From the NCBI RefSeq assembly GCF_026184235.1, contig NZ_CP110806.1, positions 744,001 through 808,000 on the forward strand: a stretch of 64,000 nucleotides of DNA. Direction: 5' to 3'. Shown here in pieces: positions 1 to 64,000 of the stretch. The number at the start of each line of letters is the position of its first letter. The stretch's first letter is position 1. The notes below the pieces were generated by a model, which saw only the letters and a program-made list of their open reading frames with translations, was not told the DNA's origin and did not search any database. The translations under genes and the position numbers were made by a program. Source of the stretch: Cellulomonas sp. S1-8. GTDB taxonomy: Bacteria; Actinomycetota; Actinomycetes; Actinomycetales; Cellulomonadaceae.

Positions 1-540
1 GCGCCCGTCGTCGACGTCGTGCACTACTTCCTCGAGACGTCGGACAACACGATCACCGAGGTCGTCTCGCGGCTCGTCGCGCTGGACGGCGGGCTGCCGG
101 CGAGCTTCGACGGCGGCACGCAGGCGGTGCTGCACCAGGTCTCGACCCTCGGTGTCGACCTGACCGGCGCGCGGCTCGTGGACGCGTCGGGCCTGGCCGC
201 GGGGTCGGTGATCGCGCCGTCGCAGCTGGCCGCCGTCCTGCGGCTGACGACCGACCCGGCCCACCCCGACCTGCGCGACGTCGCCGTCGGCATGCCCGTC
301 GCGGGGCTGTCGGGGACGCTGTCCGACCGGTTCACCCGGTCCGACGCCCGGGGCCTGGTCCGCGCCAAGACCGGGTCGCTGCCCAACGTCACGTCGCTCG
401 CGGGCACGGCCCTGGACGTCCAGCGCCGCCAGCTCGTGTTCGTCGTGATGGCCGACCAGACGCCCGAGGGCGGGCAGTGGGCGCCGCGCCAGGCGATCGA
501 CGGGTTCGTGGCCGCGCTGGCGGGATGCGGCTGCCGCTGA
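1..540 (+). CDS. dacB: D-alanyl-D-alanine carboxypeptidase (PBP4/DacB family), C-terminal part
   Basis: The gene enters from the left edge, so only the last 179 residues are visible. It shows the SxN motif of serine penicillin-binding proteins (SDN, bases 40-48) and the third active-site motif KTG (bases 367-375) followed by SLPNVTSLAG. The SxxK serine motif must lie outside the window. Proteins of this family act outside the membrane and trim the terminal D-Ala from peptidoglycan stem peptides. The next gene is a DUF2342 metalloprotease and then tilS and hpt, the same order as in mycobacteria (dacB, DUF2342, tilS, hpt), which supports the call. Other class C-like serine carboxypeptidases are possible but less likely. 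Confidence 0.85.
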   Translation, partial: APVVDVVHYFLETSDNTITEVVSRLVALDGGLPASFDGGTQAVLHQVSTLGVDLTGARLVDASGLAAGSVIAPSQLAAVLRLTTDPAHPDLRDVAVGMPVAGLSGTLSDRFTRSDARGLVRAKTGSLPNVTSLAGTALDVQRRQLVFVVMADQTPEGGQWAPRQAIDGFVAALAGCGCR

Positions 541-625
541 CGCCCGTCGGCGGCCGTCCGCGACCGACAGCGACCGACGACCCGCGACCGCCGACCCGCG
601 CCCGGCACGCCGGCCGACCGCGGGT

Positions 626-631
626 TACCGT
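626..631 (+). promoter_or_regulatory. Putative -10 box of a leaderless promoter for the DUF2342 gene
   Basis: TACCGT fits TANNNT and ends 6 nt before the GTG start at 638, so the transcript would begin at or next to the start codon. Confidence 0.45.
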
Positions 632-637
632 GGCCCG

Positions 638-1729
638 GTGCAGCCCACCCCCCGCGGGCCCGTCGACTGGCGCGCAGCCGCGCGGCTCGCCGGCCGCCTC
701 GCCGCCCCCGGTCCCGTCGCGGACCGCGCGACCCTCGTCGAGCTCGTCGCGGACCTGCGCACGGCGGCCACCGCCGCGGCCGGGCACGTCGTCGAGGCGA
801 CGGGCCTGACCCCGGCCGACGGCCGCGACCCGGCTGCGATCTCACGGGTCGTCGTCGTCGACCGGCCCCGGTGGGCCGCCGCGAACGCCGAGATGTTCGC
901 CGTCATGGCCGCACCCCTGGCGACGCGTCGCGACGGCACCCCCGTCGAGGTGCCCGACGCGGCCCGCCTGGCCGCCGCCGCGCAGGTCGGGGGCGTCCTG
1001 GCGCTGCTGTCGGGCAAGGTCATCGGCCAGTACGACCCGTTCACGAGCGCGCCGGGCGAGCCCGGCCGGCTGCTGCTGGTGGCCCCCAACGTGCTGGCCA
1101 CGCAGCGGCAGCTCAAGGTCGACGGCCGCGACTTCCGCCTCTGGGTGGCGCTGCACGAGCAGACGCACGCCCTGCAGTTCGCGGCCGCGCCCTGGCTGGC
1201 CGACCACCTGCGCGCACGCTCCGCCGAGCTCATGGGTGACCTGGCCGACCTGGCGCCCGGCGGTGGCCACGACGAGCGGTCCGCGCTGCCGCGCCTGGAC
1301 GACGTGCTCGGCGCCCTCGTGCGTGCCGTCACCGACGGCGACGGCGGCGTCCTGTCGCTGCTGACGCCCCGGCAGCGGAAGGTGTTCGACGAGGTCGGCG
1401 CCGTCATGTCGCTGCTCGAGGGGCACGCCGACGTGATGATGGACGAGGTCGGGCCGGCGGTCGTGCCGAGCGTGCGGGCGATCCGCCGGGCGTTCGAGCG
1501 GCGCCGTGACGAGTCCGCGAAGGCCACGGGCCTGGACCGACTGGTGCGGCGCCTGCTGGGCATGGACCTCAAGCTCGCGCAGTACCGCGACGGCGCGGCG
1601 TTCGTGCGGGCCGTGCGCGAGCGCGTCGGGCTCGACGGGCTCAACGCCGTGTGGAGCGGCCCGCAGACGCTGCCCAGCGCGGCGGAGATCAGCGACCCGG
1701 CCGCGTGGGTCCGTCGCGTGCACGGCTGA
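638..1729 (+). CDS. Zinc-dependent metalloprotease-like protein, DUF2342 family
   Basis: A 363-residue protein with a zinc-binding HExxH motif (HEQTH, residues 173-177) and a downstream EGHADVMMDE segment near residues 262-271 that probably supplies further metal ligands. It matches the actinobacterial DUF2342 family, often annotated as a putative hydrolase associated with coenzyme F420 biosynthesis; no substrate is established. No signal peptide is visible, so it is probably cytosolic. The GTG start has no clear Shine-Dalgarno sequence. A TACCGT hexamer at 626-631 leaves 6 nt before the GTG, which suggests a leaderless transcript. Family assignment is firm; enzymatic activity is inferred from the motif only. 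Confidence 0.85.
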   Translation: MQPTPRGPVDWRAAARLAGRLAAPGPVADRATLVELVADLRTAATAAAGHVVEATGLTPADGRDPAAISRVVVVDRPRWAAANAEMFAVMAAPLATRRDGTPVEVPDAARLAAAAQVGGVLALLSGKVIGQYDPFTSAPGEPGRLLLVAPNVLATQRQLKVDGRDFRLWVALHEQTHALQFAAAPWLADHLRARSAELMGDLADLAPGGGHDERSALPRLDDVLGALVRAVTDGDGGVLSLLTPRQRKVFDEVGAVMSLLEGHADVMMDEVGPAVVPSVRAIRRAFERRRDESAKATGLDRLVRRLLGMDLKLAQYRDGAAFVRAVRERVGLDGLNAVWSGPQTLPSAAEISDPAAWVRRVHG

Positions 1730-1813
1730 CGCGACGGGGACGGACGTGAGGCACGGACCGGCCAGGCGTGCGGCAGGCACGGGCCGACGTCCCGCGACGG
1801 TCGGCGCCGGGCG

Positions 1814-3040
1814 GTGAGCGGGCCCGCACCGGCCGTGGCGGCCGTCCGCGTCGCCGTGCGGCGCTCGCTCGCGGACCTCGCGCCGGACGCGACCGTGCTC
1901 GTCGCGTGCTCGGGCGGTGCGGACTCCCTCGCGCTGGCCGCCGGGCTCGCGTGGGAGGCGCGCGCGGACGGCACGTGGCGCGCAGGCGCGGTCGTCGTGG
2001 ACCACGGTCTGCAGGCCGGGTCGCACGACGTCGCGCAGGCGGCCGCCGCCGCGTGCCGCGGGCTCGGTCTGGACCCGGTGCGCGTCGTGCGCGTCGACGT
2101 CGGCGCGGACGGCGGGCCCGAGGGTGCCGCGCGCGCGGCACGCCTCGCCGCGCTGCACGCCGTCGCCGACGAGCTCGGCGCGTCGGCCGTGCTGCTGGGG
2201 CACACGCTCGACGACCAGGCCGAGACCGTGCTGCTGGCGCTCGCCCGCGGGTCGGGGGAGCGCGCGCTGGCGGGCATGCGGCCCGTCCGGGGCCGCCTGC
2301 GTCGCCCGCTGCTCGCGCTGCGGCGTGCGGACACCGAGGGCGCGTGCGCGGCGCAGGGCCTGGTGCCGTGGCACGACCCGACCAACGGCCGCGCGCCCGT
2401 CGTCCCGGGTCGCTCCGTCGTCCCGGGTCGCACCGACGCCCCGGACCCGCTCCCGCTGCGCAGCCGCGTCCGCGCCGACGTCCTGCCGGTCCTCGAGGCC
2501 GTCCTCGGACCGGGCGTCGCGCAGGCGCTGGCCCGCACCGCGGACGCGCTCGCGGACGCCGCGGACGCCCTCGACGCGGCGGCGGACGACGTCCTGGCGG
2601 CGGTGCTCGTGACGACGCCCGCGGCGGACGGCGATCCCGGCGTGGCGGATGGTGTGGCGGACGGCGTGGGGCCCGGCGCGCCCGGAGAGGTGCCCGGCGC
2701 GCCCGGCGTGGTGCTGGACGTGGCGCGCCTGGCCACCGCACCTGCGGCGGTGCGTCGGCGCGTCCTGCACGCCGCGGCCGTCCGGGCGGGCGCCCCCGCG
2801 GGAGCCCTCGCGCGCGTGCACGTGCTGGCCGTGGACGCGCTCGTGACCGACTGGCACGGGCAGGGTCCCGTCCACCTGCCGGGAGGCCGGGTCGCGTCAC
2901 GTGCGTGTGGCAGGCTCTACCTCGGCCTGCCGTCCGCGGCGGGCAGCGGGCCTGCAGCACACCCGCACGCGCAGGGGGACCCTGGGCCACGGCCCGACGA
3001 TCACGACGATCACGACGATCACGACGACGACCGGGAGTGA
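1814..3040 (+). CDS. tilS: tRNA(Ile)-lysidine synthase
   Basis: A 408-residue cytosolic enzyme that attaches lysine to C34 of tRNA-Ile(CAU), so that it decodes AUA. The PP-loop ATP motif SGGADS is at residues 33-38, followed by VVVDHGLQ and the [20 protein letters not shown] segment typical of TilS. The conserved DPTN element is followed by an unusual insertion with a tandem 18-bp duplication (bases 2399-2431, giving [12 protein letters not shown]) before [10 protein letters not shown]. The C-terminal part is low-complexity and ends in an Asp/His tail. It is followed by hpt after only 3 bases, as in other actinomycetes, so the two are probably co-transcribed. Confidence 0.93.
2998..3033 (+). 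repeat. 9-bp tandem repeat encoding the Asp/His tail of TilS
   Basis: Three near-perfect copies of a 9-bp unit (ACGATCACG) followed by ACGACGACC form the last codons of tilS and encode [12 protein letters not shown]. The repeat sits directly before the stop codon and the hpt start. It looks like slippage-prone sequence; a metal-binding role for the tail is only a thought. Confidence 0.75.
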
Positions 3041-3043
3041 GCG

Positions 3044-3598
3044 GTGGACGCGGCGGACATGGGTGACGACCTCGAGCGGGTCCTGCTGAGCGAGGAGCAG
3101 CTCCACGCGCGGCTGGACGAGATGGCGGCGCAGATCGACGCCGACTACGCGGGCGAGCCGCTGCTGCTGGTGGGGGTGCTCAAGGGCGCCGTCATGGTGA
3201 TGGCGGACCTCGCGCGCCGGCTGCGCGGCAACATCGCGATGGACTGGATGGCGGTGTCGTCCTACGGGTCGGGCACCAAGTCGTCGGGCGTCGTGCGGAT
3301 CCTCAAGGACCTCGACACGGACCTGACGGGCCGGCACGTGCTGATCGTCGAGGACATCATCGACTCGGGCCTGACGTTGTCGTGGCTGCTGTCGAACCTG
3401 CGCTCGCGCGGTCCGGCGTCGGTCGAGATCGCGACCATGCTGCGCAAGCCCGAGGCGGCGAAGGTCGACGTCCCGGTGCGGTACGTCGGCTTCGACATCC
3501 CGACCGAGTTCGTCGTCGGGTACGGGCTGGACTACGACGAGCGGTACCGCAACCTGCCCTTCGTGGGGACGCTCGCACCGCACGTCTACCAGCACTGA
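3044..3598 (+). CDS. hpt: Hypoxanthine phosphoribosyltransferase
   Basis: A 184-residue purine salvage enzyme that converts hypoxanthine or guanine plus PRPP to IMP or GMP. The PRPP-binding signature [11 protein letters not shown] is at residues 99-109. The flexible-loop region ([11 protein letters not shown]) and the C-terminal [18 protein letters not shown] segment are both typical of bacterial Hpt. The length is normal for the family. The GTG start lies 3 bases after the tilS stop, which suggests translational coupling. The tilS-hpt-ftsH order is conserved in many Gram-positive bacteria. Confidence 0.95.
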
Positions 3599-3707
3599 CG
3601 ACGGCCGCGACGCCCGGCACCGGGGCCGGTGTGCCCTGGGCGAACACCCACCGGGACCCACAGGTCCTGCGTGTACTTTCAAGGGCTAGAGTCCCTGCGA
3701 GCGGAGG

Positions 3708-3737
3708 ATGAGGGGCCACGGCCCCGATCGCCCATGA
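3708..3737 (+). other. Possible 9-codon leader ORF overlapping the ftsH start
   Basis: An ATG directly after GGAGG (3703-3707) opens a 9-codon frame whose TGA stop (3735-3737) overlaps the ftsH start codon. A GGGGCC/GGCCCC hairpin (3712-3725) lies inside it. ftsH itself has no Shine-Dalgarno sequence at normal distance. The little frame could couple translation, or the hairpin could bring GGAGG close to the ftsH ATG. This is speculative. Confidence 0.3.
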
Positions 3738-5785
3738 ATGTCAAGCGTCTCTTCCGCGGCCCCTTCATCTGGGTCGCCCTGGCCGTCGCCCTGTCGTTGG
3801 CCGCCTTCGGCATGCTCCAGATGCCGTCGGTCCAGCAGATCGACACGTCCGCGGGCCTGCAGCTCCTCGAGGACGGCAAGGTCGAGCAGGCCCTCGTGAC
3901 GGAGGGGACGCAGCGCGTCGACCTCACGCTGAGCGAGGCCTACGACCCCGACCCGGACGAGGACGGGGACCTGGGCACGCAGGTCTACTTCTTCTACGTC
4001 ACGCCGCAGGGCCTGCAGGTCGTCGACGCGATCACGGCCGCGGACCCGACGGACGGCTTCACCTCGAAGGTGCCGCAGCCGTCGTGGTGGGGGAGCCTGC
4101 TGACCCTGGTCCTGCCGTTCATCATCATCCTGGGCCTGTTCTGGTTCCTCATGTCCAACATGCAGGGCGGCGGCTCGAAGGTCATGAGCTTCGGCAAGTC
4201 CAAGGCGAAGCTGGTGAGCAAGGAGTCGCCGCAGGTCACGTTCGCCGACGTCGCGGGCGTCGACGAGGCGGTCGAGGAGCTGCAGGAGATCAAGGAGTTC
4301 CTCGCGGAGCCGGCCAAGTTCCAGGCCGTGGGCGCGAAGATCCCCAAGGGCGTGCTGCTCTACGGGCCCCCCGGGACCGGCAAGACGCTGCTCGCGCGTG
4401 CCGTCGCGGGCGAGGCGGGCGTGCCGTTCTACTCCATCTCCGGCTCGGACTTCGTCGAGATGTTCGTCGGCGTCGGTGCCAGCCGCGTGCGCGACCTGTT
4501 CCAGCAGGCCAAGGAGAACAGCCCGGCGATCATCTTCGTCGACGAGATCGACGCCGTCGGCCGCCACCGCGGCGCCGGCCTCGGCGGCGGTCACGACGAG
4601 CGCGAGCAGACGCTCAACCAGATGCTCGTCGAGATGGACGGCTTCGACGTCAAGACGAACGTCATCCTCATCGCGGCGACCAACCGCCCCGACATCCTCG
4701 ACCCCGCGCTGCTGCGCCCCGGCCGCTTCGACCGGCAGGTCGCGGTCGACCCGCCGGACCTCAAGGGCCGCGAGCGCATCCTCGCGGTGCACTCGCAGGG
4801 CAAGCCGATGGCGCCGGGTGTCGACCTGGCGGTCGTCGCGCGCCGCACCCCGGGCTTCAGCGGCGCGGACCTGGCCAACGTGCTGAACGAGGCCGCGCTC
4901 CTGACAGCCCGCCAGGGCGGGCAGGTCATCGACGACCTCACGCTGGACGAGGCGATCGACCGCGTCATCGCCGGTCCGCAGAAGCGCACGCGCGTGATGA
5001 ACGTCAAGGAGCTGAAGATCACGGCGTACCACGAGGGCGGCCACGCCCTGGTGGCGACCGCGCTGCGGTACACCGACCCCGTGACGAAGGTGACGATCCT
5101 GCCGCGCGGGCGGGCGCTGGGCTACACGATGGTCATGCCGATGGAGGACAAGTACTCCACGACGCGCAACGAGCTGCTCGACGTGCTCGCGTACGCCATG
5201 GGGGGCCGCGTCGCCGAGGAGCTGGTGTTCCACGACCCGACGACCGGCGCCAGCAACGACATCGAGAAGGCCACGTCGACGGCGCGCAAGATGGTCACGC
5301 AGTACGGCATGAGCGCACGCCTCGGCGCGATCAAGTTCGGCCAGGAGTCGTCCGAGATGTTCCTCGGCCGCGACGTCGGCCACCAGCGCGACTACTCCGA
5401 GGAGATCGCGGGCACCATCGACACCGAGGTGCGCGAGCTCATCGAGCGCGCGCACGACGAGGCGCGCGACATCCTGGTCGAGTACCGGGACGTGCTCGAC
5501 GCGCTGGTCCTCGAGCTGCTGGAGAAGGAGACGCTCAACCAGGAGCAGCTCGCCGCGATCTTCACGCCGATCGTCAAGCGCCCGCCGCGCGAGATCTGGC
5601 TGTCCGGCGAGGAGCGCTCGGTGTCGGACCGGGGGCCCGTCATGACGCCGGGGGAGAAGGCCGCGCTCAACGGCCACCCGGTGGTGCCGCAGGACGAGGC
5701 CGCCGCCGCGCACGCGGAGCGTCCGGCGAGCGCCGTCGTCGAGCTGCCCCCGCAGGGCACGCCGGACACGGACGGGCCGCACTGA
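3734..5785 (+). CDS. ftsH: ATP-dependent zinc metalloprotease FtsH
   Basis: A 683-residue membrane-anchored AAA+ protease that degrades misfolded membrane and regulatory proteins. There is an N-terminal membrane segment just after the start ([16 protein letters not shown]) and a second one near residues 120-140. The Walker A motif GPPGTGKT is near residue 211, Walker B is IIFVDEID, the second region of homology follows, and the zinc site HEGGH is near residue 433. The start at 3734 ([11 protein letters not shown]) matches the actinobacterial family; the frame is open upstream but that part lacks family similarity. A candidate -10 box (TAGAGT, 3687-3692) lies upstream. It is followed at once by folE, as in mycobacteria. 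Confidence 0.97.
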
Positions 5786-5786
5786 C

Positions 5787-6461
5787 GTGACCGACGCGAC
5801 GACCCCCACCCCGCCGTCGATCGACGGCAGGGCGTCGAGCGACACCCCGCCGTCGACGATCACCCGCACCCGCGTCGACGGCGGCCGGGCGATCGCGCCC
5901 TACGACGAGGAGCGGGCCGCGCGCGCGGTGCGTGAGCTGCTGTTCGCCGTCGGCGAGGACCCCGACCGCGAGGGGCTGCGCGAGACGCCCGCCCGGGTCG
6001 CCCGGGCGTACCGCGAGATCTTCGCGGGGCTCACGATGGACGCGCGCGACGTCCTCACCACGACCTTCGACCTCGGCCACGAGGAGATGGTGCTGGTGAA
6101 GGACATCGAGGTGTACTCGACGTGCGAGCACCACCTCGTGCCGTTCCACGGCGTCGCGCACGTCGGGTACATCCCGGGGGCCGACGGCCGCATCACGGGT
6201 CTGTCGAAGCTCGCGCGGCTCGTCGACGTCTACGCGCGCCGACCGCAGGTGCAGGAGCGGCTGACGTCGCAGGTCGCCGACTCGCTCGTCGCGGAGCTGA
6301 ACCCCAAGGGCGTCCTGGTCGTCATCGAGTGCGAGCACCTGTGCATGTCGATGCGCGGGGTCCGCAAGCCGGGCTCGCGGACCGTGACGTCCGCGGTGCG
6401 CGGCCAGATGCGCGACGCCGCCACCCGGGCCGAGGCGATGAGCCTGGTCGTCGGGCGCTGA
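5787..6461 (+). CDS. folE: GTP cyclohydrolase I
   Basis: A 224-residue enzyme for the first step of tetrahydrofolate synthesis, converting GTP to dihydroneopterin triphosphate. Zinc ligands are provided by the CEHH motif (residues 113-116) and the [10 protein letters not shown] segment (from residue 182). HLVPFHG and the [20 protein letters not shown] region are also characteristic. About 45 N-terminal residues precede the conserved core. The GTG start lies one base after the ftsH stop, and folP follows 9 bases after the folE stop, so this is the head of the folate operon. Confidence 0.96.
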
Positions 6462-6470
6462 CGGGCCGAC

Positions 6471-7415
6471 GTGGACACGCGGGCGAGCGCGCAGGGTCCG
6501 GCCGGGTCGCGCCTGACGGCGCTGCCGCCGGCACTGCGCACGCCTGACCGCACCCTGGTCATGGGGGTCGTCAACGTCACCCCCGACTCGTTCTCGGACG
6601 GCGGGCGCTGGTTCGACGTCGAGACGGCCGTGGCCCGGGGTCTGACGCTGCTCGACGAGGGTGCCGACCTGCTCGACGTGGGCGGGGAGTCGACGCGCCC
6701 CGGCGCGGCGCGCGTCCCCGTCGCCGAGGAGCTGGCCCGCGTGCTGCCGGTCGTCGAACGGCTCGTGGCCCACGGCGCGACGGTCAGCGTCGACACGACC
6801 CGCGCGGACGTCGCGGCGCAGGCCGTCGAGCGCGGCGCGGTGCTGGTCAACGACGTGTCGGGCGGCATGGCGGACCCCGCGATGGCGGCCGTCGTGGCGC
6901 GCACGGGTGCGGCGTACGTCGCGATGCACTGGCGCGGGCACGCCGAGGTGATGGACTCCCGCGACGTGTACGACGACGTCGTCGGCGAGGTCCGTCGCGA
7001 GCTGGCGCAGCGGGTCGACGCCCTGCGCGCCGCCGGGGTGCACGACGACCAGGTCGTGCTGGACCCCGGTCTGGGGTTCGCGAAGACCGGGGAGAGCAAC
7101 TGGCCCCTGCTGGCGCACCTGCCGCAGCTCGTCGCCGACGGGTACCCGGTGCTGGTGGGCGCCAGCCGCAAGCGGTTCCTCGGGCACCTGCTCGCGGGGC
7201 CGGACGGGACGCCCGCGGCGCCACCGGACCGCGACGACGCGACAGCCGCCGTCACGGCGCTGGCCGCGGCCGCCGGTGCGTGGGCGGTCCGGGTGCACGA
7301 GGTGGCGGCGTCGGCCGCGGCGGTCCGGGTGGCCGCCCGCTGGACGGACGCGCAGCAGGACCACAGGTCGGGACGGCACGCGACGACGGGTGCCGCACGG
7401 GAGGGAGCACGGTGA
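6471..7415 (+). CDS. folP: Dihydropteroate synthase
   Basis: A 314-residue TIM-barrel enzyme that condenses p-aminobenzoate with hydroxymethyldihydropterin pyrophosphate; it is the sulfonamide target. Both family signatures are present: VNVTPDSFSDGG and DVGGESTRPGA. Also visible are the pterin and phosphate loops DPGLGFAKT and GASRKRFLG. The last ~40 residues extend beyond the core. The stop codon overlaps the next gene in a GTGA arrangement, pointing to coupled translation with folBK. Confidence 0.96.
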   Translation: MDTRASAQGPAGSRLTALPPALRTPDRTLVMGVVNVTPDSFSDGGRWFDVETAVARGLTLLDEGADLLDVGGESTRPGAARVPVAEELARVLPVVERLVAHGATVSVDTTRADVAAQAVERGAVLVNDVSGGMADPAMAAVVARTGAAYVAMHWRGHAEVMDSRDVYDDVVGEVRRELAQRVDALRAAGVHDDQVVLDPGLGFAKTGESNWPLLAHLPQLVADGYPVLVGASRKRFLGHLLAGPDGTPAAPPDRDDATAAVTALAAAAGAWAVRVHEVAASAAAVRVAARWTDAQQDHRSGRHATTGAAREGAR

Positions 7416-8905
7416 ACGCGCAGGACGACGCGCACGACGACGGCGGGCGCCGGCTGGACCAGATCCGGCTGACGGGCATCAGCGCGACCGGGTACCACGG
7501 GGTGTTCGAGCACGAGCGACGCGAGGGCCAGACGTTCGTCGCGGACGTCGTGGTGCACGTCGACACGCGCCGCGCGGCCGCGGGCGACGACCTGGCGCAC
7601 ACCGTCGACTACGGCGAGCTGGCCCAGCTGGTCGCCGCGGTGCTGTCCGGTGAGCCCGTGGACCTCATCGAGACGGTCGCGGAGCGCATCGCCGCGACCG
7701 TGCTCGCCCGCCCGCTCGTGCAGGCCGTCGACGTCGCGGTGCACAAGCCGCAGGCGCCCATCACGGTGCCGTTCGGTGACGTCGTCGTCTCGATCCGGCG
7801 CGACCGGACCAAGCTGCCGGCCGCGGAGCCGTACCGGCCCGCGACCGGTCAGGTGCGCCGGTCGGACGGCGAGCCGCGCCCGCGCACGGCTGCGCTGCCG
7901 GTGTCGCAGCCCGTGGCCGTGTCGGCGCCGCCGCCCGCGCCGCCGGGCCTGCCCGTACCGGTGGCGCAGGCCCCCGCAGGGATGGTCGGCGCGTCGGCGA
8001 CGCCCGGCGGCGGCCCGTCCGGCGAGGTCCCGGCGGCTCCCGAGGTACACCGCCTCGGGCACGACACGGGACCCGACGGTGCGGGGACGGTCGTCGTCGG
8101 CCCGGCGCCGACGGGTGCCGTCCCGACGGGTGTGCTGCCGGCGGTCGCGGCGGCGTCCGGTGCCGCGCGGCCCGTCGCAGGCCCGGTCGACGTCGGCCCG
8201 GACCCGCTCGACGGCCCCCGCACGCAGGTCATGGCTCCCGTCCCGGACGTCGAGCGGACCGAGCTGATGGCCCCGGTGCCGGACGTCGTCGAGGGCGAGC
8301 TGGTCCTCGACGCGCTCGACGAGCCGCCCACGCGCCCGGTCCGCGCGGTGCTCGCCCTGGGCGCCAACCTCGGTCCCGCGCAGGACACGCTGCGCCAGGC
8401 CGTGGACGACCTCGCGGCCACGCCGGGCATCGAGATGGTGGCCGTGTCCCCGTTGGCGAGGACGGCCGCGGTCGGACCCGAGCAGCCGGACTTCCTCAAC
8501 GCGGTCGTCCTGACGCGCACGACGCTCGCGGCGCGCGAGCTGCTGCGGGCCGTGCACGCGGTCGAGCAGCGGCACGGACGCGAACGCCACGAGCACTGGG
8601 GCCCGCGCACGCTCGACGTCGACATCATCGTCTACGGGGACACGCTGGCCGTGACCGACGACCTCGAGCTGCCGCACCCGCGCGCGCACGAGCGGGCCTT
8701 CGTCCTGCAGCCGTGGGCGCAGGTGGACCCCGACGCGCAGCTCCCGGGCCTCGGCGGCGGCCCCGTCGCGCAGCTCGCGGCGACAGCGCCGGACCGTGAC
8801 GGCGTGCGGTGGATGGCGCTCGACTGGCTCACCGCGCCGGTCCCCGCGGCCAACCCCGAGCCGGACGGCACGGACCCGAGCGCACGCGAGGCGCACCTGC
8901 CGTGA
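7412..8905 (+). CDS. folBK: Fused dihydroneopterin aldolase / HPPK (FolB-FolK)
   Basis: A 497-residue bifunctional folate enzyme. The N-terminal FolB domain (about residues 14-140; ATGYHGVFEHERREGQ, HTVDYGEL, VHKPQAPI) cleaves dihydroneopterin. The C-terminal FolK domain (about residues 310-472; ALGANLG, WGPRTLDVDIIVYG from residue 396, LPHPRAHERAFVL) transfers pyrophosphate to the product. The two are joined by a Pro/Ala/Val-rich linker of roughly 165 residues that looks disordered. The start at 7412 overlaps the folP stop; the frame is open further upstream but only inside folP. Most actinomycetes carry folB and folK as two adjacent genes, so this is a true in-frame fusion. DUF3180 follows with a 4-bp overlap. 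Confidence 0.95.
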   Translation: MNAQDDAHDDGGRRLDQIRLTGISATGYHGVFEHERREGQTFVADVVVHVDTRRAAAGDDLAHTVDYGELAQLVAAVLSGEPVDLIETVAERIAATVLARPLVQAVDVAVHKPQAPITVPFGDVVVSIRRDRTKLPAAEPYRPATGQVRRSDGEPRPRTAALPVSQPVAVSAPPPAPPGLPVPVAQAPAGMVGASATPGGGPSGEVPAAPEVHRLGHDTGPDGAGTVVVGPAPTGAVPTGVLPAVAAASGAARPVAGPVDVGPDPLDGPRTQVMAPVPDVERTELMAPVPDVVEGELVLDALDEPPTRPVRAVLALGANLGPAQDTLRQAVDDLAATPGIEMVAVSPLARTAAVGPEQPDFLNAVVLTRTTLAARELLRAVHAVEQRHGRERHEHWGPRTLDVDIIVYGDTLAVTDDLELPHPRAHERAFVLQPWAQVDPDAQLPGLGGGPVAQLAATAPDRDGVRWMALDWLTAPVPAANPEPDGTDPSAREAHLP

Positions 8906-9396
8906 GCGCGACACGTCGCCGCACGCTCGTGCTGCTCGCGGCCGGCGTCGCCGCCGTCACCTGGTGGGCGATGCGGCTGACGGTCGGGCGGGGGGCCGCC
9001 ACACCGCCCGACATCCCCTGGCTCGTCGTGGCGGTCGAGCTGGTCATCGCCGGGGTCGTGCTCTCCATGGGCTGGGCGGTGCGTCAGTACCAGCGCGGCA
9101 AGCGGCCGACCCTCGACCCCGTGCGGGCTGCCCGGACCGCGGTGCTCGCCAAGGCGTCCTGCTACACCGGTGCGCTGCTCACGGGCTGGTACGGCGGGCA
9201 GGCGCTGTCGCTGCTGACCGACGCCGACGTGCCGGGCAGCACGACGCTCGCGGCGGCCGCGGGCGTCGCCGTGCTCGGCGCCGTCGTGCTCGCCGTGGTC
9301 GGCCTCGTCGTCGAGCACTGGTGCCGCGTCCCGCCGCCGGCGGGGGACGAGCCGGTCCGGCCGCTGGCCGCGGACCCCGACCCGGCGGCCGGCTGA
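8902..9396 (+). CDS. DUF3180 membrane protein
   Basis: A 164-residue integral membrane protein of unknown function. About four hydrophobic segments are visible: TLVLLAAGVAAVTWWAM, LVVAVELVIAGVVL, a weaker one around residues 75-95 (SCYTGALLTGWYGG), and AAAAGVAVLGAVVLAVVGLVV. The family (DUF3180) is typical of actinobacteria and is regularly found directly after folK, as here, where the two genes overlap by 4 bp. The GTG start at 8902 is chosen because of this overlap and because the hydrophobic N-terminus begins right after it. The role may be in membrane or cell-envelope biology, but nothing in the sequence shows it. Confidence 0.85.
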   Translation: MSATRRRTLVLLAAGVAAVTWWAMRLTVGRGAATPPDIPWLVVAVELVIAGVVLSMGWAVRQYQRGKRPTLDPVRAARTAVLAKASCYTGALLTGWYGGQALSLLTDADVPGSTTLAAAAGVAVLGAVVLAVVGLVVEHWCRVPPPAGDEPVRPLAADPDPAAG

Positions 9397-9424
9397 GCCG
9401 GACCCCGGCCCGGTCGTCCGGCGC

Positions 9425-9490
9425 GCACCGCCGAACGCACCACCACACCCCGACCCGACCCCCGTCAGGGGAGCCAGGTTCCGGTCGGCG
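9425..9490 (+). repeat. Degenerate copy of the 62-bp inverted-repeat element
   Basis: The right arm (GGTTCCGGTCGGCG, ending at about 9490) matches the right arm of the element at 27147-27208. The left side (CGCCGAACG, about 9427) is degenerate. It lies between the DUF3180 and PH-domain genes in otherwise non-coding sequence. Confidence 0.4.
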
Positions 9491-9583
9491 GGGGGCGTGG
9501 CGGTGGCCTGGCCGGCTCGCGGTGCGGCGGGCTCGTCCGCGGGGCGGACCCGGCGCCCGTCGCGGTGCGCGAGGATGGATGCC

Positions 9584-10105
9584 ATGACCGCGACCCCCGA
9601 GGAGCCCGGCGCCGTGACCGACGCCGACCCGTTCGACCTGCACGACGTGGCCTGGACCGCGGTGTCGCCGCGGCTGGCGACCGCGCGGCTGGTGGTGCTG
9701 GCGATCTGGGCGGTCGTGCTCCTCGTGCCCACGACGGCGCTGGCTGCGGCGTTCGACGTGGCGTGGCTGTGGGCCGTGCCCGGCGTCCTGGCCGTGCTGT
9801 TCGTCTGGGGCGCGCTGCTCGTCCACCGGCAGGTGCGTGCGCTGCACTACGCCGAGCGCGCCGACGACCTGCTGATCCGCCACGGCATCATGCTGCGTCA
9901 GCTCGTCGTCGTCCCCTACGGCCGCATGCAGTACGTCGACGTGAGCTCGGGCCCGCTGGCACGCCGCCTGGGCATCGCGACCGTGCAGCTGCACACCGCG
10001 GCGCCCGGCACCGACGCGACCATCCCGGGGCTCCCGCCGGCCGAGGCGGCGCGCCTGCGCGACCGGCTCGCGTCGCGCGGTGAGGCCCGCCTGGCGGGGC
10101 TGTGA
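9584..10105 (+). CDS. PH-domain membrane protein (YdbS-like)
   Basis: A 173-residue protein with two membrane segments near residues 35-75 (LVVLAIWAVVLLVPTTALA and LWAVPGVLAVLFVWGALLV), followed by a bacterial PH-like domain (bPH2/DUF304 type; DDLLIRHGIMLRQLVVVPYGRMQYV). Together with the next gene it forms the YdbS/YdbT-type pair. The ATG at 9584 is preferred because GAGGA lies about 8 nt upstream; an in-frame ATG at 9575 adds three residues but sits directly on that GAGG. The stop overlaps the next gene by 4 bp. Some Firmicutes members have been linked to protection against membrane-active bacteriocins; the role here is unknown. Confidence 0.85.
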   Translation: MTATPEEPGAVTDADPFDLHDVAWTAVSPRLATARLVVLAIWAVVLLVPTTALAAAFDVAWLWAVPGVLAVLFVWGALLVHRQVRALHYAERADDLLIRHGIMLRQLVVVPYGRMQYVDVSSGPLARRLGIATVQLHTAAPGTDATIPGLPPAEAARLRDRLASRGEARLAGL

Positions 10106-11760
10106 GCACCGCGCTGCGGCCCGTGCCGGAGTCGGCGGGCGAGGAGGGCTACGACTGGCGTCGGCTGCACCCGGTGACACCGGCGCTGCGCGGCTGGAAG
10201 GTCCTCGTCGCGTTCGTCGCGATCATCGGGTTCCAGATGTCCGAGACGCTGCAGGAGATCGCCGAGGCCCTCGGGCCGGGGCGGGCCTGGCTCGTCGTGC
10301 TCGGGGTCGTCCTGCTCGTCGGGGCCGTGGGCTTCGTGTACTCCGCGCTCGCGTGGCGCGTCATGCGGTACGCCGTGACGGACGGCGCCGTCCACCTGCG
10401 CACGGGCCTGGTGTTCCGCCAGCAGCGCCAGGCGCGCCTGGACCGGCTGCAGGCCGTCGACGTCGTGCAGCCGCTGCTCGCGCGGCTGCTGGGGCTCGCC
10501 CAGCTCAACCTCGAGGTCGCGGGCGGCTCCGGCTCGGCCGTGCAGCTCGCGTTCCTGCGCGAGTCCGAGGCGACGGCGCTGCGCGCGCAGATCCTCGCGC
10601 TCGCGGCGGGCGTCGGACCGCAGCGGGTGGCGGCGGCCGTCGCTCCCGGCGAGGGCGCCGCGGCACCGTCGGGCGAGGCACCCGCCGGGGAGCCGGGGAC
10701 GGCGCCGGTCGCCCCGCCGCTCGCGGCACCCGTGTACGAGGCGGCGCCCGAGCGCCAGGTCTACGAGCTGCCGATGTCGCGGCTCATCGGGTCGATCCTG
10801 CGGTCCGTCGCGCCGTGGCTGCTCCTCGCGATCATCGTCGCCGCGGTCGTCGGCAGCATCCTCATGGGCGACGTCTCCGGCATGTTCGTGCTGGTGCCGG
10901 CCCTCATCGGCGCCGGCGGGTACGTGTGGGGACGCGTGAACACCGGCGCGACGTTCCGCGCCGCGGTGTCCCCCGACGGCATCCGGCTGCGGCACGGCCT
11001 CACGGAGACCCGCACGCAGACCGTCCCGCCGGGCCGCGTGCAGGCCGTCCGCCTCAGCCAGGGGCCGCTGTGGCGCCGCGCCGACTGGTGGAAGGTCGAG
11101 ATCAACGTGGCCGGCTACGGCGCCGAGTCGGCGACCGAGTCCGTGCTGCACCCCGTCGCGACGCGCGCCGAGGCCGCGGTCGCCCTGTGGCTCGTCCTGC
11201 CGGACCTGGGCGTCGACGACCCGGTCGCGACGCTCGACGCCGCGCTCGCGGGCCTCGACCAGGACGGCGGGTTCACCGCCGCGCCGGAGCGGGCGCGCTG
11301 GGTCGACCCGCTGAACCGGCGCCGGCACGGCGTGCTCGTGACCCGCACGGCGCTGCTCATGCGCTCGGGACGGTGGTGGCGCACGGTGATCGTCGTCCCG
11401 CACGAGCGCACGCAGAGCCTCGGGCTCGTCCAGGGCCCGGTGCAGCGTCGGCTGCGGCTCGCGTCGTTCGTCGCGCACTCGACGCCCGGTCCGGTGTCGC
11501 CGCGCGTCGAGCACCTCGACCAGCACGTGGCCGCGGCGCTCCTCGAGGAGCAGGCGCACCGGGCACGCGAGGCCCGGGCCGTCGCCCGGCCCGAGCTGTG
11601 GATGCGGACGGCCGACGCGGACCTGGGCGCAGGCGGGGACGTGGCCGGTGCGGAGCCGCCGCGCCCCGCCGACCCGCTGCCCGCCGACCCGCGCACCGCC
11701 GACCAGCGCACCGCCGACCCCCGCCCCGTCGACCCGCTGCCCGCGGAGCCGCGTCCGTGA
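10102..11760 (+). CDS. PH-domain membrane protein with repeated bPH2 domains (YdbT-like)
   Basis: A 552-residue membrane protein with several hydrophobic pairs: GFQMSETLQEI...WLVVLGVVLLVGAVGFVY near the N-terminus, and WLLLAIIVAAVVGSIL/FVLVPALIGAGGYVWG in the middle. Each is followed by a bacterial PH-like domain (YAVTDGAVHLRTGLVFRQQR; VSPDGIRLRHGLTETRTQTV; GVLVTRTALLMRSGRWWRTV), so three domain copies are visible. An Ala/Pro-rich linker lies around residues 175-220, and a Pro/Asp-rich tail with repeated ADPR/TADQRTADP-like units ends the protein. The GTG start overlaps the previous stop, and the end overlaps the DUF2520 gene. Function is unknown. Confidence 0.85.
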   Translation: MSTALRPVPESAGEEGYDWRRLHPVTPALRGWKVLVAFVAIIGFQMSETLQEIAEALGPGRAWLVVLGVVLLVGAVGFVYSALAWRVMRYAVTDGAVHLRTGLVFRQQRQARLDRLQAVDVVQPLLARLLGLAQLNLEVAGGSGSAVQLAFLRESEATALRAQILALAAGVGPQRVAAAVAPGEGAAAPSGEAPAGEPGTAPVAPPLAAPVYEAAPERQVYELPMSRLIGSILRSVAPWLLLAIIVAAVVGSILMGDVSGMFVLVPALIGAGGYVWGRVNTGATFRAAVSPDGIRLRHGLTETRTQTVPPGRVQAVRLSQGPLWRRADWWKVEINVAGYGAESATESVLHPVATRAEAAVALWLVLPDLGVDDPVATLDAALAGLDQDGGFTAAPERARWVDPLNRRRHGVLVTRTALLMRSGRWWRTVIVVPHERTQSLGLVQGPVQRRLRLASFVAHSTPGPVSPRVEHLDQHVAAALLEEQAHRAREARAVARPELWMRTADADLGAGGDVAGAEPPRPADPLPADPRTADQRTADPRPVDPLPAEPRP

Positions 11761-12812
11761 GTGCGGACCCGGCCTCGCGCCCGGGCCGCCTCGGCGTCGG
11801 GGTCATCGGCGCCGGACGCGTCGGCGCGGTCCTCGGCAGCGCGCTGCGCGGCGCCGGGCACCCGGTGGTCGGGGTGTCCGCGGTGTCGGACGCGTCGCGC
11901 GAGCGGGCGGCCGTCCTGCTGCCGGGCGTCCCGGTGCTCGTGGTGCCGGAGGTCGTGCGCCGCGCGGAGCTCGTGCTGCTCGCGGTCCCCGACGACGCGC
12001 TCGCGCCCCTGGTGCGCGGGCTGGCGGACACCGGTGCGTGGCAGGCGGGGCAGATCGTCGTGCACACGTCGGGCCGGTTCGGGGCCGCCGTCCTGGCGCC
12101 CGCCCGGCAGGCGGGCGTCATCCCGCTGGCGCTGCACCCGGCGATGACGTTCACGGGCACGTCGTTGGACCTGGCCCGGCTGATCGGCTGCTCGTTCGCG
12201 GTGACCGCGCCGTCCCCCGTGCTGCCGATCGGCCAGGCGCTCGTCGTGGAGATCGGGGGCGAGCCCGTCGTCGTCGGGGAGGACCAGCGCCCGCTGTACC
12301 ACGCGGGTCTCGCGCACGGCGCGAACCACCTGGTCGTGCTCGTCGCGCAGGCGGCGCAGGCGCTGCGGGCCGCGGGCGTCGACGAGCCGGGGCACGTCCT
12401 GCGCCCGCTGCTCGAGGCCGCGCTCGACGGTGCGCTGCGCGCCGAGGACGGTGCCGGCGACGGCGGCACGGGTGCGATCGCCGCCCTGACGGGACCGGTG
12501 CGCCGGGGCGACGCGGGCACGGTCGCCGACCACGTCGCGGTGCTGTCGGCGTTCGGCGCGACCAGCGGTGCGGTCGACGTGCCGGCGGGTTACGGTGCCC
12601 TGTCCCGCGCGGCGGCGGCGCGTGCCCTGGGCGCGGGCCTCGTCGGGCCGGTGGCCGCGCAGCAGGTCCTGGACGCGCTCGCGGGCATCAACCCGCACCC
12701 GCCGGTGTTGGATCAGGAGGAGCACGAGGACCGCGCGCCGCGCCCGGGACACCCCGACGGGCCGCCCGGTCCGGTCGACGACGGCGGGCCCCCGCCGCAG
12801 GAGGACGCATGA
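11757..12812 (+). CDS. Rossmann-fold/DUF2520 oxidoreductase-like protein
   Basis: A 351-residue protein with an N-terminal dinucleotide-binding motif (GVIGAGRVGAVLGSAL) and a C-terminal DUF2520 domain (HPAMTFTGT, YHAGLAHGANHLV). The pair of domains resembles ketopantoate reductase-type enzymes. It overlaps panC by 4 bp, and orthologues sit next to panC in many actinobacteria. It could therefore supply the NAD(P)H-dependent reduction of ketopantoate; this is inference from context, not shown. The start at 11757 (GTGA overlap with the previous stop) is chosen although the frame stays open far upstream, because the upstream part is only a shadow of the PH-domain gene. Confidence 0.85.
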   Translation: MSADPASRPGRLGVGVIGAGRVGAVLGSALRGAGHPVVGVSAVSDASRERAAVLLPGVPVLVVPEVVRRAELVLLAVPDDALAPLVRGLADTGAWQAGQIVVHTSGRFGAAVLAPARQAGVIPLALHPAMTFTGTSLDLARLIGCSFAVTAPSPVLPIGQALVVEIGGEPVVVGEDQRPLYHAGLAHGANHLVVLVAQAAQALRAAGVDEPGHVLRPLLEAALDGALRAEDGAGDGGTGAIAALTGPVRRGDAGTVADHVAVLSAFGATSGAVDVPAGYGALSRAAAARALGAGLVGPVAAQQVLDALAGINPHPPVLDQEEHEDRAPRPGHPDGPPGPVDDGGPPPQEDA

Positions 12813-13795
12813 GCACCACCCACCCCGCGCTGGTGCGCGACCGTGACGGCCTCGCTGCGGCGCTCGCCGCGCAGGACGCCACGACGCTGCCGCGCCCGGA
12901 GGCGGACACCACCCGGCGGCCGTACCGGCGCGCCGTCGTCATGACGATGGGGGCGCTGCACGCGGGGCACCTGGCGCTCGTGGAGCACGCGCGGTCGCTC
13001 GCGGAGGTCGTCGTCGTGACGATCTTCGTCAACCCGCTGCAGTTCGGCCCCACGGAGGACCTCGCGCGCTACCCGCGGGACCTGGACGGCGACCTGGCGC
13101 TGCTGTCCGGCCCGGGTCTGCTGCGCCCGCAGGACGTGGTCTTCGCGCCCGACGTCGCCGTCGTGTACCCCGACCCGGGCCCCGTGGTCCGCGTCTCCGC
13201 GGGCCGGCTGGGCGCGGTGCTGGAGGGCGCGTCGCGTCCCGGGCACCTCGACGGCGTCCTCACGGTCGTCCTGAAGCTGCTGCACCTGACGCAGCCGGAC
13301 GTCGCGGTCTTCGGTCAGAAGGACGCGCAGCAGGTGGTCGCTGTCCGGCGCATGGTCGCCGACCTCGACGTGCCGGTCCACGTGGCCGTGCACGCGACGG
13401 TGCGCGAGGGCGACGGCCTGGCGCGCTCGAGCCGCAACGCCTACCTGACGGGTGAGGAGCGCACGCGGGCCGTCGGCCTGTCGGCGGCGCTCGCCGCGGG
13501 TGCGCGGGCGGCCGACGCCGGGGGGAGCCCGGACGTGGTCGTCGCGGCCGCGCGGGCGGTGCTCGACGAGCACCTGTCCGCACAGGACACGATCGACTAC
13601 GTCGCGCTCGTCGACGCCGCGACCTTCGACACCGCCGGCGCCGGCACCGCGGACGCGCTGCTGCTGCTCGCGGCGCGCGTCGGGGCGACCCGCCTCATCG
13701 ACAACGCGCCGCTGACGCTGCGCCCGGCCGGTCTGGCCGCGGCGGGGTCCACGTCGGGTGGCGGGGCGGGCCGCGGGGCCGGGGGTCACGCATGA
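12809..13795 (+). CDS. panC: Pantothenate synthetase (pantoate--beta-alanine ligase)
   Basis: A 328-residue ATP-dependent ligase that makes pantothenate for coenzyme A. The adenylate-forming HxGH motif (HAGH, residues 51-54) follows VVMTMGAL. Other family blocks are [34 protein letters not shown] and [11 protein letters not shown] short N-terminal extension and a Gly/Ala-rich C-terminal tail make it slightly longer than usual. The start overlaps the DUF2520 stop, GGAGGA lies 5-9 bases upstream, and the stop overlaps panD, so the pantothenate genes are translationally coupled. Confidence 0.96.
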
Positions 13796-14262
13796 CGACG
13801 CTGCAGCGCACGATGATGACCGGCAAGGTGCACCGGGCGACGGTCACGGCTGCCGACCTGCACTACGTGGGCTCCATCACGATCGACGCGGAGCTCCTCG
13901 CGGCCGCGGACGTGCTGCCGGGCCAGCAGGTCGACGTCGTCGACGTCACCAACGGCGCGCGCCTGACGACGTACGCGATCGCGGGCGACCCCGGCAGCGG
14001 GCAGGTGTGCGTCAACGGCGCCGCGGCGCACCTGGTCCACCCGGGCGACGTCGTCATCGTCATCGCCTACGGCACCATGTCCGACGCGCAGGCCCGCACG
14101 TACACCCCGCACGTCGTGCTCGTCGACGCGGACAACCGCATCGTCGACCACGGGGACGACCCGGGCCAGGTGCCCGAGGAGTGGACCGCGCGGACGGGTC
14201 TCGTCCCGTCCGGCCTGCCGCTGACGCGCGGACGCGCCGCGGTGCAGGACGCGGCGCCCTGA
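13792..14262 (+). CDS. panD: Aspartate 1-decarboxylase proenzyme
   Basis: A 156-residue proenzyme that makes beta-alanine for PanC. It self-cleaves between Gly and Ser to create a pyruvoyl group. The cleavage site is G27-S28 in [20 protein letters not shown] before it and [10 protein letters not shown] and [12 protein letters not shown] after it are typical. The ATG overlaps the panC stop by 4 bp; internal ATG codons at residues 8-9 would give an N-terminus closer to that of other PanD proteins. A C-terminal extension of about 25 residues follows the conserved core, as seen in other actinobacteria. Confidence 0.95.
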
Positions 14263-14273
14263 CCGCGCCGCGC

Positions 14274-14279
14274 TAGTGT
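14274..14279 (+). promoter_or_regulatory. Putative -10 box of a leaderless nadB promoter
   Basis: TAGTGT fits TANNNT and ends 7 nt before the nadB GTG at 14287. No Shine-Dalgarno sequence is visible between them. Confidence 0.5.
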
Positions 14280-14286
14280 CCCCTCC

Positions 14287-16005
14287 GTGCTCGTGACGCC
14301 CGACCTGCCGTCCGTCCGCCTCGCCACGCGCCTCGCGGCGCCGGAGCCGGGGTGGACGGTCCGCGCGGACGCCGTCGTGGTGGGCTCGGGGATCGCGGGC
14401 CTGACGGCCGCCCTCGAGCTGCGCACGCGCGTGCGCCGGGTGCTGCTCGTCACCAAGGGCGTCCTGTCGTCCGGGTCGACGGTGTGGGCGCAGGGCGGCA
14501 TCGCGGCCGCGCTGGACCCGGGCGACTCGCCCGCGGCGCACCTGCACGACACGCTCGTCGCGGGCGGCGGGCTGTGCGACCCGCGGGCGGTCGAGACGCT
14601 GGTCACCGAGGGCCCGCGCCGCGTCCACGAGCTGGTCGCACGCGGTGCCGTCTTCGACACGACGCCCGACGGCGAGATCAGCCTGACGCGCGAGGGCGGG
14701 CACCTGACGGACCGCATCGCGCACGCGGGCGGCGACGCGACGGGCGCGGAGATCTCGCGCGCGCTCGTCGCGCAGATCGAGGCGGTGCGCGACGACCCGG
14801 GCATCGAGGTCATCGAGCACGCGCTGGTGCTCGACGTGCTGACGGGTGCACCGGGCCCCGACGGGGGACCGGGTCCCGTGACGGGGGTGACGCTGCACGT
14901 CATCGGCGAGGGGTCGCGCGACGGCGTCGGCGCGGCGCTCGCCCCGGCGGTCGTGCTGGCGACCGGCGGCATCGGTCAGGTGTACCGCTCGTCGACGAAC
15001 CCGGCGCAGGCGACGGGCGACGGGATCGCGGCGGCGCTCCGGGCGGGCGCGCTGCTCGGGGACCTGGAGTTCGTGCAGTTCCACCCGACGGTGCTGTGGC
15101 TGGGCACAGGTGTGAAGGGGCAGCTGACGCTCGTGAGCGAGGCGGTGCGCGGCGAGGGTGCGCTGCTGCTCGACACCGACGGCGTGCGCTTCATGCCGGA
15201 CGTGCACCCGCTGGCGGAGCTCGCGCCGCGGGACGTCGTCGCGCACGCGATCGTGCGCCGCACGGCCGCGACGGGCTCGGACCACGTGTGGCTGGACGCA
15301 CGGCACCTGGGGGCGGACTTCCTGCGCCGGCGCTTCCCGACGATCCACGAGCGCCTGGCGGAGCACGGCATCGACCCGGCCATGGACCTGGTGCCGGTGG
15401 CGCCGGCCCAGCACTACCACTCGGGCGGTGTCGTGACGGACCTCGACGGCCGCTCGTCGCTGGTGGGGCTGTACGCGGTGGGGGAGGTCGCGTGCACGGG
15501 GGTGCACGGGGCGAACCGGCTCGCGTCGAACTCGCTGCTCGAGGGCCTGGTGTTCGCGCACCGCGCGGCGCGGGACGTCGCGGCGCGCATCGAGGGCGGG
15601 TTCCTGCCCCTCGTCGAGCCGGTGCTGCGCCCGGGACCCGAGGCGCTGGTCGCGGCGGCGGCGCGGGCGCGTATCCAGCGGGTCGCGACGGACGGGCCCG
15701 GGGTGCTGCGGTCGGGCGACGGGCTGCGGCGCGCGCTCGACGCGCTGGGGGCGATCCCGACGGACGCGCAGCAGCGCCGCGACGACGGCCGGCCGCTGGG
15801 CGAGCCGCAGCTCGCGGAGTGGGAGACCACCAACGTGCACCAGGTCGCGACCGTCCTGACGCTCACCGCCCTGGCGCGCGAGGAGTCACGAGGAGGGCAC
15901 GCACGCGCCGACTTCCCGCTCACGTCGGACGAGTGGCGTGTGCGGGTCGGGGTGAAATCCATATCGGACGGAACGGTCGAGATCGGGCGTCGACCCGTCG
16001 GTTAG
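14287..16005 (+). CDS. nadB: L-aspartate oxidase
   Basis: A 572-residue flavoprotein that oxidises L-aspartate to iminoaspartate, the first step of de novo NAD synthesis. The FAD dinucleotide motif VVVGSGIAGLTAAL is near residues 36-49. Other family blocks are STVWAQGGIAAAL, QFHPTVLW, the PAQHYHSGGVVTD segment and GEVACTGVHGANRLASNSLL. The C-terminal helical domain is present and complete, so the gene is not truncated. nadA is not beside it, and nadC is displaced almost 15 kb by three xylanase genes. The last codons (about 15950-16000) are locally less G+C-rich than the rest of the gene. Confidence 0.95.
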   Translation: MLVTPDLPSVRLATRLAAPEPGWTVRADAVVVGSGIAGLTAALELRTRVRRVLLVTKGVLSSGSTVWAQGGIAAALDPGDSPAAHLHDTLVAGGGLCDPRAVETLVTEGPRRVHELVARGAVFDTTPDGEISLTREGGHLTDRIAHAGGDATGAEISRALVAQIEAVRDDPGIEVIEHALVLDVLTGAPGPDGGPGPVTGVTLHVIGEGSRDGVGAALAPAVVLATGGIGQVYRSSTNPAQATGDGIAAALRAGALLGDLEFVQFHPTVLWLGTGVKGQLTLVSEAVRGEGALLLDTDGVRFMPDVHPLAELAPRDVVAHAIVRRTAATGSDHVWLDARHLGADFLRRRFPTIHERLAEHGIDPAMDLVPVAPAQHYHSGGVVTDLDGRSSLVGLYAVGEVACTGVHGANRLASNSLLEGLVFAHRAARDVAARIEGGFLPLVEPVLRPGPEALVAAAARARIQRVATDGPGVLRSGDGLRRALDALGAIPTDAQQRRDDGRPLGEPQLAEWETTNVHQVATVLTLTALAREESRGGHARADFPLTSDEWRVRVGVKSISDGTVEIGRRPVG

Positions 16006-16028
16006 TCCGATGACCACGCTCCCATCGA

Positions 16029-16040
16029 CGAAACTGTCGG
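16029..16040 (+). promoter_or_regulatory. Upstream GAAAC-type motif of xylanase gene 1
   Basis: CGAAACTGTCGG lies 137 nt before the start. It is a variant of the CGGAAACTTTCGG motif found upstream of xylanase genes 2 and 3. GAAAnTTTC palindromes are known from streptomycete xylanase promoters; here TTTC is changed to TGTC. Confidence 0.4.
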
Positions 16041-16165
16041 CATTCGTCGGATGACCAGCCCGCACCTGAACGAGTGACCTGTACTGCTTTCACCTGCGCT
16101 TCCACCAACACTGGCTCTCTGACCCGTCAGCGGGGGTCGCCATGTTGTTGCGCAAGGGAGCGTCG

Positions 16166-19100
16166 ATGTACACGAAGCAGCGCCGGAAGGCGTCCGAAAC
16201 TATCGGGGTGGGAGCGGCCGTCCTGGCCCTCGTCGCCGCCCCCATGGTCGGGACGAGCCTGTCGTCCGCCCGGGCCGCCGAGCCCGTCACGATCCTGTCC
16301 GCCGACTTCGAGGACGGCACCGCCAACGGCTGGACCCAGAGCGGCGGTGCCGGTCTGAGCTACCCGACGGACACCGTCCTGCAGGTCGCCGACCGCGTGG
16401 AGGACTGGGACGGCCTGACGTCACCGGCCATCGCGGTCGAGGCGGGCGTCACCTACACCTTCAGCGCACGCGCGAAGCTCGCCGACGGCACCGTCGGGAC
16501 CACGTCGATGCGGTTCCAGACCGGAGCCCCGACGTACAGCTGGATCGGCAACACCAGCGGCATCAACGCCGCGGCCTGGACGACGGTCACCGGCACCTGG
16601 ACCGCTCCCGCGACCGCGGACGAGCTCATCACGTTCAGCGGCTCCGACCTCGACGGCTCGTCGGCCGCGTTCACCTACCTCGTCGACGACCTGCGCGTCA
16701 CCCGGCCCGGCACCGAGGCCGGCACGACCGTCACGGTCGCCGCCGCCGACTTCCAGACCGAGGGCCGCGGGGGCTGGACCCAGAGCGGCAACCCGACGCT
16801 GTCCGAGGTCTCCCTCGGCCGTCACCTGCAGGTCGCCGACCGCGTCAACGGCTACGACGGCATCAAGTCGCCGGCCGTGGACCTCGAGGCGGGCGTCGAG
16901 TACACCGTCTCCGCGCGGGCGCGCCTCGCGGCGGGCACCGTCGGCACTGCCGGCTTCCGGTTCGTCACCGACCCGGGGTACGACTGGGTCGGCAACACCA
17001 CCATCGACGCGACCGGCTGGACCACGGTGACGGGCACCTACACGCCCACCGCGGACACCATGCAGGCGCTGTTCCTCGGCACCGACGACCTCGTCGGCGG
17101 CTCCGGCGCGTACACGTACCAGGTCGACGACATCCGCGTCACGCGTCCCGCGCCCGAGGAGGAGGAGCCCACGCCCGACGTCACGACGGTGGCCGCGGCC
17201 GACTTCGACGACAGCACCCTGGGTGACCTGCGGCAGAGCGGTACGCCGACGCTCGGCTACGTCCCCGAGGGCGACGGCATGGCGCTGAGCGTCACCGGTC
17301 GTGGCCAGACCTGGCACACCGTGGAGTCCGCGACGGGCATCTTCGCCTCGGACGTCGAGTACACCTTCAGCGCGCGCGTCCGGCTCCTGACCGCCGACGC
17401 CGACGCGGTCGGCCGCTTCACGCTGTACGACGGCTCCTACACCCCCGTCGGACCGACGCCGCTGAGCACCGGCGCCTGGACGACCGTCACCGGCACCTAC
17501 ACGGTGCCCGCGGGCGTCGACGCGTCGACCGTGAAGTTCGCGGTCGAGGCCGGCAGCTGGGCCGGCTCCATGCCGGACTACCTGGTCGACGACGTGCTGG
17601 TCACCCGCGCGGCGGGCGACGAGGAGCCGGTCGACCCGGAGGAGCCGGTGACCGTCACGGTCCTCGACTCGACCTTCGAGTCCGGCACGGCCCCCTGGGC
17701 CGGTCGCGGCGCGGGCGTCACGGTCGCCCGTACCACCACCGACGCGCACGGCGGCACGGGCAGCCTGCTCGTCACCGGCCGGTCGCAGAACTGGCACGGC
17801 ACGCAGACCGCCATCAACCCGATCTTCGCCCCCGGCGGCACCTACGCCGTCTCGGCGTGGGTCAAGCTGGCGCCGGGCGAGGCCGACACGACGATCAAGA
17901 TGACCGTCGCCGAGGTCCCGGACGCCTGGATCGAGGCCGCACCCGCGGTCGCCGTCACGGACGACGCCTGGGTGCAGGTCAGCGGCACGTACACGCGCGG
18001 GGCGGGTGTCACCGGTGGTGACATCTACTTCGAGGCCGCCGGCGTCACCACGAGCTTCCTCGTCGACGACGTCGTCTTCGTCGGCCCCGCCGTCGAGGGT
18101 GGGGACGAGTGGGTCCCGGACCTCGAGGGCTTCGTGCCCGGGGGTGCGGTCAACCCGACCACCACGCCCGTGACCACGGCACGCACCGTCGAGGGCGCGA
18201 CCAACACGGCCGCGCTGACGTTCGACGACGGCCCCAACGGTGCCGACACGGCCGAGCTGCTCGACTTCCTGGCAGCCAACGACGTGGTCGCCACGTTCTG
18301 CGTCATCGGCCAGAACGTGACGGCGCCCGGTGGTGCCGCGACGCTGCAGCGGATCGTGTCCGAGGGGCACACGCTGTGCAACCACGGCACGACCTACGCC
18401 GACATGGGCGCCATGTCCAAGGCCGAGGCCGAGGCCGACATGAAGGCGAACCTCGCCCTCATCCGCACCGCGCTCGGTGACGACAACGCCCAGGTGCCGT
18501 ACTTCCGTGCACCCAACGGCAGCTGGGGCCAGACGGCCGAGGTCGCCGTGGCGCTGGGCATGCAGCCCCTCGGTGTGGTCAACACGATCAACGACTGGGA
18601 CACCCAGGACGAGGCGACGCTGACCGCGAACCTGCGGACCGCGATGCGCAACGGCGAGATCGTCCTCGTGCACGACGGCGGCGGCAACCGTGCCGGGTCC
18701 GTCGCGGCAGCGAAGACCGTGATCGCCGAGCGGCTCGCCGCGGGCTGGTCGTTCACCCTGCCCAGCGGTGGCGCGGACGGCTCGTACGTCCCGTCGGGCA
18801 GCATCGACGCGGACTTCGAGGACAACACCCTGCAGGGGTGGTCGGGTCGCGACGCCGGCAACGGTGCACCGACCGTCGAGGTCGTCGCCCCGGGCCGCGA
18901 CTCGCAGTACGCGGCGCGCGTCTCGAACCGTGACGGCCAGGGCGAGGGCCTGCAGCACAACGTGGCGGGGATCTTCGAGCCCGGTGCGACGTACGACGTG
19001 TCGGCCTGGATCAAGTTCGAGGGCACCCCGGGTGACATCACCCTGAGCGCCCACGTCGAGGCCAACGGCTCGTCGTCGTACCCGAACCTGATCTCGTTCC

Positions 19101-21838
19101 CCGGCATGTCGAACGAGTGGGTGCAGGTCACCGGCACGTTCACGATGCCGAACTACACGACGGCGGCCGAGGTCTACTTCGAGACCGCGTGGGCCGGGGG
19201 CGCGGCGGGCAACACGTCCACGTTCCTCGTCGACGACATCACGTTCGAGGTGCGGCCCGACGCGGTCGTCCAGGACCTGCCGTCGCTGCAGAGCTCGATC
19301 GACGTGCCGTTCGGCGTGGCGGCGGACTCCCGGGAGACCTTCCGGTCCGCTGCCGAGCTGCTGAACAAGCACTTCACGCAGCTCACGCCGGAGAACTCCA
19401 TGAAGCCGGAGGCGTGGTACACCGCGGACGGGACCTTCCAGCCCAGCGCGGACGCCGAGGCCCTCATGGACTTCGCCGTCGAGAACGACCTGCGGGTCTA
19501 CGGGCACGTGCTGGTCTGGCACGCGCAGACGCCGGCCTGGTTCTTCCAGGACGGCGCCGGCAACGCCCTGCCGGTGAACGACGCCAGCGCGGTGATCGTG
19601 CGCGAGCGCATGCGGACGCACATCAACTCGATCGCCGAGTACATGGCGGACCGCTACGGCCTGTTCGGCTCCGACGGCAACCCGCTCGTCGCGTGGGACG
19701 TCGCCAACGAGGTCATCGCGGACAGCGGTGAGTACTCCGACGGCATGCGTCGCTCCGACTGGTACAAGTACCTGGGCGAGGAGTTCCTCGACTCGGCGTT
19801 CGAGTACGCGAACGACGCCTTCAACGGCACGTACGCGGCCCCGGGCGTCAGCCACCCGGTCGAGCTGTTCATCAACGACTACAACAGCGAGCTCCAGGGC
19901 AAGCAGCAGCGGTACTACGACCTGATCGAGCGCCTGCTCGCCCGGGGCGTGCCGCTGGACGGCGTGGGCCACCAGTTCCACGTGTCGCTGTCGCTGCCCG
20001 TCTCCTTCCTCGGCGACACCCTGGAGAAGTTCTCCGACCTGGGTCTGCAGCAGGCGGTCACCGAGCTCGACGTCACCACCGGTGTCCCGGTGACCGAGGC
20101 GCTGCTCGTCGACCAGGGTCACTACTACCGCGACGCGTTCCGCGCGTTCCGGGCGTACGAGGACCAGCTCTTCTCGGTCACGGTGTGGGGTCTGTACGAC
20201 ACCCGGTCGTGGCGCAACGGCAACGGTGCACCGCTCGTCTTCGACGAGGACATGCAGGCCAAGCCCGCGTACCACGGGATCATGGAGAACGGTGAGCTCG
20301 CCCCGCGCATCCGCCGGGGCAACGCGTTCCACGGCGACGTGACGCTGGACGAGAAGGCGACGTCCGACGTCATGTGGTCGCAGCTCCCGCTGCAGCGCGT
20401 CGACGAGCTCGAGGACGTGGCGAGCTTCCAGGCGCGGTGGTCCGACGACCACCTCACCGTGTACGTCGAGGTGGCGGACGCGTTCGACTCCCTCGAGCTG
20501 CAGGTCGGCGACGAGACGTTCGCGGTCTCGCGGGACGGCTCGGGCGACGTCGAGGGCGTGGTCACGGAGACGGCGAGCGGCTGGACCGCCGTGGTCCACC
20601 TGCCGGTGGCGGGTCTGACCGAGGGCGACACGGTGCAGTTCGACCTGCGGGCCCTCGACGGGGACCGGGTGGTCGGCTGGAACTCGCCGGGCATCCTGGG
20701 TGACCTGGCGCTCGTCGAGGCGCTCTCGACGGTCGACGTCCTGAGGGCGACGTCCGCTCCGACGGTCGACGGCGACGTCGACGAGGCGTGGGCGCAGGCC
20801 TCGACCGTCTCGACGGCCAAGGAGATCCAGGGCACGGGCGGCGCGACCGCCACGGTCCGGACCCTGTGGAACGGCGCGACGCTGTACGTGCTGGCCGACG
20901 TCCTCGACCCCACGGTGGACACGTCGTCGACCGCAGCGCTCAACGAGGACTCGCTCGAGATCTTCCTCGACGCGGGCAACTTCAAGAACGGTCCGTACCG
21001 CTACGACGACACCCAGGTGCGGATCAGCGCCGACAACGCGGTGACGTTCGGCACCGGTGACCTCGGCTTCCAGCAGGCTCGCGTCGAGTCCGCTGTCTCG
21101 CCGACGGCGACCGGCTACCGCGTCGAGGCGGCCATCGGCCTTCTCGAGTCGGGCGGTCTGGGGACGTTCCACGGCCTGGACTTCCAGGTCAACGACGCGA
21201 CCGACGGCGAGCGCACCTCGGTGCGCACGTGGGCGGACCCGACCGGCCTGGGCTACCAGTCCACGGCGCGCTGGGGCGTGGCACAGCTCGTGTCCGAGCT
21301 GGCGCCGCCCGTCGACGGCGTCGAGCCGACGCTGTCGCTGTCGACGCCGTCGGTCAAGGCCGGCACCGCGGTGACGGTCGACCTGGCCGGGTTCACGCCC
21401 GGTGACACCGTGAGCATCGCTCTCGGTGCCGGGGCGACGTCGTCCGGTGGCCTGGGTGGTGTCGGTGCCGCGGTCGCGGCCCCGACGGGGACCACGCTGC
21501 TGGGGTCGGTCGTCGTGGCCGGCAACGGCGCGGCGTCGGTCACGGTGATGATCCCGGTCGCGACGGCAGCGGGCACGTACCGCGTCGTCGGGGCCGTCGG
21601 CGGGGACGTCCTCGCCGAGGCTGCACTGACCGTCACGGCGGCGGACGCCGCGGGCGGGCCGTCCGGTGGTCCCACCACCGGCCCGGCCCCGGCCGCCGGT
21701 GGCACCCTCGCCACGACGGGTGCGGGTCTCGGCCTGGGCCTGCTGGCCCTGCTGGTCCTGCTGACGGGCACGGTTCTCCTCGTGGCCCGTCGTCGCGGCC
21801 ACCTCGCTGACGAGGTGGGTCGCACGCTGCGCCGCTGA
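16166..21838 (+). CDS. Secreted wall-anchored GH10 xylanase with CE4 deacetylase and multiple CBMs
   Basis: A 1890-residue modular xylan-degrading protein. Signal peptide at residues 1-37 (ends SARA). Then four beta-sandwich CBM_4_9-type modules (about 40-650), a CE4/NodB deacetylase (about 665-870: TFDDGP 685-690, HTLCNH from 735, RAPNGSW from 781, LVHDGGG), and a fifth CBM (about 875-1035). A GH10 domain follows (about 1040-1385; acid/base E1182 in WDVANEV, nucleophile E1300 in VTELDV), then a degenerate and a clear CBM9-like domain (to about 1712) and an Ig-like domain. LATTG (1848-1852) with a hydrophobic segment and Arg tail ends it. The ATG at 16166 is chosen for AAGGGAG 6 nt upstream and agreement with genes 2 and 3. 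It probably deacetylates and hydrolyses xylan at the cell surface. Confidence 0.93.
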   Translation: MYTKQRRKASETIGVGAAVLALVAAPMVGTSLSSARAAEPVTILSADFEDGTANGWTQSGGAGLSYPTDTVLQVADRVEDWDGLTSPAIAVEAGVTYTFSARAKLADGTVGTTSMRFQTGAPTYSWIGNTSGINAAAWTTVTGTWTAPATADELITFSGSDLDGSSAAFTYLVDDLRVTRPGTEAGTTVTVAAADFQTEGRGGWTQSGNPTLSEVSLGRHLQVADRVNGYDGIKSPAVDLEAGVEYTVSARARLAAGTVGTAGFRFVTDPGYDWVGNTTIDATGWTTVTGTYTPTADTMQALFLGTDDLVGGSGAYTYQVDDIRVTRPAPEEEEPTPDVTTVAAADFDDSTLGDLRQSGTPTLGYVPEGDGMALSVTGRGQTWHTVESATGIFASDVEYTFSARVRLLTADADAVGRFTLYDGSYTPVGPTPLSTGAWTTVTGTYTVPAGVDASTVKFAVEAGSWAGSMPDYLVDDVLVTRAAGDEEPVDPEEPVTVTVLDSTFESGTAPWAGRGAGVTVARTTTDAHGGTGSLLVTGRSQNWHGTQTAINPIFAPGGTYAVSAWVKLAPGEADTTIKMTVAEVPDAWIEAAPAVAVTDDAWVQVSGTYTRGAGVTGGDIYFEAAGVTTSFLVDDVVFVGPAVEGGDEWVPDLEGFVPGGAVNPTTTPVTTARTVEGATNTAALTFDDGPNGADTAELLDFLAANDVVATFCVIGQNVTAPGGAATLQRIVSEGHTLCNHGTTYADMGAMSKAEAEADMKANLALIRTALGDDNAQVPYFRAPNGSWGQTAEVAVALGMQPLGVVNTINDWDTQDEATLTANLRTAMRNGEIVLVHDGGGNRAGSVAAAKTVIAERLAAGWSFTLPSGGADGSYVPSGSIDADFEDNTLQGWSGRDAGNGAPTVEVVAPGRDSQYAARVSNRDGQGEGLQHNVAGIFEPGATYDVSAWIKFEGTPGDITLSAHVEANGSSSYPNLISFPGMSNEWVQVTGTFTMPNYTTAAEVYFETAWAGGAAGNTSTFLVDDITFEVRPDAVVQDLPSLQSSIDVPFGVAADSRETFRSAAELLNKHFTQLTPENSMKPEAWYTADGTFQPSADAEALMDFAVENDLRVYGHVLVWHAQTPAWFFQDGAGNALPVNDASAVIVRERMRTHINSIAEYMADRYGLFGSDGNPLVAWDVANEVIADSGEYSDGMRRSDWYKYLGEEFLDSAFEYANDAFNGTYAAPGVSHPVELFINDYNSELQGKQQRYYDLIERLLARGVPLDGVGHQFHVSLSLPVSFLGDTLEKFSDLGLQQAVTELDVTTGVPVTEALLVDQGHYYRDAFRAFRAYEDQLFSVTVWGLYDTRSWRNGNGAPLVFDEDMQAKPAYHGIMENGELAPRIRRGNAFHGDVTLDEKATSDVMWSQLPLQRVDELEDVASFQARWSDDHLTVYVEVADAFDSLELQVGDETFAVSRDGSGDVEGVVTETASGWTAVVHLPVAGLTEGDTVQFDLRALDGDRVVGWNSPGILGDLALVEALSTVDVLRATSAPTVDGDVDEAWAQASTVSTAKEIQGTGGATATVRTLWNGATLYVLADVLDPTVDTSSTAALNEDSLEIFLDAGNFKNGPYRYDDTQVRISADNAVTFGTGDLGFQQARVESAVSPTATGYRVEAAIGLLESGGLGTFHGLDFQVNDATDGERTSVRTWADPTGLGYQSTARWGVAQLVSELAPPVDGVEPTLSLSTPSVKAGTAVTVDLAGFTPGDTVSIALGAGATSSGGLGGVGAAVAAPTGTTLLGSVVVAGNGAASVTVMIPVATAAGTYRVVGAVGGDVLAEAALTVTAADAAGGPSGGPTTGPAPAAGGTLATTGAGLGLGLLALLVLLTGTVLLVARRRGHLADEVGRTLRR
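16195..16206 (+). promoter_or_regulatory. Intragenic GAAAC-type motif in xylanase gene 1
   Basis: CGAAACTATCGG begins 29 nt after the ATG, within the signal-peptide codons for ETIG. The same 12 bases occur at the same offset in the other two xylanase genes, written with GAA and ACT, codons that are uncommon in this G/C-ending gene set. Confidence 0.45.
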
Positions 21839-21882
21839 CGCGCAGCGGTTCGTCGCGGGGGCCCGACCCCCCGTGACCTCCC

Positions 21883-21924
21883 GGAGCCCCACCGGCTGGA
21901 TCCCCCTCCAGCCGGTGGGGCTCC
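21883..21924 (+). terminator. Terminator hairpin after xylanase gene 1
   Basis: A perfect 18-bp stem (left arm starts GGAGCCCCACCGG) closes a 6-base C-rich loop, 45 bases after the stop. No U-tract follows, as is common in high-G+C actinomycetes. Confidence 0.85.
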
Positions 21925-21968
21925 GTCGTGCGCCGTCCGTCCGTCGTTCACCCACAGGAGCGATGTTT

Positions 21969-21981
21969 CGGAAACTTTCGG
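21969..21981 (+). promoter_or_regulatory. Upstream GAAAC-type operator of xylanase gene 2
   Basis: CGGAAACTTTCGG contains the palindrome GAAA-C-TTTC. It overlaps a second one, GTTTC-G-GAAAC (21965-21975). It is identical to the motif upstream of gene 3 and lies about 60 nt before the putative -35. Confidence 0.55.
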
Positions 21982-22039
21982 TATCGATTCTGCAACCATC
22001 CGGGTGGCAACGTTCACGACACCTGGCTGTATGTCCAGT

Positions 22040-22069
22040 TTGGCGCGTACGTTGGCCAGGCGATATCAG
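22040..22069 (+). promoter_or_regulatory. Putative promoter of xylanase gene 2
   Basis: TTGGCG (22040-22045), an 18-nt spacer and TATCAG (22064-22069). Gene 3 has the same arrangement (TTGCCG, 18 nt, TATCAG) and the same leader after it, CTTTCTGCGC then AAGGGAGCGTCAATG. The conserved spacing supports it; the hexamers are imperfect. Confidence 0.4.
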
Positions 22070-22094
22070 ACTTTCTGCGCGCAAGGGAGCGTCA

Positions 22095-25000
22095 ATGGGT
22101 CGGACCCGGCACCGCAAGGTGCTCGAAACTATCGGTGTCAGTGCGGCAGCAGCCGCCCTGGTCGCCGCGCCAATGGTCGTGATCGGCACCTCTGCCGGCG
22201 CGGCGGACTCGCAGGTCGTGCTCGGCGTCGACTTCGACGACGAGACGATCGGGACCTGGAGCACCGCAGGCGAGGTCACCCTCGGCTACGTCGACACCGA
22301 CAGCGGCAAGGCCCTCGAGGTGGCCGGCCGCGCCAACGACTTCCACGGGATCAAGTCGCCCGAGGTCGCCTACGAGGGCGGTGTCGCCTACACGTTCTCG
22401 ATGCAGGCCAAGCTGCCCGAGGGCACCGAGGGCACCGCCGACATCCGCTTCGTCGTCGACACCGACTACACGTGGGTCGGCAACACGACGATCTCCGCCG
22501 CGGACTGGACGACGGTCACGGGCGTCTACACGCCCGCCGACGACCGCACGCGGCAGGTCTACCTGGGCACCGGCGCCCTGGGCGCCGCCGACATCACCGC
22601 GCCCTACACCTACCTGGTGGACGACATCGAGGTGACGCGTCCCGCCGCCGACGGCGGTGGTGGCGAGGCCGAGATCGTCCTGAGCAGCGACTTCGAGTCC
22701 GACGTCGCGCCGTGGGTCGGCCGCGGTGCCGCCACGGCCGCGCGCACGACCGACGACGCGCGCTCCGGCGAGGGCAGCATGCTCGTCAGCGGCCGGACCT
22801 CCAACTGGCACGGTGCGCAGACGCCGATCGCGTCGCTCTTCGCGGCCGGCTCGACGTACGACGTCTCCGCGTGGGTCAAGCTCGCGCCCGGTGAGGCGTC
22901 GACCACGGTCAACATGACCGTCGCCGAGGTCCCCGAGGCCTACACGCAGGTCGTGCCCGCCGTCGCCGTGACCGACCAGGACTGGGTCGAGCTCACCGGC
23001 ACGTACACGCGCGGCGAGGCCGTCACCGGGGGTGACCTCTACTTCGAGGCCGCCGGCGCGACGACCAGCTTCCTCGTCGACGACGTCGTCATCACCGGCC
23101 AGACCGTGACCGACGACTGGGAGCCGGACCTCGAGGGCTTCGTCCTCGGCGGTGCGGTCGACCCGACCAGCACCCCCGTCGGCGCCGCGCGCGGCACCGG
23201 CAACGTGGCGGCGCTGACGTTCGACGACGGCCCGAGCGGCACCGACACCAGCGACCTGCTCGACTTCCTCGGCGAGAACGACCTGCCGGCGACGTTCTGC
23301 GTCATCGGGTCGCAGGTCACCGCCCCGGGCGGTGCGGACCTGCTCCGCCGGATCGTGTCCGAGGGCCACACGCTGTGCAACCACAGCACCGGCTGGGCCG
23401 ACATGGGCGCGCTGTCCAAGGCCGAGGTCGAGGCCGACCTCAAGGCGAACCTCGCGATCATCCGCACCGCGCTGGGCGACCCCGAGGCGAAGGTGCCGTA
23501 CTTCCGTGCGCCCAACGGCTCGTGGGGCCAGACGATCCCCGTGGCCGTCGCGCTCGGCATGCAGCCGCTCGCGGTGTCCAACACCATCTCCGACTGGGAG
23601 ACCCAGGACGAGGCCACCCTGACGGCGAACCTGCGTGCGGCCATGGTGCCGGGACGCATCGTCCTCGTGCACGACGGCGGCGGTTCCGGCGACGGCGGGC
23701 GGGCGGCGTCGATCGCCGCGACGCGCACCGTCGTCTCCGAGCGTCTGGCCGACGGCTGGACGTTCACGCTGCCCCAGGGCGGCGCGGACGGTGAGGGCTC
23801 CGGCACGAACCTGTCCTTCGACTTCGAGGACGGCACGCTGCAGGGCTGGGCGCCGCGCGCCACCGAGGAGGGCGCCGCGACGGTCGGCGTGACCGAGGAG
23901 GGCGGGCACGACTCCGCCCGCGCGGCACGCATCTCGGACCGCGTCCACCAGGGTCAGGGTCTGCAGTACGACGTGACGGGCCTGCTCGCCGCCGGTCAGA
24001 CCTACCAGTTCGAGGCGTGGATCAAGTTCGAGGGCGAGCCCGGCGACGCGACGCTGAGCGTCCGCACCGAGACGGGCGGCACCAGCGCCTACGGCAACCT
24101 CGCCAGCCTCACGGGGCTGTCGACCGAGTGGACCCGCGTCGCCGGCACGTTCTCGCTGCCGTCGTACGAGACCGCGGCCGAGATCTACTTCGAGACGGCG
24201 TACGACGGCGGCAACGCCGGCAACACGTCGACGTTCCTGCTCGACGACATCTCGATCACGAGCCCCGGCCCGATCACGATCGAGGACCTCCCGCCGCTGA
24301 AGGACACGGTGCCGTTCCCCATGGGCATCGCGATCGACAGCCGCGAGACGATGGGCTCGCCCGCCGAGCTGACGAACCTGCACTTCAACCAGTACACGGG
24401 CGAGAACCACATGAAGCCCTACGCCTGGTACGACGACGACCGGAACTTCCGGATCGACCCGCAGGCGACGGCCATCATGGACGCGGCCGTGGCCAACGAC
24501 GCACGGGTCTACGGCCACGTGCTCGTGTGGCACAGCCAGAACCCCGGCCAGACGGCGGCGGACCCGGAGACGGGCACCCCGGCCAACCCGGGCTGGATGT
24601 TCTACGGCGACGACGGCGAGCTGCTGACGTCGAGCGAGGCCGACCAGGCGATCCTCCGGGAGCGGCTGCGGACGCACATCTTCGCCGTGGCGGAGAACCT
24701 GCACGACACCTACGGCGCCTTCGGGTCGGACACCAACCCGCTCGTGGCCTGGGACGTCGTCAACGAGGTCGTGTCCGACGGGGCCGAGAACCCCGACGGT
24801 CTGCGGCGGTCCGCGTGGTTCAACATCCTCGGTGAGGAGTTCATCGACCTCGCGTTCATCTACGCGGACGAGGCCTTCAACGAGGAGTACGCGGCGGCGG
24901 GTACCGACCGTCCGGTCACGCTCTTCATCAACGACTACAACACCGAGCAGGTCGGCAAGCAGGACCGGTACTTCGCCCTGGTCGAGCGTCTGCTCGAGCG

Positions 25001-27032
25001 CGGCGTGCCGATCGACGGCGTGGGCCACCAGTTCCACGTCAACCTGACGCTGCCGATCTCGGCGCTCGAGAACGCCCTCACGCGGTTCGAGTCGCTCCCG
25101 GTGGTCCAGGCCGTGACCGAGCTCGACGTCGCCACCGGCACGCCGGTGACCGACGCCCGGCTCATCGACCAGGGCTACTTCTACCAGGAGGCGTTCGACG
25201 TCTTCCGGGCGCACGCCGACAGCCTCTTCTCGGTGACGGTGTGGGGTCTGAACGACGGTCGGAGCTGGGTCAACGCCAACGGCGCCCCGCTGCTCTTCGA
25301 CGACCTCCTGCAGGCGAAGCCGGCGTACTACGGTGCCGCCGGTGCCGAGCTGCCGGGCCGCATCCGGACGGCCAACGCCTTCGCGGGCGAGGTCGCGATC
25401 GACGAGGACGCCACGTCCGCGATCGAGTGGCAGCAGCTGCGGCTCATCCCCGTCGGCGACGCCGGCGCGTTCCAGCTGCGCTGGGCCCCGGACACCCTGG
25501 CGGTGTTCGTGGACGTCACCAACGACGACGCCGACGCGCTCGAGCTGCAGGTCGACGACTCGACCTTCGCGTTCAACCGTGACGGCACGGGCGACGTCGA
25601 CGGCGTCGTCACCGAGGTCGACGGCGGCTGGCAGGCCGTCGTGCACCTGCCGCTCGACGGCGCCACCGAGGGCGGCACCCTGTCGTTCGACGTGCGCATC
25701 GCCGACGGCGACGACGTCACGGCCTGGTCGGGCTCGCCCGACGCGACCGGCACGCTGACCCTCCTCGAGGAGCTGTCGTACCTCGAGGCCCCGCAGGCGT
25801 CCGTGGCACCGGAGATCGACGGCGACGTCGACGGCGTGTGGGACGACGCGACCGGTGTGGTGACCGCCAAGCAGGTCTCCGGCACCAACACGGCCGTCGC
25901 CGAGGTCCGCACCCTGTGGCGGGACGACTCGCTGTACATCCTCGCCGAGGTCACCGACCCCGACATCGACGTCACGGGCAGCGACCCGTGGATCCAGGAC
26001 TCCGTCGAGATCTACGTCGACGCGGGGAACTACAAGAACGGCGCCTACCGCCCCGAGGACATGCAGATCCGCATCAACGCGGACAACGTCGTGTCGTTCG
26101 GTGCCGGTGACCCGGCGGTCCAGGACGCCCGTGTCGAGTCGGCCACCAGCCGGACCGACGACGGCTACCTGGTCGAGCTCTCCGTCGACCTGCTCGAGGA
26201 GAGCGGCCTCGGCACGTTCCACGGCCTGGACTACCAGGTCAACGACGCGTCCGGCGGCTCGCGCCTCGGCATCACCAACTGGGCCGACCCGACGGGCCAG
26301 GGCTACCAGTCCAACGCCCACTGGGGCGTGGGCCGGCTCGTCGAGGCCGGCGGGCCTGAGCCGACCCCGACGGTGACCCCGACTCCGACGGTGAGCCCGG
26401 AGCCCACCACCAGCCCGGAGCCCACCACGAGCCCGGAGCCGACCACGAGCCCCGAGCCGACCACCGGCCCGACGCCGAACCCGACCACCACGGCCGGGCC
26501 TTCGCCCACGCCGACGGCGGGACCGACGGACCCGCGTCCCGACGCGAGGATCACGCTCGGTGCCTCGCAGGTGCGGGCCGGTACGGCGGTCTCGGTGCGG
26601 CTGCAGGGCTTCGAGCCCGGTGACCGTGTCGCGCTCGCCCTGGGTGCCGGCACCACGGCCTCGGGTGGTCTCGGAGGTGTGGGTGCCGCAGCAGCGGCGC
26701 CCGGACGGACGACGCAGCTGGCGACGGTCGTCGTCGGTGCGGGTGGCACGGGTGTCAGCAACGTGACGATCCCGGCCGGCACGGCAGCGGGCACCTACCT
26801 GGTGCTCGCGGCCGTCGACGGCACGGTCGTCGCCGACGCGGCCCTGCAGGTCCTCGCGGCAGCACCGGGCACGGCCGCCGGTACCGGCACGGGCTCCGGC
26901 CTGGCCGTCACCGGTGCCGGTCTCGGGCTCGCGGGCCTGGCGCTCCTCGCCCTGACCGCCGGTGTCCTGCTGGTCGTCGCCCGGCGCCGTGGGATGACCC
27001 TCGAGGGGGTGCGCGAGTCGCTGCGGCGCTGA
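22095..27032 (+). CDS. Secreted wall-anchored GH10 xylanase with CE4 deacetylase and PT-rich linker
   Basis: A 1645-residue paralogue of the previous gene with fewer N-terminal modules. Signal peptide 1-36 (ends SAGA). Two CBM_4_9-type modules precede a CE4/NodB deacetylase (TFDDGP 375-380, HTLCNH from 425, RAPNGSW from 471). A further CBM, a GH10 domain (about 731-1093; acid/base E891 in WDVVNEV, nucleophile E1009 in VTELDV) and two CBM9-like regions (the clear one about 1229-1416) follow. A Pro/Thr linker (about 1420-1480), an Ig-like domain and LAVTG (1603-1607) with a membrane segment and Arg tail end it. The ATG at 22095 has GGGAG upstream. The CE4 metal and catalytic residues are intact, so it should deacetylate as well as hydrolyse. 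It stands as its own transcription unit between hairpins. Confidence 0.93.
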   Translation: MGRTRHRKVLETIGVSAAAAALVAAPMVVIGTSAGAADSQVVLGVDFDDETIGTWSTAGEVTLGYVDTDSGKALEVAGRANDFHGIKSPEVAYEGGVAYTFSMQAKLPEGTEGTADIRFVVDTDYTWVGNTTISAADWTTVTGVYTPADDRTRQVYLGTGALGAADITAPYTYLVDDIEVTRPAADGGGGEAEIVLSSDFESDVAPWVGRGAATAARTTDDARSGEGSMLVSGRTSNWHGAQTPIASLFAAGSTYDVSAWVKLAPGEASTTVNMTVAEVPEAYTQVVPAVAVTDQDWVELTGTYTRGEAVTGGDLYFEAAGATTSFLVDDVVITGQTVTDDWEPDLEGFVLGGAVDPTSTPVGAARGTGNVAALTFDDGPSGTDTSDLLDFLGENDLPATFCVIGSQVTAPGGADLLRRIVSEGHTLCNHSTGWADMGALSKAEVEADLKANLAIIRTALGDPEAKVPYFRAPNGSWGQTIPVAVALGMQPLAVSNTISDWETQDEATLTANLRAAMVPGRIVLVHDGGGSGDGGRAASIAATRTVVSERLADGWTFTLPQGGADGEGSGTNLSFDFEDGTLQGWAPRATEEGAATVGVTEEGGHDSARAARISDRVHQGQGLQYDVTGLLAAGQTYQFEAWIKFEGEPGDATLSVRTETGGTSAYGNLASLTGLSTEWTRVAGTFSLPSYETAAEIYFETAYDGGNAGNTSTFLLDDISITSPGPITIEDLPPLKDTVPFPMGIAIDSRETMGSPAELTNLHFNQYTGENHMKPYAWYDDDRNFRIDPQATAIMDAAVANDARVYGHVLVWHSQNPGQTAADPETGTPANPGWMFYGDDGELLTSSEADQAILRERLRTHIFAVAENLHDTYGAFGSDTNPLVAWDVVNEVVSDGAENPDGLRRSAWFNILGEEFIDLAFIYADEAFNEEYAAAGTDRPVTLFINDYNTEQVGKQDRYFALVERLLERGVPIDGVGHQFHVNLTLPISALENALTRFESLPVVQAVTELDVATGTPVTDARLIDQGYFYQEAFDVFRAHADSLFSVTVWGLNDGRSWVNANGAPLLFDDLLQAKPAYYGAAGAELPGRIRTANAFAGEVAIDEDATSAIEWQQLRLIPVGDAGAFQLRWAPDTLAVFVDVTNDDADALELQVDDSTFAFNRDGTGDVDGVVTEVDGGWQAVVHLPLDGATEGGTLSFDVRIADGDDVTAWSGSPDATGTLTLLEELSYLEAPQASVAPEIDGDVDGVWDDATGVVTAKQVSGTNTAVAEVRTLWRDDSLYILAEVTDPDIDVTGSDPWIQDSVEIYVDAGNYKNGAYRPEDMQIRINADNVVSFGAGDPAVQDARVESATSRTDDGYLVELSVDLLEESGLGTFHGLDYQVNDASGGSRLGITNWADPTGQGYQSNAHWGVGRLVEAGGPEPTPTVTPTPTVSPEPTTSPEPTTSPEPTTSPEPTTGPTPNPTTTAGPSPTPTAGPTDPRPDARITLGASQVRAGTAVSVRLQGFEPGDRVALALGAGTTASGGLGGVGAAAAAPGRTTQLATVVVGAGGTGVSNVTIPAGTAAGTYLVLAAVDGTVVADAALQVLAAAPGTAAGTGTGSGLAVTGAGLGLAGLALLALTAGVLLVVARRRGMTLEGVRESLRR
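22124..22135 (+). promoter_or_regulatory. Intragenic GAAAC-type motif in xylanase gene 2
   Basis: CGAAACTATCGG, 29 nt after the ATG and identical to the motif at the same place in genes 1 and 3. It lies about 155 bp from the upstream motif, with the putative promoter between them. Confidence 0.45.
26394..26465 (+). repeat. 18-bp tandem repeat encoding (SPEPTT)4 linker
   Basis: Four 18-bp units encode SPEPTT repeats within a longer Pro/Thr-rich stretch between the CBM9-like and Ig-like domains of xylanase 2. Such linkers are flexible and often glycosylated in actinobacterial secreted enzymes. Neither of the other two xylanases has this linker. Confidence 0.85.
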
Positions 27033-27043
27033 CCCGCAGCAGC

Positions 27044-27076
27044 GGGCCGGGGTGACACGTCACCTCACCCCGGCCC
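27044..27076 (+). terminator. First hairpin after xylanase gene 2
   Basis: GGGCCGGGGTGA pairs with TCACCCCGGCCC across a 9-base loop, starting 11 bases after the stop. The identical structure follows xylanase gene 3 at 30525-30557. Confidence 0.65.
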
Positions 27077-27083
27077 TCACGCA

Positions 27084-27124
27084 GAGCCCCGCCGGCTGAT
27101 CCCCCCCGACAGCCGGCGGGGCTC
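27084..27124 (+). terminator. Second terminator hairpin after xylanase gene 2
   Basis: A 15-bp perfect stem (GAGCCCCGCCGGCTG with its complement) and an 11-base loop rich in C. It resembles the terminators after genes 1 and 3. Confidence 0.8.
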
Positions 27125-27146
27125 CGCCGTACCCGCCTCCACGCCG

Positions 27147-27208
27147 CGCCGACCGGAACCCGACTCCCCGAACGGGCACCCCGACGGGGAGTCGGGTTCC
27201 GGTCGGCG
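27147..27208 (+). repeat. 62-bp inverted-repeat element with 23-bp perfect arms
   Basis: The left arm (27147-27169, CGCCGACCGGAACC...) and right arm (27186-27208) are perfect complements around a 16-base centre. Related elements of almost the same length lie at 30651-30711 and 30723-30784, and a degraded one near 9425-9490. No coding potential is seen. Confidence 0.8.
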
Positions 27209-27219
27209 GGGTGGGGTGT

Positions 27220-27232
27220 CGGAAACTTTCGG
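27220..27232 (+). promoter_or_regulatory. Upstream GAAAC-type operator of xylanase gene 3
   Basis: CGGAAACTTTCGG, identical to the motif before gene 2, 123 nt before the start codon. Confidence 0.55.
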
Positions 27233-27289
27233 TCTCGGTTGTGCAACGTTGGACGGGCGGGAGGGTCTACCGCTGGCCGTATGACCCTG

Positions 27290-27319
27290 TTGCCGCTTAC
27301 GGTGGCCGCGCAGTATCAG
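27290..27319 (+). promoter_or_regulatory. Putative promoter of xylanase gene 3
   Basis: TTGCCG (27290-27295), 18-nt spacer, TATCAG (27314-27319). The layout matches the gene 2 promoter and is followed by the same leader. Confidence 0.4.
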
Positions 27320-27342
27320 ACTTTCTGCGCAAGGGAGCGTCA

Positions 27343-30300
27343 ATGGGTCAGGCACGGCACCGCAAGGTGCTCGAAACTATCGGCATCGGGATGGCGGCGA
27401 CTCTCGTCGCAGCTCCACTGGCGGTGGTCGGCACCGCTGCCGGCGCCGCGGCGGCGGACCTGGTGCTCAGCAGCGACTTCGAGACGAGCGTCGCCCCGTG
27501 GACAGGTCGCGGCGACGCGACCGCCACCCGGACGACCGACGACTTCCACACGGGTGCCGGCAGCATGCTGGTCGCCGGGCGGACCGCCAACTGGCACGGT
27601 GCAGCGACCTCCATCGCCTCGCTCTTCGTGAGCGGCGGGACGTACGACCTGACCGCGTGGGTGAAGCTCGCCCCGGGCGAGGAGGACACCACCGTCAAGG
27701 TGACCGTCGCCGAGACCCCCGAGGCGTACACCGGGGTCACGGAGGACGTCGCCGTGACGGACGACGCCTGGGTGGAGCTGACGGGCACCTACGTCCGCGG
27801 CGACGCCGTCACGGGCGGTGACCTCTACTTCGAGGCCGCGGGCGCCACGACGAGCTTCCTCGTCGACGACGTCGTCATCATGGGCGAGGCGCCCGAGGTC
27901 GAGATCCAGGACCTCACGCCGCTGCACGAGACGGTGCCGTTCCCGATGGGCGTCGCGATCGACGACCGCGAGACCACTGGCGCGCCGGGGCAGCTCGCGG
28001 CGCTGCACTTCAACCAGATCACGGCCGAGAACCACATGAAGCCGTACGCCTGGTACGCCGAGGACCGCTCGTTCCGCACGAACCCCGTCGCCAGGACGCT
28101 CATGGACACCGCCGTGGCCGAGGACCTGCGGGTCTACGGGCACGTGCTGGTCTGGCACGGCCAGAACCCGGGCCAGACGGACGCCGACCCGGCCACCGGC
28201 ACGCCGGCGAACCCGGGCTGGATGTTCTTCGGCGACGACGGTGAGCTGCTCACCTCCAGCCCCGAGGACCAGGCGATCCTGAGCGAGCGCATGCGCACGC
28301 ACATCTTCTCGGTCGCCGAGGCGCTGTCCGACGAGTACGGCCTGTTCGGCTCCGACACCAACCCGCTGGTCGCGTGGGACGTCGTCAACGAGGTCGTCGC
28401 CGACGGCGGCGAGAACCCCGACGGCCTGCGCCGGTCGCAGTGGTTCAACGTGCTGGGCGAGAACTTCATCGACCTCGCGTTCACGTACGCGAACGAGGCG
28501 TTCAACGAGATGTACGCGGTGCCGGGGGACAGCCGTCCCGTCACGCTGTTCATCAACGACTACAGCACCGAGGCCGTCGGCAAGCAGGACCGGTACTTCG
28601 CGCTCGTCGAGCGGCTCCTGTCGCGCGGCGTGCCGCTCGACGGCGTCGGCCACCAGTTCCACGTCAGCCTGACGACGCCGATCTCCGCGCTCGAGGCCGC
28701 GCTCACGCGGTTCGAGGCGCTCCCGGTCACCCAGGCCGTCACCGAGCTCGACGTCGCCACGGGTACGCCCGTGACCGAGGCCAAGCTCATCGAGCAGGGC
28801 TACTACTACCGCGACGCGTTCGACGTGTTCCGCGCCAAGGCGGACTCCCTGTTCTCGGTCACGGTGTGGGGTCTCTACGACAGCCGCAGCTGGGTGGTCG
28901 ACAACGGCGCGCCGCTGCTGTTCGACGACCGCCTGCAGGCCAAGCCCGCCTACTACGGTGCAGCCGGTCTCGAGCTGCCGGGCCGGGTCGCGTCGGCCGA
29001 CTCGTTCGGTGGCCTGGTCGCCGTCGACGACGCCGCGCCGTCCGCACCCGAGTGGGAGCAGCTGCCGCTCGAGCCGATCGGCGAGGACGGCGTCGCCGGG
29101 GGACTGCAGACCCGCTGGACGGCGGACACGCTGACCGTCCTGGCCGAGGTCCCGGCGACCACCGACGCCCTGCGCGTCACGGTCGGCGAGACGACCTACG
29201 AGGTCGTGCGCACGGGCGAGGGTGACCTGCCCAGCGTCTGGGCGGAGCACGGCGACGGCCTGCGGGTCGTGCTGCAGGCGCCGCTCGACGGCGCCGAGCA
29301 GGGCGACGTGCTCGCGTTCAACCTGGGCGTCGTCCAGGGCGAGCAGGTCACGTCCTGGTCCGGCAGCGCGGGTTCGCTGTCGCTCGTCGAGCCGCTGTCC
29401 TCCGTCGAGGTCCCCTACGCGGCCGCGGACATCCCCGACGTCGACGGTGCCGTGGACGAGGTGTGGACCGCTCTCCCCGCGATCCTCACGGGCAAGCAGG
29501 TCAACGGCACGGGCACGGCGACCGCCGAGGTCCGCACGATGTGGGACACGGACACGCTCTACGTGCTCATGGACGTGACCGACCCCGACATCGACGCCAC
29601 GGCCACCCAGCCGTGGGAGCAGGACTCGGTCGAGATCTACCTCGACCTGGGCAACGCGAAGAACGGCACCTACCTGCCCACCGACATGCAGCTGCGCGTC
29701 GGTGCCGACAACGCCGTGTCCTTCGGCAACGGGCCGGCCGAGCAGGGTGACCGCGTGCGGACGGCGACGTCCCTCACGGACACCGGGTACGTCGTGGAGG
29801 TCGCCATCGGCCTGCTCGGCCTCGGCGGCGCGGACACCGTGCACGGGGTCGACTTCCAGGTCAACGACGCCAGCGGCGGCACGCGCCTCGGCATCACCAA
29901 CTGGGCCGACCCGACGGGCCAGGGCTACCAGTCCACCGGCCGCTGGGGCGTCGCCACGTTCGTCGAGGGTCCCGTCGAGCCGGCCGAGCCGAGCATCACG
30001 CTCAGCAGCGACCAGGTGCGGGCCGGTGAGCAGGTGCAGGTGACCCTCACGGGCTTCGAGCCGGGCGCCGAGGTGGCGATCGCGCTCGGCGCGGGCGTCA
30101 CCGCGACGGGTGCGCTCGGTGGTCCGGGCACGGCGGTGGCCCCGGAGGGCACGACGCTCCTCGGGACCGTCACGATCGGTGCGGGCGGCACGGCCGTCAC
30201 GACCGTCACCGTGCCGGCGTCGACGGCGCCGGGCACCTACCTGGTGAGCGGTTCGGTCGGCGGCACCGTCCTGGCCGACACCGTGCTCTCCGTCCTCGCG

Positions 30301-30513
30301 GCGGCGCCCGTCGACGGCGGGCCCGGCACGGGAACGGGCACGGGCACCGGTACCGGCGCTGGGACGGGCGCGGGCGGCAGCCTGGCCGTCACCGGGGCCG
30401 GGCTCGGGCTCGCCGGCCTGGCGCTCCTCGTCCTGACCGCGGGTGTCCTGCTGGTCGTCGCACGACGCCGCGGGATGACCCTCGAGGGGATGCGCGAGTC
30501 GCTGCGGCGCTGA
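27343..30513 (+). CDS. Secreted wall-anchored GH10 xylanase without deacetylase domain
   Basis: A 1056-residue compact member of the trio. Signal peptide about 1-37. One CBM_4_9-type module (about 38-185) leads directly into GH10 (about 190-545; acid/base E350 in WDVVNEV, nucleophile E468 in VTELDV). A degenerate and a clear CBM9-like domain (about 681-872), an Ig-like domain, a Gly/Thr-rich linker and LAVTG (1014-1018) with a membrane segment and Arg tail follow. The CE4 domain of its two neighbours and the CBM behind it are missing, with clean domain borders and no frameshift. Its 3' end and following hairpin are nearly identical to those of gene 2, pointing to recent duplication or gene conversion. 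It should hydrolyse xylan left unsubstituted by the other two. Confidence 0.93.
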   Translation: MGQARHRKVLETIGIGMAATLVAAPLAVVGTAAGAAAADLVLSSDFETSVAPWTGRGDATATRTTDDFHTGAGSMLVAGRTANWHGAATSIASLFVSGGTYDLTAWVKLAPGEEDTTVKVTVAETPEAYTGVTEDVAVTDDAWVELTGTYVRGDAVTGGDLYFEAAGATTSFLVDDVVIMGEAPEVEIQDLTPLHETVPFPMGVAIDDRETTGAPGQLAALHFNQITAENHMKPYAWYAEDRSFRTNPVARTLMDTAVAEDLRVYGHVLVWHGQNPGQTDADPATGTPANPGWMFFGDDGELLTSSPEDQAILSERMRTHIFSVAEALSDEYGLFGSDTNPLVAWDVVNEVVADGGENPDGLRRSQWFNVLGENFIDLAFTYANEAFNEMYAVPGDSRPVTLFINDYSTEAVGKQDRYFALVERLLSRGVPLDGVGHQFHVSLTTPISALEAALTRFEALPVTQAVTELDVATGTPVTEAKLIEQGYYYRDAFDVFRAKADSLFSVTVWGLYDSRSWVVDNGAPLLFDDRLQAKPAYYGAAGLELPGRVASADSFGGLVAVDDAAPSAPEWEQLPLEPIGEDGVAGGLQTRWTADTLTVLAEVPATTDALRVTVGETTYEVVRTGEGDLPSVWAEHGDGLRVVLQAPLDGAEQGDVLAFNLGVVQGEQVTSWSGSAGSLSLVEPLSSVEVPYAAADIPDVDGAVDEVWTALPAILTGKQVNGTGTATAEVRTMWDTDTLYVLMDVTDPDIDATATQPWEQDSVEIYLDLGNAKNGTYLPTDMQLRVGADNAVSFGNGPAEQGDRVRTATSLTDTGYVVEVAIGLLGLGGADTVHGVDFQVNDASGGTRLGITNWADPTGQGYQSTGRWGVATFVEGPVEPAEPSITLSSDQVRAGEQVQVTLTGFEPGAEVAIALGAGVTATGALGGPGTAVAPEGTTLLGTVTIGAGGTAVTTVTVPASTAPGTYLVSGSVGGTVLADTVLSVLAAAPVDGGPGTGTGTGTGTGAGTGAGGSLAVTGAGLGLAGLALLVLTAGVLLVVARRRGMTLEGMRESLRR
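27372..27383 (+). promoter_or_regulatory. Intragenic GAAAC-type motif in xylanase gene 3
   Basis: CGAAACTATCGG, again 29 nt after the ATG in the ETIG codons. Confidence 0.45.
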
Positions 30514-30524
30514 TCCGCAGCAGC

Positions 30525-30557
30525 GGGCCGGGGTGACACGTCACCTCACCCCGGCCC
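30525..30557 (+). terminator. First hairpin after xylanase gene 3
   Basis: Same GGGCCGGGGTGA/TCACCCCGGCCC stem as after gene 2, starting 11 bases after the stop. Confidence 0.65.
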
Positions 30558-30563
30558 ACGCAG

Positions 30564-30602
30564 AGCCCCGCCGACTGTCCCCCCCCGACAGCCGGCGGGG
30601 CT
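30564..30602 (+). terminator. Second terminator hairpin after xylanase gene 3
   Basis: AGCCCCGCCGACTG pairs with CAGCCGGCGGGGCT with one mismatch, around a C-rich loop. It closely matches the terminator after gene 2. Confidence 0.75.
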
Positions 30603-30650
30603 TCGCCGTCCCCACCCCCACCACCCGTCCCCACCCCCTCCCAGCCCCCC

Positions 30651-30711
30651 GCCGAGCGGAACCTCCCTCACCGAACGACGTCGCGTGCGGGTACCCAGGT
30701 TCCGTTCGCCG
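30651..30711 (+). repeat. Inverted-repeat element, imperfect arms
   Basis: GCCGAGCGGAACCT at 30651-30664 pairs with AGGTTCCGTTCGCCG at 30697-30711 with two mismatches. The arm core (GCCGAnCGGAACC) and overall length match the element at 27147-27208. Confidence 0.6.
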
Positions 30712-30722
30712 CCCAACCCCCT

Positions 30723-30784
30723 CGCCGAGCGGGACCTTGGTACCCGATCGGGGCGTCATCCGGGGAGTGGTGTGCCGCTCGGCG
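30723..30784 (+). repeat. Inverted-repeat element, 10-bp arms
   Basis: CGCCGAGCGG (30723-30732) and CCGCTCGGCG (30775-30784) are perfect complements. The total of 62 bp is the same as for the element at 27147. It ends just upstream of the nadC promoter region. Confidence 0.6.
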
Positions 30785-30807
30785 GGGGTGGGCGGCGGTG
30801 CATGGCC

Positions 30808-30813
30808 TAGCGT
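30808..30813 (+). promoter_or_regulatory. Putative -10 box of a leaderless nadC promoter
   Basis: TAGCGT ends 6 nt before the nadC GTG at 30820. The gene therefore seems to have its own promoter rather than depending on nadB. Confidence 0.5.
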
Positions 30814-30819
30814 GAGCGG

Positions 30820-31857
30820 GTGCCGACCGACCGTGAGCCCGCCGTTGACGTTGCCGCGATCCACGCGCCGAGCACCGGGGGAGCGGCGCCCCACGACGGA
30901 CCGGTCCTCCCCGGTGACGTCGGACCCGAGCCGTTCGCGCTGACCCGCCTGGTCGCGGTCGCGCTCGACGAGGACCTCGGCCCCGCGCCCGGCCGTGACG
31001 TCACGACGCAGTCCACGGTGGACGCTGCGGTTCGTGGGCGCGCCGACGTGGTCGCGCGCGAGGCCGGGGCGATCGCCGGGCTCGTCGTCGTCCCGGAGGT
31101 CCTGGACCAGGTCTCCCACCGCCTCGGCCTGCCGCGTGCCACGGTGACGTGGCACGTGCGCGACGGCGCCGTCGTCGACGGCGGCGCGGTCCTCGCGACG
31201 CTCGAGGGCCCGACCCACGTGCTGCTCGTCGCCGAGCGCACGCTGCTCAACCTGGTGTCGCGCGCGTCGGGTGTCGCCACGCACACGTACCGTTGGACCC
31301 GAGCTCTGAGCGGCACCGGGGCGCGGGTGCTCGACACCCGCAAGACGACGCCGGGGCTGCGCGCGCTCGAGAAGTACGCCGTGCGGTGCGGCGGCGGCAC
31401 CAACAAGCGCATGGGCCTGTACGACGTCGCGATGGTGAAGGACAACCACGTCGTCGCGGCCGGGTCGGTCGCTGCCGCGGTGCGCGCCGTGCGCGAGCGG
31501 TTCCCCGACGTCGCCGTGCAGGTCGAGGTCGACACGCCCGCGCAGGCCGACGAGGCGCTCGACGCCGGTGCCGACTTCCTGCTGCTCGACAACATGGACA
31601 CGGCGACCCTGCAGGCCGCCGTCGCGCGCGTCCGGGCCCGGGAGGGTGGGGCCGGGCACGTCGATCTCGAGGCCACCGGCAACCTCACGCTGGACCGGGC
31701 GCGCGAGGTCGCGCTGACGGGCGTCGACTACCTGTCGGTCGGCGCGCTCACGCACTCGTCGCCCATCCTCGACGTCGCGCTGGACCTCGACCCACGGTCG
31801 GTGGCGGCGCCGTCCGCCGGCACCGTGCCCGCCGGGGAGCGCGAGCCGCGCCCGTAG
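30820..31857 (+). CDS. nadC: Nicotinate-nucleotide pyrophosphorylase (carboxylating)
   Basis: A 345-residue quinolinate phosphoribosyltransferase that makes nicotinate mononucleotide from quinolinate and PRPP. Family blocks include EDLGPAPGRDVTT, ERTLLNLVSRASGVAT, DTRKTTPGLRALEKYAVRCGGGTNKRMGL (read across in parts), KDNHV and the terminal SVGALTHSSP. About 35 extra residues precede the core. It follows xylanase gene 3 and its terminators, and has its own -10-like box. Its stop codon TAG is part of the -10-like box of lysS. The expected partner nadB lies upstream of the three xylanase genes. Confidence 0.95.
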   Translation: MPTDREPAVDVAAIHAPSTGGAAPHDGPVLPGDVGPEPFALTRLVAVALDEDLGPAPGRDVTTQSTVDAAVRGRADVVAREAGAIAGLVVVPEVLDQVSHRLGLPRATVTWHVRDGAVVDGGAVLATLEGPTHVLLVAERTLLNLVSRASGVATHTYRWTRALSGTGARVLDTRKTTPGLRALEKYAVRCGGGTNKRMGLYDVAMVKDNHVVAAGSVAAAVRAVRERFPDVAVQVEVDTPAQADEALDAGADFLLLDNMDTATLQAAVARVRAREGGAGHVDLEATGNLTLDRAREVALTGVDYLSVGALTHSSPILDVALDLDPRSVAAPSAGTVPAGEREPRP

Positions 31858-31860
31858 AAT
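31855..31860 (+). promoter_or_regulatory. Putative -10 box of a leaderless lysS promoter
   Basis: TAGAAT, close to the consensus TATAAT, ends 6 nt before the lysS GTG and includes the nadC stop codon. Confidence 0.55.
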
Positions 31861-31866
31861 CATCCG

Positions 31867-33429
31867 GTGACCGCCCGTACCGAGCCCGCTTCCCCGACGC
31901 CCGCGCCCCCGACGTCCGCCGCCGACCCCGCGACCCCCGCGGAGGACGACGTCCCCGAGCAGATGCGGGTCCGCAAGGCCAAGCGTGAGCGGCTCCTCGA
32001 TGCGGGCGTCGAGGCGTACCCGGTGTCGGTGCCCCGCACGCACACGATCGCGGAGGTCCGCGCCGCGTACCCGGAGCTCGAGCCGGGCACCGAGACGGAC
32101 GACCTCGTGGGCGTCGCGGGTCGCGTGGTGTTCCTGCGCAACACCGGCAAGCTCGCGTTCGCGACGCTGCAGGACGGCGCCGGCAGCCGCCTGCAGGCGA
32201 TGCTCAGCGAGAAGGAGATCGGCGCGGACGCGCTCGCCGCGTTCAAGGCCGACGTCGACCTGGGGGACCACCTCTTCGTGCACGGCCGCGTGATCGCCTC
32301 ACGCCGCGGTGAGCTCAGCGTCATGGCCGACGAATGGCGCATGGCCGCCAAGGCGATCCGGCCGTTGCCCAACCTGTACGAGGGCACCGAGATGTCCGAG
32401 GAGGCGCGCGTCCGGCAGCGTTATGTCGATCTCATCGTGCGTCCAGGTGCACGGGAGATGGTGCGGCTGCGCTCGGCGGTCGTGCGGTCGCTGCGGGAGA
32501 ACTTCTACCGCCGCGGATTCCTCGAGCTCGAGACGCCGATGCTGCAGGTGCGTCCCGAGGGCGCGGCCGCACGCCAGTTCGAGACCCACATGAACGCCTT
32601 CGACATGGACCTGTTCCTGCGGATCGCCCCCGAGCTGTTCCTCAAGCGGGCGGCCGTGGGCGGTGTCGAGAAGGTCTTCGAGATCAACCGGAACTTCCGC
32701 AACGAGGGCGTGGACTCCACGCATTCCCCGGAGTTCGCCATGCTCGAGGCGTACGAGGCCTACGGCGACTACGACACCATGGCGGCGCTCACGCAGGACC
32801 TCGTGCAGACCGCCGCTCTCGACGCGCTCGGCACGACGGTCGTGACGCTCGCGGACGGCAGCGAGTACGACCTAGGGGGGCAGTGGGCCACGCTCACGAT
32901 GTACGGGTCGCTGTCGCAGGCGCTGGGCGAGGAGATCACCCACGACACGTCCGACGAGCGGCTGCTGGCCCTGCTCGCGGCCGCTGACCTCGAGCTCGCC
33001 CCGTCCCAGCGCAACCACGGCAAGCTGGTCGAGGAGCTGTGGGAGCACCACGTCGGCTCGACGCTGTGGGCGCCGACGTTCGTCCGGGACTTCCCCGTCG
33101 AGACGTCGCCGCTCACGCGCGACCACCGCACCGAGCGCGGCCTCGTCGAGAAGTGGGACCTGTACGTCCGCGGCATGGAGCTGGCCACCGCGTACTCCGA
33201 GCTCGTCGACCCCGTCGTGCAGCGCGAGCGCTTCGAGGCGCAGGCGCTGCTGGCCGCCAAGGGCGACGACGAGGCGATGCGGATCGACGAGGACTTCCTC
33301 GCCGCGATGGAGCACGCGATGCCGCCGTCGGGGGGCATGGGCATGGGCATCGACCGCCTGCTCATCGCGATGACCGGTCACGGCATCCGTGACACGATTG
33401 TCTTTCCACTCGTGAAGCCGCAGGTCTGA
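31867..33429 (+). CDS. lysS: Lysyl-tRNA synthetase, class II
   Basis: A 520-residue enzyme that charges tRNA-Lys. An acidic, Pro-rich N-terminal stretch precedes the OB-fold anticodon-binding domain (about residues 75-180; [17 protein letters not shown]). The class II catalytic core follows, with motif 2 [20 protein letters not shown] and motif 3 [15 protein letters not shown] near the C-terminus. In actinobacteria lysS is usually near panC/panD and directly before lsr2, as here. The GTG start lacks a Shine-Dalgarno sequence, and TAGAAT sits 6 nt before it, so the message is probably leaderless. Confidence 0.96.
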
Positions 33430-33451
33430 CGTTGTCAAAGCTGGAGGACTC

Positions 33452-33616
33452 GTGAACGGCTGGGATGCAGTTCTCGCGGCGCTGCTGCCGTCGGTCGGCG
33501 TCGGTCTGATCTTCTGGTTCGCGATGCGCGCGATCATCAACGCGGACCGGGCGGAACGTCAGGCGGTCGCGCGCATGGACGCGCAGGACGATGAGACGAG
33601 CAGCACAGAAGTCTGA
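33452..33616 (+). CDS. Small single-pass membrane protein between lysS and lsr2
   Basis: A 54-residue protein starting VNGWDAVLAALLPSVGVG. One hydrophobic segment (about residues 7-27, including LLPSVGVGLIFWFAM) is followed by a charged cytoplasmic tail rich in Arg, Asp and Glu. A strong Shine-Dalgarno sequence (GGAGGA, 33443-33448) lies just before the GTG. Short membrane proteins of this type occur between lysS and lsr2 in related actinobacteria, so it is likely a real gene; its function is unknown. It lies 22 bases after lysS and is probably co-transcribed with it. Confidence 0.75.
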   Translation: MNGWDAVLAALLPSVGVGLIFWFAMRAIINADRAERQAVARMDAQDDETSSTEV

Positions 33617-33631
33617 GAATTGCCGGAGCGT

Positions 33632-33670
33632 TTGACGCGCACAAACTCGGGTGAGACAGTGTGCGCGTCA
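33632..33670 (+). promoter_or_regulatory. lsr2 promoter region with an 11-bp inverted repeat
   Basis: TTGACG (33632-33637) and GACAGT (33655-33660), 17 nt apart, form a candidate promoter. TGACGCGCACA (33633-33643) and TGTGCGCGTCA (33660-33670) are perfect inverted repeats that start within the -35 box and bracket the -10 box. This looks like an operator, though a hairpin in a longer transcript is the alternative. Confidence 0.5.
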
Positions 33671-33698
33671 GCAATTTCACTATGCCCGGGAGCATTCC

Positions 33699-34046
33699 AT
33701 GGCACAGAAGGTGCAGGTCCTGCTGGTCGACGACGTCGACGGCGGGACGGCGGACGAGACCGTGACCTTCGGGCTCGACGGTGTGACGTACGAGATCGAC
33801 CTCACGTCCGACAACGCCGCCAAGCTGCGCGACGCTTTCGCCCAGTGGGTCGGCAGCGCACGCAAGGTGAGCGGCCGGTCCTCCGGTCGCTCGGCCGGGC
33901 GCTCCTCCTCCACCTCGTCGTCGCGCACCGCGCGCTCGAACGAGGCCCAGGAGGTCCGTGAGTGGGCGAAGACGAACGGCTACCAGGTCTCCGAGCGGGG
34001 TCGTATCTCCGCCGAGGTCAAGAAGGCGTACGACGACGCTCACTGA
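33699..34046 (+). CDS. lsr2: Lsr2 nucleoid-associated protein
   Basis: A 115-residue DNA-bridging protein that silences AT-rich and foreign genes in actinobacteria. The N-terminal dimerisation domain (AQKVQVLLVDDVDGG, VTYEIDLTSDNAAKLRDAF) is followed by a Ser/Arg/Gly-rich linker. The C-terminal DNA-binding helix domain (EAQEVREWAKTNGYQVSERG) has the AT-hook-like RGR motif in SERGRISAEV. The ATG at 33699 gives the standard MAQKV N-terminus. In many actinobacteria clpC follows lsr2; here the next gene is xylB on the other strand. Confidence 0.97.
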   Translation: MAQKVQVLLVDDVDGGTADETVTFGLDGVTYEIDLTSDNAAKLRDAFAQWVGSARKVSGRSSGRSAGRSSSTSSSRTARSNEAQEVREWAKTNGYQVSERGRISAEVKKAYDDAH

Positions 34047-34081
34047 GCACTCGTCGTGACGCGTCGGGGGGCGCGTCGCAC

Positions 34082-34117
34082 ACGAGAGGGTCGGCACCAC
34101 GGTGCCGACCCTCTCGT
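34082..34117 (+). terminator. Terminator hairpin after lsr2
   Basis: A perfect 17-bp stem (ACGAGAGGGTCGGCACC and its complement) with a 2-base gap, 36 bases after the stop. Confidence 0.85.
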
Positions 34118-34130
34118 CGTCCCCCCACTC

Positions 34131-34258
34131 CTGGCGAGAGAGCAATCCAGCGCGGGGCGGGGGAGCCCCCGCGACGACTGGATCGCTCTCTCGCGCGGGA
34201 GGGGTGGCTGGATTGCTCTCTCACCACCCTTCAGAAGGGGGCGAGAGAGCAATCCGGT
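34131..34258 (+). repeat. Two palindromic pairs of the GGATTGCTCTCTC repeat
   Basis: Four copies of the 13-bp core lie here: inverted at 34136-34148, direct at 34180-34192 (one change) and 34210-34222, inverted at 34243-34255. They pair into two long hairpins, the first with an inner CGCGGGG/CCCCGCG stem and the second with a small ACCCTTC/GAAGGGG-type stem. They lie between convergent lsr2 and xylB and could terminate both. Three more copies occur at 42940-43020. Confidence 0.8.
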
Positions 34259-34268
34259 CCCGGGAGGG

Positions 34269-35708
34269 TCAGGCCGGGCGGTCGACCGTGAGCTCGCGGG
34301 CGGCCGCGTACTGCTCGCGGACGACCGGCGTCGGCTCGCCCGTCATGACCTCGGCACCCGAGGACGCCGACCACGCCGGCGGTGTGTCGGAGCCGGAGAG
34401 CACCCAGGCGGCCTGGCGTGCGGCGCCGTCGGCGACGTACTCACCGGGCGTCGGCACCTGCACGTCGACCCCCATGATCGACGGGATGATGCGGCGCACG
34501 GCCTCGGACTGCGCCCCGCCACCGATCAGGAAGACGCGCTCGACCGGCACGCCCACGGCGCGCATCGCGTCGATGCCGTCGGCGAGCGAGCAGAGCATGC
34601 CCTCGACGGCGGCACGCGCGACGTGCGCGGGCGTCGTGTTCGCCATGCGCATGCCGTGCAGGGCCCCGGTGGACAGCGGCTTGTTGGGGGTGCGCTCACC
34701 CTCGAGGTACGGGATGTGCACGAGGCCGTCGGCACCCGCGGGGGCCGACAGCGCGAGCTCTGACAGCGCCGGGTGGTCGACGCCGAGCATCCGGCAGGCC
34801 GTGTCGAGCACGCGCGAGGCGTTGAGCGTGACCGCGAGCGGCAGGTAGGACCCGGTCGCGTCGGCGAACCCGGTGACGAGCCCGGTGCCGTCGGCGATCG
34901 GCGCGGACGCGATGGCGGACACCACGCCCGACGTGCCGAGCGACACCGCGACGTCCCCGGGCAGCAGGCCGAGCGCGAGCGCGGCCGCGGCGTTGTCACC
35001 GGCACCCGGCCCCAGCACGGGCTTGAGTGCGAACGCCGGCGCGACGGGTCCGGCCTCGTTCGCGGCGAGCACGCGCGGCAGGCGCGGCACGCTGCCGAGC
35101 GCGAGCTCGAGCAGGTCGGTGCGGTAGTCCTCGGTGAACGGCGACCAGTACCCGGTGCCGGACGCGTCGGACCGGTCCGTGACGAGCCCGTCGAGACCGA
35201 CCTCGGCCATGCCGCCCGCGAGCTTCCAGGTCAGCCAGTCGTGGGGGAGCGCGACGGCGGCGACGCGCGCGGCGTTGGCCGGCTCCGTGTCGCGCAGCCA
35301 GCGCAGCTTGGTGACGGTGAGCGACGCGACGGGCACGGAGCCGATCGCCGACGCCCACGCCTGCGCGCCGGCGACGACGTCACCGTCGCCGAGCTCGGTG
35401 ATGAGGTCCACGGCGGCCTGCGCCGAGCGCGTGTCGTTCCACAGCAGCGCCTCGCGGATCACCTCGCCGTCGGCGTCGAGCACGACCATGCCGTGCTGCT
35501 GCCCGCCGACGCTGATCGCCTCGACGTCGTCGAGCCCGCCCGCGTCCGCGATGGCCGCCTGCAGGGCGTCCCACCAGTGGTGCGGGTGGACCTCGGTGCC
35601 GTCAGGGTGCTTCGCGCGGCCCTGCCGCACGAGCGCGCCCGTCTGCGCGTCCCGCACCACCACCTTGCACGACTGCGTGGACGAGTCCACACCTGCCACG
35701 AGCGTCAT
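34269..35708 (-). CDS. xylB: Xylulokinase
   Basis: A 479-residue FGGY-family kinase that phosphorylates D-xylulose to xylulose 5-phosphate. The N-terminal ATPase fold begins [15 protein letters not shown]. Other family features are [49 protein letters not shown] and the C-terminal [15 protein letters not shown]. The start at 35708 is chosen for GGGAG upstream. It follows xylA in the same direction across about 145 bases containing hairpins, so the pair forms a xylose operon. Next to three xylanases and a ROK regulator, it most likely metabolises xylan-derived xylose. Confidence 0.96.
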
Positions 35709-35755
35709 CGCGTGTGCTCCCTTGCGCCAGATGCCCGGTCTGCCGGGCGTGAGGT

Positions 35756-35789
35756 GTCCGAGCGGTGGTCGCACCGGCCCGCTCGGACG
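35756..35789 (-). repeat. Hairpin in the xylA-xylB gap
   Basis: GTCCGAGCGG and CCGCTCGGAC form a 10-bp stem around 14 bases. It may stabilise the xylA transcript end or reduce xylB expression. Confidence 0.4.
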
Positions 35790-35808
35790 TCGGGTGCCGG
35801 GGACGGGC

Positions 35809-35841
35809 GACGCCCGGGGAGCACGAGGCTCCCCGGGCGTC
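35809..35841 (-). terminator. Hairpin after xylA (terminator or attenuator)
   Basis: A 14-bp perfect stem (GACGCCCGGGGAGC and its complement) with a 5-base loop, 14 bases after the xylA stop. As xylB follows on the same strand, it may only partly stop transcription. Confidence 0.65.
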
Positions 35842-35854
35842 AGGTGGGGCTGGG

Positions 35855-37045
35855 TCAGCCGCGCGCGCCCATGGCGTGCTCGACCGCGAGCTGGTTGAGG
35901 TGCACGAAGCCGAAGCCGCGCTTGGCGACCTCCTCGACGTCGAAGTCCTCGAACGCGGACCGGTCGGCCAGGAAGTCGGCCATGGTCTCGCCCTCGTTCA
36001 GCGTGGGCTTGGCCAGCTCGAAGACACCGGCGGCCTCCATGGCCTCCTGGACCTCGGGGTCGGCGCGGAACGCCTGCGCCCGCTCCTTGAGCAGGATGTA
36101 CGTCGACATGTTGGCGGCGGCCGAGGCCCACACGCCGTCGAAGTCCTCGGTGCGCGAGGGCTTGTAGTCGAAGTGCACCGGGCCGTCGTACTTGGGGCCG
36201 CCGCTGGGGAAGCCGTTCTCGACGAGGTCGACCGTCGCGAACGCGGAGAACAGGTCGCCGTGGCCGAAGACCAGGTCCTGGTCGTACTTGATGCCGCGCT
36301 GGCCGTTGAGGTCGATGTGGAACAGCTTCTCGGCCCACAGCGCCTGCGCGAGGCCCGTCGTGTAGTTCAGGCCGGCCATCTGCTCGTGGCCCGTCTCCGG
36401 GTTCAGGCCGACGATGTCGCCGTGCTCGAGCTTGGCGATGAGGCCGAGCGCGTGCCCGATCGTCGGGAGCAGGATGTCGCCGCGGGGCTCGTTGGGCTTG
36501 GGCTCGATCGCGATGCGCAGGCCGTAGCCCTTCTCCTTGATGTACGCGGCGACGGTGTCGATGCCGTCGGCGTACGCCTGGTGCGCGGCGTTCAGGTCCT
36601 TGGCGCTGTCGTACTCGGCGCCCTCGCGGCCGCCCCACATGACGAACGTGTCGGCGTCGAGGGACGCGGCCAGGTCGACGTTGCGCAGGATCTTGCGCAG
36701 CGCGTAGCGGCGCACGCGGCGGTCGTTCGACGTGAACGCGCCGTCCTTGAAGACGGGGTGCGTGAACGTGTTGGTCGTGACCATCTCGACCGTGATGCCG
36801 GTCTCGGTCAGCGCGCCGCGGAAGCGGTCGAGGACCTTCTCGCGCTCGGCGTCCGAGGAGCCGAACGGGATGACGTCGTCGTCGTGGAAGGTCACGTGCG
36901 ACGCGCCGAGCTCGGCGAGCTTGTGCACGGACTCGACCGGGTCGAGCCACGGGCGCGTAGCAGCGCCGAACGGGTCCTGCGCGTTCCAGCCGACGGTCCA
37001 GAGACCGAAGGAGAACTTGTCTTCAGGGGTGGGCTTGCGAACCAT
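35855..37045 (-). CDS. xylA: Xylose isomerase
   Basis: A 396-residue TIM-barrel enzyme of the short actinobacterial class that interconverts D-xylose and D-xylulose and uses two divalent metals. Visible motifs are [23 protein letters not shown] (catalytic His region), [18 protein letters not shown] (metal Glu and catalytic Lys), [14 protein letters not shown] (Glu/His), [14 protein letters not shown] (Asp ligands) and [14 protein letters not shown]. The start at 37045 ([14 protein letters not shown]) matches the family and has GGAGG just upstream; earlier in-frame codons add an unrelated stretch. It diverges from a ROK regulator 100 bp away. Confidence 0.97.
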
Positions 37046-37098
37046 GGACGCCTCCACGTCGAGAGCGGACCGGGCGCGCGTCAACCGAGCGACCGGGT

Positions 37099-37139
37099 TT
37101 TGTTCTTGGGATGAATTTATCCCCGGGAGTCGATAGGGT
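37099..37139 (+). promoter_or_regulatory. xylA/ROK-regulator divergent control region
   Basis: This unusually A+T-rich patch holds GGGAT-N6-ATCCC (37108-37123), a candidate operator, and TAGGGT (37134-37139), a -10-like box 6 nt before the regulator ATG. TTGACG (37084-37079, minus strand) could be the xylA -35. The regulator probably binds here and controls both directions. Confidence 0.45.
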
Positions 37140-37145
37140 CAAGCC

Positions 37146-38465
37146 ATGCCGAGGGTGGACGACCAGACGGGCGACACCGCCCCGGACGTCGTGACCCCGA
37201 TCGCCGCGGACGCGGCGACCGCCGTGGCCGAGCAGCCGCGCACCCGCGAGGGGCGCGCCGCAGAGCGCGTCCCCGACCCGTCGCGTGCCGCCCGGCAGGC
37301 CCAGATGCGCGCGCACAACCTCTCGGTCTCGCTCGCCCAGGTCGTCGACGCCACCGTCCCACCCTCGCGTGCGCAGATCGCCGCCGCCACCGGGCTGGCG
37401 CGCGGGACGGTCACCGGCCTGGTCGACGTCCTCATCGAGTCCGGCCTGGTCCGCGAGCTCGACCCCGTGGCCGTCGCCCGCGCCGGGCGTCCCGCGGTGC
37501 CGCTCGCGCCGGCGCGCGGCCGCGTCGCCGGCGTCGGCATGGAGGTCAACGTCGACTACCTGGGCCTGCGCGCCGTCGACCTCGCAGGCGGCGTCCTCGT
37601 CGAGATCGTGGAGGACGTCGACCTGCGCGACAGCGACCCCGACGTCGTCCTCGACCGGCTCGCCACGCTCGTCTCCCCGGTCCTCGCCTCGCTCGCCGCC
37701 GACGGCGTGCGCGTGGCGGGCACCGCCCTGGCGCTGCCCGGCCTCGTCGACCGCATCACCGGCCCCCTGCGGTACGCACCGCACCTCGGGTGGCGCGACG
37801 TCGACGTCGTCGCCCGGCTCGTCGCGCACCCCGTCCTCGCGGACCTGCCGCCGCGCCTGGCCAACGAGGCGAACCTCGCCGCCCGCGCCGAGGCGCACGC
37901 GCGCCGCGGCAGCCTCGCGCCGTCGTTCCTGTACGTGTCCGGCGAGGTCGGCGTCGGTGGCGCGCTGGTGCTCGACGGCGAGATCTTCCTCGGTCGGCAC
38001 GGCTGGAGCGGGGAGATCGGCCACGTCGTCGTCGACGGCGGACCGGGCGGCACGCGCCCCGTCTCCCTCGAGCAGCACGCCGGGCAGGACGCCATCGCGC
38101 GCGCGGCGGGCCTCGCGGAGGGCGCGCCGTTCGCGGACGTCGTCGCGGCCGTGGCCGCCGGGGACGCCCGCGCGCTCGAGGCGGTGCGCGGCGCGGCACG
38201 CTGGCTCGGCCTCGCGGTCGCGACCGTCGCCAACGTCGTCGACGTCAGCGAGGTCGTGCTCGGCGGGACGTTCGGGCTCGTGTTCGACGAGGTGCACGAC
38301 GCGGTCCGCGACGCCCTCGCCGACCGCGTGATCTTCGCGGACTGGTCGGCGCCGACGGTCAGCCGAGCAGCCGCGGGGGACTACCCGGCGATGACCGGCG
38401 GCGCCCTTGCGGTCCTGCGCACCGTCGTCGCCGACCCCACCCCCTGGCTCACCCCCACCCCCTGA
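37146..38465 (+). CDS. ROK-family transcriptional regulator (XylR-like)
   Basis: A 439-residue regulator. An N-terminal helix-turn-helix (about residues 55-105; PSRAQIAAATGLARGTVTGLVDVLIESGLV, read in parts) is joined to a C-terminal ROK sugar-kinase-like domain (GVGMEVNVDYLGLRAVDL, TALALPGLVDR, GEVGVGGALVLDG, GHVVVDGG). The zinc-binding Cys cluster typical of ROK proteins (CxCGxxGCxE) is replaced by GGPGGTRPVSLEQ, so no zinc is expected. It diverges from xylA, so it is likely the xylose-responsive repressor of xylAB; it may also act on the xylanase genes, but that is not shown. About 30 unusual residues precede the HTH. Confidence 0.9.
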   Translation: MPRVDDQTGDTAPDVVTPIAADAATAVAEQPRTREGRAAERVPDPSRAARQAQMRAHNLSVSLAQVVDATVPPSRAQIAAATGLARGTVTGLVDVLIESGLVRELDPVAVARAGRPAVPLAPARGRVAGVGMEVNVDYLGLRAVDLAGGVLVEIVEDVDLRDSDPDVVLDRLATLVSPVLASLAADGVRVAGTALALPGLVDRITGPLRYAPHLGWRDVDVVARLVAHPVLADLPPRLANEANLAARAEAHARRGSLAPSFLYVSGEVGVGGALVLDGEIFLGRHGWSGEIGHVVVDGGPGGTRPVSLEQHAGQDAIARAAGLAEGAPFADVVAAVAAGDARALEAVRGAARWLGLAVATVANVVDVSEVVLGGTFGLVFDEVHDAVRDALADRVIFADWSAPTVSRAAAGDYPAMTGGALAVLRTVVADPTPWLTPTP

Positions 38466-38621
38466 TCACCCATCCCCCCGCCGACGGGTCGATCGAGCCC
38501 CGTCGACCTCGTCCTTCGGCGGGTTCCGACGTCCCGTAGGCCGCCGCAGTGCGAGTTCGCGGGAGACGCTGGGGTGGCTGCGGTGCTCGGCGGGCGGGCG
38601 GCGTGGCGGCGTCGCGCTGCG

Positions 38622-38627
38622 TAGGGT
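38622..38627 (+). promoter_or_regulatory. Putative -10 box of a leaderless promoter for the lactonase gene
   Basis: TAGGGT ends 7 nt before the GTG at 38635. Confidence 0.45.
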
Positions 38628-38634
38628 CGTCGGC

Positions 38635-39717
38635 GTGAGCGCGACGACACCCCTGTGGATCGGCACCTTCCCGCACGCCGGCATCGGCACCCCGGCCGGT
38701 CTCGGCGAGGGGGTGTGGCAGGTGGACCTCGACGCGGCGACGGGCGCGCTCGGCGAGCCGCGGCTCGTCGTCGAGACGCCCGCGCCGACGTATCTCGCGA
38801 CGCACCCCGGGGGGCGCTGGCTGTACGCCGTGGGGGAGAGCGCACCGGGCAGCGTGACCGCGTTCGAGGTCGGTGACGACGGTGGGCTCACGGCGCGGGC
38901 CACCGTCGCGTCGGGCGGGACGTCCCCGTGCCACCTCCTGGTCGTCGAGGACACGCTGTACGTCGCGAACTACATCGACGGCGTCCTCGGCGTCGTGCCG
39001 CTGACGGCGGACGGTGCGTTCACGCCCGACGTGGTCGCGTCCGGGCTGCCCGCGCAGGAGTTCGCGCACGCCGGCACCGGCCCCGACGCGGACCGTCAGG
39101 AGGGCCCCCACGCGCACTTCGTCGCCCTGACGCCGGACGGGCGGCACGTCCTCGTCGCGGACCTCGGGACCGACGAGCTGCGCCGGTACGCGCGCGCCGC
39201 CGACGGGTCGCTCACGCCCGACGGCGTCGCCGCGCGGCTGGCGCCCGGGACGGGTCCGCGGCACGTCGCGTTCGCGGCCGACGGTGCGCACCTGTACGTC
39301 GTGGGTGAGCTCGACGCGAGCGTCCACGTCCTGCTGTGGGACGCGGCCACGGCGACCGGGACCGACGTGCAGCGGGTCGCGGCCGTCCCGGCGGAGGAGT
39401 CCGCGGACGGTGTGCGCCGCTCGCCGTCGCACGTCCTGCTGGACGGCGACCGGCTGCTGCTCGGTGTCCGCGCGCTGGGCCTGCAGGGCCCCGACGCCGT
39501 GAGCGTGCTCGACGTGCACGCCGACGGCTCCCTGGGCGCCGCTCGTCCCCAGGCGCTGTCCGGACCGACGCCCCGCCACCTCGCGGTCGTGCACGGCTGG
39601 ACGGTCGTCGCGCTGCAGGACGCCCACGCCGTCGTCGTGCACGACGCCCACGGCACGCAGGCGTCGAGGGTCGACCTGCGCTCACCGGCCTGCGTCGTGC
39701 CGGTCGTCGTGCGCTGA
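38635..39717 (+). CDS. Lactonase family protein (6-phosphogluconolactonase-type beta-propeller)
   Basis: A 360-residue seven-bladed propeller protein of the YbhE/lactonase family. Typical elements are an opening WIGTF, APTYLATHPGGRWLYAVGES, a SPCHLLVVEDTLYVANY blade, GPHAHFVALTPDGRHVLVADLGTD and GPRHVAFAADGAHLYVVGEL, which recur as blade repeats. Family members hydrolyse 6-phosphogluconolactone in the pentose phosphate pathway. The GTG at 38635 places the conserved N-terminus right at the start and fits a leaderless promoter; the upstream open frame is not coding. Xylulose 5-phosphate from the nearby xylAB enters the same pathway. The substrate is not proven. Confidence 0.85.
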   Translation: MSATTPLWIGTFPHAGIGTPAGLGEGVWQVDLDAATGALGEPRLVVETPAPTYLATHPGGRWLYAVGESAPGSVTAFEVGDDGGLTARATVASGGTSPCHLLVVEDTLYVANYIDGVLGVVPLTADGAFTPDVVASGLPAQEFAHAGTGPDADRQEGPHAHFVALTPDGRHVLVADLGTDELRRYARAADGSLTPDGVAARLAPGTGPRHVAFAADGAHLYVVGELDASVHVLLWDAATATGTDVQRVAAVPAEESADGVRRSPSHVLLDGDRLLLGVRALGLQGPDAVSVLDVHADGSLGAARPQALSGPTPRHLAVVHGWTVVALQDAHAVVVHDAHGTQASRVDLRSPACVVPVVVR

Positions 39718-39737
39718 CGCCGCGGCCGGCACCGGCG

Positions 39738-39753
39738 CCCACCCCGGGGTGGG
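39738..39753. terminator. Weak palindrome between convergent genes
   Basis: CCCACCCCGGGGTGGG is a perfect palindrome without a loop, between the lactonase gene and the convergent TetR gene. It is weak as a terminator. Confidence 0.3.
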
Positions 39754-39797
39754 TGGTCCCGGACTCGTCGGAGGCGACGGCCGGCCGCGCGTGCGCA

Positions 39798-40385
39798 TCA
39801 GCGCGGGCCCGGTGGTGCGAGAGCCATCTGCAGCGCGGCCGCGACGAGCGTGCGACGGTCCGTGCCCGCCGGCAGGGCGTCGGTGAGCTGGTCGGCGCCG
39901 ACGGCCGACGCGAGCGAGACGACGGCGCGGGGGTGGGCCACCTCCGCGGGGAGGCCGTGCTCGACGAGCAGCGCGGCGACGTGGTCGATGCGGCGCGCGG
40001 TGACGCGGCGCACGGCGTCCTGGACGCCCTCGTCGGCGGCCTGGAGGTAGAGGCGTCGCTCGCCGCCGCGTCCGGGCGCGCTCGCGGCGACGTCGGTGAA
40101 CAGCGCGGCGAGGCGGTCGGCCGGGGTCCCCTCGGCGCCGGTGCGCGCGATGACGTCCTCGGTCTGCTCGGTCTCCCAGCGGGCGACGACGGCGTCGACC
40201 AGGGCGCGGCGGTCGTCGAAGTGCCAGTAGAAGGAGCCCTTGGTGACGCCGAGCGTGCGGGCCACGGCCTCGACGCGCACCGCGGCGAGGCCGTCGGCGT
40301 GGAACGCGGTCGCTGCGGCGTCGATCCACTGCTCCCGGGTGACGCGGGGGGTGGTGCGGCGGGGCGAGCGGGCTGACGGCGACAC
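39798..40385 (-). CDS. TetR-family transcriptional regulator
   Basis: A 195-residue repressor. The N-terminal helix-turn-helix (about residues 20-65) includes EQWIDAAATAFHADGLAAVRVEAVA and the signature LGVTKGSFYWHFDDRRALVDAV (read in parts). The C-terminal ligand domain is not diagnostic. It is divergent from a DUF2867 gene, and the gap between them contains closely packed palindromes, so it probably represses itself and the DUF2867 gene. The ligand is unknown. Confidence 0.88.
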   Translation of the reverse strand: MSPSARSPRRTTPRVTREQWIDAAATAFHADGLAAVRVEAVARTLGVTKGSFYWHFDDRRALVDAVVARWETEQTEDVIARTGAEGTPADRLAALFTDVAASAPGRGGERRLYLQAADEGVQDAVRRVTARRIDHVAALLVEHGLPAEVAHPRAVVSLASAVGADQLTDALPAGTDRRTLVAAALQMALAPPGPR

Positions 40386-40390
40386 GTCCG

Positions 40391-40427
40391 TACGCTAGCG
40401 TATGGAGAACCATACGCCGCCGTACGG
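40391..40427 (+). promoter_or_regulatory. TetR operator palindromes between tetR and the DUF2867 gene
   Basis: TACGCTAGCGTA (40391-40402) is a perfect 12-bp palindrome. CGTATGG-AGAA-CCATACG (40399-40416) is an overlapping perfect inverted repeat, and CGTACGG (40421-40427) adds another related half-site. This is the expected place for the TetR operator. Confidence 0.65.
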
Positions 40428-40438
40428 AAGGCTCTCCG

Positions 40439-40909
40439 TTGACCGCCGCACCCTCGTTCGTCTCCCTCGCCCTGCGCGACCTGCCGCGCCCGGACTTCTG
40501 CGACGTCACGGTCGTCCCCCTGCCGGCCGACGCCGCCACCGACCCCGCCGCGTGGGCGCTCGCGGTGTTCGACGTCGCCCGCGGACCGCGGTGGGTCGCC
40601 GCGCTCATGGGCGTCCGGCAGGCTGCCGTGCGGCTCCTCGGCCTGACGCCGGCGCCGCGCGACACGTTCGCCGTGCGCGAGGTCCAGGGGGAGGAGGCGC
40701 TGCTCGCGTTCGACGACCGCCACCTCGACTTCCGCGTCGGCGTCGGTGTCGACACCGAGCGGCACCTGCTGCGGGTCGTCACGGCCGTCCGCCTGCACGG
40801 CTGGCGCGGCCGGGTCTACTTCGCCCCCGTCCGCCTCGCGCACCCCGTGGTCACGGAGGCGATGATGCGATCGGCCGTGCGTCGACGCGCGGCACGAGGT
40901 GAGGAGTAG
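40439..40909 (+). CDS. DUF2867-like protein
   Basis: A 156-residue protein of unknown function. The body (WVAALMGVRQAAVRLLGL, LLAFDDRHLDFRVGV, the TAVRLHGWRGRVYFAPVRLAHPVV stretch in parts) resembles the DUF2867 family, which belongs to a lipid-binding START-like fold group. The start is a TTG at 40439, with GGAAGG about 8 bases upstream. It is divergent from the TetR gene and probably its regulatory target. A later start within the first residues cannot be excluded. Confidence 0.7.
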   Translation: MTAAPSFVSLALRDLPRPDFCDVTVVPLPADAATDPAAWALAVFDVARGPRWVAALMGVRQAAVRLLGLTPAPRDTFAVREVQGEEALLAFDDRHLDFRVGVGVDTERHLLRVVTAVRLHGWRGRVYFAPVRLAHPVVTEAMMRSAVRRRAARGEE

Positions 40910-41021
40910 CGTCCCGTGCGGGTGAGCGGGCCGGCCGCCCCCAGCGTCGTCGCAGTCGAGGAGCCCCGATGTCTCACCCGCAGGTCGTCCCCGTGCCCGT
41001 CGCACCCGGCGGTCCGGCCTC

Positions 41022-41525
41022 GTGAGCGGGAGCGCGGGTGGCCCCACGCTGACGACCGAGCGCGTGTGGAGGACCGTGGCACGCCAGCCGTTCGTCGTCG
41101 TGGCGATGGTCAACCGCCGCGGCCAGGGACGCAGCGTCGGCGTGACGCCCGCCGTCCACGGTGACGCCGTGTGGTTCGCCGCCACCGAGACGGACTGGAA
41201 GGTCGACCACCTGCGGCACCAGAGCGAGGTGTCCGCGACCGTCCCCGTCCGCCGCGGCGGGCTCCTCGCGCTCGTCGCGCCCATCCCACCGGCGACGATC
41301 ACGTTCCGCGCCACGGCGCAGGTGGTCCCGGCGGGTGACGCGCCCGCTCCCGTGCGCAAGCGGCTGCTGCGCGGGCTGACCGAGCCGGACAGCGAGCGGG
41401 GCGACGTCGTCATGGTCAGGCTGACGCCTCACGGTGACTTCGTCACCTACGGCATCGGCGTGCCCCTGCGGCTGCTGGTGGACACCGAGCGCGCCCGCGG
41501 TCGCGTCCCCGTCGCGCGCGGCTGA
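41022..41525 (+). CDS. FMN-binding split-barrel (PPOX-like) protein
   Basis: A 167-residue protein with the fold of pyridoxamine 5'-phosphate oxidase-like flavoproteins: [16 protein letters not shown], a strand-rich [20 protein letters not shown], then [20 protein letters not shown]. Family members bind FMN or F420 and act on diverse small molecules; the substrate here is unknown. The GTG start at 41022 gives an N-terminus close to the first conserved strand. No clear Shine-Dalgarno sequence is seen. It stands in the same direction as the DUF2867 gene and mshA. Confidence 0.65.
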
Positions 41526-41596
41526 CCCCGACCGGTCGGCCCGCGCCCGGCCGTCCCGGTGGCGGGACCGCGTCCCGGCCGGGTCACAATGGGGTC

Positions 41597-42931
41597 GTGA
41601 CCACCGATCGAGCACCCCGCATCGCCATGCTCTCGGTGCACACGTCCCCCCTCGACCAGCCCGGCACCGGCGACGCCGGTGGCATGAACGTGTACGTCCT
41701 GGAGCTGGCGCACGCGCTCGCGGCCCGCGGCGCCCGCGTCGAGGTCTTCACACGCGCGACGCGGTCCGACGCCCCGGAGACGGTCGTGCTCGACGGCGCC
41801 GACGTCGACGGGCGCCCGCTGTCGGCCGCCGACGCGCGCGACGTCCTGCTCGCCGAGGACGTGCCCCCCGGCGTGACCCCGCCCGTGCTCGTCCACCACG
41901 TGCCCGCCGGGCCGTTCGAGGCGCTCGAGAAGAACGACCTGCCCGGCATCCTGTGCGGCATGGCGGCCGGCGTGCTGCGCTCCGAGGCCGCACGTCGCCC
42001 CGGCTGGTACGACGTCGTGCACTCGCACTACTGGCTGTCCGGCCAGGTCGGTGCGATCGCGGCGCAGCGGTGGGAGGTGCCGCTGGTGCACACGGCCCAC
42101 ACGCTCGCGAAGGTCAAGAACGCCAGCCTGGGCCCCGGCGACACGGCCGAGCCGGGCGTGCGCGTCGTCGGCGAGGAGCAGGTCGTCGCCGAGGCCGACG
42201 CGCTCGTCGCGTCCACACCGGTCGAGGCGCGGGAGCTCGTCGAGCTGTACGGCGCCGACCCCGCACGCGTGCACGTCGTCGAGCCCGGCGTGGACCTCGA
42301 CCGCTTCCGTCCCGGTGGCCCCGGCGCGCAGGACGACGCACGACGGCGGCTCGGCCTGCCGACCGACCGGCCCGTCGTGCTGTTCGCGGGGCGCGTCCAG
42401 CCGCTGAAGGCCCCGGACGTCCTCGTGCGCGCCATCGGGGCGCTGCGCGCGAGCGGGCGCCCGGTCCCGCTGCTCGTGGTGCTCGGCGGCCCGTCGGGGC
42501 GGCCGACGGCGGTGCGCGAGCTGCGCGCGCTGGCGGTGACGCTCGGCGTCGACGACGACGTGGTCGTGCGCCCCCCGGCGCCGCGCGACGAGCTCGTGAC
42601 GTGGTACCGCGCGGCCGACCTCGTGGCGATGCCGTCGCGCTCGGAGTCCTTCGGGCTCGTCGCGGTCGAGGCGCAGGCCAGCGGGACGCCGGTGCTGGCC
42701 GCGGCCGTCGGCGGGTTGCGCACCGTCGTCGACGACGAGGTCTCCGGACGCCTCGTGCGCGGCCACGACCCCGAGGTGTGGGCCGACGAGATCGCCGACG
42801 CCCTCGCCGACGCCCCGCGCCGCGCCCGCTGGTCCGTCGCCGCGCGCCAGGTCGCCGAGCGCTACGCCTGGTCGACCGCCGCCGACCAGGTCCTCAAGGT
42901 CTACGCGATCGCGGCAGAACCCACCCGCTGA
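41597..42931 (+). CDS. mshA: D-inositol-3-phosphate glycosyltransferase (mycothiol synthesis)
   Basis: A 444-residue GT-B glycosyltransferase (GT4) that transfers GlcNAc from UDP-GlcNAc to inositol 3-phosphate, the first step to mycothiol. The MshA-specific N-terminus ([20 protein letters not shown]) is followed by [34 protein letters not shown], and the donor-binding [17 protein letters not shown]. In many actinobacteria gpmA is close by, as it is here. The GTG start lies 6 nt after a CACAAT hexamer (41585-41590), possibly a weak leaderless promoter. Confidence 0.95.
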
Positions 42932-42939
42932 CCCTGGCT

Positions 42940-43041
42940 GGATCGCTCTCTCACCACCCTGGGTGGGTGGGCTGGATTGCTCTCTCACCACCCTGGGCGG
43001 GTGGGCTGGATTGCTCTCTCACCACCATGGGTGGGGCGGGG
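42940..43041 (+). repeat. Tandem array of 34-bp units containing GGATTGCTCTCTC
   Basis: The 13-bp core recurs at 42940, 42974 and 43008, exactly 34 bp apart, all in the same direction. Each of the first two units continues as CACCACCCTGGGnGGGTGGG, which can fold on itself (CCACCC/GGGTGG); the third is degenerate. The core is shared with 34131-34258. It lies between mshA and gpmA and has no coding potential. Confidence 0.85.
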
Positions 43042-43097
43042 CGACCGGGGGACGGACGTCCCTGCGGGGGTCGCGGGCCTGCGGCAGGATGTGGGGC

Positions 43098-43838
43098 ATG
43101 ACCTACACCCTCGTGCTGCTCCGCCACGGCGAGAGCGAGTGGAACGCCAAGAACCTGTTCACCGGCTGGGTCGACGTGCCCCTGACCGACAAGGGCATCG
43201 AGGAGGCCAGGCGCGGCGGCACCCTGATGACGGACGCGGGCGTGTTCCCCGACGTCGTGCACACGTCGCTGCTGCGCCGCGCGATCACGACCGCCAACCT
43301 CGCGCTCGACGCCGCGGACCGCCACTGGATCCCCGTGAAGCGCTCCTGGCAGCTCAACGAGCGTCACTACGGCGCGCTGCAGGGCAAGAACAAGAAGCAG
43401 ACGCTCGAGGAGTACGGCGAGGAGCAGTTCATGCTCTGGCGCCGCTCGTACGACGTCCCGCCGCCGGAGATCGAGCTCGGCTCCGAGTTCTCGCAGGACA
43501 CCGACCCGCGCTACGCCGGCGAGCCGATCCCGCGTACCGAGGCCCTCGCGCAGGTCCTGGTCCGCGCGCTGCCGTACTGGGACGCGGAGATCGTGCCGGA
43601 CCTGCAGGCCGGCAAGACCGTCCTGGTCGCCGCGCACGGCAACTCGATCCGTGCGCTGGTCAAGCACCTCGACGACGTCGACGAGCAGACCATCGCCGGC
43701 ATCAACATCCCCACGGGCATCCCGCTGCTCTACGAGCTGGACGAGCAGACGCTCAAGCCCGTCAAGCCCGGCGGCACGTACCTCGACCCCGAGGCCGCGA
43801 AGGCGGCCATCGCGGCCGTGGCGAACCAGGGTCGCTGA
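43098..43838 (+). CDS. gpmA: 2,3-bisphosphoglycerate-dependent phosphoglycerate mutase
   Basis: A 246-residue glycolytic enzyme that interconverts 3- and 2-phosphoglycerate. The phosphohistidine motif is [10 protein letters not shown] near the N-terminus; [26 protein letters not shown] and [15 protein letters not shown] complete the active site. The C-terminal [14 protein letters not shown] is the regular family tail. The ATG at 43098 is preceded by a CAGGAT hexamer 7 nt away. It follows the 34-bp repeat array, which separates it from mshA. Confidence 0.96.
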
Positions 43839-43863
43839 CCCGCGCCACCCGCGCACGACGCCA

Positions 43864-43899
43864 AGAGGCGCCCGCCCCCTCCCCGGGACGGGCGCCTCT
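43864..43899 (+). terminator. Terminator hairpin between gpmA and phoU
   Basis: AGAGGCGCCCG pairs with CGGGCGCCTCT across a 14-base loop, 26 bases after gpmA. It lies between convergent genes and may serve both. Confidence 0.75.
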
Positions 43900-43944
43900 C
43901 GTGTGTGCGGGGCCCGTGGGTCCCGCGGTCCTGGGTGGTGCCGG

Positions 43945-44619
43945 TCAGCCGCCCCGCACCACGGCGGGGTCCATCGTCTGGGTCGGGTCGCCCGTCACCA
44001 GGTAGACCATGCGCCGAGCCACGGATACCCCGTGGTCGCCGAAGCGCTCGTAGTACCGGCCGAGCAGCGTGACGTCGATCGTCTCCTGCGGGCTGCGGTC
44101 CCACGGCCCGGACAGCATCGCGCTGAACGTGTCGGAGTGCAGCTCGTCGAGCAGGTCGTCGTCCTGCTGGATGGACTCGGCGAGCGCCATGTCGCGCGTG
44201 CCGAGCAGGGTCGTGACACGGCGCGCGACCCGCACGGCCGCGTCCTGCATCTGGGTGAAGGTCGCCTCGGTGCCCACCGGGACGGCGGTGCGGGGGTAAC
44301 GGGCACGTGCCACCTGGGCGACGTGCCGGGCGAGGTCGCCCATCCGTTCCAGCGACGCGCTCATGCGCAGCGCCGACACGACGATCCGCAGGTCCGTGGC
44401 GACCGGCTGCTGCTGCGCGAGGAGGCGCACGCACCGGTCGTCGAGGTCCCGCTCGAGCGCGTCGATGGCGAGGTCGTCGGCAATCACGGACTCGGCAAGC
44501 TGGAGGTCGGCGGTGAGCAGCGCGATTCCTGCGCTGCTGATGGCTTGCTCGACCCGGCCGCTCATGGCCACCAGGTCCTCGCCGAGCTGCGTGAGCTCGG
44601 CCTCGAAGATGTCCCGCAT
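43945..44619 (-). CDS. phoU: Phosphate transport system regulator PhoU
   Basis: A 224-residue helical protein of two PhoU repeats (AELTQLGEDLVAMSGRVEQAI; RMSASLERMGDLARHVAQVA; then RYYERFGDHGVSVARRMVYL). It links the Pst transporter to the SenX3/RegX3 pair and restrains the response when phosphate is plentiful. The start at 44619 (MRDIFEAEL) has GGAG just upstream. It is divergent from senX3, with a PHO-box-like sequence between, while pstSCAB lies on the other side of regX3. Confidence 0.95.
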   Translation of the reverse strand: MRDIFEAELTQLGEDLVAMSGRVEQAISSAGIALLTADLQLAESVIADDLAIDALERDLDDRCVRLLAQQQPVATDLRIVVSALRMSASLERMGDLARHVAQVARARYPRTAVPVGTEATFTQMQDAAVRVARRVTTLLGTRDMALAESIQQDDDLLDELHSDTFSAMLSGPWDRSPQETIDVTLLGRYYERFGDHGVSVARRMVYLVTGDPTQTMDPAVVRGG

Positions 44620-44663
44620 GTGCTCCTTCTTCCGTGCGCGGTTGCGGCCCACACGGTCGCACG

Positions 44664-44696
44664 CGTCGGTGAACGACCGTCCCCCGGCAGATGAAC
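44664..44696 (-). promoter_or_regulatory. PHO-box-like direct repeats between phoU and senX3
   Basis: On the minus strand, GTTCATCTGCC (44696-44686) and GTTCACCGACG (44674-44664) lie exactly two 11-bp steps apart, with a degenerate unit between. This is the layout of actinomycete PhoP/RegX3-type boxes and implies autoregulation. Confidence 0.5.
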
Positions 44697-44756
44697 ACGC
44701 GGCGGCGGTTCGGGGCTCCGACCCGCCGATGGTGCGGCGGTCGACGTGACCGCACC

Positions 44757-44762
44757 TACTGT
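44757..44762 (+). promoter_or_regulatory. Putative -10 box for senX3
   Basis: TACTGT ends 7 nt before an in-frame GTG at 44770, which supports that codon as a leaderless start. Confidence 0.45.
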
Positions 44763-44769
44763 GGATCGT

Positions 44770-46041
44770 GTGGAGTGGATGCTGGACGCCGCACCCCTCG
44801 TCGCAGGGGTCATCGGCATGGTAGTCGGCGCGGTCGCCGTCGCGGCGTTCCGGTGGAGCGAGCGCGAGCAGCACCGGGTGCCGCCGCAGCCTGCACCGGA
44901 GCTCGAGGACAGCTTCGTGCGGACGCTCGCCGTGCTGCGCTCGGCCGCCGTCGTGCTCGACGCGCAGGACGGCGTGGTGCGTGCCAGCCCGCCGGCGCAC
45001 GCGCTGGGTCTGGTGCGCGACGGCCGCCTCGTGCACCCCTCGATGCGCGACCTCGTCGAGTCGGTCCGTCGTGACGGCGTGATCCGTGACGAGGAGATCG
45101 AGGTGCCGCGCGGCCCTGTCGGCCCGTCGCGGCTGCTCCTGCAGGTGCGCGTCGCGCAGGTCACGCCCGAGCACCTGCTGCTGCTCGCGGAGGACCTCAC
45201 CCAGGCGCGCCGCCTCGAGGCCATCCGTCGGGACTTCGTCGTCAACGTGTCCCACGAGCTCAAGACGCCCGTGGGTGCGCTGTCGCTGCTCGCCGAGACC
45301 GTGCAGGACGCGGCCGACGACCCGGAGGCCGTGCGCCGGTTCAGCGGGCGCATGCGCGCCGAGGCGGCGCGCCTGTCCGCCCTGGTCCACGAGATCATCG
45401 AGCTGTCGCGCCTGCAGGTCGCGGGTGCCCTGGAGGACGTCGCGGCGGTCGCCGTGGACGACGTCGTCGCGGAGGCCGTGGACCGCGCACGCACCGCGGC
45501 GGACGCCAAGCAGGTCCGCCTCGTGGCGGGCGGTGCCGCGGGCGTCACGGTGTTCGGCGACCGCAACCTGCTGGTCACCGCGGTGCGCAACCTGCTGGAC
45601 AACGCGGTCGCGTACTCGCCCGAGGGCACGCAGGTCAGCGTGGGTGTCCGGCGGCACGGCGACCTCGTCGAGGTGGCCGTGGTCGACGAGGGCGTCGGCA
45701 TCGCCCCCGCGGACCAGGAGCGCGTGTTCGAGCGGTTCTACCGCGTGGATCCCGCCCGGTCGCGCGACACCGGCGGCACGGGCCTCGGCCTGTCGATCGT
45801 CAAGCACGTCGCGTCGGACCACGGGGGCGAGGTGACCGTGTGGTCGCAGCCCGGCCGCGGGTCGACGTTCACCCTGCGCCTGCCCGTGGCCGAGGTCCTG
45901 GCCGCCGCGCCCGAGCGAGCCGCCTCGGCGCCGACCTCGCCCGACGACCTCGCGTCGGCCCGCCCCGACACCCCCGCACCCGCTCTGCCCCCGGCCCCCC
46001 GGCCGTCCCTCGCCCCCCACCACTCCAGGAGCACCCCGTGA
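44770..46041 (+). CDS. senX3: Phosphate-sensing histidine kinase SenX3/PhoR
   Basis: A 423-residue membrane sensor kinase. One N-terminal membrane segment (APLVAGVIGMVVGAVAVAAF) is followed by a PAS-like region, the phospho-acceptor helix FVVNVSHELKTP (His162), N-box NLLDNAVAYSPEG, and GTGLGLSIVKHVASDHGG of the ATPase domain. A Pro/Ala-rich tail ends the protein. In-frame GTG codons at 44746 and 44761 are alternative starts; 44770 is preferred because of the TACTGT box 7 nt before it. The gene overlaps regX3 by 4 bp. It is divergent from phoU and upstream of pst, so phosphate is the expected signal. Confidence 0.92.
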   Translation: MEWMLDAAPLVAGVIGMVVGAVAVAAFRWSEREQHRVPPQPAPELEDSFVRTLAVLRSAAVVLDAQDGVVRASPPAHALGLVRDGRLVHPSMRDLVESVRRDGVIRDEEIEVPRGPVGPSRLLLQVRVAQVTPEHLLLLAEDLTQARRLEAIRRDFVVNVSHELKTPVGALSLLAETVQDAADDPEAVRRFSGRMRAEAARLSALVHEIIELSRLQVAGALEDVAAVAVDDVVAEAVDRARTAADAKQVRLVAGGAAGVTVFGDRNLLVTAVRNLLDNAVAYSPEGTQVSVGVRRHGDLVEVAVVDEGVGIAPADQERVFERFYRVDPARSRDTGGTGLGLSIVKHVASDHGGEVTVWSQPGRGSTFTLRLPVAEVLAAAPERAASAPTSPDDLASARPDTPAPALPPAPRPSLAPHHSRSTP

Positions 46042-46748
46042 CCCGCATCCTGCTCGTCGAGGACGAGGAGTCGTACCGCGACCCGCTGTCCTACCAGCTC
46101 AGCAGGGAGGGCTACGAGGTCATCACGGCGTCGACCGGCCCCGACGCGCTGGACCAGTTCGCCGAGCACGGCGCGGACCTGGTGCTGCTCGACCTCATGC
46201 TGCCGGGCCTGCCCGGCACCGAGGTGTGCCGCCGGCTGCGCCTGGAGTCCGACGTGCCGGTGATCATGCTGACGGCCAAGGACGACGAGATCGACAAGGT
46301 CGTCGGGCTGGAGCTGGGCGCCGACGACTACGTGACCAAGCCCTACTCGTCGCGCGAGCTGCTGGCGCGCATCCGCGCGGTCCTGCGTCGGCGCGAGTCG
46401 AACGGGCGCGCCGCGACGGACGAGGACGAGGACGACGCGACGCTGGAGGTGGCGGCCGTCCGGATGGACGTCGACCGGCACACGGTCCACGTCGAGGGTG
46501 TGCTCGTGCCGTTCCCGCTCAAGGAGTTCGAGCTCCTCGAGATGCTCATGCGGAACCCGGACCGCGTCCTGACGCGCGGTCAGCTCATCGACCGCGTCTG
46601 GGGCTCGGACTACGTCGGCGACACCAAGACGCTCGACGTCCACGTCAAGCGGATCCGCGCCAAGATCGAGCCCGACCCGTCCGCGCCGACGCTCCTGACG
46701 ACCGTGCGCGGGCTGGGCTACAAGCTGTCGGACGGCACCGAGGAGTGA
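46038..46748 (+). CDS. regX3: Phosphate-response regulator RegX3/PhoP (OmpR family)
   Basis: A 236-residue DNA-binding response regulator. The receiver domain (RILLVEDEESYRDPLSYQL) has phospho-acceptor Asp52 in VLLDLMLPG and Lys in VTKPYSSRELL. The winged-helix domain includes FPLKEFELLEMLMRNPDRVLTR (in parts) and TVRGLGYKL. The GTG start overlaps the senX3 stop and has AGGAG upstream. It should bind the 11-bp direct repeats before pstS and between phoU and senX3, activating phosphate uptake when phosphate is scarce. Confidence 0.95.
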   Translation: MTRILLVEDEESYRDPLSYQLSREGYEVITASTGPDALDQFAEHGADLVLLDLMLPGLPGTEVCRRLRLESDVPVIMLTAKDDEIDKVVGLELGADDYVTKPYSSRELLARIRAVLRRRESNGRAATDEDEDDATLEVAAVRMDVDRHTVHVEGVLVPFPLKEFELLEMLMRNPDRVLTRGQLIDRVWGSDYVGDTKTLDVHVKRIRAKIEPDPSAPTLLTTVRGLGYKLSDGTEE

Positions 46749-46838
46749 GGGGGAGGCGTGGCCCGTCACCGTCGACGGGCTCGTGCGCCACGCAGCCGTG
46801 ACCCAGGTCGCACCTGGACGAGCGTCTGGTCGACGAGC

Positions 46839-46893
46839 GTTCACCTGGGGTTCACCCTGGGCCGTGGGTGCGGTCACCTGGCGCGCCTAGCGT
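46839..46893 (+). promoter_or_regulatory. PHO box and promoter of pstS
   Basis: GTTCACCTGGG (46839-46849) and GTTCACCCTGG (46850-46860) are adjacent 11-bp direct repeats. A related unit, GGTCACCTGGC, falls in the same 11-bp phase at 46872-46882. TAGCGT (46888-46893) is a plausible -10. This matches the GTTCACC-type repeats bound by PhoP in streptomycetes. Confidence 0.75.
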
Positions 46894-46946
46894 CGGGCTC
46901 GGCCGCGCACCGACCGGTGCGCGCTGAGTGACAGGACGGGAACACA

Positions 46947-48068
46947 GTGAAGCTCTTCCCCCACAGCCGTATCGGTGCAGTTGCCCTGACGGGTGCGCTG
47001 GCACTGACGCTTGCCGCGTGCAGCTCCGGCTCCTCGGCCGAGCCGGGTGCCACGGAGAGCGGCGACGCATCCGCCGAGCTGAGCGGTTCGCTCGCCGGCG
47101 CCGGTGCGACCTCGCAGGAGAAGGCGGTCGCTGGTTGGATCGCCGGCTTCAACGACACGAACCCCGGTGTCGCGGTCAGCTACGACGCCGTCGGCTCGGG
47201 CGGCGGGCGCGAGCAGTTCCTCGCGGGTGCCGTGCAGTTCGCCGGCTCTGACGCCGCGCTCGACGAGGAGGAGCTGACCGCCGCGACCGAGCGTTGCGAG
47301 GGCAGCGAGGCCATCGAGGTGCCGCTCTACATCAGCCCCATCGCCGTCGTCTACAACCTGCCCGCCGTGGACGCCGAGCACCTCCAGCTCTCGGCCGCGA
47401 CGATCGCGGGGATCTTCAACCGCGAGATCACGACGTGGGACGACGCGGCGATCGCCGCCGAGAACCCCGACGTCACGCTGCCGGCGACCGGCATCATCCC
47501 CGTGAACCGCTCCGACGAGTCGGGCACCACGGAGAACTTCACCGAGTACCTCGCGGCGGCGTCCGAGGGCGCCTGGCCGCACGAGGCCTCGGGTGACTGG
47601 CCGCTCTCCGGCGGGCAGTCCGGCAACGGCACGCAGGGTGTCATCGACACCGTCACGGGTGCCGAGGGTGCGATCGGCTACGCCGACGCCTCCCGCGCCG
47701 GTGACCTGGGCACGGTCGCGCTGAAGGTCGGCGAGGAGTTCGTGCCGTTCTCGGCCGAGGCCGCCGCGAAGGTCGTCGACGCGTCCCCGCGCGCCGAGGA
47801 CTCCACGGACAAGCGCCTCATCGTCGAGCTCGACCGCACGACGACCGAGTCCGGCGCCTACCCGCTGGTCCTCATGTCGTACTCGATCGCGTGCTCGACC
47901 TACGCGGACGAGGCCGACGCGGCCAACGTCAAGGCCTACCTCTCCTACGTCGCGAGCGCCGAGGGCCAGGAGCGCGCCGCCGACCCGAGCGTCGCGGGCT
48001 CCGCGCCGATCTCGGACGACCTGCGCGCCGAGGTCCAGGCCGCGATCGACTCGATCACCGCAGGCTGA
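46947..48068 (+). CDS. pstS: Phosphate ABC transporter substrate-binding lipoprotein
   Basis: A 373-residue exported phosphate-binding protein. The lipoprotein signal ends in LTLAAC with the acylated Cys25. The phosphate pocket is built by GAGATSQE, the GSGGGREQFLAGAVQFAGSD stretch, RSDESGTTENFTEYL and GVIDTV. The GTG start has GGACGGGA upstream. It is the first gene of pstSCAB and is followed by a strong hairpin that probably limits read-through, so that PstS is made in excess of the membrane parts. A PHO box lies upstream. Confidence 0.96.
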   Translation: MKLFPHSRIGAVALTGALALTLAACSSGSSAEPGATESGDASAELSGSLAGAGATSQEKAVAGWIAGFNDTNPGVAVSYDAVGSGGGREQFLAGAVQFAGSDAALDEEELTAATERCEGSEAIEVPLYISPIAVVYNLPAVDAEHLQLSAATIAGIFNREITTWDDAAIAAENPDVTLPATGIIPVNRSDESGTTENFTEYLAAASEGAWPHEASGDWPLSGGQSGNGTQGVIDTVTGAEGAIGYADASRAGDLGTVALKVGEEFVPFSAEAAAKVVDASPRAEDSTDKRLIVELDRTTTESGAYPLVLMSYSIACSTYADEADAANVKAYLSYVASAEGQERAADPSVAGSAPISDDLRAEVQAAIDSITAG

Positions 48069-48089
48069 CACTCCGCATGACCGCATCAC

Positions 48090-48135
48090 CGAGCCGTCCC
48101 GGGGCGGGGCAGGACGCCCGCCCCGGGACGGCTCG
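48090..48135 (+). terminator. Attenuator-like hairpin between pstS and pstC
   Basis: A perfect 19-bp stem (left arm starts CGAGCCGTCCCGGGG) with an 8-base loop, 21 bases after pstS. It sits inside the pst operon, so it probably reduces rather than blocks transcription of pstCAB. It also argues that pstC starts downstream, at 48173. Confidence 0.8.
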
Positions 48136-48172
48136 TGCGGTGCCCCCACCCTCCCCGACCGACGGAGCAGCC

Positions 48173-49174
48173 GTGGCTGTCACCACCACCCCGCCCCCGC
48201 GCGGGGACACCTCCCCCCAGCCCGACGACGCGGGCGCCGCCGTGCGCGCCGCCTCCACCGGCCGCGTCGCCAGCAAGGTCTTCGCGGGCCTGTCGACGGG
48301 CGCGGGCCTCCTCATCCTCGTGACCCTCGCTGCGGTCGCGCTGTTCCTCGTCGTGCGGGCGTGGCCCGCGCTGACGGCGTCCAGCGAGGAGCTCGCGGAG
48401 ATCTCCTGGTTCCAGGGCGGCTCGATGGCCGAGTACGTCGGGCCGCTGATCTTCGGCACGCTGCTGGCCTCGGTGCTGGCCCTGGCGCTCGCCGTGCCCG
48501 TGTCGATCGGCATCGCGCTGTTCATCTCGCACTACGCGCCGCGCCGCCTCGCGCAGGGCCTCGGCTACCTGATCGACCTGCTCGCGGCGATCCCGTCGGT
48601 CGTCTACGGCCTGTGGGGCGCCCTGTGGCTCATCGGACGGCTCGACCCGGTGTTCATGTGGCTGTCGTCGAACCTCGGGTTCATCCCGCTGTTCGCGGAG
48701 TACCAGGCACCGGCGAAGAACATCATGTCGGCCTCCGTCGTGCTGGCCGTGATGATCCTGCCGATCATCACCGCCGTGTCGCGCGAGGTGTTCCTGCAGA
48801 CCCCTCGCCTGCACGAGGAGGCGTCGCTGGCGCTCGGCGCGACCCGGTGGGAGATGGTCCGCCAGGCCGTCCTGCCGTTCGGCCGCTCGGGCGTGATCAG
48901 CGCGTCGATGCTGGGTCTGGGTCGTGCGCTGGGCGAGACGATGGCCGTGCTCATGGTCATCTCTCCGGGGCTGCTGTTCTCGTTCTTCCTGCTCAAGCCC
49001 GGGCAGCACCAGACGATCGCCGCGAACATCGCCTCGAAGTTCCCGGAGGCCAGCGGTCTGAGCGTCAGCGCGCTCATCGCCACGGGTCTGGCGCTGTTCG
49101 TGATCACATTCGTCGTCAACTTCGCTGCGCGCTGGATCATCGCGCGGCGCGCCGAGTTCTCGGGAGCCAACTGA
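48173..49174 (+). CDS. pstC: Phosphate ABC transporter permease PstC
   Basis: A 333-residue membrane permease with about six transmembrane segments, the first at [19 protein letters not shown]. The permease loop signature is near [21 protein letters not shown]. The start is placed at GTG 48173 because GGAG lies just upstream and because earlier in-frame codons (for example ATG 48077) lie before the hairpin at 48090-48135. About 45 Pro/Thr-rich residues precede the first membrane segment. The stop overlaps pstA by one base. Confidence 0.92.
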
Positions 49175-50238
49175 TGACCGCCGACGCCCTCGCCGCCCCG
49201 TCGGGGCTGCTGACGGACGACGCCTACCGGCGCCTGCCCTCGTGGAGCACCTGGGCGTTCGCCGGCGGCTCGCTCGTCCTGGCGCTGGTGGTCCTGCTGG
49301 TCGCGGGGTCGGCGTCGCCGACGAGCGTGATCGTGCTCGGCGCCGTGCTGTTCGTGCTCGTGTCGAGCATCACGTCGCGCGTCGTCGAGGGTCCGCGCCG
49401 CGCGGCCGACCGGTTGGCCACGACGCTCGTCACGGGCGCGTTCCTGCTCGCGCTGGTGCCACTGGTCTCCCTGCTGCTGCTCGTCGCGACCCGTGGCGCG
49501 CAGGCCTTCGGGTGGGAGTTCCTCACCACCGACATGGTCGGGGTCTTCGGCGACATGACCGAGGGCGGCATCCGGCACGCGCTCATCGGCACGCTGATCG
49601 TGACGTTCGCCGCGGCCGTGATCTCGGTGCCGATCGGGCTGCTCACGGCCATCTACCTCGTCGAGTACGGCCGCGGGCCGCTCGCGCGGGGCATCACGTT
49701 CCTCGTCGACGTCATGACGGGCATCCCGTCGATCGTCGCGGGCCTCTTCGCGTTCGCGCTCTTCACGCTGATCTTCGGTCCCGCGTTCCGCGCGGGCATC
49801 ATGGGCGCCGTCGCGCTGTCGCTGCTCATGACGCCGGTCGTGATCCGCTCGGTGGAGGAGATGCTGCGGCTCGTCCCCAACGAGCTGCGGGAGGCGGCGT
49901 ACGCGCTCGGCGTGCCGAAGTGGCTGACGATCCTCAAGGTCGTGCTGCGCACGGCCGCCGCGGGGATCGTCACGGGCGTGATGCTGGCCGTCGCCCGCGT
50001 CATCGGGGAGACGGCACCGCTGCTCCTCACGGTCGGCCTGGTCTCCCAGGTGAACACCGACCTGTTCGACGGGCGCATGGCGACCCTGCCCGTCTTCGCC
50101 TACCGGCAGTACGAGCAGGGTGGCACGGGCATCGACCGCGCCTGGGCCGCGGCCCTCACGCTCATCCTCTTCGTGATGCTGCTCAACCTCGTGGCCCGGC
50201 TCGTCAGCCGCTGGTTCGCCCCCAAGGGCGCCCGCTGA
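49174..50238 (+). CDS. pstA: Phosphate ABC transporter permease PstA
   Basis: A 354-residue permease partner of PstC. About seven hydrophobic segments are seen: two near residues 25-60 ([23 protein letters not shown]) and five in the permease core (including [20 protein letters not shown] and [16 protein letters not shown]). The coupling loop is [22 protein letters not shown] (in parts). The ATG overlaps the pstC stop (TGATG). The N-terminal extension with two extra membrane segments is found in other actinobacterial PstA proteins. Confidence 0.95.
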
Positions 50239-50273
50239 CGCGGGCCCGCACCGAACCGAAGGAAGGACCCACC

Positions 50274-51053
50274 ATGTCCAAGCGGATCGACGTCTCTGAG
50301 CTTGACGTCTACTACGGCGACTTCCTCGCGGTCGAGGGTGTCACGATGGCCATCGAGCCTCGCCAGGCGACCGCCCTCATCGGCCCGTCGGGCTGCGGCA
50401 AGTCGACGTTCCTGCGCACCCTCAACCGCATGCACGAGGTCATCCCCGGCGCGCGCGTGGAGGGCAAGGCCCTCATGGACGGCCAGGACCTGTACAGCAC
50501 CGACGTCGACCCGGTGAACGTGCGCCGGCAGATCGGCATGGTCTTCCAGCGCCCCAACCCGTTCCCGACGATGTCGATCTCGGACAACGTGCTGGCGGGT
50601 GTGCGCCTCAACAACCGGCGCATGTCGAAGGGCGACCAGGCGGAGCTCGTCGAGCAGTCGCTTCGGCGCGCGAACCTGTGGACCGAGGTCAAGGACCGCC
50701 TGGCCCGGCCCGGCTCCAGCCTGTCGGGCGGGCAGCAGCAGCGCCTGTGCATCGCACGGGCCATCGCGGTCCAGCCCCGGGTGCTGCTGATGGACGAGCC
50801 GTGCTCGGCGCTCGACCCCATCTCGACGCTCGCGATCGAGGACCTCATCGCCGAGCTGAAGGCGGACTACACGATCGTCATCGTCACGCACAACATGCAG
50901 CAGGCGGCGCGCGTGTCCGACCGCACGGCGTTCTTCAACATCGCCGGCACGGGCAAGCCGGGCAAGCTCATCGAGATGGACGACACGTCGACGATGTTCT
51001 CGTCCCCGCGCGAGCAGGCGACCGAGGACTACATCTCGGGCCGCTTCGGCTGA
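50274..51053 (+). CDS. pstB: Phosphate ABC transporter ATP-binding protein PstB
   Basis: A 259-residue ATPase that powers the Pst phosphate importer. Walker A is GPSGCGKST, the Q-loop VFQRPNPFP, the ABC signature LSGGQQQRL, Walker [14 protein letters not shown] and the switch His is in VTHNMQQ. The ATG at 50274 has AAGGAAGGA upstream. A terminator hairpin follows, closing the phosphate island. Confidence 0.97.
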
Positions 51054-51080
51054 CCGACGCCGACAGTCGCGCCCGACGCG

Positions 51081-51116
51081 CGAGGGGCCGACCACCGGAC
51101 GGTGGTCGGCCCCTCG
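51081..51116 (+). terminator. Terminator hairpin after pstB
   Basis: A perfect 16-bp stem (CGAGGGGCCGACCACC) with a GGAC tetraloop, 27 bases after the stop and before the convergent lipoprotein gene. Confidence 0.85.
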
Positions 51117-51146
51117 TGTGCGTGCACGCAGCCCGTGCGGTGGGCG

Positions 51147-51752
51147 TCAGCCCTCGGTGTCCCCGCCCTCGTCGCCCTCGGGCTCCGAGGCGTCCTGGGT
51201 GGCGTCGGCGGTGGGCCGCGCGGTCGGCGTCGCCTCGGAGCGGTCGCCGGCGCCCGGGGTGGGCACCAGGGCCGCGTACTCGGGCAGCGAGCCGTCGAAG
51301 ACCGGGACGGGCAGCTCGACGGTGCCGCCGCCCGACGTCGTGATCGTGAGCGTCGTGAGCCCGCCCGGGGCCGTGTCGACGGACGCGACGGGCACGTCGA
51401 GGGTCCCGTACCGGGCGGGGGCGTCGCTCACGCCGACCAGGACGCTGCCGGAGGCGGGGATCGTCACGCGGACGGGCTCGCTGTCGCCGACGGTCAGCGT
51501 GACGTCCTCGTCGTCGGCCCCGCGGTTGGCCAGGGCGCCGCTCAGCACACCGGGCGCACCTTCCGCCGCGGCGACGACGAGCATGTTCTGCACGCGCACG
51601 GAGCCGACGGTCGTACCGGCGCCGTCCGACGCCTCGTAGTCCCCGATCGTGGTGATCGGGTTGGTGGCCGAGCAGCCGGTCACCGCGAGGGCGGCGGCCA
51701 GGACGAGTCCGGCGGCGGCGGTCCGGGCGGTGCGGGGGCGGAGGCGGGTCAC
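51147..51752 (-). CDS. Putative lipoprotein of unknown function
   Basis: A 201-residue exported protein. An Arg-rich N-terminus and hydrophobic core end in the lipobox LAVTGC, giving acylated Cys27. The mature part looks like a small beta-rich domain (VRVQNMLVVAAAEGAPGVLSG; TVGDSEPVRVTIPASGSVLVG; TLDVPVASVDTAPGG), and the last ~40 residues are Pro/Thr/Asp/Glu-rich and probably disordered. It is divergent from carD; small lipoproteins occur at this place in related genomes. No catalytic motif is seen. Confidence 0.75.
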   Translation of the reverse strand: MTRLRPRTARTAAAGLVLAAALAVTGCSATNPITTIGDYEASDGAGTTVGSVRVQNMLVVAAAEGAPGVLSGALANRGADDEDVTLTVGDSEPVRVTIPASGSVLVGVSDAPARYGTLDVPVASVDTAPGGLTTLTITTSGGGTVELPVPVFDGSLPEYAALVPTPGAGDRSEATPTARPTADATQDASEPEGDEGGDTEG

Positions 51753-51910
51753 GAGGGCTCCTGCTCGGGTCTCGCGCGCAGAGGCGGCGCGGGCGGGTGG
51801 GGCGCGGCTCGCTGCGACCGCAGACCAGCCGCGGCCAGCCTACCGGCGGGCGGCACCCGCAGCGGGTCGGTAGCCCGCGTGCGGCACCCCCCGGCCTCCG
51901 CCGGGTCGTC

Positions 51911-52020
51911 GTCCGGCTGCTGTCCGGCCGGTGACCGGTCCCTGTCCGGCGCCTGTCCGGCCGCTGTCCGGCCGCTGACCGGCCGCTGACCGGCCGCTGA
52001 CCGGCCGCTGACCAGCACCG
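51911..52020 (+). repeat. 11-bp tandem array upstream of carD
   Basis: About ten consecutive 11-bp units run from 51911. The most regular are GTCCGGCCGCT (51955, 51966) and GACCGGCCGCT (51977, 51988, 51999); the outer units are degenerate. The array ends about 40 bp before the -10-like TACCAT of carD. One unit is about one helical turn, so a repeated protein site on one DNA face is possible. Confidence 0.85.
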
Positions 52021-52060
52021 ACGCTGCTGGACAGGCGGAATCCAGGGGAGGGGGGCGTGA

Positions 52061-52066
52061 TACCAT
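52061..52066 (+). promoter_or_regulatory. Putative -10 box of carD
   Basis: TACCAT fits TANNNT, 29 nt before the carD ATG. A GAAAGGGGA stretch between them may be the ribosome site. No good -35 box is seen. Confidence 0.45.
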
Positions 52067-52094
52067 ACACGTCTGCGAAAGGGGACACCGACAG

Positions 52095-52577
52095 ATGACT
52101 TTCACTGTTGGGGAGACCGTCGTCTACCCGCACCACGGTGCAGCCAAGATCGAAGAGATCAAGAGCAGGACCATCCGGGGCGAGGAGAAGCTGTACCTCA
52201 AGCTCAAGGTCGCCCACGGCGACCTGACGATCGAGGTGCCGGCGGAGAACGTCGATCTCGTGGGTGTCCGCGACGTCGTCGGCCAGGAAGGGCTCGACCG
52301 CGTGTTCGAGGTGCTGCGCGCCCCGTACACCGAGGAGCCGACCAACTGGTCCCGGCGCTACAAGGCCAACCTCGAGAAGCTGCAGTCGGGCGACGTCATC
52401 AAGGTGGCGGAGGTCGTACGCGACCTGTCGCGCCGGGACGCCGACCGCGGGCTGTCCGCAGGTGAGAAGCGGATGCTGGCCAAGGCCCGTCAGATCCTCG
52501 TGTCGGAGCTCGCACTCGCCGAGCACACGGAGGAGGACAAGGCCGAGGCCATCCTCGACGAGGTCCTCGCCTCCTGA
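52095..52577 (+). CDS. carD: CarD family RNA-polymerase-binding regulator
   Basis: A 160-residue global regulator that binds RNA polymerase beta subunit and stabilises the open promoter complex. The N-terminal Tudor-like domain ([17 protein letters not shown]) is followed by the helical domain with the wedge tryptophan W85 in PTNWSRRYK, at the same position as in Mycobacterium tuberculosis CarD. The ATG at 52095 gives the standard N-terminus. carD-ispD-ispF is a conserved actinobacterial order; a hairpin follows carD before ispD. Confidence 0.97.
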
Positions 52578-52604
52578 TCCGCACGCACGACGTACGGCAC
52601 GCAC

Positions 52605-52635
52605 GACGGCCCGGGTGCACCATGCCCGGGCCGTC
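52605..52635 (+). terminator. Hairpin after carD
   Basis: GACGGCCCGGG pairs with CCCGGGCCGTC across a 9-base loop, 27 bases after the stop. Confidence 0.75.
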
Positions 52636-52686
52636 TGCTGTGTCCCGCCCGCTGTGTCGGGTGCCCCGTCCCGGCCGTGCACCAGG

Positions 52687-52692
52687 CACGAT
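52687..52692 (+). promoter_or_regulatory. Putative -10 box of ispD
   Basis: CACGAT ends 6 nt before the ispD ATG, the spacing of a leaderless promoter; the first base differs from TANNNT. Confidence 0.35.
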
Positions 52693-52698
52693 GCGCAC

Positions 52699-53442
52699 AT
52701 GACGATCGCCGCCGTCCTGACCGCCGCCGGCAGCGGGTCCCGCCTGGGACGCGAGCTGCCCAAGGCGGTCGTGCCCGTCGCCGGGACCCCGCTGGTGGTG
52801 CACGCCGCCCGCGCGCTCCTCGCCGCCCGTGCCTCCGACGGCACGGGGGTCACCCAGCTGGTGGTCACCGCGCCGGCGGCGCACCTCGACGCGATCGCGA
52901 CGCTGGTCGGTGCGGTCGTCGACGACGCCTCCGGTGACGTCCGGCTCGACGTCGTGGGCGGGGGGCGCACCCGGCAGGAGTCCGTCGCGGCGGGGCTCGC
53001 CGAGCTCCTCGACGACGTGGACGTCGTGCTCGTGCACGACGCCGCACGCCCCTTCGCGCCGCCGGAGCTCGTCTCCCGCGTCGTCGACGCCGTGCGGGCC
53101 GGTCACGCGGCCGTGGTGCCGGGCCTGCCCGTGGTCGACACCGTCAAGCGGGTGGGCGCCGGCGACCGCACGGGCAGGCCCGTGATCGAGACCGTGCCGC
53201 GTGCCGACCTCGTCGCCGTGCAGACCCCGCAGGGCTTCGCGCGGGACGTCCTGGAGCGGGCGCACGCGGTCGGCTGGGGTCGGGGTGCGCACGAGGCGAC
53301 GGCCGCGTCCGACGACGCCGGGCTGGTCGAGGCGACGGGCGTGGCGGTCTGGGTGGTCCCGGGCGACGAGCGCGCGGCGAAGGTGACGACGGCCCGCGAC
53401 CTGCTGGTCGCGCAGGCCCTGACGACGGGAGGCCCGGCGTGA
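52699..53442 (+). CDS. ispD: 2-C-methyl-D-erythritol 4-phosphate cytidylyltransferase
   Basis: A 247-residue enzyme of the MEP isoprenoid pathway that adds CMP to methylerythritol phosphate. The nucleotide-binding N-terminus is [54 protein letters not shown] and [12 protein letters not shown] are further family blocks. The start at 52699 is set by this N-terminus; the frame is open upstream through carD. Its stop overlaps ispF by 4 bp. Confidence 0.95.
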
Positions 53443-53927
53443 ACCAGCGCACCGGCATCGGCATCGACGTGCACGCCTACGACCCCGACCCCGCGCCGGA
53501 CGCCGTCCTGCACCTGGCGGGCCTGGCGTGGCCGGGGGAGCGGCCGCTCGCGGGTCACTCCGACGCGGACGTCGCCGCGCACGCTGCCGCGGACGCGCTG
53601 CTGTCGGCCGCCGGGCTGGGGGACCTCGGTGTGCAGTTCGGCACGGACGACCCCCGGTGGGCGGGTGCGTCCGGTGCGGCGCTGCTGGCCGAGGCCGCGC
53701 GGCGCGTGCGGGCCGCCGGGTTCACGATCGGCAACGTCGCCGTCCAGGTCATCGGCAACCGGCCCAAGCTGGGTCCGCGGCGCATCGAGGCGCAGGCGGT
53801 GCTGTCGATGGCCTGCGGTGCGACCGTGACCGTCGCGGCGACGACGACCGACGGACTGGGGCTGACGGGCCGGGGTGAGGGTGTCGCCGCGATCGCGACG
53901 GCCCTCATCGCCCTCGACGTGGCCTGA
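53439..53927 (+). CDS. ispF: 2-C-methyl-D-erythritol 2,4-cyclodiphosphate synthase
   Basis: A 162-residue enzyme that follows IspD and IspE in the MEP pathway. The metal-binding GIDVHAY begins the protein; [35 protein letters not shown] and [19 protein letters not shown] are the other signatures. The GTG start overlaps the ispD stop. In mycobacteria cysS follows ispF directly; here 4.9 kb with five accessory genes intervenes. Confidence 0.96.
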
Positions 53928-53966
53928 CCGGCACCCCGCGGGCGTGTCACGATGTGGGCGTCGGTG

Positions 53967-53980
53967 CACCCACGTGGGTG
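53967..53980 (+). promoter_or_regulatory. 14-bp perfect palindrome after ispF
   Basis: CACCCACGTGGGTG lies in the 140-base gap between ispF and the small hypothetical gene. It could be a regulator site; its partner is unknown. Confidence 0.35.
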
Positions 53981-54067
53981 AACTGTCGCGCCCGCATCCT
54001 GGACGTGGTGCGGGCCGGGGTGGACGCGCGTCGCGAACCGGACGAAACGCCGGTACCGTCCGTGCAC

Positions 54068-54337
54068 GTGACACTGCGATCCACGGACAGCGAGCGCGCG
54101 CCGGCGGCGGCGCCCGCGTCCGGCGCGCCCGCGCCGGTGACCGGCGCCCGCGGCCTGCCGCAGCGTGCCAGGACCCGCCCGGTCCGGCCGCGCAACCGGG
54201 TGGCGCTGGACACCCTGGAGGCCACGTTCGCGGGGCTGCAGCAGGTGGACGAGGTCGCACGGCCCGCCGCCCCGCTCGCACCGCCGCCGGACCTCTGGCC
54301 GCCGGTGACCGGCAGCCACCCCCGCGTCACCGGGTGA
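54068..54337 (+). CDS. Hypothetical protein
   Basis: An 89-residue protein I do not recognise. It is Ala/Pro/Arg-rich with no membrane segment or known motif; the most structured part is RNRVALDTLEATFAGLQQVDEV near the middle (read in parts). A GTG at 54068 is 8 nt after TACCGT (54054-54059), which could be a promoter; earlier in-frame codons exist. The 3' end overlaps the convergent oxidoreductase gene by 11 bases. It may be real but low-complexity sequence makes this uncertain. Confidence 0.4.
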   Translation: MTLRSTDSERAPAAAPASGAPAPVTGARGLPQRARTRPVRPRNRVALDTLEATFAGLQQVDEVARPAAPLAPPPDLWPPVTGSHPRVTG

Positions 54338-55271
54338 CGAGGACCAGCTTGCCGCCCGCGTGACCCTCGCGGCTGCGCCGGTGGGCGGCGGCCGCCTCCT
54401 CGAGCGGGAACGTGCCCGTCACCAGCACGTCCAGCGACCCGTCGGCCGCGAGGGACGTGAGCTGGCTGCGAGCCGCGTCCCGGACCGCGTTCCCCGGGTC
54501 GGCGCCCGGGCCGTGGCCCAGCGCGAGGATGCCGAGGGCGGCGGCGCGGTCGAGCGCGACCAGCGTCGCGATGCGCGACCTGTCCGCGACGAGCGCGATC
54601 GAGGTCTCCAGCGCCTGCAGGGTCCCCGCGGCGTCGATGGCGACGCTCACCGCGCCCAGCCGCGTCGTGAGGTCGCGGACGCGCTCGAGCAGCCCCGGTC
54701 CGTACGCGACCGGTTCCACGCCGAAGCGTCGGAGGCAGTCGTGCCACCTCGGCGACGCCGTCGCGATCACCCGGGCACCCCGCAGCACCGCGAGCTGCAC
54801 GGCCATCCGACCGACCCCGCCGGACGCGCCGTGCACGAGCACGACGTCCTCGTCGCCGACGCCCGTCGCGTCGACCGCGTGCGCGGCCGCGACGCCGGCG
54901 CCCAGCAGCGCGGCCGCCTGCACCGCGTCGAGCCGCTCGGGTCGGCGCACCAGCACCCGCTGCGGCACCGTCACCACGTCGGCGTACCCGCCCGTGACGG
55001 GCCAGGCGACCACCTCGTCCCCGACCGAGTACCACCGCACCTCGGGCCCGACGGCCTGCACGACGCCGGCGACCTCGAGGCCCAGCCGCACGGGGGGCCG
55101 GGCCCCGGAGCCGGGCGCGTACGACTTCCAGTCCCAGGGGTTGACGCCAGCGGCGCGCACGCGCACCTGCACCTCGCCCGGACCGGGGGGCACCGCCGCG
55201 GCCTCGACCACCTGCAGCACCTCGGGTCCGCCGAGGTCGGCCGCGACGACAGCTCGTCCCATGTCCGTCAT
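54327..55271 (-). CDS. Zinc-independent quinone oxidoreductase-like protein (MDR family)
   Basis: A 314-residue NADPH-dependent oxidoreductase. The GroES-like N-terminal domain (PPGPGEVQVRVRAAGVNPWDWKSY; LGLEVAGVVQAVG) is followed by a Rossmann domain with VLVHGASGGVGRMAVQLAVLRGARVIATAS (in parts). The zinc-binding Cys cluster of classic alcohol dehydrogenases is absent, as in quinone oxidoreductases. It reads away from the lactone oxidase gene in the same direction, about 85 bases downstream of it, so the two could be co-transcribed. The substrate is unknown. Confidence 0.85.
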   Translation of the reverse strand: MTDMGRAVVAADLGGPEVLQVVEAAAVPPGPGEVQVRVRAAGVNPWDWKSYAPGSGARPPVRLGLEVAGVVQAVGPEVRWYSVGDEVVAWPVTGGYADVVTVPQRVLVRRPERLDAVQAAALLGAGVAAAHAVDATGVGDEDVVLVHGASGGVGRMAVQLAVLRGARVIATASPRWHDCLRRFGVEPVAYGPGLLERVRDLTTRLGAVSVAIDAAGTLQALETSIALVADRSRIATLVALDRAAALGILALGHGPGADPGNAVRDAARSQLTSLAADGSLDVLVTGTFPLEEAAAAHRRSREGHAGGKLVLVTR

Positions 55272-55355
55272 CCGGACAGCCTCGCCGCGGATCGGCCGCC
55301 TGGCCAGCGCGGGGGCGTCGCTCGTTCGCCTGAACCGTGGCCGCCGCCGCCCGGC

Positions 55356-56699
55356 TCAGGGCAGCGGGCCGAGGACGTGGTCGATGTAGGCGTTGCGGAA
55401 CGTGCCGGTCGGGTCGACGCGCGCCCGGACCCGGTTGGCGTCGGCCAGGCGCGGGTAGAGCCCGCTCAGCCGCGTGTGGTCCAGCCCGTGCATCTTGCCC
55501 CAGTGGGGGCGGCCGTCGACGTCCGCGACGATGTGCTCGAGGGCGTCGAAGTACCGCTCGTGCGGCATGCGGTGGTACTGGTGGACGGCGACGTAGCCGG
55601 TCGGGCGGCCGTGCGCCGTCGACAGCCACAGGTCGTCGGCGGCGGCGAACCGGACCTCGATGGGGAACGGGACGGGCTCGCCCGAGCGGCGCAGCCAGGC
55701 GTCGACCTGCAGCACCACGTCGCCCACGTGCTCGCGGGGCACGGCGTACTCCATCTCGCGGAAGCGCACGCGCCGTCGGGCGACGAACACGTCGGCCGAC
55801 GCCCCGGTGTACGTACGCGCGGTGAGCGTGCGGTGGGCCACCGCGTTGAGCCGGGGGACCGCCGTCGGGCGGGCCGCCGCCCACCGGTTGAACAGCTCGA
55901 ACACGCCGTTCGACAGGATCTCGTCGTCCACCAGCCGGCGCAGCGGGGACAGCGGGCGCGCGACGGCGTCGGTGACGCGGTTGTTGCGCTTGGACAGGAC
56001 GCCCCGCGTGTGCGGGAACCAGTAGAACTCGAAGTGCTCGTTGCCGTCGACGAGGTCGCCGAGGCCCTCGAGCACCGCTTCCAGGGTGGTGGGCTCCTCG
56101 CGCGCCTCGAGCAGGAACGCGGGCACCACCTCGAGGGTCACCGCCGCCAGGACGCCCGCGGTGCCGAGCCCGAGGCGGGCGAGCTCGAAGAGGTCCGGGT
56201 CGCGCGTCGCGGACGTCTCGACGACGTCACCCGAAGCGGTGACGAGGCGGCAGCCGACGACCTGCGTCGCGAGCCCGCCGACGAGCGCGCCGGTGCCGTG
56301 CGTGCCGGTGCTGATGGCGCCTGCGAGGGTCTGGCGGTCGATGTCGCCGAGGTTGCGCATCCCGAGGCCGCGCGCTGCCAGGCCCGCGTTGAGGTCGGAG
56401 AGCCGGATGCCGGCGCCGACGGTCACGTGCGTCGTGCCGTCCGGGCGGGGGTCGAGGTGCTCGAACGCGGCGAGGTGGTCGAGGTGGACCTGCACCCCGT
56501 CCGTGACGGCGGCGGCCGTGAACGAGTGGCCTGTGCCGACGGCGCGCAGCCGACCACCTGCGGCCGTCGCGGCCGCCACCTCGCGGACCAGATCGTCGAT
56601 GCCGCGCGGACGCGCGACCCGGATCGGCGTCGCCGCATGCGTCCGCGCCCAGTTGTGCCACGTCCCGACCCCGGGGTCTCCGGGGCCGCCCCAGCCCAT
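55356..56699 (-). CDS. FAD-dependent sugar-lactone oxidase (D-arabinono-1,4-lactone oxidase family)
   Basis: A 447-residue flavoprotein of the ALO/gulonolactone oxidase family. The FAD-binding (VAO-type) domain has RAVGTGHSFTAAAVTDG, VTVGAGIRLSDLN and the GDIDRQTLAGAISTGTHGTG block. The C-terminal ALO domain shows HFEFYWFPHT and ends with RNAYIDHVLGPLP. The first block has GHSF, the segment where a covalent flavin is attached in related enzymes. The start at 56699 has GTGGGGAT just upstream; a TTG at 56729 is part of the promoter instead. It diverges from a TetR gene, its likely regulator. Confidence 0.88.
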   Translation of the reverse strand: MGWGGPGDPGVGTWHNWARTHAATPIRVARPRGIDDLVREVAAATAAGGRLRAVGTGHSFTAAAVTDGVQVHLDHLAAFEHLDPRPDGTTHVTVGAGIRLSDLNAGLAARGLGMRNLGDIDRQTLAGAISTGTHGTGALVGGLATQVVGCRLVTASGDVVETSATRDPDLFELARLGLGTAGVLAAVTLEVVPAFLLEAREEPTTLEAVLEGLGDLVDGNEHFEFYWFPHTRGVLSKRNNRVTDAVARPLSPLRRLVDDEILSNGVFELFNRWAAARPTAVPRLNAVAHRTLTARTYTGASADVFVARRRVRFREMEYAVPREHVGDVVLQVDAWLRRSGEPVPFPIEVRFAAADDLWLSTAHGRPTGYVAVHQYHRMPHERYFDALEHIVADVDGRPHWGKMHGLDHTRLSGLYPRLADANRVRARVDPTGTFRNAYIDHVLGPLP

Positions 56700-56705
56700 A
56701 TCCCC

Positions 56706-56776
56706 ACAATCCGCTGGGCGCGTGTCCAAGTCAAGTGTGCGAAAACCTTGACTATCGTCACGATCCCCGATGAGAT
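56706..56776 (+). promoter_or_regulatory. Symmetric divergent promoters with inverted repeat AGTCAAG-N11-CTTGACT
   Basis: The inverted repeat (56729-56735 and 56747-56753) contains both -35 boxes: TTGACT on the + strand (56748-56753) with TGAGAT 17 nt on, and TTGACT on the minus strand (56734-56729) with GATTGT 17 nt on. One bound TetR dimer could close both promoters. Confidence 0.6.
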
Positions 56777-56842
56777 GATGCTCGGGGAGGCGTCGACCGC
56801 CGCCGGGGGGGTGTGCGGGTCGAGCGCCCGCGAGGAGGAGCT

Positions 56843-57544
56843 ATGAACCGTCTGCCGGTCGCAGAACGCCGCGAGCAGCTCATCGAGGCAGCACTGAGCG
56901 TCGCCAGCAGGGAAGGCATCGACGGCGCCACCGTCCGAGCGGTGGCCGCCGAGGCCGGCGTCTCGCTGGGGGTCGTCCACTACTGCTTCCGTGACAAGGA
57001 CGAGCTGTTGCGCGCCATGGCGCACACCATCACCGAGCGCAACCTCGCGCGCGGGCTCGCGGAGATGCCGGAGTCGGCGCCCGCGAAGGATCTGATCCTC
57101 GGCGTGCTCGAGGGCCTGTGGGCCAACATCCGCGCGACGCGCGGGCCGCAGCTGCTGACCTACGAGCTCACGACGACGTCGCTGCGCCACTCCGAGCTGC
57201 GACAGGTCGGCATCGACCAGTACGTCGTGAGCTGGGCGGCCGCCGAGCACTTCCTCGAGGAGGTCGAGCGCGCCGGCTCCGTCACCTGGCGCCTGCCCCG
57301 GCACATCATCGCCCGGTCGATCATCGCGGCGGTGGACGGCTTCTCCCTCGCCTGGCTCGTCGACGGGGACGCCGACGCGGGCTACCAGGGTCTGCGCCTG
57401 TTCGCCGAGCACCTCGCGACCCTCGCCGTGCCCATGGACGAGGAGGCGATGCTCAGCGGCACCGCCGAGGACCCGCACGAGCCGCGAGGCGACCTGCACC
57501 GCCTGGTGAAGCCCGTCGGGGCCGGGGTGACCGCCCTGGCATGA
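56843..57544 (+). CDS. TetR-family transcriptional regulator
   Basis: A 233-residue repressor. The N-terminal helix-turn-helix is in REQLIEAALSVASREGIDGATVRAVAAEAGVSLGVVHYCFRDKDELL (residues about 10-56, read in parts). The ligand domain includes TRGPQLLTYELTTTSLRHSE and IIARSIIAAVDGFSLAWL. The ATG at 56843 is preceded by GGAGGAG. It overlaps the following deaminase gene by 4 bp and is divergent from the lactone oxidase. The symmetric promoter between them is its likely operator. Confidence 0.9.
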   Translation: MNRLPVAERREQLIEAALSVASREGIDGATVRAVAAEAGVSLGVVHYCFRDKDELLRAMAHTITERNLARGLAEMPESAPAKDLILGVLEGLWANIRATRGPQLLTYELTTTSLRHSELRQVGIDQYVVSWAAAEHFLEEVERAGSVTWRLPRHIIARSIIAAVDGFSLAWLVDGDADAGYQGLRLFAEHLATLAVPMDEEAMLSGTAEDPHEPRGDLHRLVKPVGAGVTALA

Positions 57545-58746
57545 TCGCCGTGACGACGGCTCGGGCGCGCACCCTCGGGGAGCGGCTCGACGCGGCGACC
57601 ACCGGGCTGCCGGCGCCGGTCGTCGTGGTCGACGCCGACGCGCTCGACGCGAACGCGGCGGACCTCGTGCGGCGCGCCGGCGGGAAGCCCGTCCGCGTCG
57701 CGAGCAAGTCCGTCCGCGTGCGCAGCGTGCTCGAGCAGGTGCTGGCCCTGCCGGGATTCGCGGGCGTCATGGCGTACGCGGCTGCCGAGGCGCACTGGCT
57801 CGTCGGGCACGGGGTCCGCGACGTCCTGCTGGGCTACCCCACGGTCGACACGACCGCGATCGACGCCGTCGCCGCCGACCCCACCGCCGCGGCGGCCGTG
57901 ACCTTCATGGTCGACGACACGGCACAGGTGGACCTGCTGGCCGCCGCAGCGGGCCGGTACCGCCGACGGCTGCGCGTCTGCCTCGACGTGGACGCGTCGC
58001 TGCGCGTGGGCCGCGGCCCGCTCACCGTCCACCTCGGTGTGCGGCGCTCACCCCTGCGGACGCCGGAGGACGTCGCGGCCCTCGCCGTCGCGGTCGAGCA
58101 GCGCGGCTCCCTCGAGGTGCGCGGCGTCATGTTCTACGAGGCGCAGGTCGCCGGGCTGCCGGACACGTCCCCGGGGGTGCGGCTCGTCAAGGCCGCGTCC
58201 GTGCGGGAGCTCGCGCGGCGGCGCACCGACGTCGTCGACGCCGTCGCGGCGGCGCTCGGGCACCCGCTGGAGCTCGTCAACGCCGGGGGCACCGGGTCGC
58301 TGGAGGTGAGCGCCGCGGCGCCGCGGGTCACCGAGGTCACCGCCGGGTCGGGCCTGTTCGTCCCGACGCTGTTCGACGGGTACCGCGCGTTCGACGCGCG
58401 CCCCGCCGCGTACGTCGGCCTCGACGTCGTGCGCCTGCCCGGTGCGGGATGGGCGACCGTCTTCGGCGGCGGTTACGTCGCGTCCGGGCCGGCCACGCCG
58501 AGCCGGCTGCCGCGGCCCGTGTGGCCCGCCGGCCTGCGGCTGGCACCCCGCGAGGGCGCCGGTGAGGTGCAGACGCCGCTGCGGGTCCCCGCGCGCGCGG
58601 ACCTGCGCATCGGTGACCGGGTGTGGTTCCGCCACGCCAAGGCGGGCGAGGTGATGGAGCGGTTCACCCACGTGCACCTCGTGCGGGGGGACCAGGTCGA
58701 GGCGACCGTCCCGACCTACCGGGGCGAAGGGGTCTGCGTCGGCTGA
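57541..58746 (+). CDS. PLP-dependent amino acid deaminase/aldolase (alanine racemase N-terminal fold)
   Basis: A 401-residue protein with the fold of D-threonine aldolase and alanine racemase. The PLP-binding Lys is in VRVASKSVR. Other segments are FAGVMAYAAAEAHWLVGHG, RLRVCLDVDASLRVG, NAGGTGSLE and the C-terminal metal-type region VWFRHAKAGEVMERFTHVHLV with HAKAGE. Related proteins are annotated as amino acid deaminase/aldolase; the substrate is unproven. The ATG overlaps the TetR stop. Together with the divergent lactone oxidase it forms a small regulated island. Confidence 0.85.
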   Translation: MIAVTTARARTLGERLDAATTGLPAPVVVVDADALDANAADLVRRAGGKPVRVASKSVRVRSVLEQVLALPGFAGVMAYAAAEAHWLVGHGVRDVLLGYPTVDTTAIDAVAADPTAAAAVTFMVDDTAQVDLLAAAAGRYRRRLRVCLDVDASLRVGRGPLTVHLGVRRSPLRTPEDVAALAVAVEQRGSLEVRGVMFYEAQVAGLPDTSPGVRLVKAASVRELARRRTDVVDAVAAALGHPLELVNAGGTGSLEVSAAAPRVTEVTAGSGLFVPTLFDGYRAFDARPAAYVGLDVVRLPGAGWATVFGGGYVASGPATPSRLPRPVWPAGLRLAPREGAGEVQTPLRVPARADLRIGDRVWFRHAKAGEVMERFTHVHLVRGDQVEATVPTYRGEGVCVG

Positions 58747-58791
58747 CCGCGTCGGCCCGCTCCACCGGCGGGCGGGGGGCCCGCGCGCCGG

Positions 58792-58797
58792 TAGCCT
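58792..58797 (+). promoter_or_regulatory. Putative -10 box of a leaderless cysS promoter
   Basis: TAGCCT fits TANNNT and ends 6 nt before the cysS GTG at 58804. Confidence 0.5.
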
Positions 58798-58803
58798 GGG
58801 CCG

Positions 58804-60246
58804 GTGACCCTGCGGCTGTTCGACACCGGTGCCCAGTCGGTGCGCGACTTCCTCCCTCTCGTCGAGGGGGAGGTCGGCATCTACCTGTGCGGGGCGACCG
58901 TCCAGGCGCCACCGCACGTGGGCCACGTCCGCTCCGCCGTGGCGTTCGACGTGCTGGTCCGCTGGCTGCGCCGCAACGGCGCGCGCGTCACGCTCGTGCG
59001 CAACGTCACCGACATCGACGACAAGATCCTCGCGAAGGCCACCGCCGCGGACCGCGCGTGGTGGGCGTGGGCGCTGAGCAACGAGCGCGCCTTCACGGCC
59101 GCGTACGACGCGCTGGGCGTGCTGCCCCCCGACTACGAGCCGCGCGCCACCGGGCACGTCCCCGCGATGCTCGAGCTCATGGGCCGGCTCGTGGAGCGCG
59201 GCCACGCGTACGCCGCGGGTCCCGGGGACGTGTACTTCGACGTCCGCTCGTGGTCGCAGTACGGGTCGCTCACCAACCAGCGGGTCGACGACATGATGGA
59301 CGTCCCCGAGGACGCGGGGTCGGGCAAGCGCGACCCGCACGACTTCGCGCTCTGGAAGGCGCCGCGGCCCGGCGAGCCCGCGACGGCGTCGTGGGACACC
59401 CCGTACGGACGCGGTCGCCCCGGCTGGCACCTCGAGTGCTCGGCGATGGCGCACCGGTACCTGGGCGAGGAGTTCGACATCCACGGCGGTGGCCTCGACC
59501 TGCGCTTCCCGCACCACGAGAACGAGCAGGCGCAGTCGCGCGCGGCGGGCTACGGGTTCGCGCGGTACTGGCTGCACAACGGCTGGGTCACGCAGGGCGG
59601 CGCCAAGATGAGCAAGTCGCTCGGCAACGGGCTGCTCGTCACCACGGTCCTCGAGAAGGCGCCGGCGGTCGTCGTGCGGTACGCCCTGACCGCCGTGCAG
59701 TACCGCTCGATGCTCGAGTGGACCGACGACACCCTCACCGAGGCCGAGGCCACGTGGGAGCGGCTCGCCGGCTTCGTGCAGCGCGCCGCCGAGCGCGTCG
59801 GCCCCGCGACGGACGACGAGGTCGCCCGTGCCGCGCTGCCCGCGGGGTTCGCGGCCGCGCTCGACGACGACCTCAACGTGCCCGCGGCGCTCGCCGTGGT
59901 CCACGAGACCCTGCGCGCCGGCAACAGCGCGCTCGCGGCCGACGACGACGCCGAGGCCCGCGCCGCGATGGTCGCGCTGCGCGGCATGCTCGACGTGCTG
60001 GGGCTCGACCCCGGCTCCCCGCAGTGGAGCGCCGCGGCCGGCGACGGGCGCACGGCGCTCGCCCTCGACGCGCTCGTGCGTGCCGAGCTCGACGCCCGCG
60101 CTGCCGCACGCTCCGCCCGTGACTGGGCCACCGCCGACGCGATCCGCGACCGGCTCACCGCTGCGGGCGTCGTCGTGGAGGACTCCTCGACGGGCGCGCG
60201 CTGGACGCTCGCCGCGCCCGCTACCCACCTCTCGGAGGACAACTGA
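58804..60246 (+). CDS. cysS: Cysteinyl-tRNA synthetase
   Basis: A 480-residue class I synthetase that charges tRNA-Cys. The zinc Cys29 is in YLCGATVQ; the HIGH motif is HVGH at 38-41. NVTDIDDKI, the GWHLECSAM zinc segment, HHENEQAQS and KMSKS (from residue 268) follow. MshC, the mycothiol ligase relative, lacks the VQAPPHVGH version, so CysS is the better call. rlmB follows with one base overlap, the conserved cysS-rlmB pair. The GTG start fits a leaderless promoter. Confidence 0.95.
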
Positions 60247-61247
60247 TGGCCGGCAACTCTGAACGCCGCGGCGCGACCCGCAAGGCCGGATCGAAGAAGG
60301 GCGCCCGCGTCGGGACCGGTGGCCACAGCCGCCGCGCGCTGGAGGGCCGGGGACCGACGCCCAAGGCCGAGGACCGGCCGTACCACGTCGCCGCCAAGCG
60401 CAAGGCCGCTGCGGAGAAGGCGGGCGAGGCGGCGGGGAGCTCGGGACGTCCGTCGGCGCGCGCCGCGCGGGGTGCGTCGGGCAAGCGCGGCGGCAAGACC
60501 AGCTCGACCCACGAGATCGTCTCGGGCCGCAACTCGGTCCTCGAGGCGCTGCGCGCAGGCATCCCCGTGGCGACCGTGTACCTCGCGTCGCGCCTCGAGG
60601 CGGACGACCGCACACGGGAGATCATCTCGACAGCCGCCGACGCGGGGTACCCGCTGCTCGAGGTCGGCCGCGCCGAGATCGACCGGCTCACCGACGGCTC
60701 CGTGCACCAGGGCGTCGCCATCCAGGTGCCGCCGTACGAGTACCTCGACCCGGAGGACCTGCTCGACAGGGCCGCCGCCTCGCAGACGCCGCCGCTGGTC
60801 GTCGCGCTCGACGGCATCACCGACCCGCGCAACCTGGGCGCCGTGCTGCGGTCCGCCGGGGCGTTCGGGGCGCACGGCGTCCTGGTGCCGGAGCGGCGGG
60901 CGGCCGGGGTGACCGCCTCGGCGTGGAAGGTCTCCGCGGGCGCCGCGGCCCGTGTGCCGGTCGCACGCGCGACCAACCTCACGCGCGCGCTGCAGGAGTA
61001 CCGCCGGGCCGGGGTGTTCGTCGTCGGGCTCGACGCGGGCGGCGACGTGTCCCTGGGTGAGCTGCCCTTCGCGGCGGACCCGCTCGTCCTGGTCGTCGGC
61101 TCGGAGGGCAAGGGGCTGTCGCGGCTGGTGCGCGAGGAGTGCGACGCGATCGTCTCGATCCCCATCACGGGCGGCGTCGAGTCGCTCAACGCCGGCGTCG
61201 CGGCCGGCATCGCCCTGTACGAGGTGGCACGCCAGCGCACCGAGTGA
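60246..61247 (+). CDS. rlmB: 23S rRNA (guanosine(2251)-2'-O)-methyltransferase RlmB
   Basis: A 333-residue SPOUT methyltransferase. The first ~85 residues are a basic Lys/Arg/Ala/Gly-rich extension that probably helps RNA binding. An L30e-like substrate domain starts at [12 protein letters not shown]. The knotted catalytic domain has [39 protein letters not shown] and [22 protein letters not shown] (in parts), giving the three SPOUT motifs. The ATG overlaps the cysS stop. A cluster of CGAGTGCGGGGG repeats follows. Confidence 0.95.
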
Positions 61248-61257
61248 CCACCCCCCA

Positions 61258-61327
61258 CGAGTGCGGGGGAGACACCACGAGTGCGGGGGTCGTTTCCCCC
61301 GCACTCGCTCCGTTTCCCCCGCACTCG
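61258..61327 (+). repeat. Four copies of CGAGTGCGGGGG between convergent genes
   Basis: Direct copies at 61258-61269 and 61278-61289 face inverted copies at 61296-61307 and 61316-61327. They form nested hairpins with 12-bp arms between rlmB and the convergent DUF4032 gene. A terminator for both strands is likely; the doubled layout parallels the repeats at 34131-34258, with another core. Confidence 0.8.
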
Positions 61328-61349
61328 CGGGGCGGTCGTCAGGCGGTGG

Positions 61350-62654
61350 TCAGCCGATGAGCTGGTCCGGGTCGAGGTCGTCGTCGATGCGGGGCAGCGT
61401 GCCCGTCTCACCGTCGCGCAGGTCCTCGGCGCGGGTGCCGAGCACGGAGTGCTCATCCGGGCGGGTCGGCAGGATGTTCTTCACGTAGCTGGTGACGACC
61501 TCGGGCATCGGGACGTCGCGGTGCTGCTGCTGCGAGAGGTACCAGCGGTGGTCCAGCAGCTCGTGGTAGATCTGCGCGGGCTCGAGCTTGCCGCGCAGGT
61601 CACGCGGGACGCTGCGGAACGCCGGCTCGAACACCTCGGTGACCCAGTCGTGCGCGACGAAGGCCTCGTCCTCGGCCTGCCGGTCGGTCGCGGCGCGGAA
61701 CTCGTCGAGGTCGTTGAGCAGCCGACGCGCCTGGTTCTCCTGCACGTCGAGGCCCGTGAGCCGCATGAGGCGACGGGAGTGGTGCCCGGCGTCGACGACC
61801 TTGGGCTGGATGCGCACCGAGGTGCCGTCGAGGTCGGTGAGGATGTCGAGCTCGCCGACGTCGAACCCCAGGTCGTTGAGCCGGTCGATGCGCGCCTGCA
61901 CGCGCCAGCGCTCCCCGAACCCGAACGACTCGGTCTCGGTCAGCGCACGCCACAGCTCCTCGTACCGCACGACGAGGGCCTCGCCGATCGCGACGGCGTC
62001 CTCGTCCTCGTCGAGGAAGTCCCCGGCCTGCAGGTCCATGAGCTCGCCGATGATGTTGACGCGCGCGACCTCGAGGTCGTAGCTGCGCTGCCCGGGGCTC
62101 AGGACGTCGTGCAGGTCGCCCGTCTCGGCGTCGACGAGGTACGCAGCGAACGTCTCGGCGTCGCGCCGGAACAGCGTGTTCGACAGCGACACGTCACCCC
62201 AGTAGAACCCCGCGAGGTGCAGCCGGACGAGCAGGACCGCGAGCGCGTCGATGAGGCGGGTCGCGGTGTCCGGACGCAGCGACTGGCTGAACAGCGCGCG
62301 GTACGGCAGCGAGAACTGCAGGTGCTGCGTGATGAGGACCGCCTCGAGCGGCTCGCCGTCGGGGTCGCGCCGGCCGGTGATGACGCCGACGGGCTCCACG
62401 CTCGGGACGTCGATCTTGCGGAGCTGGCGGAGCAGCTCGTACTCGCGGTACGCGACCGTCTCCCCGATCTCCTTGATCGCGATGACACGCCCCGACATCC
62501 GCGCGAACCGCACGACGTGCCGGGAGATGCCCCGGGGGAGCGCGGCCAGCATCTCGTCGGGCCACTGCTCCAGCGGGATGTGCCACGGCAGGTCGAGGAG
62601 GGCGGGGTCCGGGTTCGCTGCCGTGATCTGCAGGCGCTGCGCCGTACCGCTCAT
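61350..62654 (-). CDS. DUF4032 protein with kinase-like N-terminal domain
   Basis: A 434-residue protein. The N-terminal part resembles lipopolysaccharide-type (Kdo/WaaP) kinases: VIAIKEIGETVAYREYELLRQL carries the Lys and Glu expected in an ATP site, and GFYWGDVSLSNTLFRRD resembles the catalytic loop with Asp and Asn. A DUF4032 domain follows (FGERWRVQARIDRLNDLGFDVGELD in part). Its phosphorylation target is unknown. It lies next to an MsiK/UgpC-type ATPase, an association seen in other actinobacteria. A hairpin separates the two genes. Confidence 0.85.
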   Translation of the reverse strand: MSGTAQRLQITAANPDPALLDLPWHIPLEQWPDEMLAALPRGISRHVVRFARMSGRVIAIKEIGETVAYREYELLRQLRKIDVPSVEPVGVITGRRDPDGEPLEAVLITQHLQFSLPYRALFSQSLRPDTATRLIDALAVLLVRLHLAGFYWGDVSLSNTLFRRDAETFAAYLVDAETGDLHDVLSPGQRSYDLEVARVNIIGELMDLQAGDFLDEDEDAVAIGEALVVRYEELWRALTETESFGFGERWRVQARIDRLNDLGFDVGELDILTDLDGTSVRIQPKVVDAGHHSRRLMRLTGLDVQENQARRLLNDLDEFRAATDRQAEDEAFVAHDWVTEVFEPAFRSVPRDLRGKLEPAQIYHELLDHRWYLSQQQHRDVPMPEVVTSYVKNILPTRPDEHSVLGTRAEDLRDGETGTLPRIDDDLDPDQLIG

Positions 62655-62713
62655 GGCTGGATCCTCTCAGGTGCTGCCGACGTCGGGCCACCGAGATCGG
62701 CCCCGGGGACGGG

Positions 62714-62746
62714 CGAGGCGGGCCCGGCTGCGCCGGACCCGCCTCG
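62714..62746 (-). terminator. Terminator hairpin after the sugar-transport ATPase gene
   Basis: CGAGGCGGG and CCCGCCTCG form the outer stem, CCGG/CCGG an inner stem with one mismatched base pair between. It begins 18 bases after the ATPase stop (minus strand). Confidence 0.7.
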
Positions 62747-62763
62747 ACACGTGGAGCCGGGTG

Positions 62764-63888
<1,125 letters not shown>

Positions 63889-64000
63889 GGTTCTGATTCC
63901 CTTCACCGGCAGGTACGTGCCGGACGATCCGTCGTGAAGAGTGTCAACGCAGGTCCGCGGGTCCGCGGGCCTGCTGAGCCCTGTGTCTCCGCTGACACGG

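Follow-up and report, generated by a model that had tools for sequence, protein, structure and literature searches.

Tandem GH10 xylanase genes of Cellulomonas sp. S1-8 with predicted wall anchoring and paired operator-like sites, one of them within signal-peptide codons

Each of three tandem GH10 xylanase genes of Cellulomonas sp. S1-8 was found to carry a pair of operator-like palindromes, one located 122-137 bp ahead of the ATG and the other within the codons of the signal peptide. The reading that we prefer, with a probability of about 0.65, is that the three genes encode tandem-expanded, wall-anchored xylanases that are under LacI/BxlR-type repression via paired operators, one of which lies in coding sequence. 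The window analysed was a stretch of 64,000 nucleotides (contig NZ_CP110806.1, positions 744,001 to 808,000), and the coordinates of its relevant features are given in Table 1.

Table 1. Features of the xylanase locus, numbered from the first nucleotide of the window
Feature	Coordinates	Strand	Remarks
nadB, L-aspartate oxidase-like (left flank)	14287..16005	+	Pfam, synteny; name from domain content and neighbours
Upstream operator-like palindrome, gene 1	16029..16039	+	CGAAACTGTCG; -137 from ATG; 1 mismatch to CGAAANTTTCG
Gene 1	16166..21838	+	Signal peptide, 4 CBM_4_9, CE4, CBM_4_9, GH10, CBM9_1, LATTG; 1890 aa
Intragenic operator-like site, gene 1	16195..16205	+	CGAAACTATCG; +29; codes S-E-T-I-G of signal peptide
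CE4 domain, protein 1	18173..18781	+	NHGTTY: Tyr at second-His position
GH10 domain, protein 1	19268..20308	+	
Sorting signal, gene 1	21707..21835	+	LATTG, hydrophobic stretch, RRR
Upstream operator-like palindrome, gene 2	21970..21980	+	GGAAACTTTCG; -125
Gene 2	22095..27032	+	2 CBM_4_9, CE4, CBM_4_9, GH10, CBM9_1, LAVTG; 1645 aa
Intragenic operator-like site, gene 2	22124..22134	+	CGAAACTATCG; +29
CE4 domain, protein 2	23181..23792	+	NHSTGW: Trp at second-His position
GH10 domain, protein 2	24279..25361	+	
Sorting signal, gene 2	26901..27029	+	LAVTG
Upstream operator-like palindrome, gene 3	27221..27231	+	GGAAACTTTCG; -122
Gene 3	27343..30513	+	1 CBM_4_9, GH10, CBM9_1, LAVTG; without CE4; 1056 aa
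Intragenic operator-like site, gene 3	27372..27382	+	CGAAACTATCG; +29
Sorting signal, gene 3	30382..30510	+	LAVTG
nadC, quinolinate phosphoribosyltransferase (right flank)	30820..31857	+	Pfam, synteny

The full open reading frames of the trio extend from 16142 to 21838, 21873 to 27032 and 27211 to 30513 on the forward strand. The likely start codons are the ATGs at 16166, 22095 and 27343, each of which is preceded by an AAGGGAG ribosome site. A Pfam search bore out what an earlier, sequence-only reading of the window had described, i.e. a shared tandem architecture with five, three and one CBM_4_9 modules, a CE4 domain in the first two proteins only and a CBM9-like domain (CBM9_1) in all three. 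In the two proteins with CE4, one CBM_4_9 module separates this domain from GH10. The GH10 domains scored 254, 223 and 222 bits in proteins 1-3 (Pfam cut-off 22.1), and the catalytic Glu residues, acid/base (NEV) and nucleophile (TELDV), were intact in all three, as also described earlier. A GH10 loop insertion was present in proteins 2 and 3 and missing from protein 1. An Ig-like domain proposed ahead of the sorting signal gave no Pfam match at E 0.01.

Across related Cellulomonas, the gap between nadB and nadC that houses the trio holds one, two or three such genes, and the 5/3/1 grading therefore looks like the result of tandem expansion. Single-copy loci included both CE4-bearing and CE4-less forms, and C. 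iranensis showed solely the CE4-less form at this locus. The sequence-only reading had seen in the trio a graded surface system whose short enzyme would serve unsubstituted product, and had suggested that the same trio be sought in other Cellulomonas; such a system found no direct support, the locus carried one to three copies depending on the species, and the middle gene of C. avistercoris and strain KH9 was devoid of a sorting signal. As copy number, CE4 and sorting signals all vary, the trio does not represent a conserved three-part surface machine. A division of labour, with the long, middle and short enzymes acting serially on polymer that is first acetylated and then partly deacetylated, and finally on bare product, would agree with the decreasing module number, with the lack of CE4 in the shortest enzyme and with the order of the first and third genes, which is kept in C. 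avistercoris and KH9. The variable copy number between species and the C. iranensis locus argue against it, however, and we regard it as unlikely.

All three C-termini showed the LAxTG-type signals that had been read from the sequence, i.e. LATTG, LAVTG and LAVTG, followed by a hydrophobic stretch and RRR. In agreement with the earlier statement that no sortase lies in the window, all three Pfam sortase-family matches of the genome mapped elsewhere, and the suggested genome search for a class E sortase was successful (L001; NF033747, 253 bits; cut-off 160). This protein is the single class E member in the complete genome, and the conserved, class-specific Tyr of the 'GHY' motif and the catalytic His, Cys and Arg are all present. 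Because a class E sortase with these residues exists, wall anchoring of the trio proteins via LAxTG is a plausible prediction. The sortase shares His/Cys/Arg and the GHY Tyr with SrtE1 of S. coelicolor, a class E enzyme for which a preference for LAxTG, the motif carried by the trio, has been described (PMC5148588); SrtE1 anchors chaplins serving development, whereas the candidates here are xylanases. A comparable wall enzyme is Bcell_0541 of Bacillus cellulosilyticus, a secreted GH10 protein that carries CBM9, three CBM22 modules and a sortase signal and has been connected with wall-bound carbohydrate degradation (PMC3617157). It likewise combines GH10 with CBMs, CBM9 and a sortase signal, but uses LPXTA and a class D sortase and has no CE4 listed, in contrast to LAxTG, class E and CE4 in two of three proteins in the trio. 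It is also conceivable that the trio proteins are free of a covalent wall link, the hydrophobic tail merely delaying release or the signal staying unused. The second locus gene of C. avistercoris, KH9 and N5CT lacks a sorting signal, as do 61 of 86 homologous ORFs, a few of which are cut by contig ends. In contrast, LAxTG, hydrophobic stretch and RRR are kept in all three proteins of S1-8, and its genome encodes a class E sortase with the Tyr proposed to recognise LAxTG, so that we consider an unanchored trio quite improbable.

The occurrence of CE4 and GH10 in one polypeptide proved real and recurred often among relatives, in 58 of 86 homologous ORFs. Polysacc_deac_1 (CE4) matched proteins 1 and 2 with 85.8 and 87.8 bits (cut-off 23.1), while the Pfam search revealed no such domain in protein 3, and the predicted structure of the CE4 domain of protein 2 had a mean pLDDT of 91. 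The Asp-His-His metal triad (HxxxH) is incomplete in both proteins, the second His being replaced by Tyr in protein 1 and by Trp in protein 2. This atypical triad was absent from the sequence-only reading. The CE4 domain of a C. thermocellum GH11 protein (2c71/2c79) resembles the trio in having Tyr for the second metal His, as in protein 1, the same Arg-x-Pro-Asn loop and a xylanase as fusion partner; it differs by its GH11 partner and dockerin, and by the Trp found here in protein 2. Because the second metal His is replaced by Tyr or Trp, and by Tyr in 2c71, the sequences would assign the trio domains to CE4 of the 2c71 type only. We take 2c71 to be an active acetylxylan esterase. Inactivity of the CE4 domains, or activity on chitin or peptidoglycan instead of xylan, might be suspected since the second-His position was Tyr or Trp in 58/58 relatives and since the top profile match was a peptidoglycan deacetylase (2c1g). 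This is opposed by 2c71, with its Tyr at the same position and the same loop, by the invariance of the first His, of the Asp residues and of the His-Asp pair in the last motif across the 24 domains compared, and by the fusion to a xylanase, and it appears doubtful. PMC5855634 yielded nothing on CtCE4.

The six palindromes at the trio are of the BxlR type (CGAANNTTTCG-like), each with one mismatch to CGAAANTTTCG. Within the 4.5 Mb genome, GAAACTNTCGG occurred seven times, six times at the trio and once in a GH11 gene (reversed control, 0), and CGAAANTTTCG at no more than one mismatch yielded 14 sites against two for the control. No link to sugars could be seen at 3 of these 14 sites, nor at 2 of 11 exact sites in the genus. 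The paired sites were spaced by 151-166 bp in the window and by 130-166 bp in relatives; a helical-phase argument for looping was dropped, as these spacings share no common phase. That paired operators are common to the trio had been missed in the sequence-only reading.

The intragenic site was also found in relatives, in 24 of 81 GH10 genes at +20, +29 or +32 and in 21 of 30 genes of the unrelated GH11 family, always at +5; at the threshold used, 57 GH10 and nine GH11 genes were without it. In 1.44 Mb of sequence from relatives, 44 of 76 sites fell inside the start windows of the 81 GH10 genes. Since the relatives are nested and 21 of the 24 GH10 genes with the site belong to Cellulomonas, these counts are not independent events. 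A search of 60 genomes with CGAAACTATCG gave 64 matches in 30 genomes (control, 1); among the 30 loci inspected, one per genome, four were at a LysR gene and seven were unrelated or had no resolved context. The DNA site is constant while the encoded peptide varies, and it is written in very rare codons (GAA about 1%; ACT and AGT 0.4-0.55%). All 27 E[TS][IF] peptides at the site used GAA plus ACT or AGT, as opposed to 0 of 698 ET/ES pairs elsewhere in 84 genes, and no E[TS][IF] peptide was present within the first 22 residues in the 57 GH10 genes without the site. The tripeptide position and mostly also its letters are constant in GH10 genes (ETIG in 20 of 27), which could point to a signal-peptide motif that acts in the protein, comparable to YSIRK, with the DNA identity as a by-product. 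Codon use is rare in every case, however, the GH11 genes retain the palindrome, in one form as the reversed site CGACAGTTTCG, under five different peptides (ESF, ESI, DSF, DTF and ASF), and the same motif lies in non-coding upstream DNA; a protein motif was rejected on codon use and GH11 peptides and is very improbable. The data suggest instead that gene control shapes the first amino acids of the trio proteins. By a narrow balance we favour a general rule of the regulon, by which Cellulomonas and some relatives would set a xylan repressor operator inside the n-region codons of two unrelated xylanase families, DNA binding and not export dictating the residues ETIG, ESIG, ETFG, MxESF and MxDTF, and Promicromonospora and kin would do likewise with a wider-spaced form, CGAAATCGTTTC, in many cases as two in-frame copies that read RNRF. 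The open-access literature searched, in the parts available, named neither an intragenic operator nor a LacI operator in Cellulomonas xylanases.

In Streptomyces, the LacI-family protein BxlR adjoins xylo-oligosaccharide ABC transporter genes, and its motif CGAANNTTTCG occurs ahead of the regulator gene itself as well as at xylanase genes of families GH10 and GH11 (PMC12772271). The palindromes of Cellulomonas are alike in sequence and are likewise located at GH10/GH11 genes and upstream of a LacI-family gene; they differ in that sites are described upstream in the available part of that report, whereas here a second copy lies in the signal-peptide codons of GH10/GH11 genes, often with an upstream partner. 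At locus L122, a site lies in the gap separating a LacI gene from a divergent one that reads as a substrate-binding protein. The best match of this LacI protein in the S1-8 genome is C1:3738446-3739438, with a site 100 bp upstream. The motif was present at no more than one mismatch upstream of 18 of 23 matched LacI genes, including the one of S1-8, and absent from five; none of nine paralogs in the S1-8 genome had it. Locus L137 supplied the LacI query, and since the other matches were just 51-63% identical to it, orthology is unproved. Among the best 120 of 6260 relatives, the names given went no further than LacI family. C1:3738446 was initially doubted as the regulator because its promoter also holds a separate palindrome, GCAAACGTTTGC, which could be the real operator of that promoter; it was restored as a candidate because the independent route from L122 led there. 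The doubt persists in the alternative that the paired sites are real, yet bound by another regulator or serving as activator sites. At E 1e-30, at least 10 genes of the LacI type were counted in the genome, and GCAAACGTTTGC would fit this alternative too; against it stand the occurrence of the motif no further than about 290 bp from the matched stretch in 18 of 23 LacI genes and in 0/9 paralogs, and the LacI-type BxlR with the same motif, as far as described in the accessible text (PMC12772271). We judge it somewhat unlikely.

In the mechanism preferred here, a LacI/BxlR-type repressor responsive to xylan breakdown products, with C1:3738446 as the candidate, would control all three genes by binding the two operators of each, the one 122-137 bp upstream and the one within the signal-peptide codons. 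The two would flank the promoter, as judged from its presumed place, and would thereby resemble the external and internal gal operators. In E. coli galE, OE lies upstream of the promoter and OI inside the first coding sequence, and both are served by a LacI/GalR-family repressor, as proposed here; different from galE are the spacings given above, the position of the coding site in a signal peptide and its recurrence in two unrelated enzyme families. Without inducer, the promoter might be shut through looping or through a block of the polymerase. In the presence of xylo-oligosaccharides the repressor would depart and the enzymes would be exported, whereupon the single class E sortase would join them to the wall. 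There the CBMs would hold xylan, the CE4 domains of the first two enzymes would take off acetyl groups and GH10 would cut the chain.

If this reading is true, the locus offers a ready test of how a signal peptide and an operator in a coding region make use of the same bases, in a genus exploited for plant-biomass enzymes. One rare motif would then mark part of the Cellulomonas xylan regulon, with a candidate repressor named, and recoding or swapping these xylanase signal peptides would delete a control site. LAxTG-anchored hydrolases would also be indicated in a genus whose genome paper gave LPXTG in a single Cellulomonas case.

The three tandem GH10 xylanase genes of the window (the trio) are large and arranged head to tail, and their products, proteins 1 to 3, are further members of an already known enzyme type. 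A Pfam scan bore out the module numbers that had been read from the sequence alone; in proteins 1 and 2, a single CBM_4_9 module separates CE4 from GH10. A region described as Ig-like gave no Pfam match at E 0.01. Both GH10 glutamates are kept in all three proteins, and the sorting signals proposed earlier were also seen in each, LATTG or LAVTG being followed by a hydrophobic stretch and then by RRR. In protein 2 alone, CBM9 is followed by a linker of Pro-Thr-Ser repeats (SPEPTTSPEPTT).

Coordinates of the trio and related features (window positions; C1, own-genome coordinates; site positions counted from the ATG)
Feature	Position	Strand	Description	Operator-like sites
Gene 1	16166-21838	+	start codon behind AAGGGAG ribosome site; CBM_4_9 x5, CE4 x1, GH10, CBM9_1	-137/+29
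Gene 2	22095-27032	+	start codon behind AAGGGAG ribosome site; CBM_4_9 x3, CE4, GH10, CBM9_1	-125/+29
Gene 3	27343-30513	+	start codon behind AAGGGAG ribosome site; CBM_4_9 x1, GH10, CBM9_1	-122/+29
Linker of protein 2	26355-26540		Pro-Thr-Ser repeat	
Second palindrome	about 22023-22038 and 27273-27288		CTGGTC-N3/4-GACCAG or near forms, where a -35 element would be expected	
GH11 cluster	C1:314960-322565 (L011:2961-10566)		three GH11 genes, one fused to CE4; stand-alone CE4 gene; esterase-like gene	in first codons of two GH11 genes
LacI gene	C1:3738446-3739438		adjoins ABC permease gene (Pfam)	CGAAACTTGCG, 100 bp upstream

The trio is placed between nadB and nadC-lysS, and its nearest relatives were found in Cellulomonas (C. 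avistercoris, strain KH9 and MAG N5CT; 76-77% in the best segment). When other Cellulomonas were searched for the trio, the three-gene form was recovered in C. avistercoris and KH9; elsewhere the nadB-nadC gap held two such genes (N5CT) or one (C. iranensis, C. telluris, RM44_bin.080 and five more Cellulomonas, loci L025, L026, L029, L048 and L073). In a GH10 tree built from 43 of 89 GH10 rows, gene 1 grouped with the first-position genes at L018, L019, L020 and L023 (100/99) and gene 3 with those in third position at L018 and L019 (100/99); gene 2 grouped with a C. phragmiteti gene (92/69) and not with the middle genes at these last two loci. Given these groupings and one to three copies per gap, tandem expansion accompanied by module change is the best reading of the grading of the trio.

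In the CE4 domains, protein 1 has Tyr and protein 2 has Trp in place of the second metal-motif His; the domains of relatives (n=58) had Tyr in 54 cases and Trp in four. The solved C. thermocellum domain 2c71, which we take to be an active, Co2+-preferring acetylxylan esterase, resembles protein 1 in having Tyr where the second metal His is usual, and also has Asn in motif 3, whereas protein 2 has Trp. The best CE4 profile match was a peptidoglycan deacetylase, so that comparison would not fix the substrate of the trio domains. The usual HxxxH form is present in the CE4 of the GH11 cluster of the same genome.

No sortase gene lies inside the window; a search of the whole genome, a single contig of 4,504,702 bases of which the window covers 744001-808000, gave three sortase-domain genes, all elsewhere. 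One is of class E, the class to which the sequence-only reading had looked for anchoring (NF033747, 253 bits vs a cut-off of 160), the second is of class F (187 bits vs 166) and the third, with 119 bits, fell under the class F cut-off. The class E enzyme keeps the GHY, AGHR, TLTTC and RERY stretches, and its Tyr is the counterpart of Tyr229 in SrtE1 of S. coelicolor, as far as can be judged from the Y229 primer text of the source (PMC5148588) and from alignment to a solved sortase. Judged from these sequence features, anchoring of the trio by the class E sortase is likely. Among 86 homologous ORFs at 78 loci, 25 had an LxxTG-type end (24 scored, and L061, whose LAVTG was masked by the script) and 61 had none, including a few truncated at contig ends; the signal was absent from the second locus gene in C. 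avistercoris, KH9 and N5CT. LPVTG or LPRTG replaces LAxTG in L040, L056 and L081 (Georgenia, Oceanitalea) and in L062, and some other relatives end, as read by eye, in SLH- or CBM-like modules; the C-terminal attachment module of relatives thus looks exchangeable.

Each trio gene carries a pair of operator-like palindromes, one upstream and one in the signal-peptide codons. The string GAAACTNTCGG occurs seven times in the 4.5 Mb genome and its reversed control not once; six copies form the pairs at the trio and the seventh lies in a GH11 gene. At up to one mismatch, CGAAANTTTCG gave 14 sites (control 2): six at the trio, two in the first codons of GH11 genes, one upstream of a LacI gene, one each before a GH5 cellulase gene (-129) and a GH10-CBM2 gene (-243), and three with no sugar link seen in surroundings judged by eye. 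The inner trio site translates as S/L-E-T-I-G. The second palindrome listed in the table recurs at the same position in relatives, L020 and L061 among them, and is perhaps the target of another regulator.

Starts were assigned for 81 GH10 relatives among the 86 ORFs, although that of the first gene of L020, truncated by a contig end, is wrong. In these 81 the intragenic site was found in 24, at +29 (11), +20 (7) or +32 (6), and the upstream site in 20; both were present at 11 loci. The GH10 loci (1.44 Mb) held 76 sites, 44 of them inside start windows that make up about 3% of the sequence. Genes with the intragenic site belong to Cellulomonas (21) and other Micrococcales (L028, L046 and L047); it was absent from 57 of the 81, in Cellulosimicrobium, Micromonospora, Georgenia, others and some Cellulomonas. 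All 27 E[TS][IF] peptides at the site position, our three included, are encoded by GAA with ACT or AGT, codons which in site-bearing genes make up 1.1% of Glu, 0.4% of Thr and 0.55% of Ser. Elsewhere in 84 genes this combination occurred in none of 698 ET/ES pairs, and no gene of this set without the site had an E[TS][IF] peptide within its first 22 residues. A search of 60 genomes of the genus for genes of GH11, a family unrelated to GH10, gave 42 matches in 28 of them. At 30 GH11 loci examined, the intragenic palindrome lay at +5 in 21, some start codons being script guesses and that of L208 looking wrong, and coded for ESF, ESI, DSF, DTF or ASF; an upstream site was found in 14, with 40 sites over 104 kb. 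The palindrome is kept while the peptide varies, reverse orientation included, which is not the behaviour of a protein motif.

Genus-wide, exact CGAAANTTTCG gave 11 sites in 11 of 60 genomes (control 1), nine at xylan or sugar genes and two elsewhere, as ORFs were read by eye and partly checked with Pfam; CGAAACTATCG gave 64 sites in 30 of 60 genomes (control 1). At 30 CGAAACTATCG loci, one per genome and judged by eye, the site was intragenic in ETIG-type signal peptides in 12, upstream of apparent xylan/sugar genes in seven (L113, L114, L118, L122, L125, L126, L133), at a LysR gene in four, and unrelated or not assigned in seven. At L115, L123, L124 and L136, a LysR-like gene lies 15 bp downstream of CGAAACTATCG and an exonuclease-like gene on its opposite side, and no xylan link was seen at these loci of four genomes. 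At L122 the site is flanked by a LacI gene and, in divergent orientation, by a gene whose product resembles a substrate-binding lipoprotein. The best own-genome match to this LacI (51%) is the gene listed in the table, whose upstream site had been seen independently in the motif scan; ORFs nearby resemble, by eye, a substrate-binding lipoprotein and a GH39-like enzyme. None of nine other own-genome LacI matches had a site. In a set of 23 LacI genes (L137-L159; 22 genomes at E 1e-100 and the own gene at 8e-97), of which L137 as query source is no independent count, 18 had a site upstream of the matched stretch, at a distance of no more than about 290 bp; all 20 sites of these loci lay upstream of that stretch and none elsewhere. 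According to text in the respective sources, LacI genes generally carry their own operator (PMC5171806), and the LacI protein BxlR of Streptomyces is linked to CGAANNTTTCG both at genes of the GH10 and GH11 families and upstream of bxlR itself (PMC12772271).

In Promicromonospora and related genera, CGAAATCGTTTC or near forms occur once or twice in frame near the start codon, as R-N-R-F. Among 121 genomes of the family, the exact string was matched 21 times, in 16 genomes (control 2); it lay in a signal peptide of this type in nine of the 16, four of which had pairs 18, 27 or 33 bp apart, and elsewhere or not placed in the other seven. Such stretches, of A/T-rich codons unusual for such DNA and often repeated in frame, were seen in signal-peptide codons of Promicromonosporaceae at L036, L037, L041, L042, L052-L055, L071, L080, L172-L175 and L177-L181.

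A TACGGT-like -10 was read by eye about 45 bp before the ATG in many of the 27 start regions, less clearly at gene 1, and would place a putative promoter between the two operator-like sites at each gene. Repression might then occur via looping or road-block; the spacing between paired sites (130-166 bp) fixes no helical phase. In galE, one operator lies upstream and one within the coding region, and the trio is alike in its paired sites. To our knowledge, and within the literature searched, the predicted coding operators constitute a variant of control by LacI-family proteins that had not been described before.
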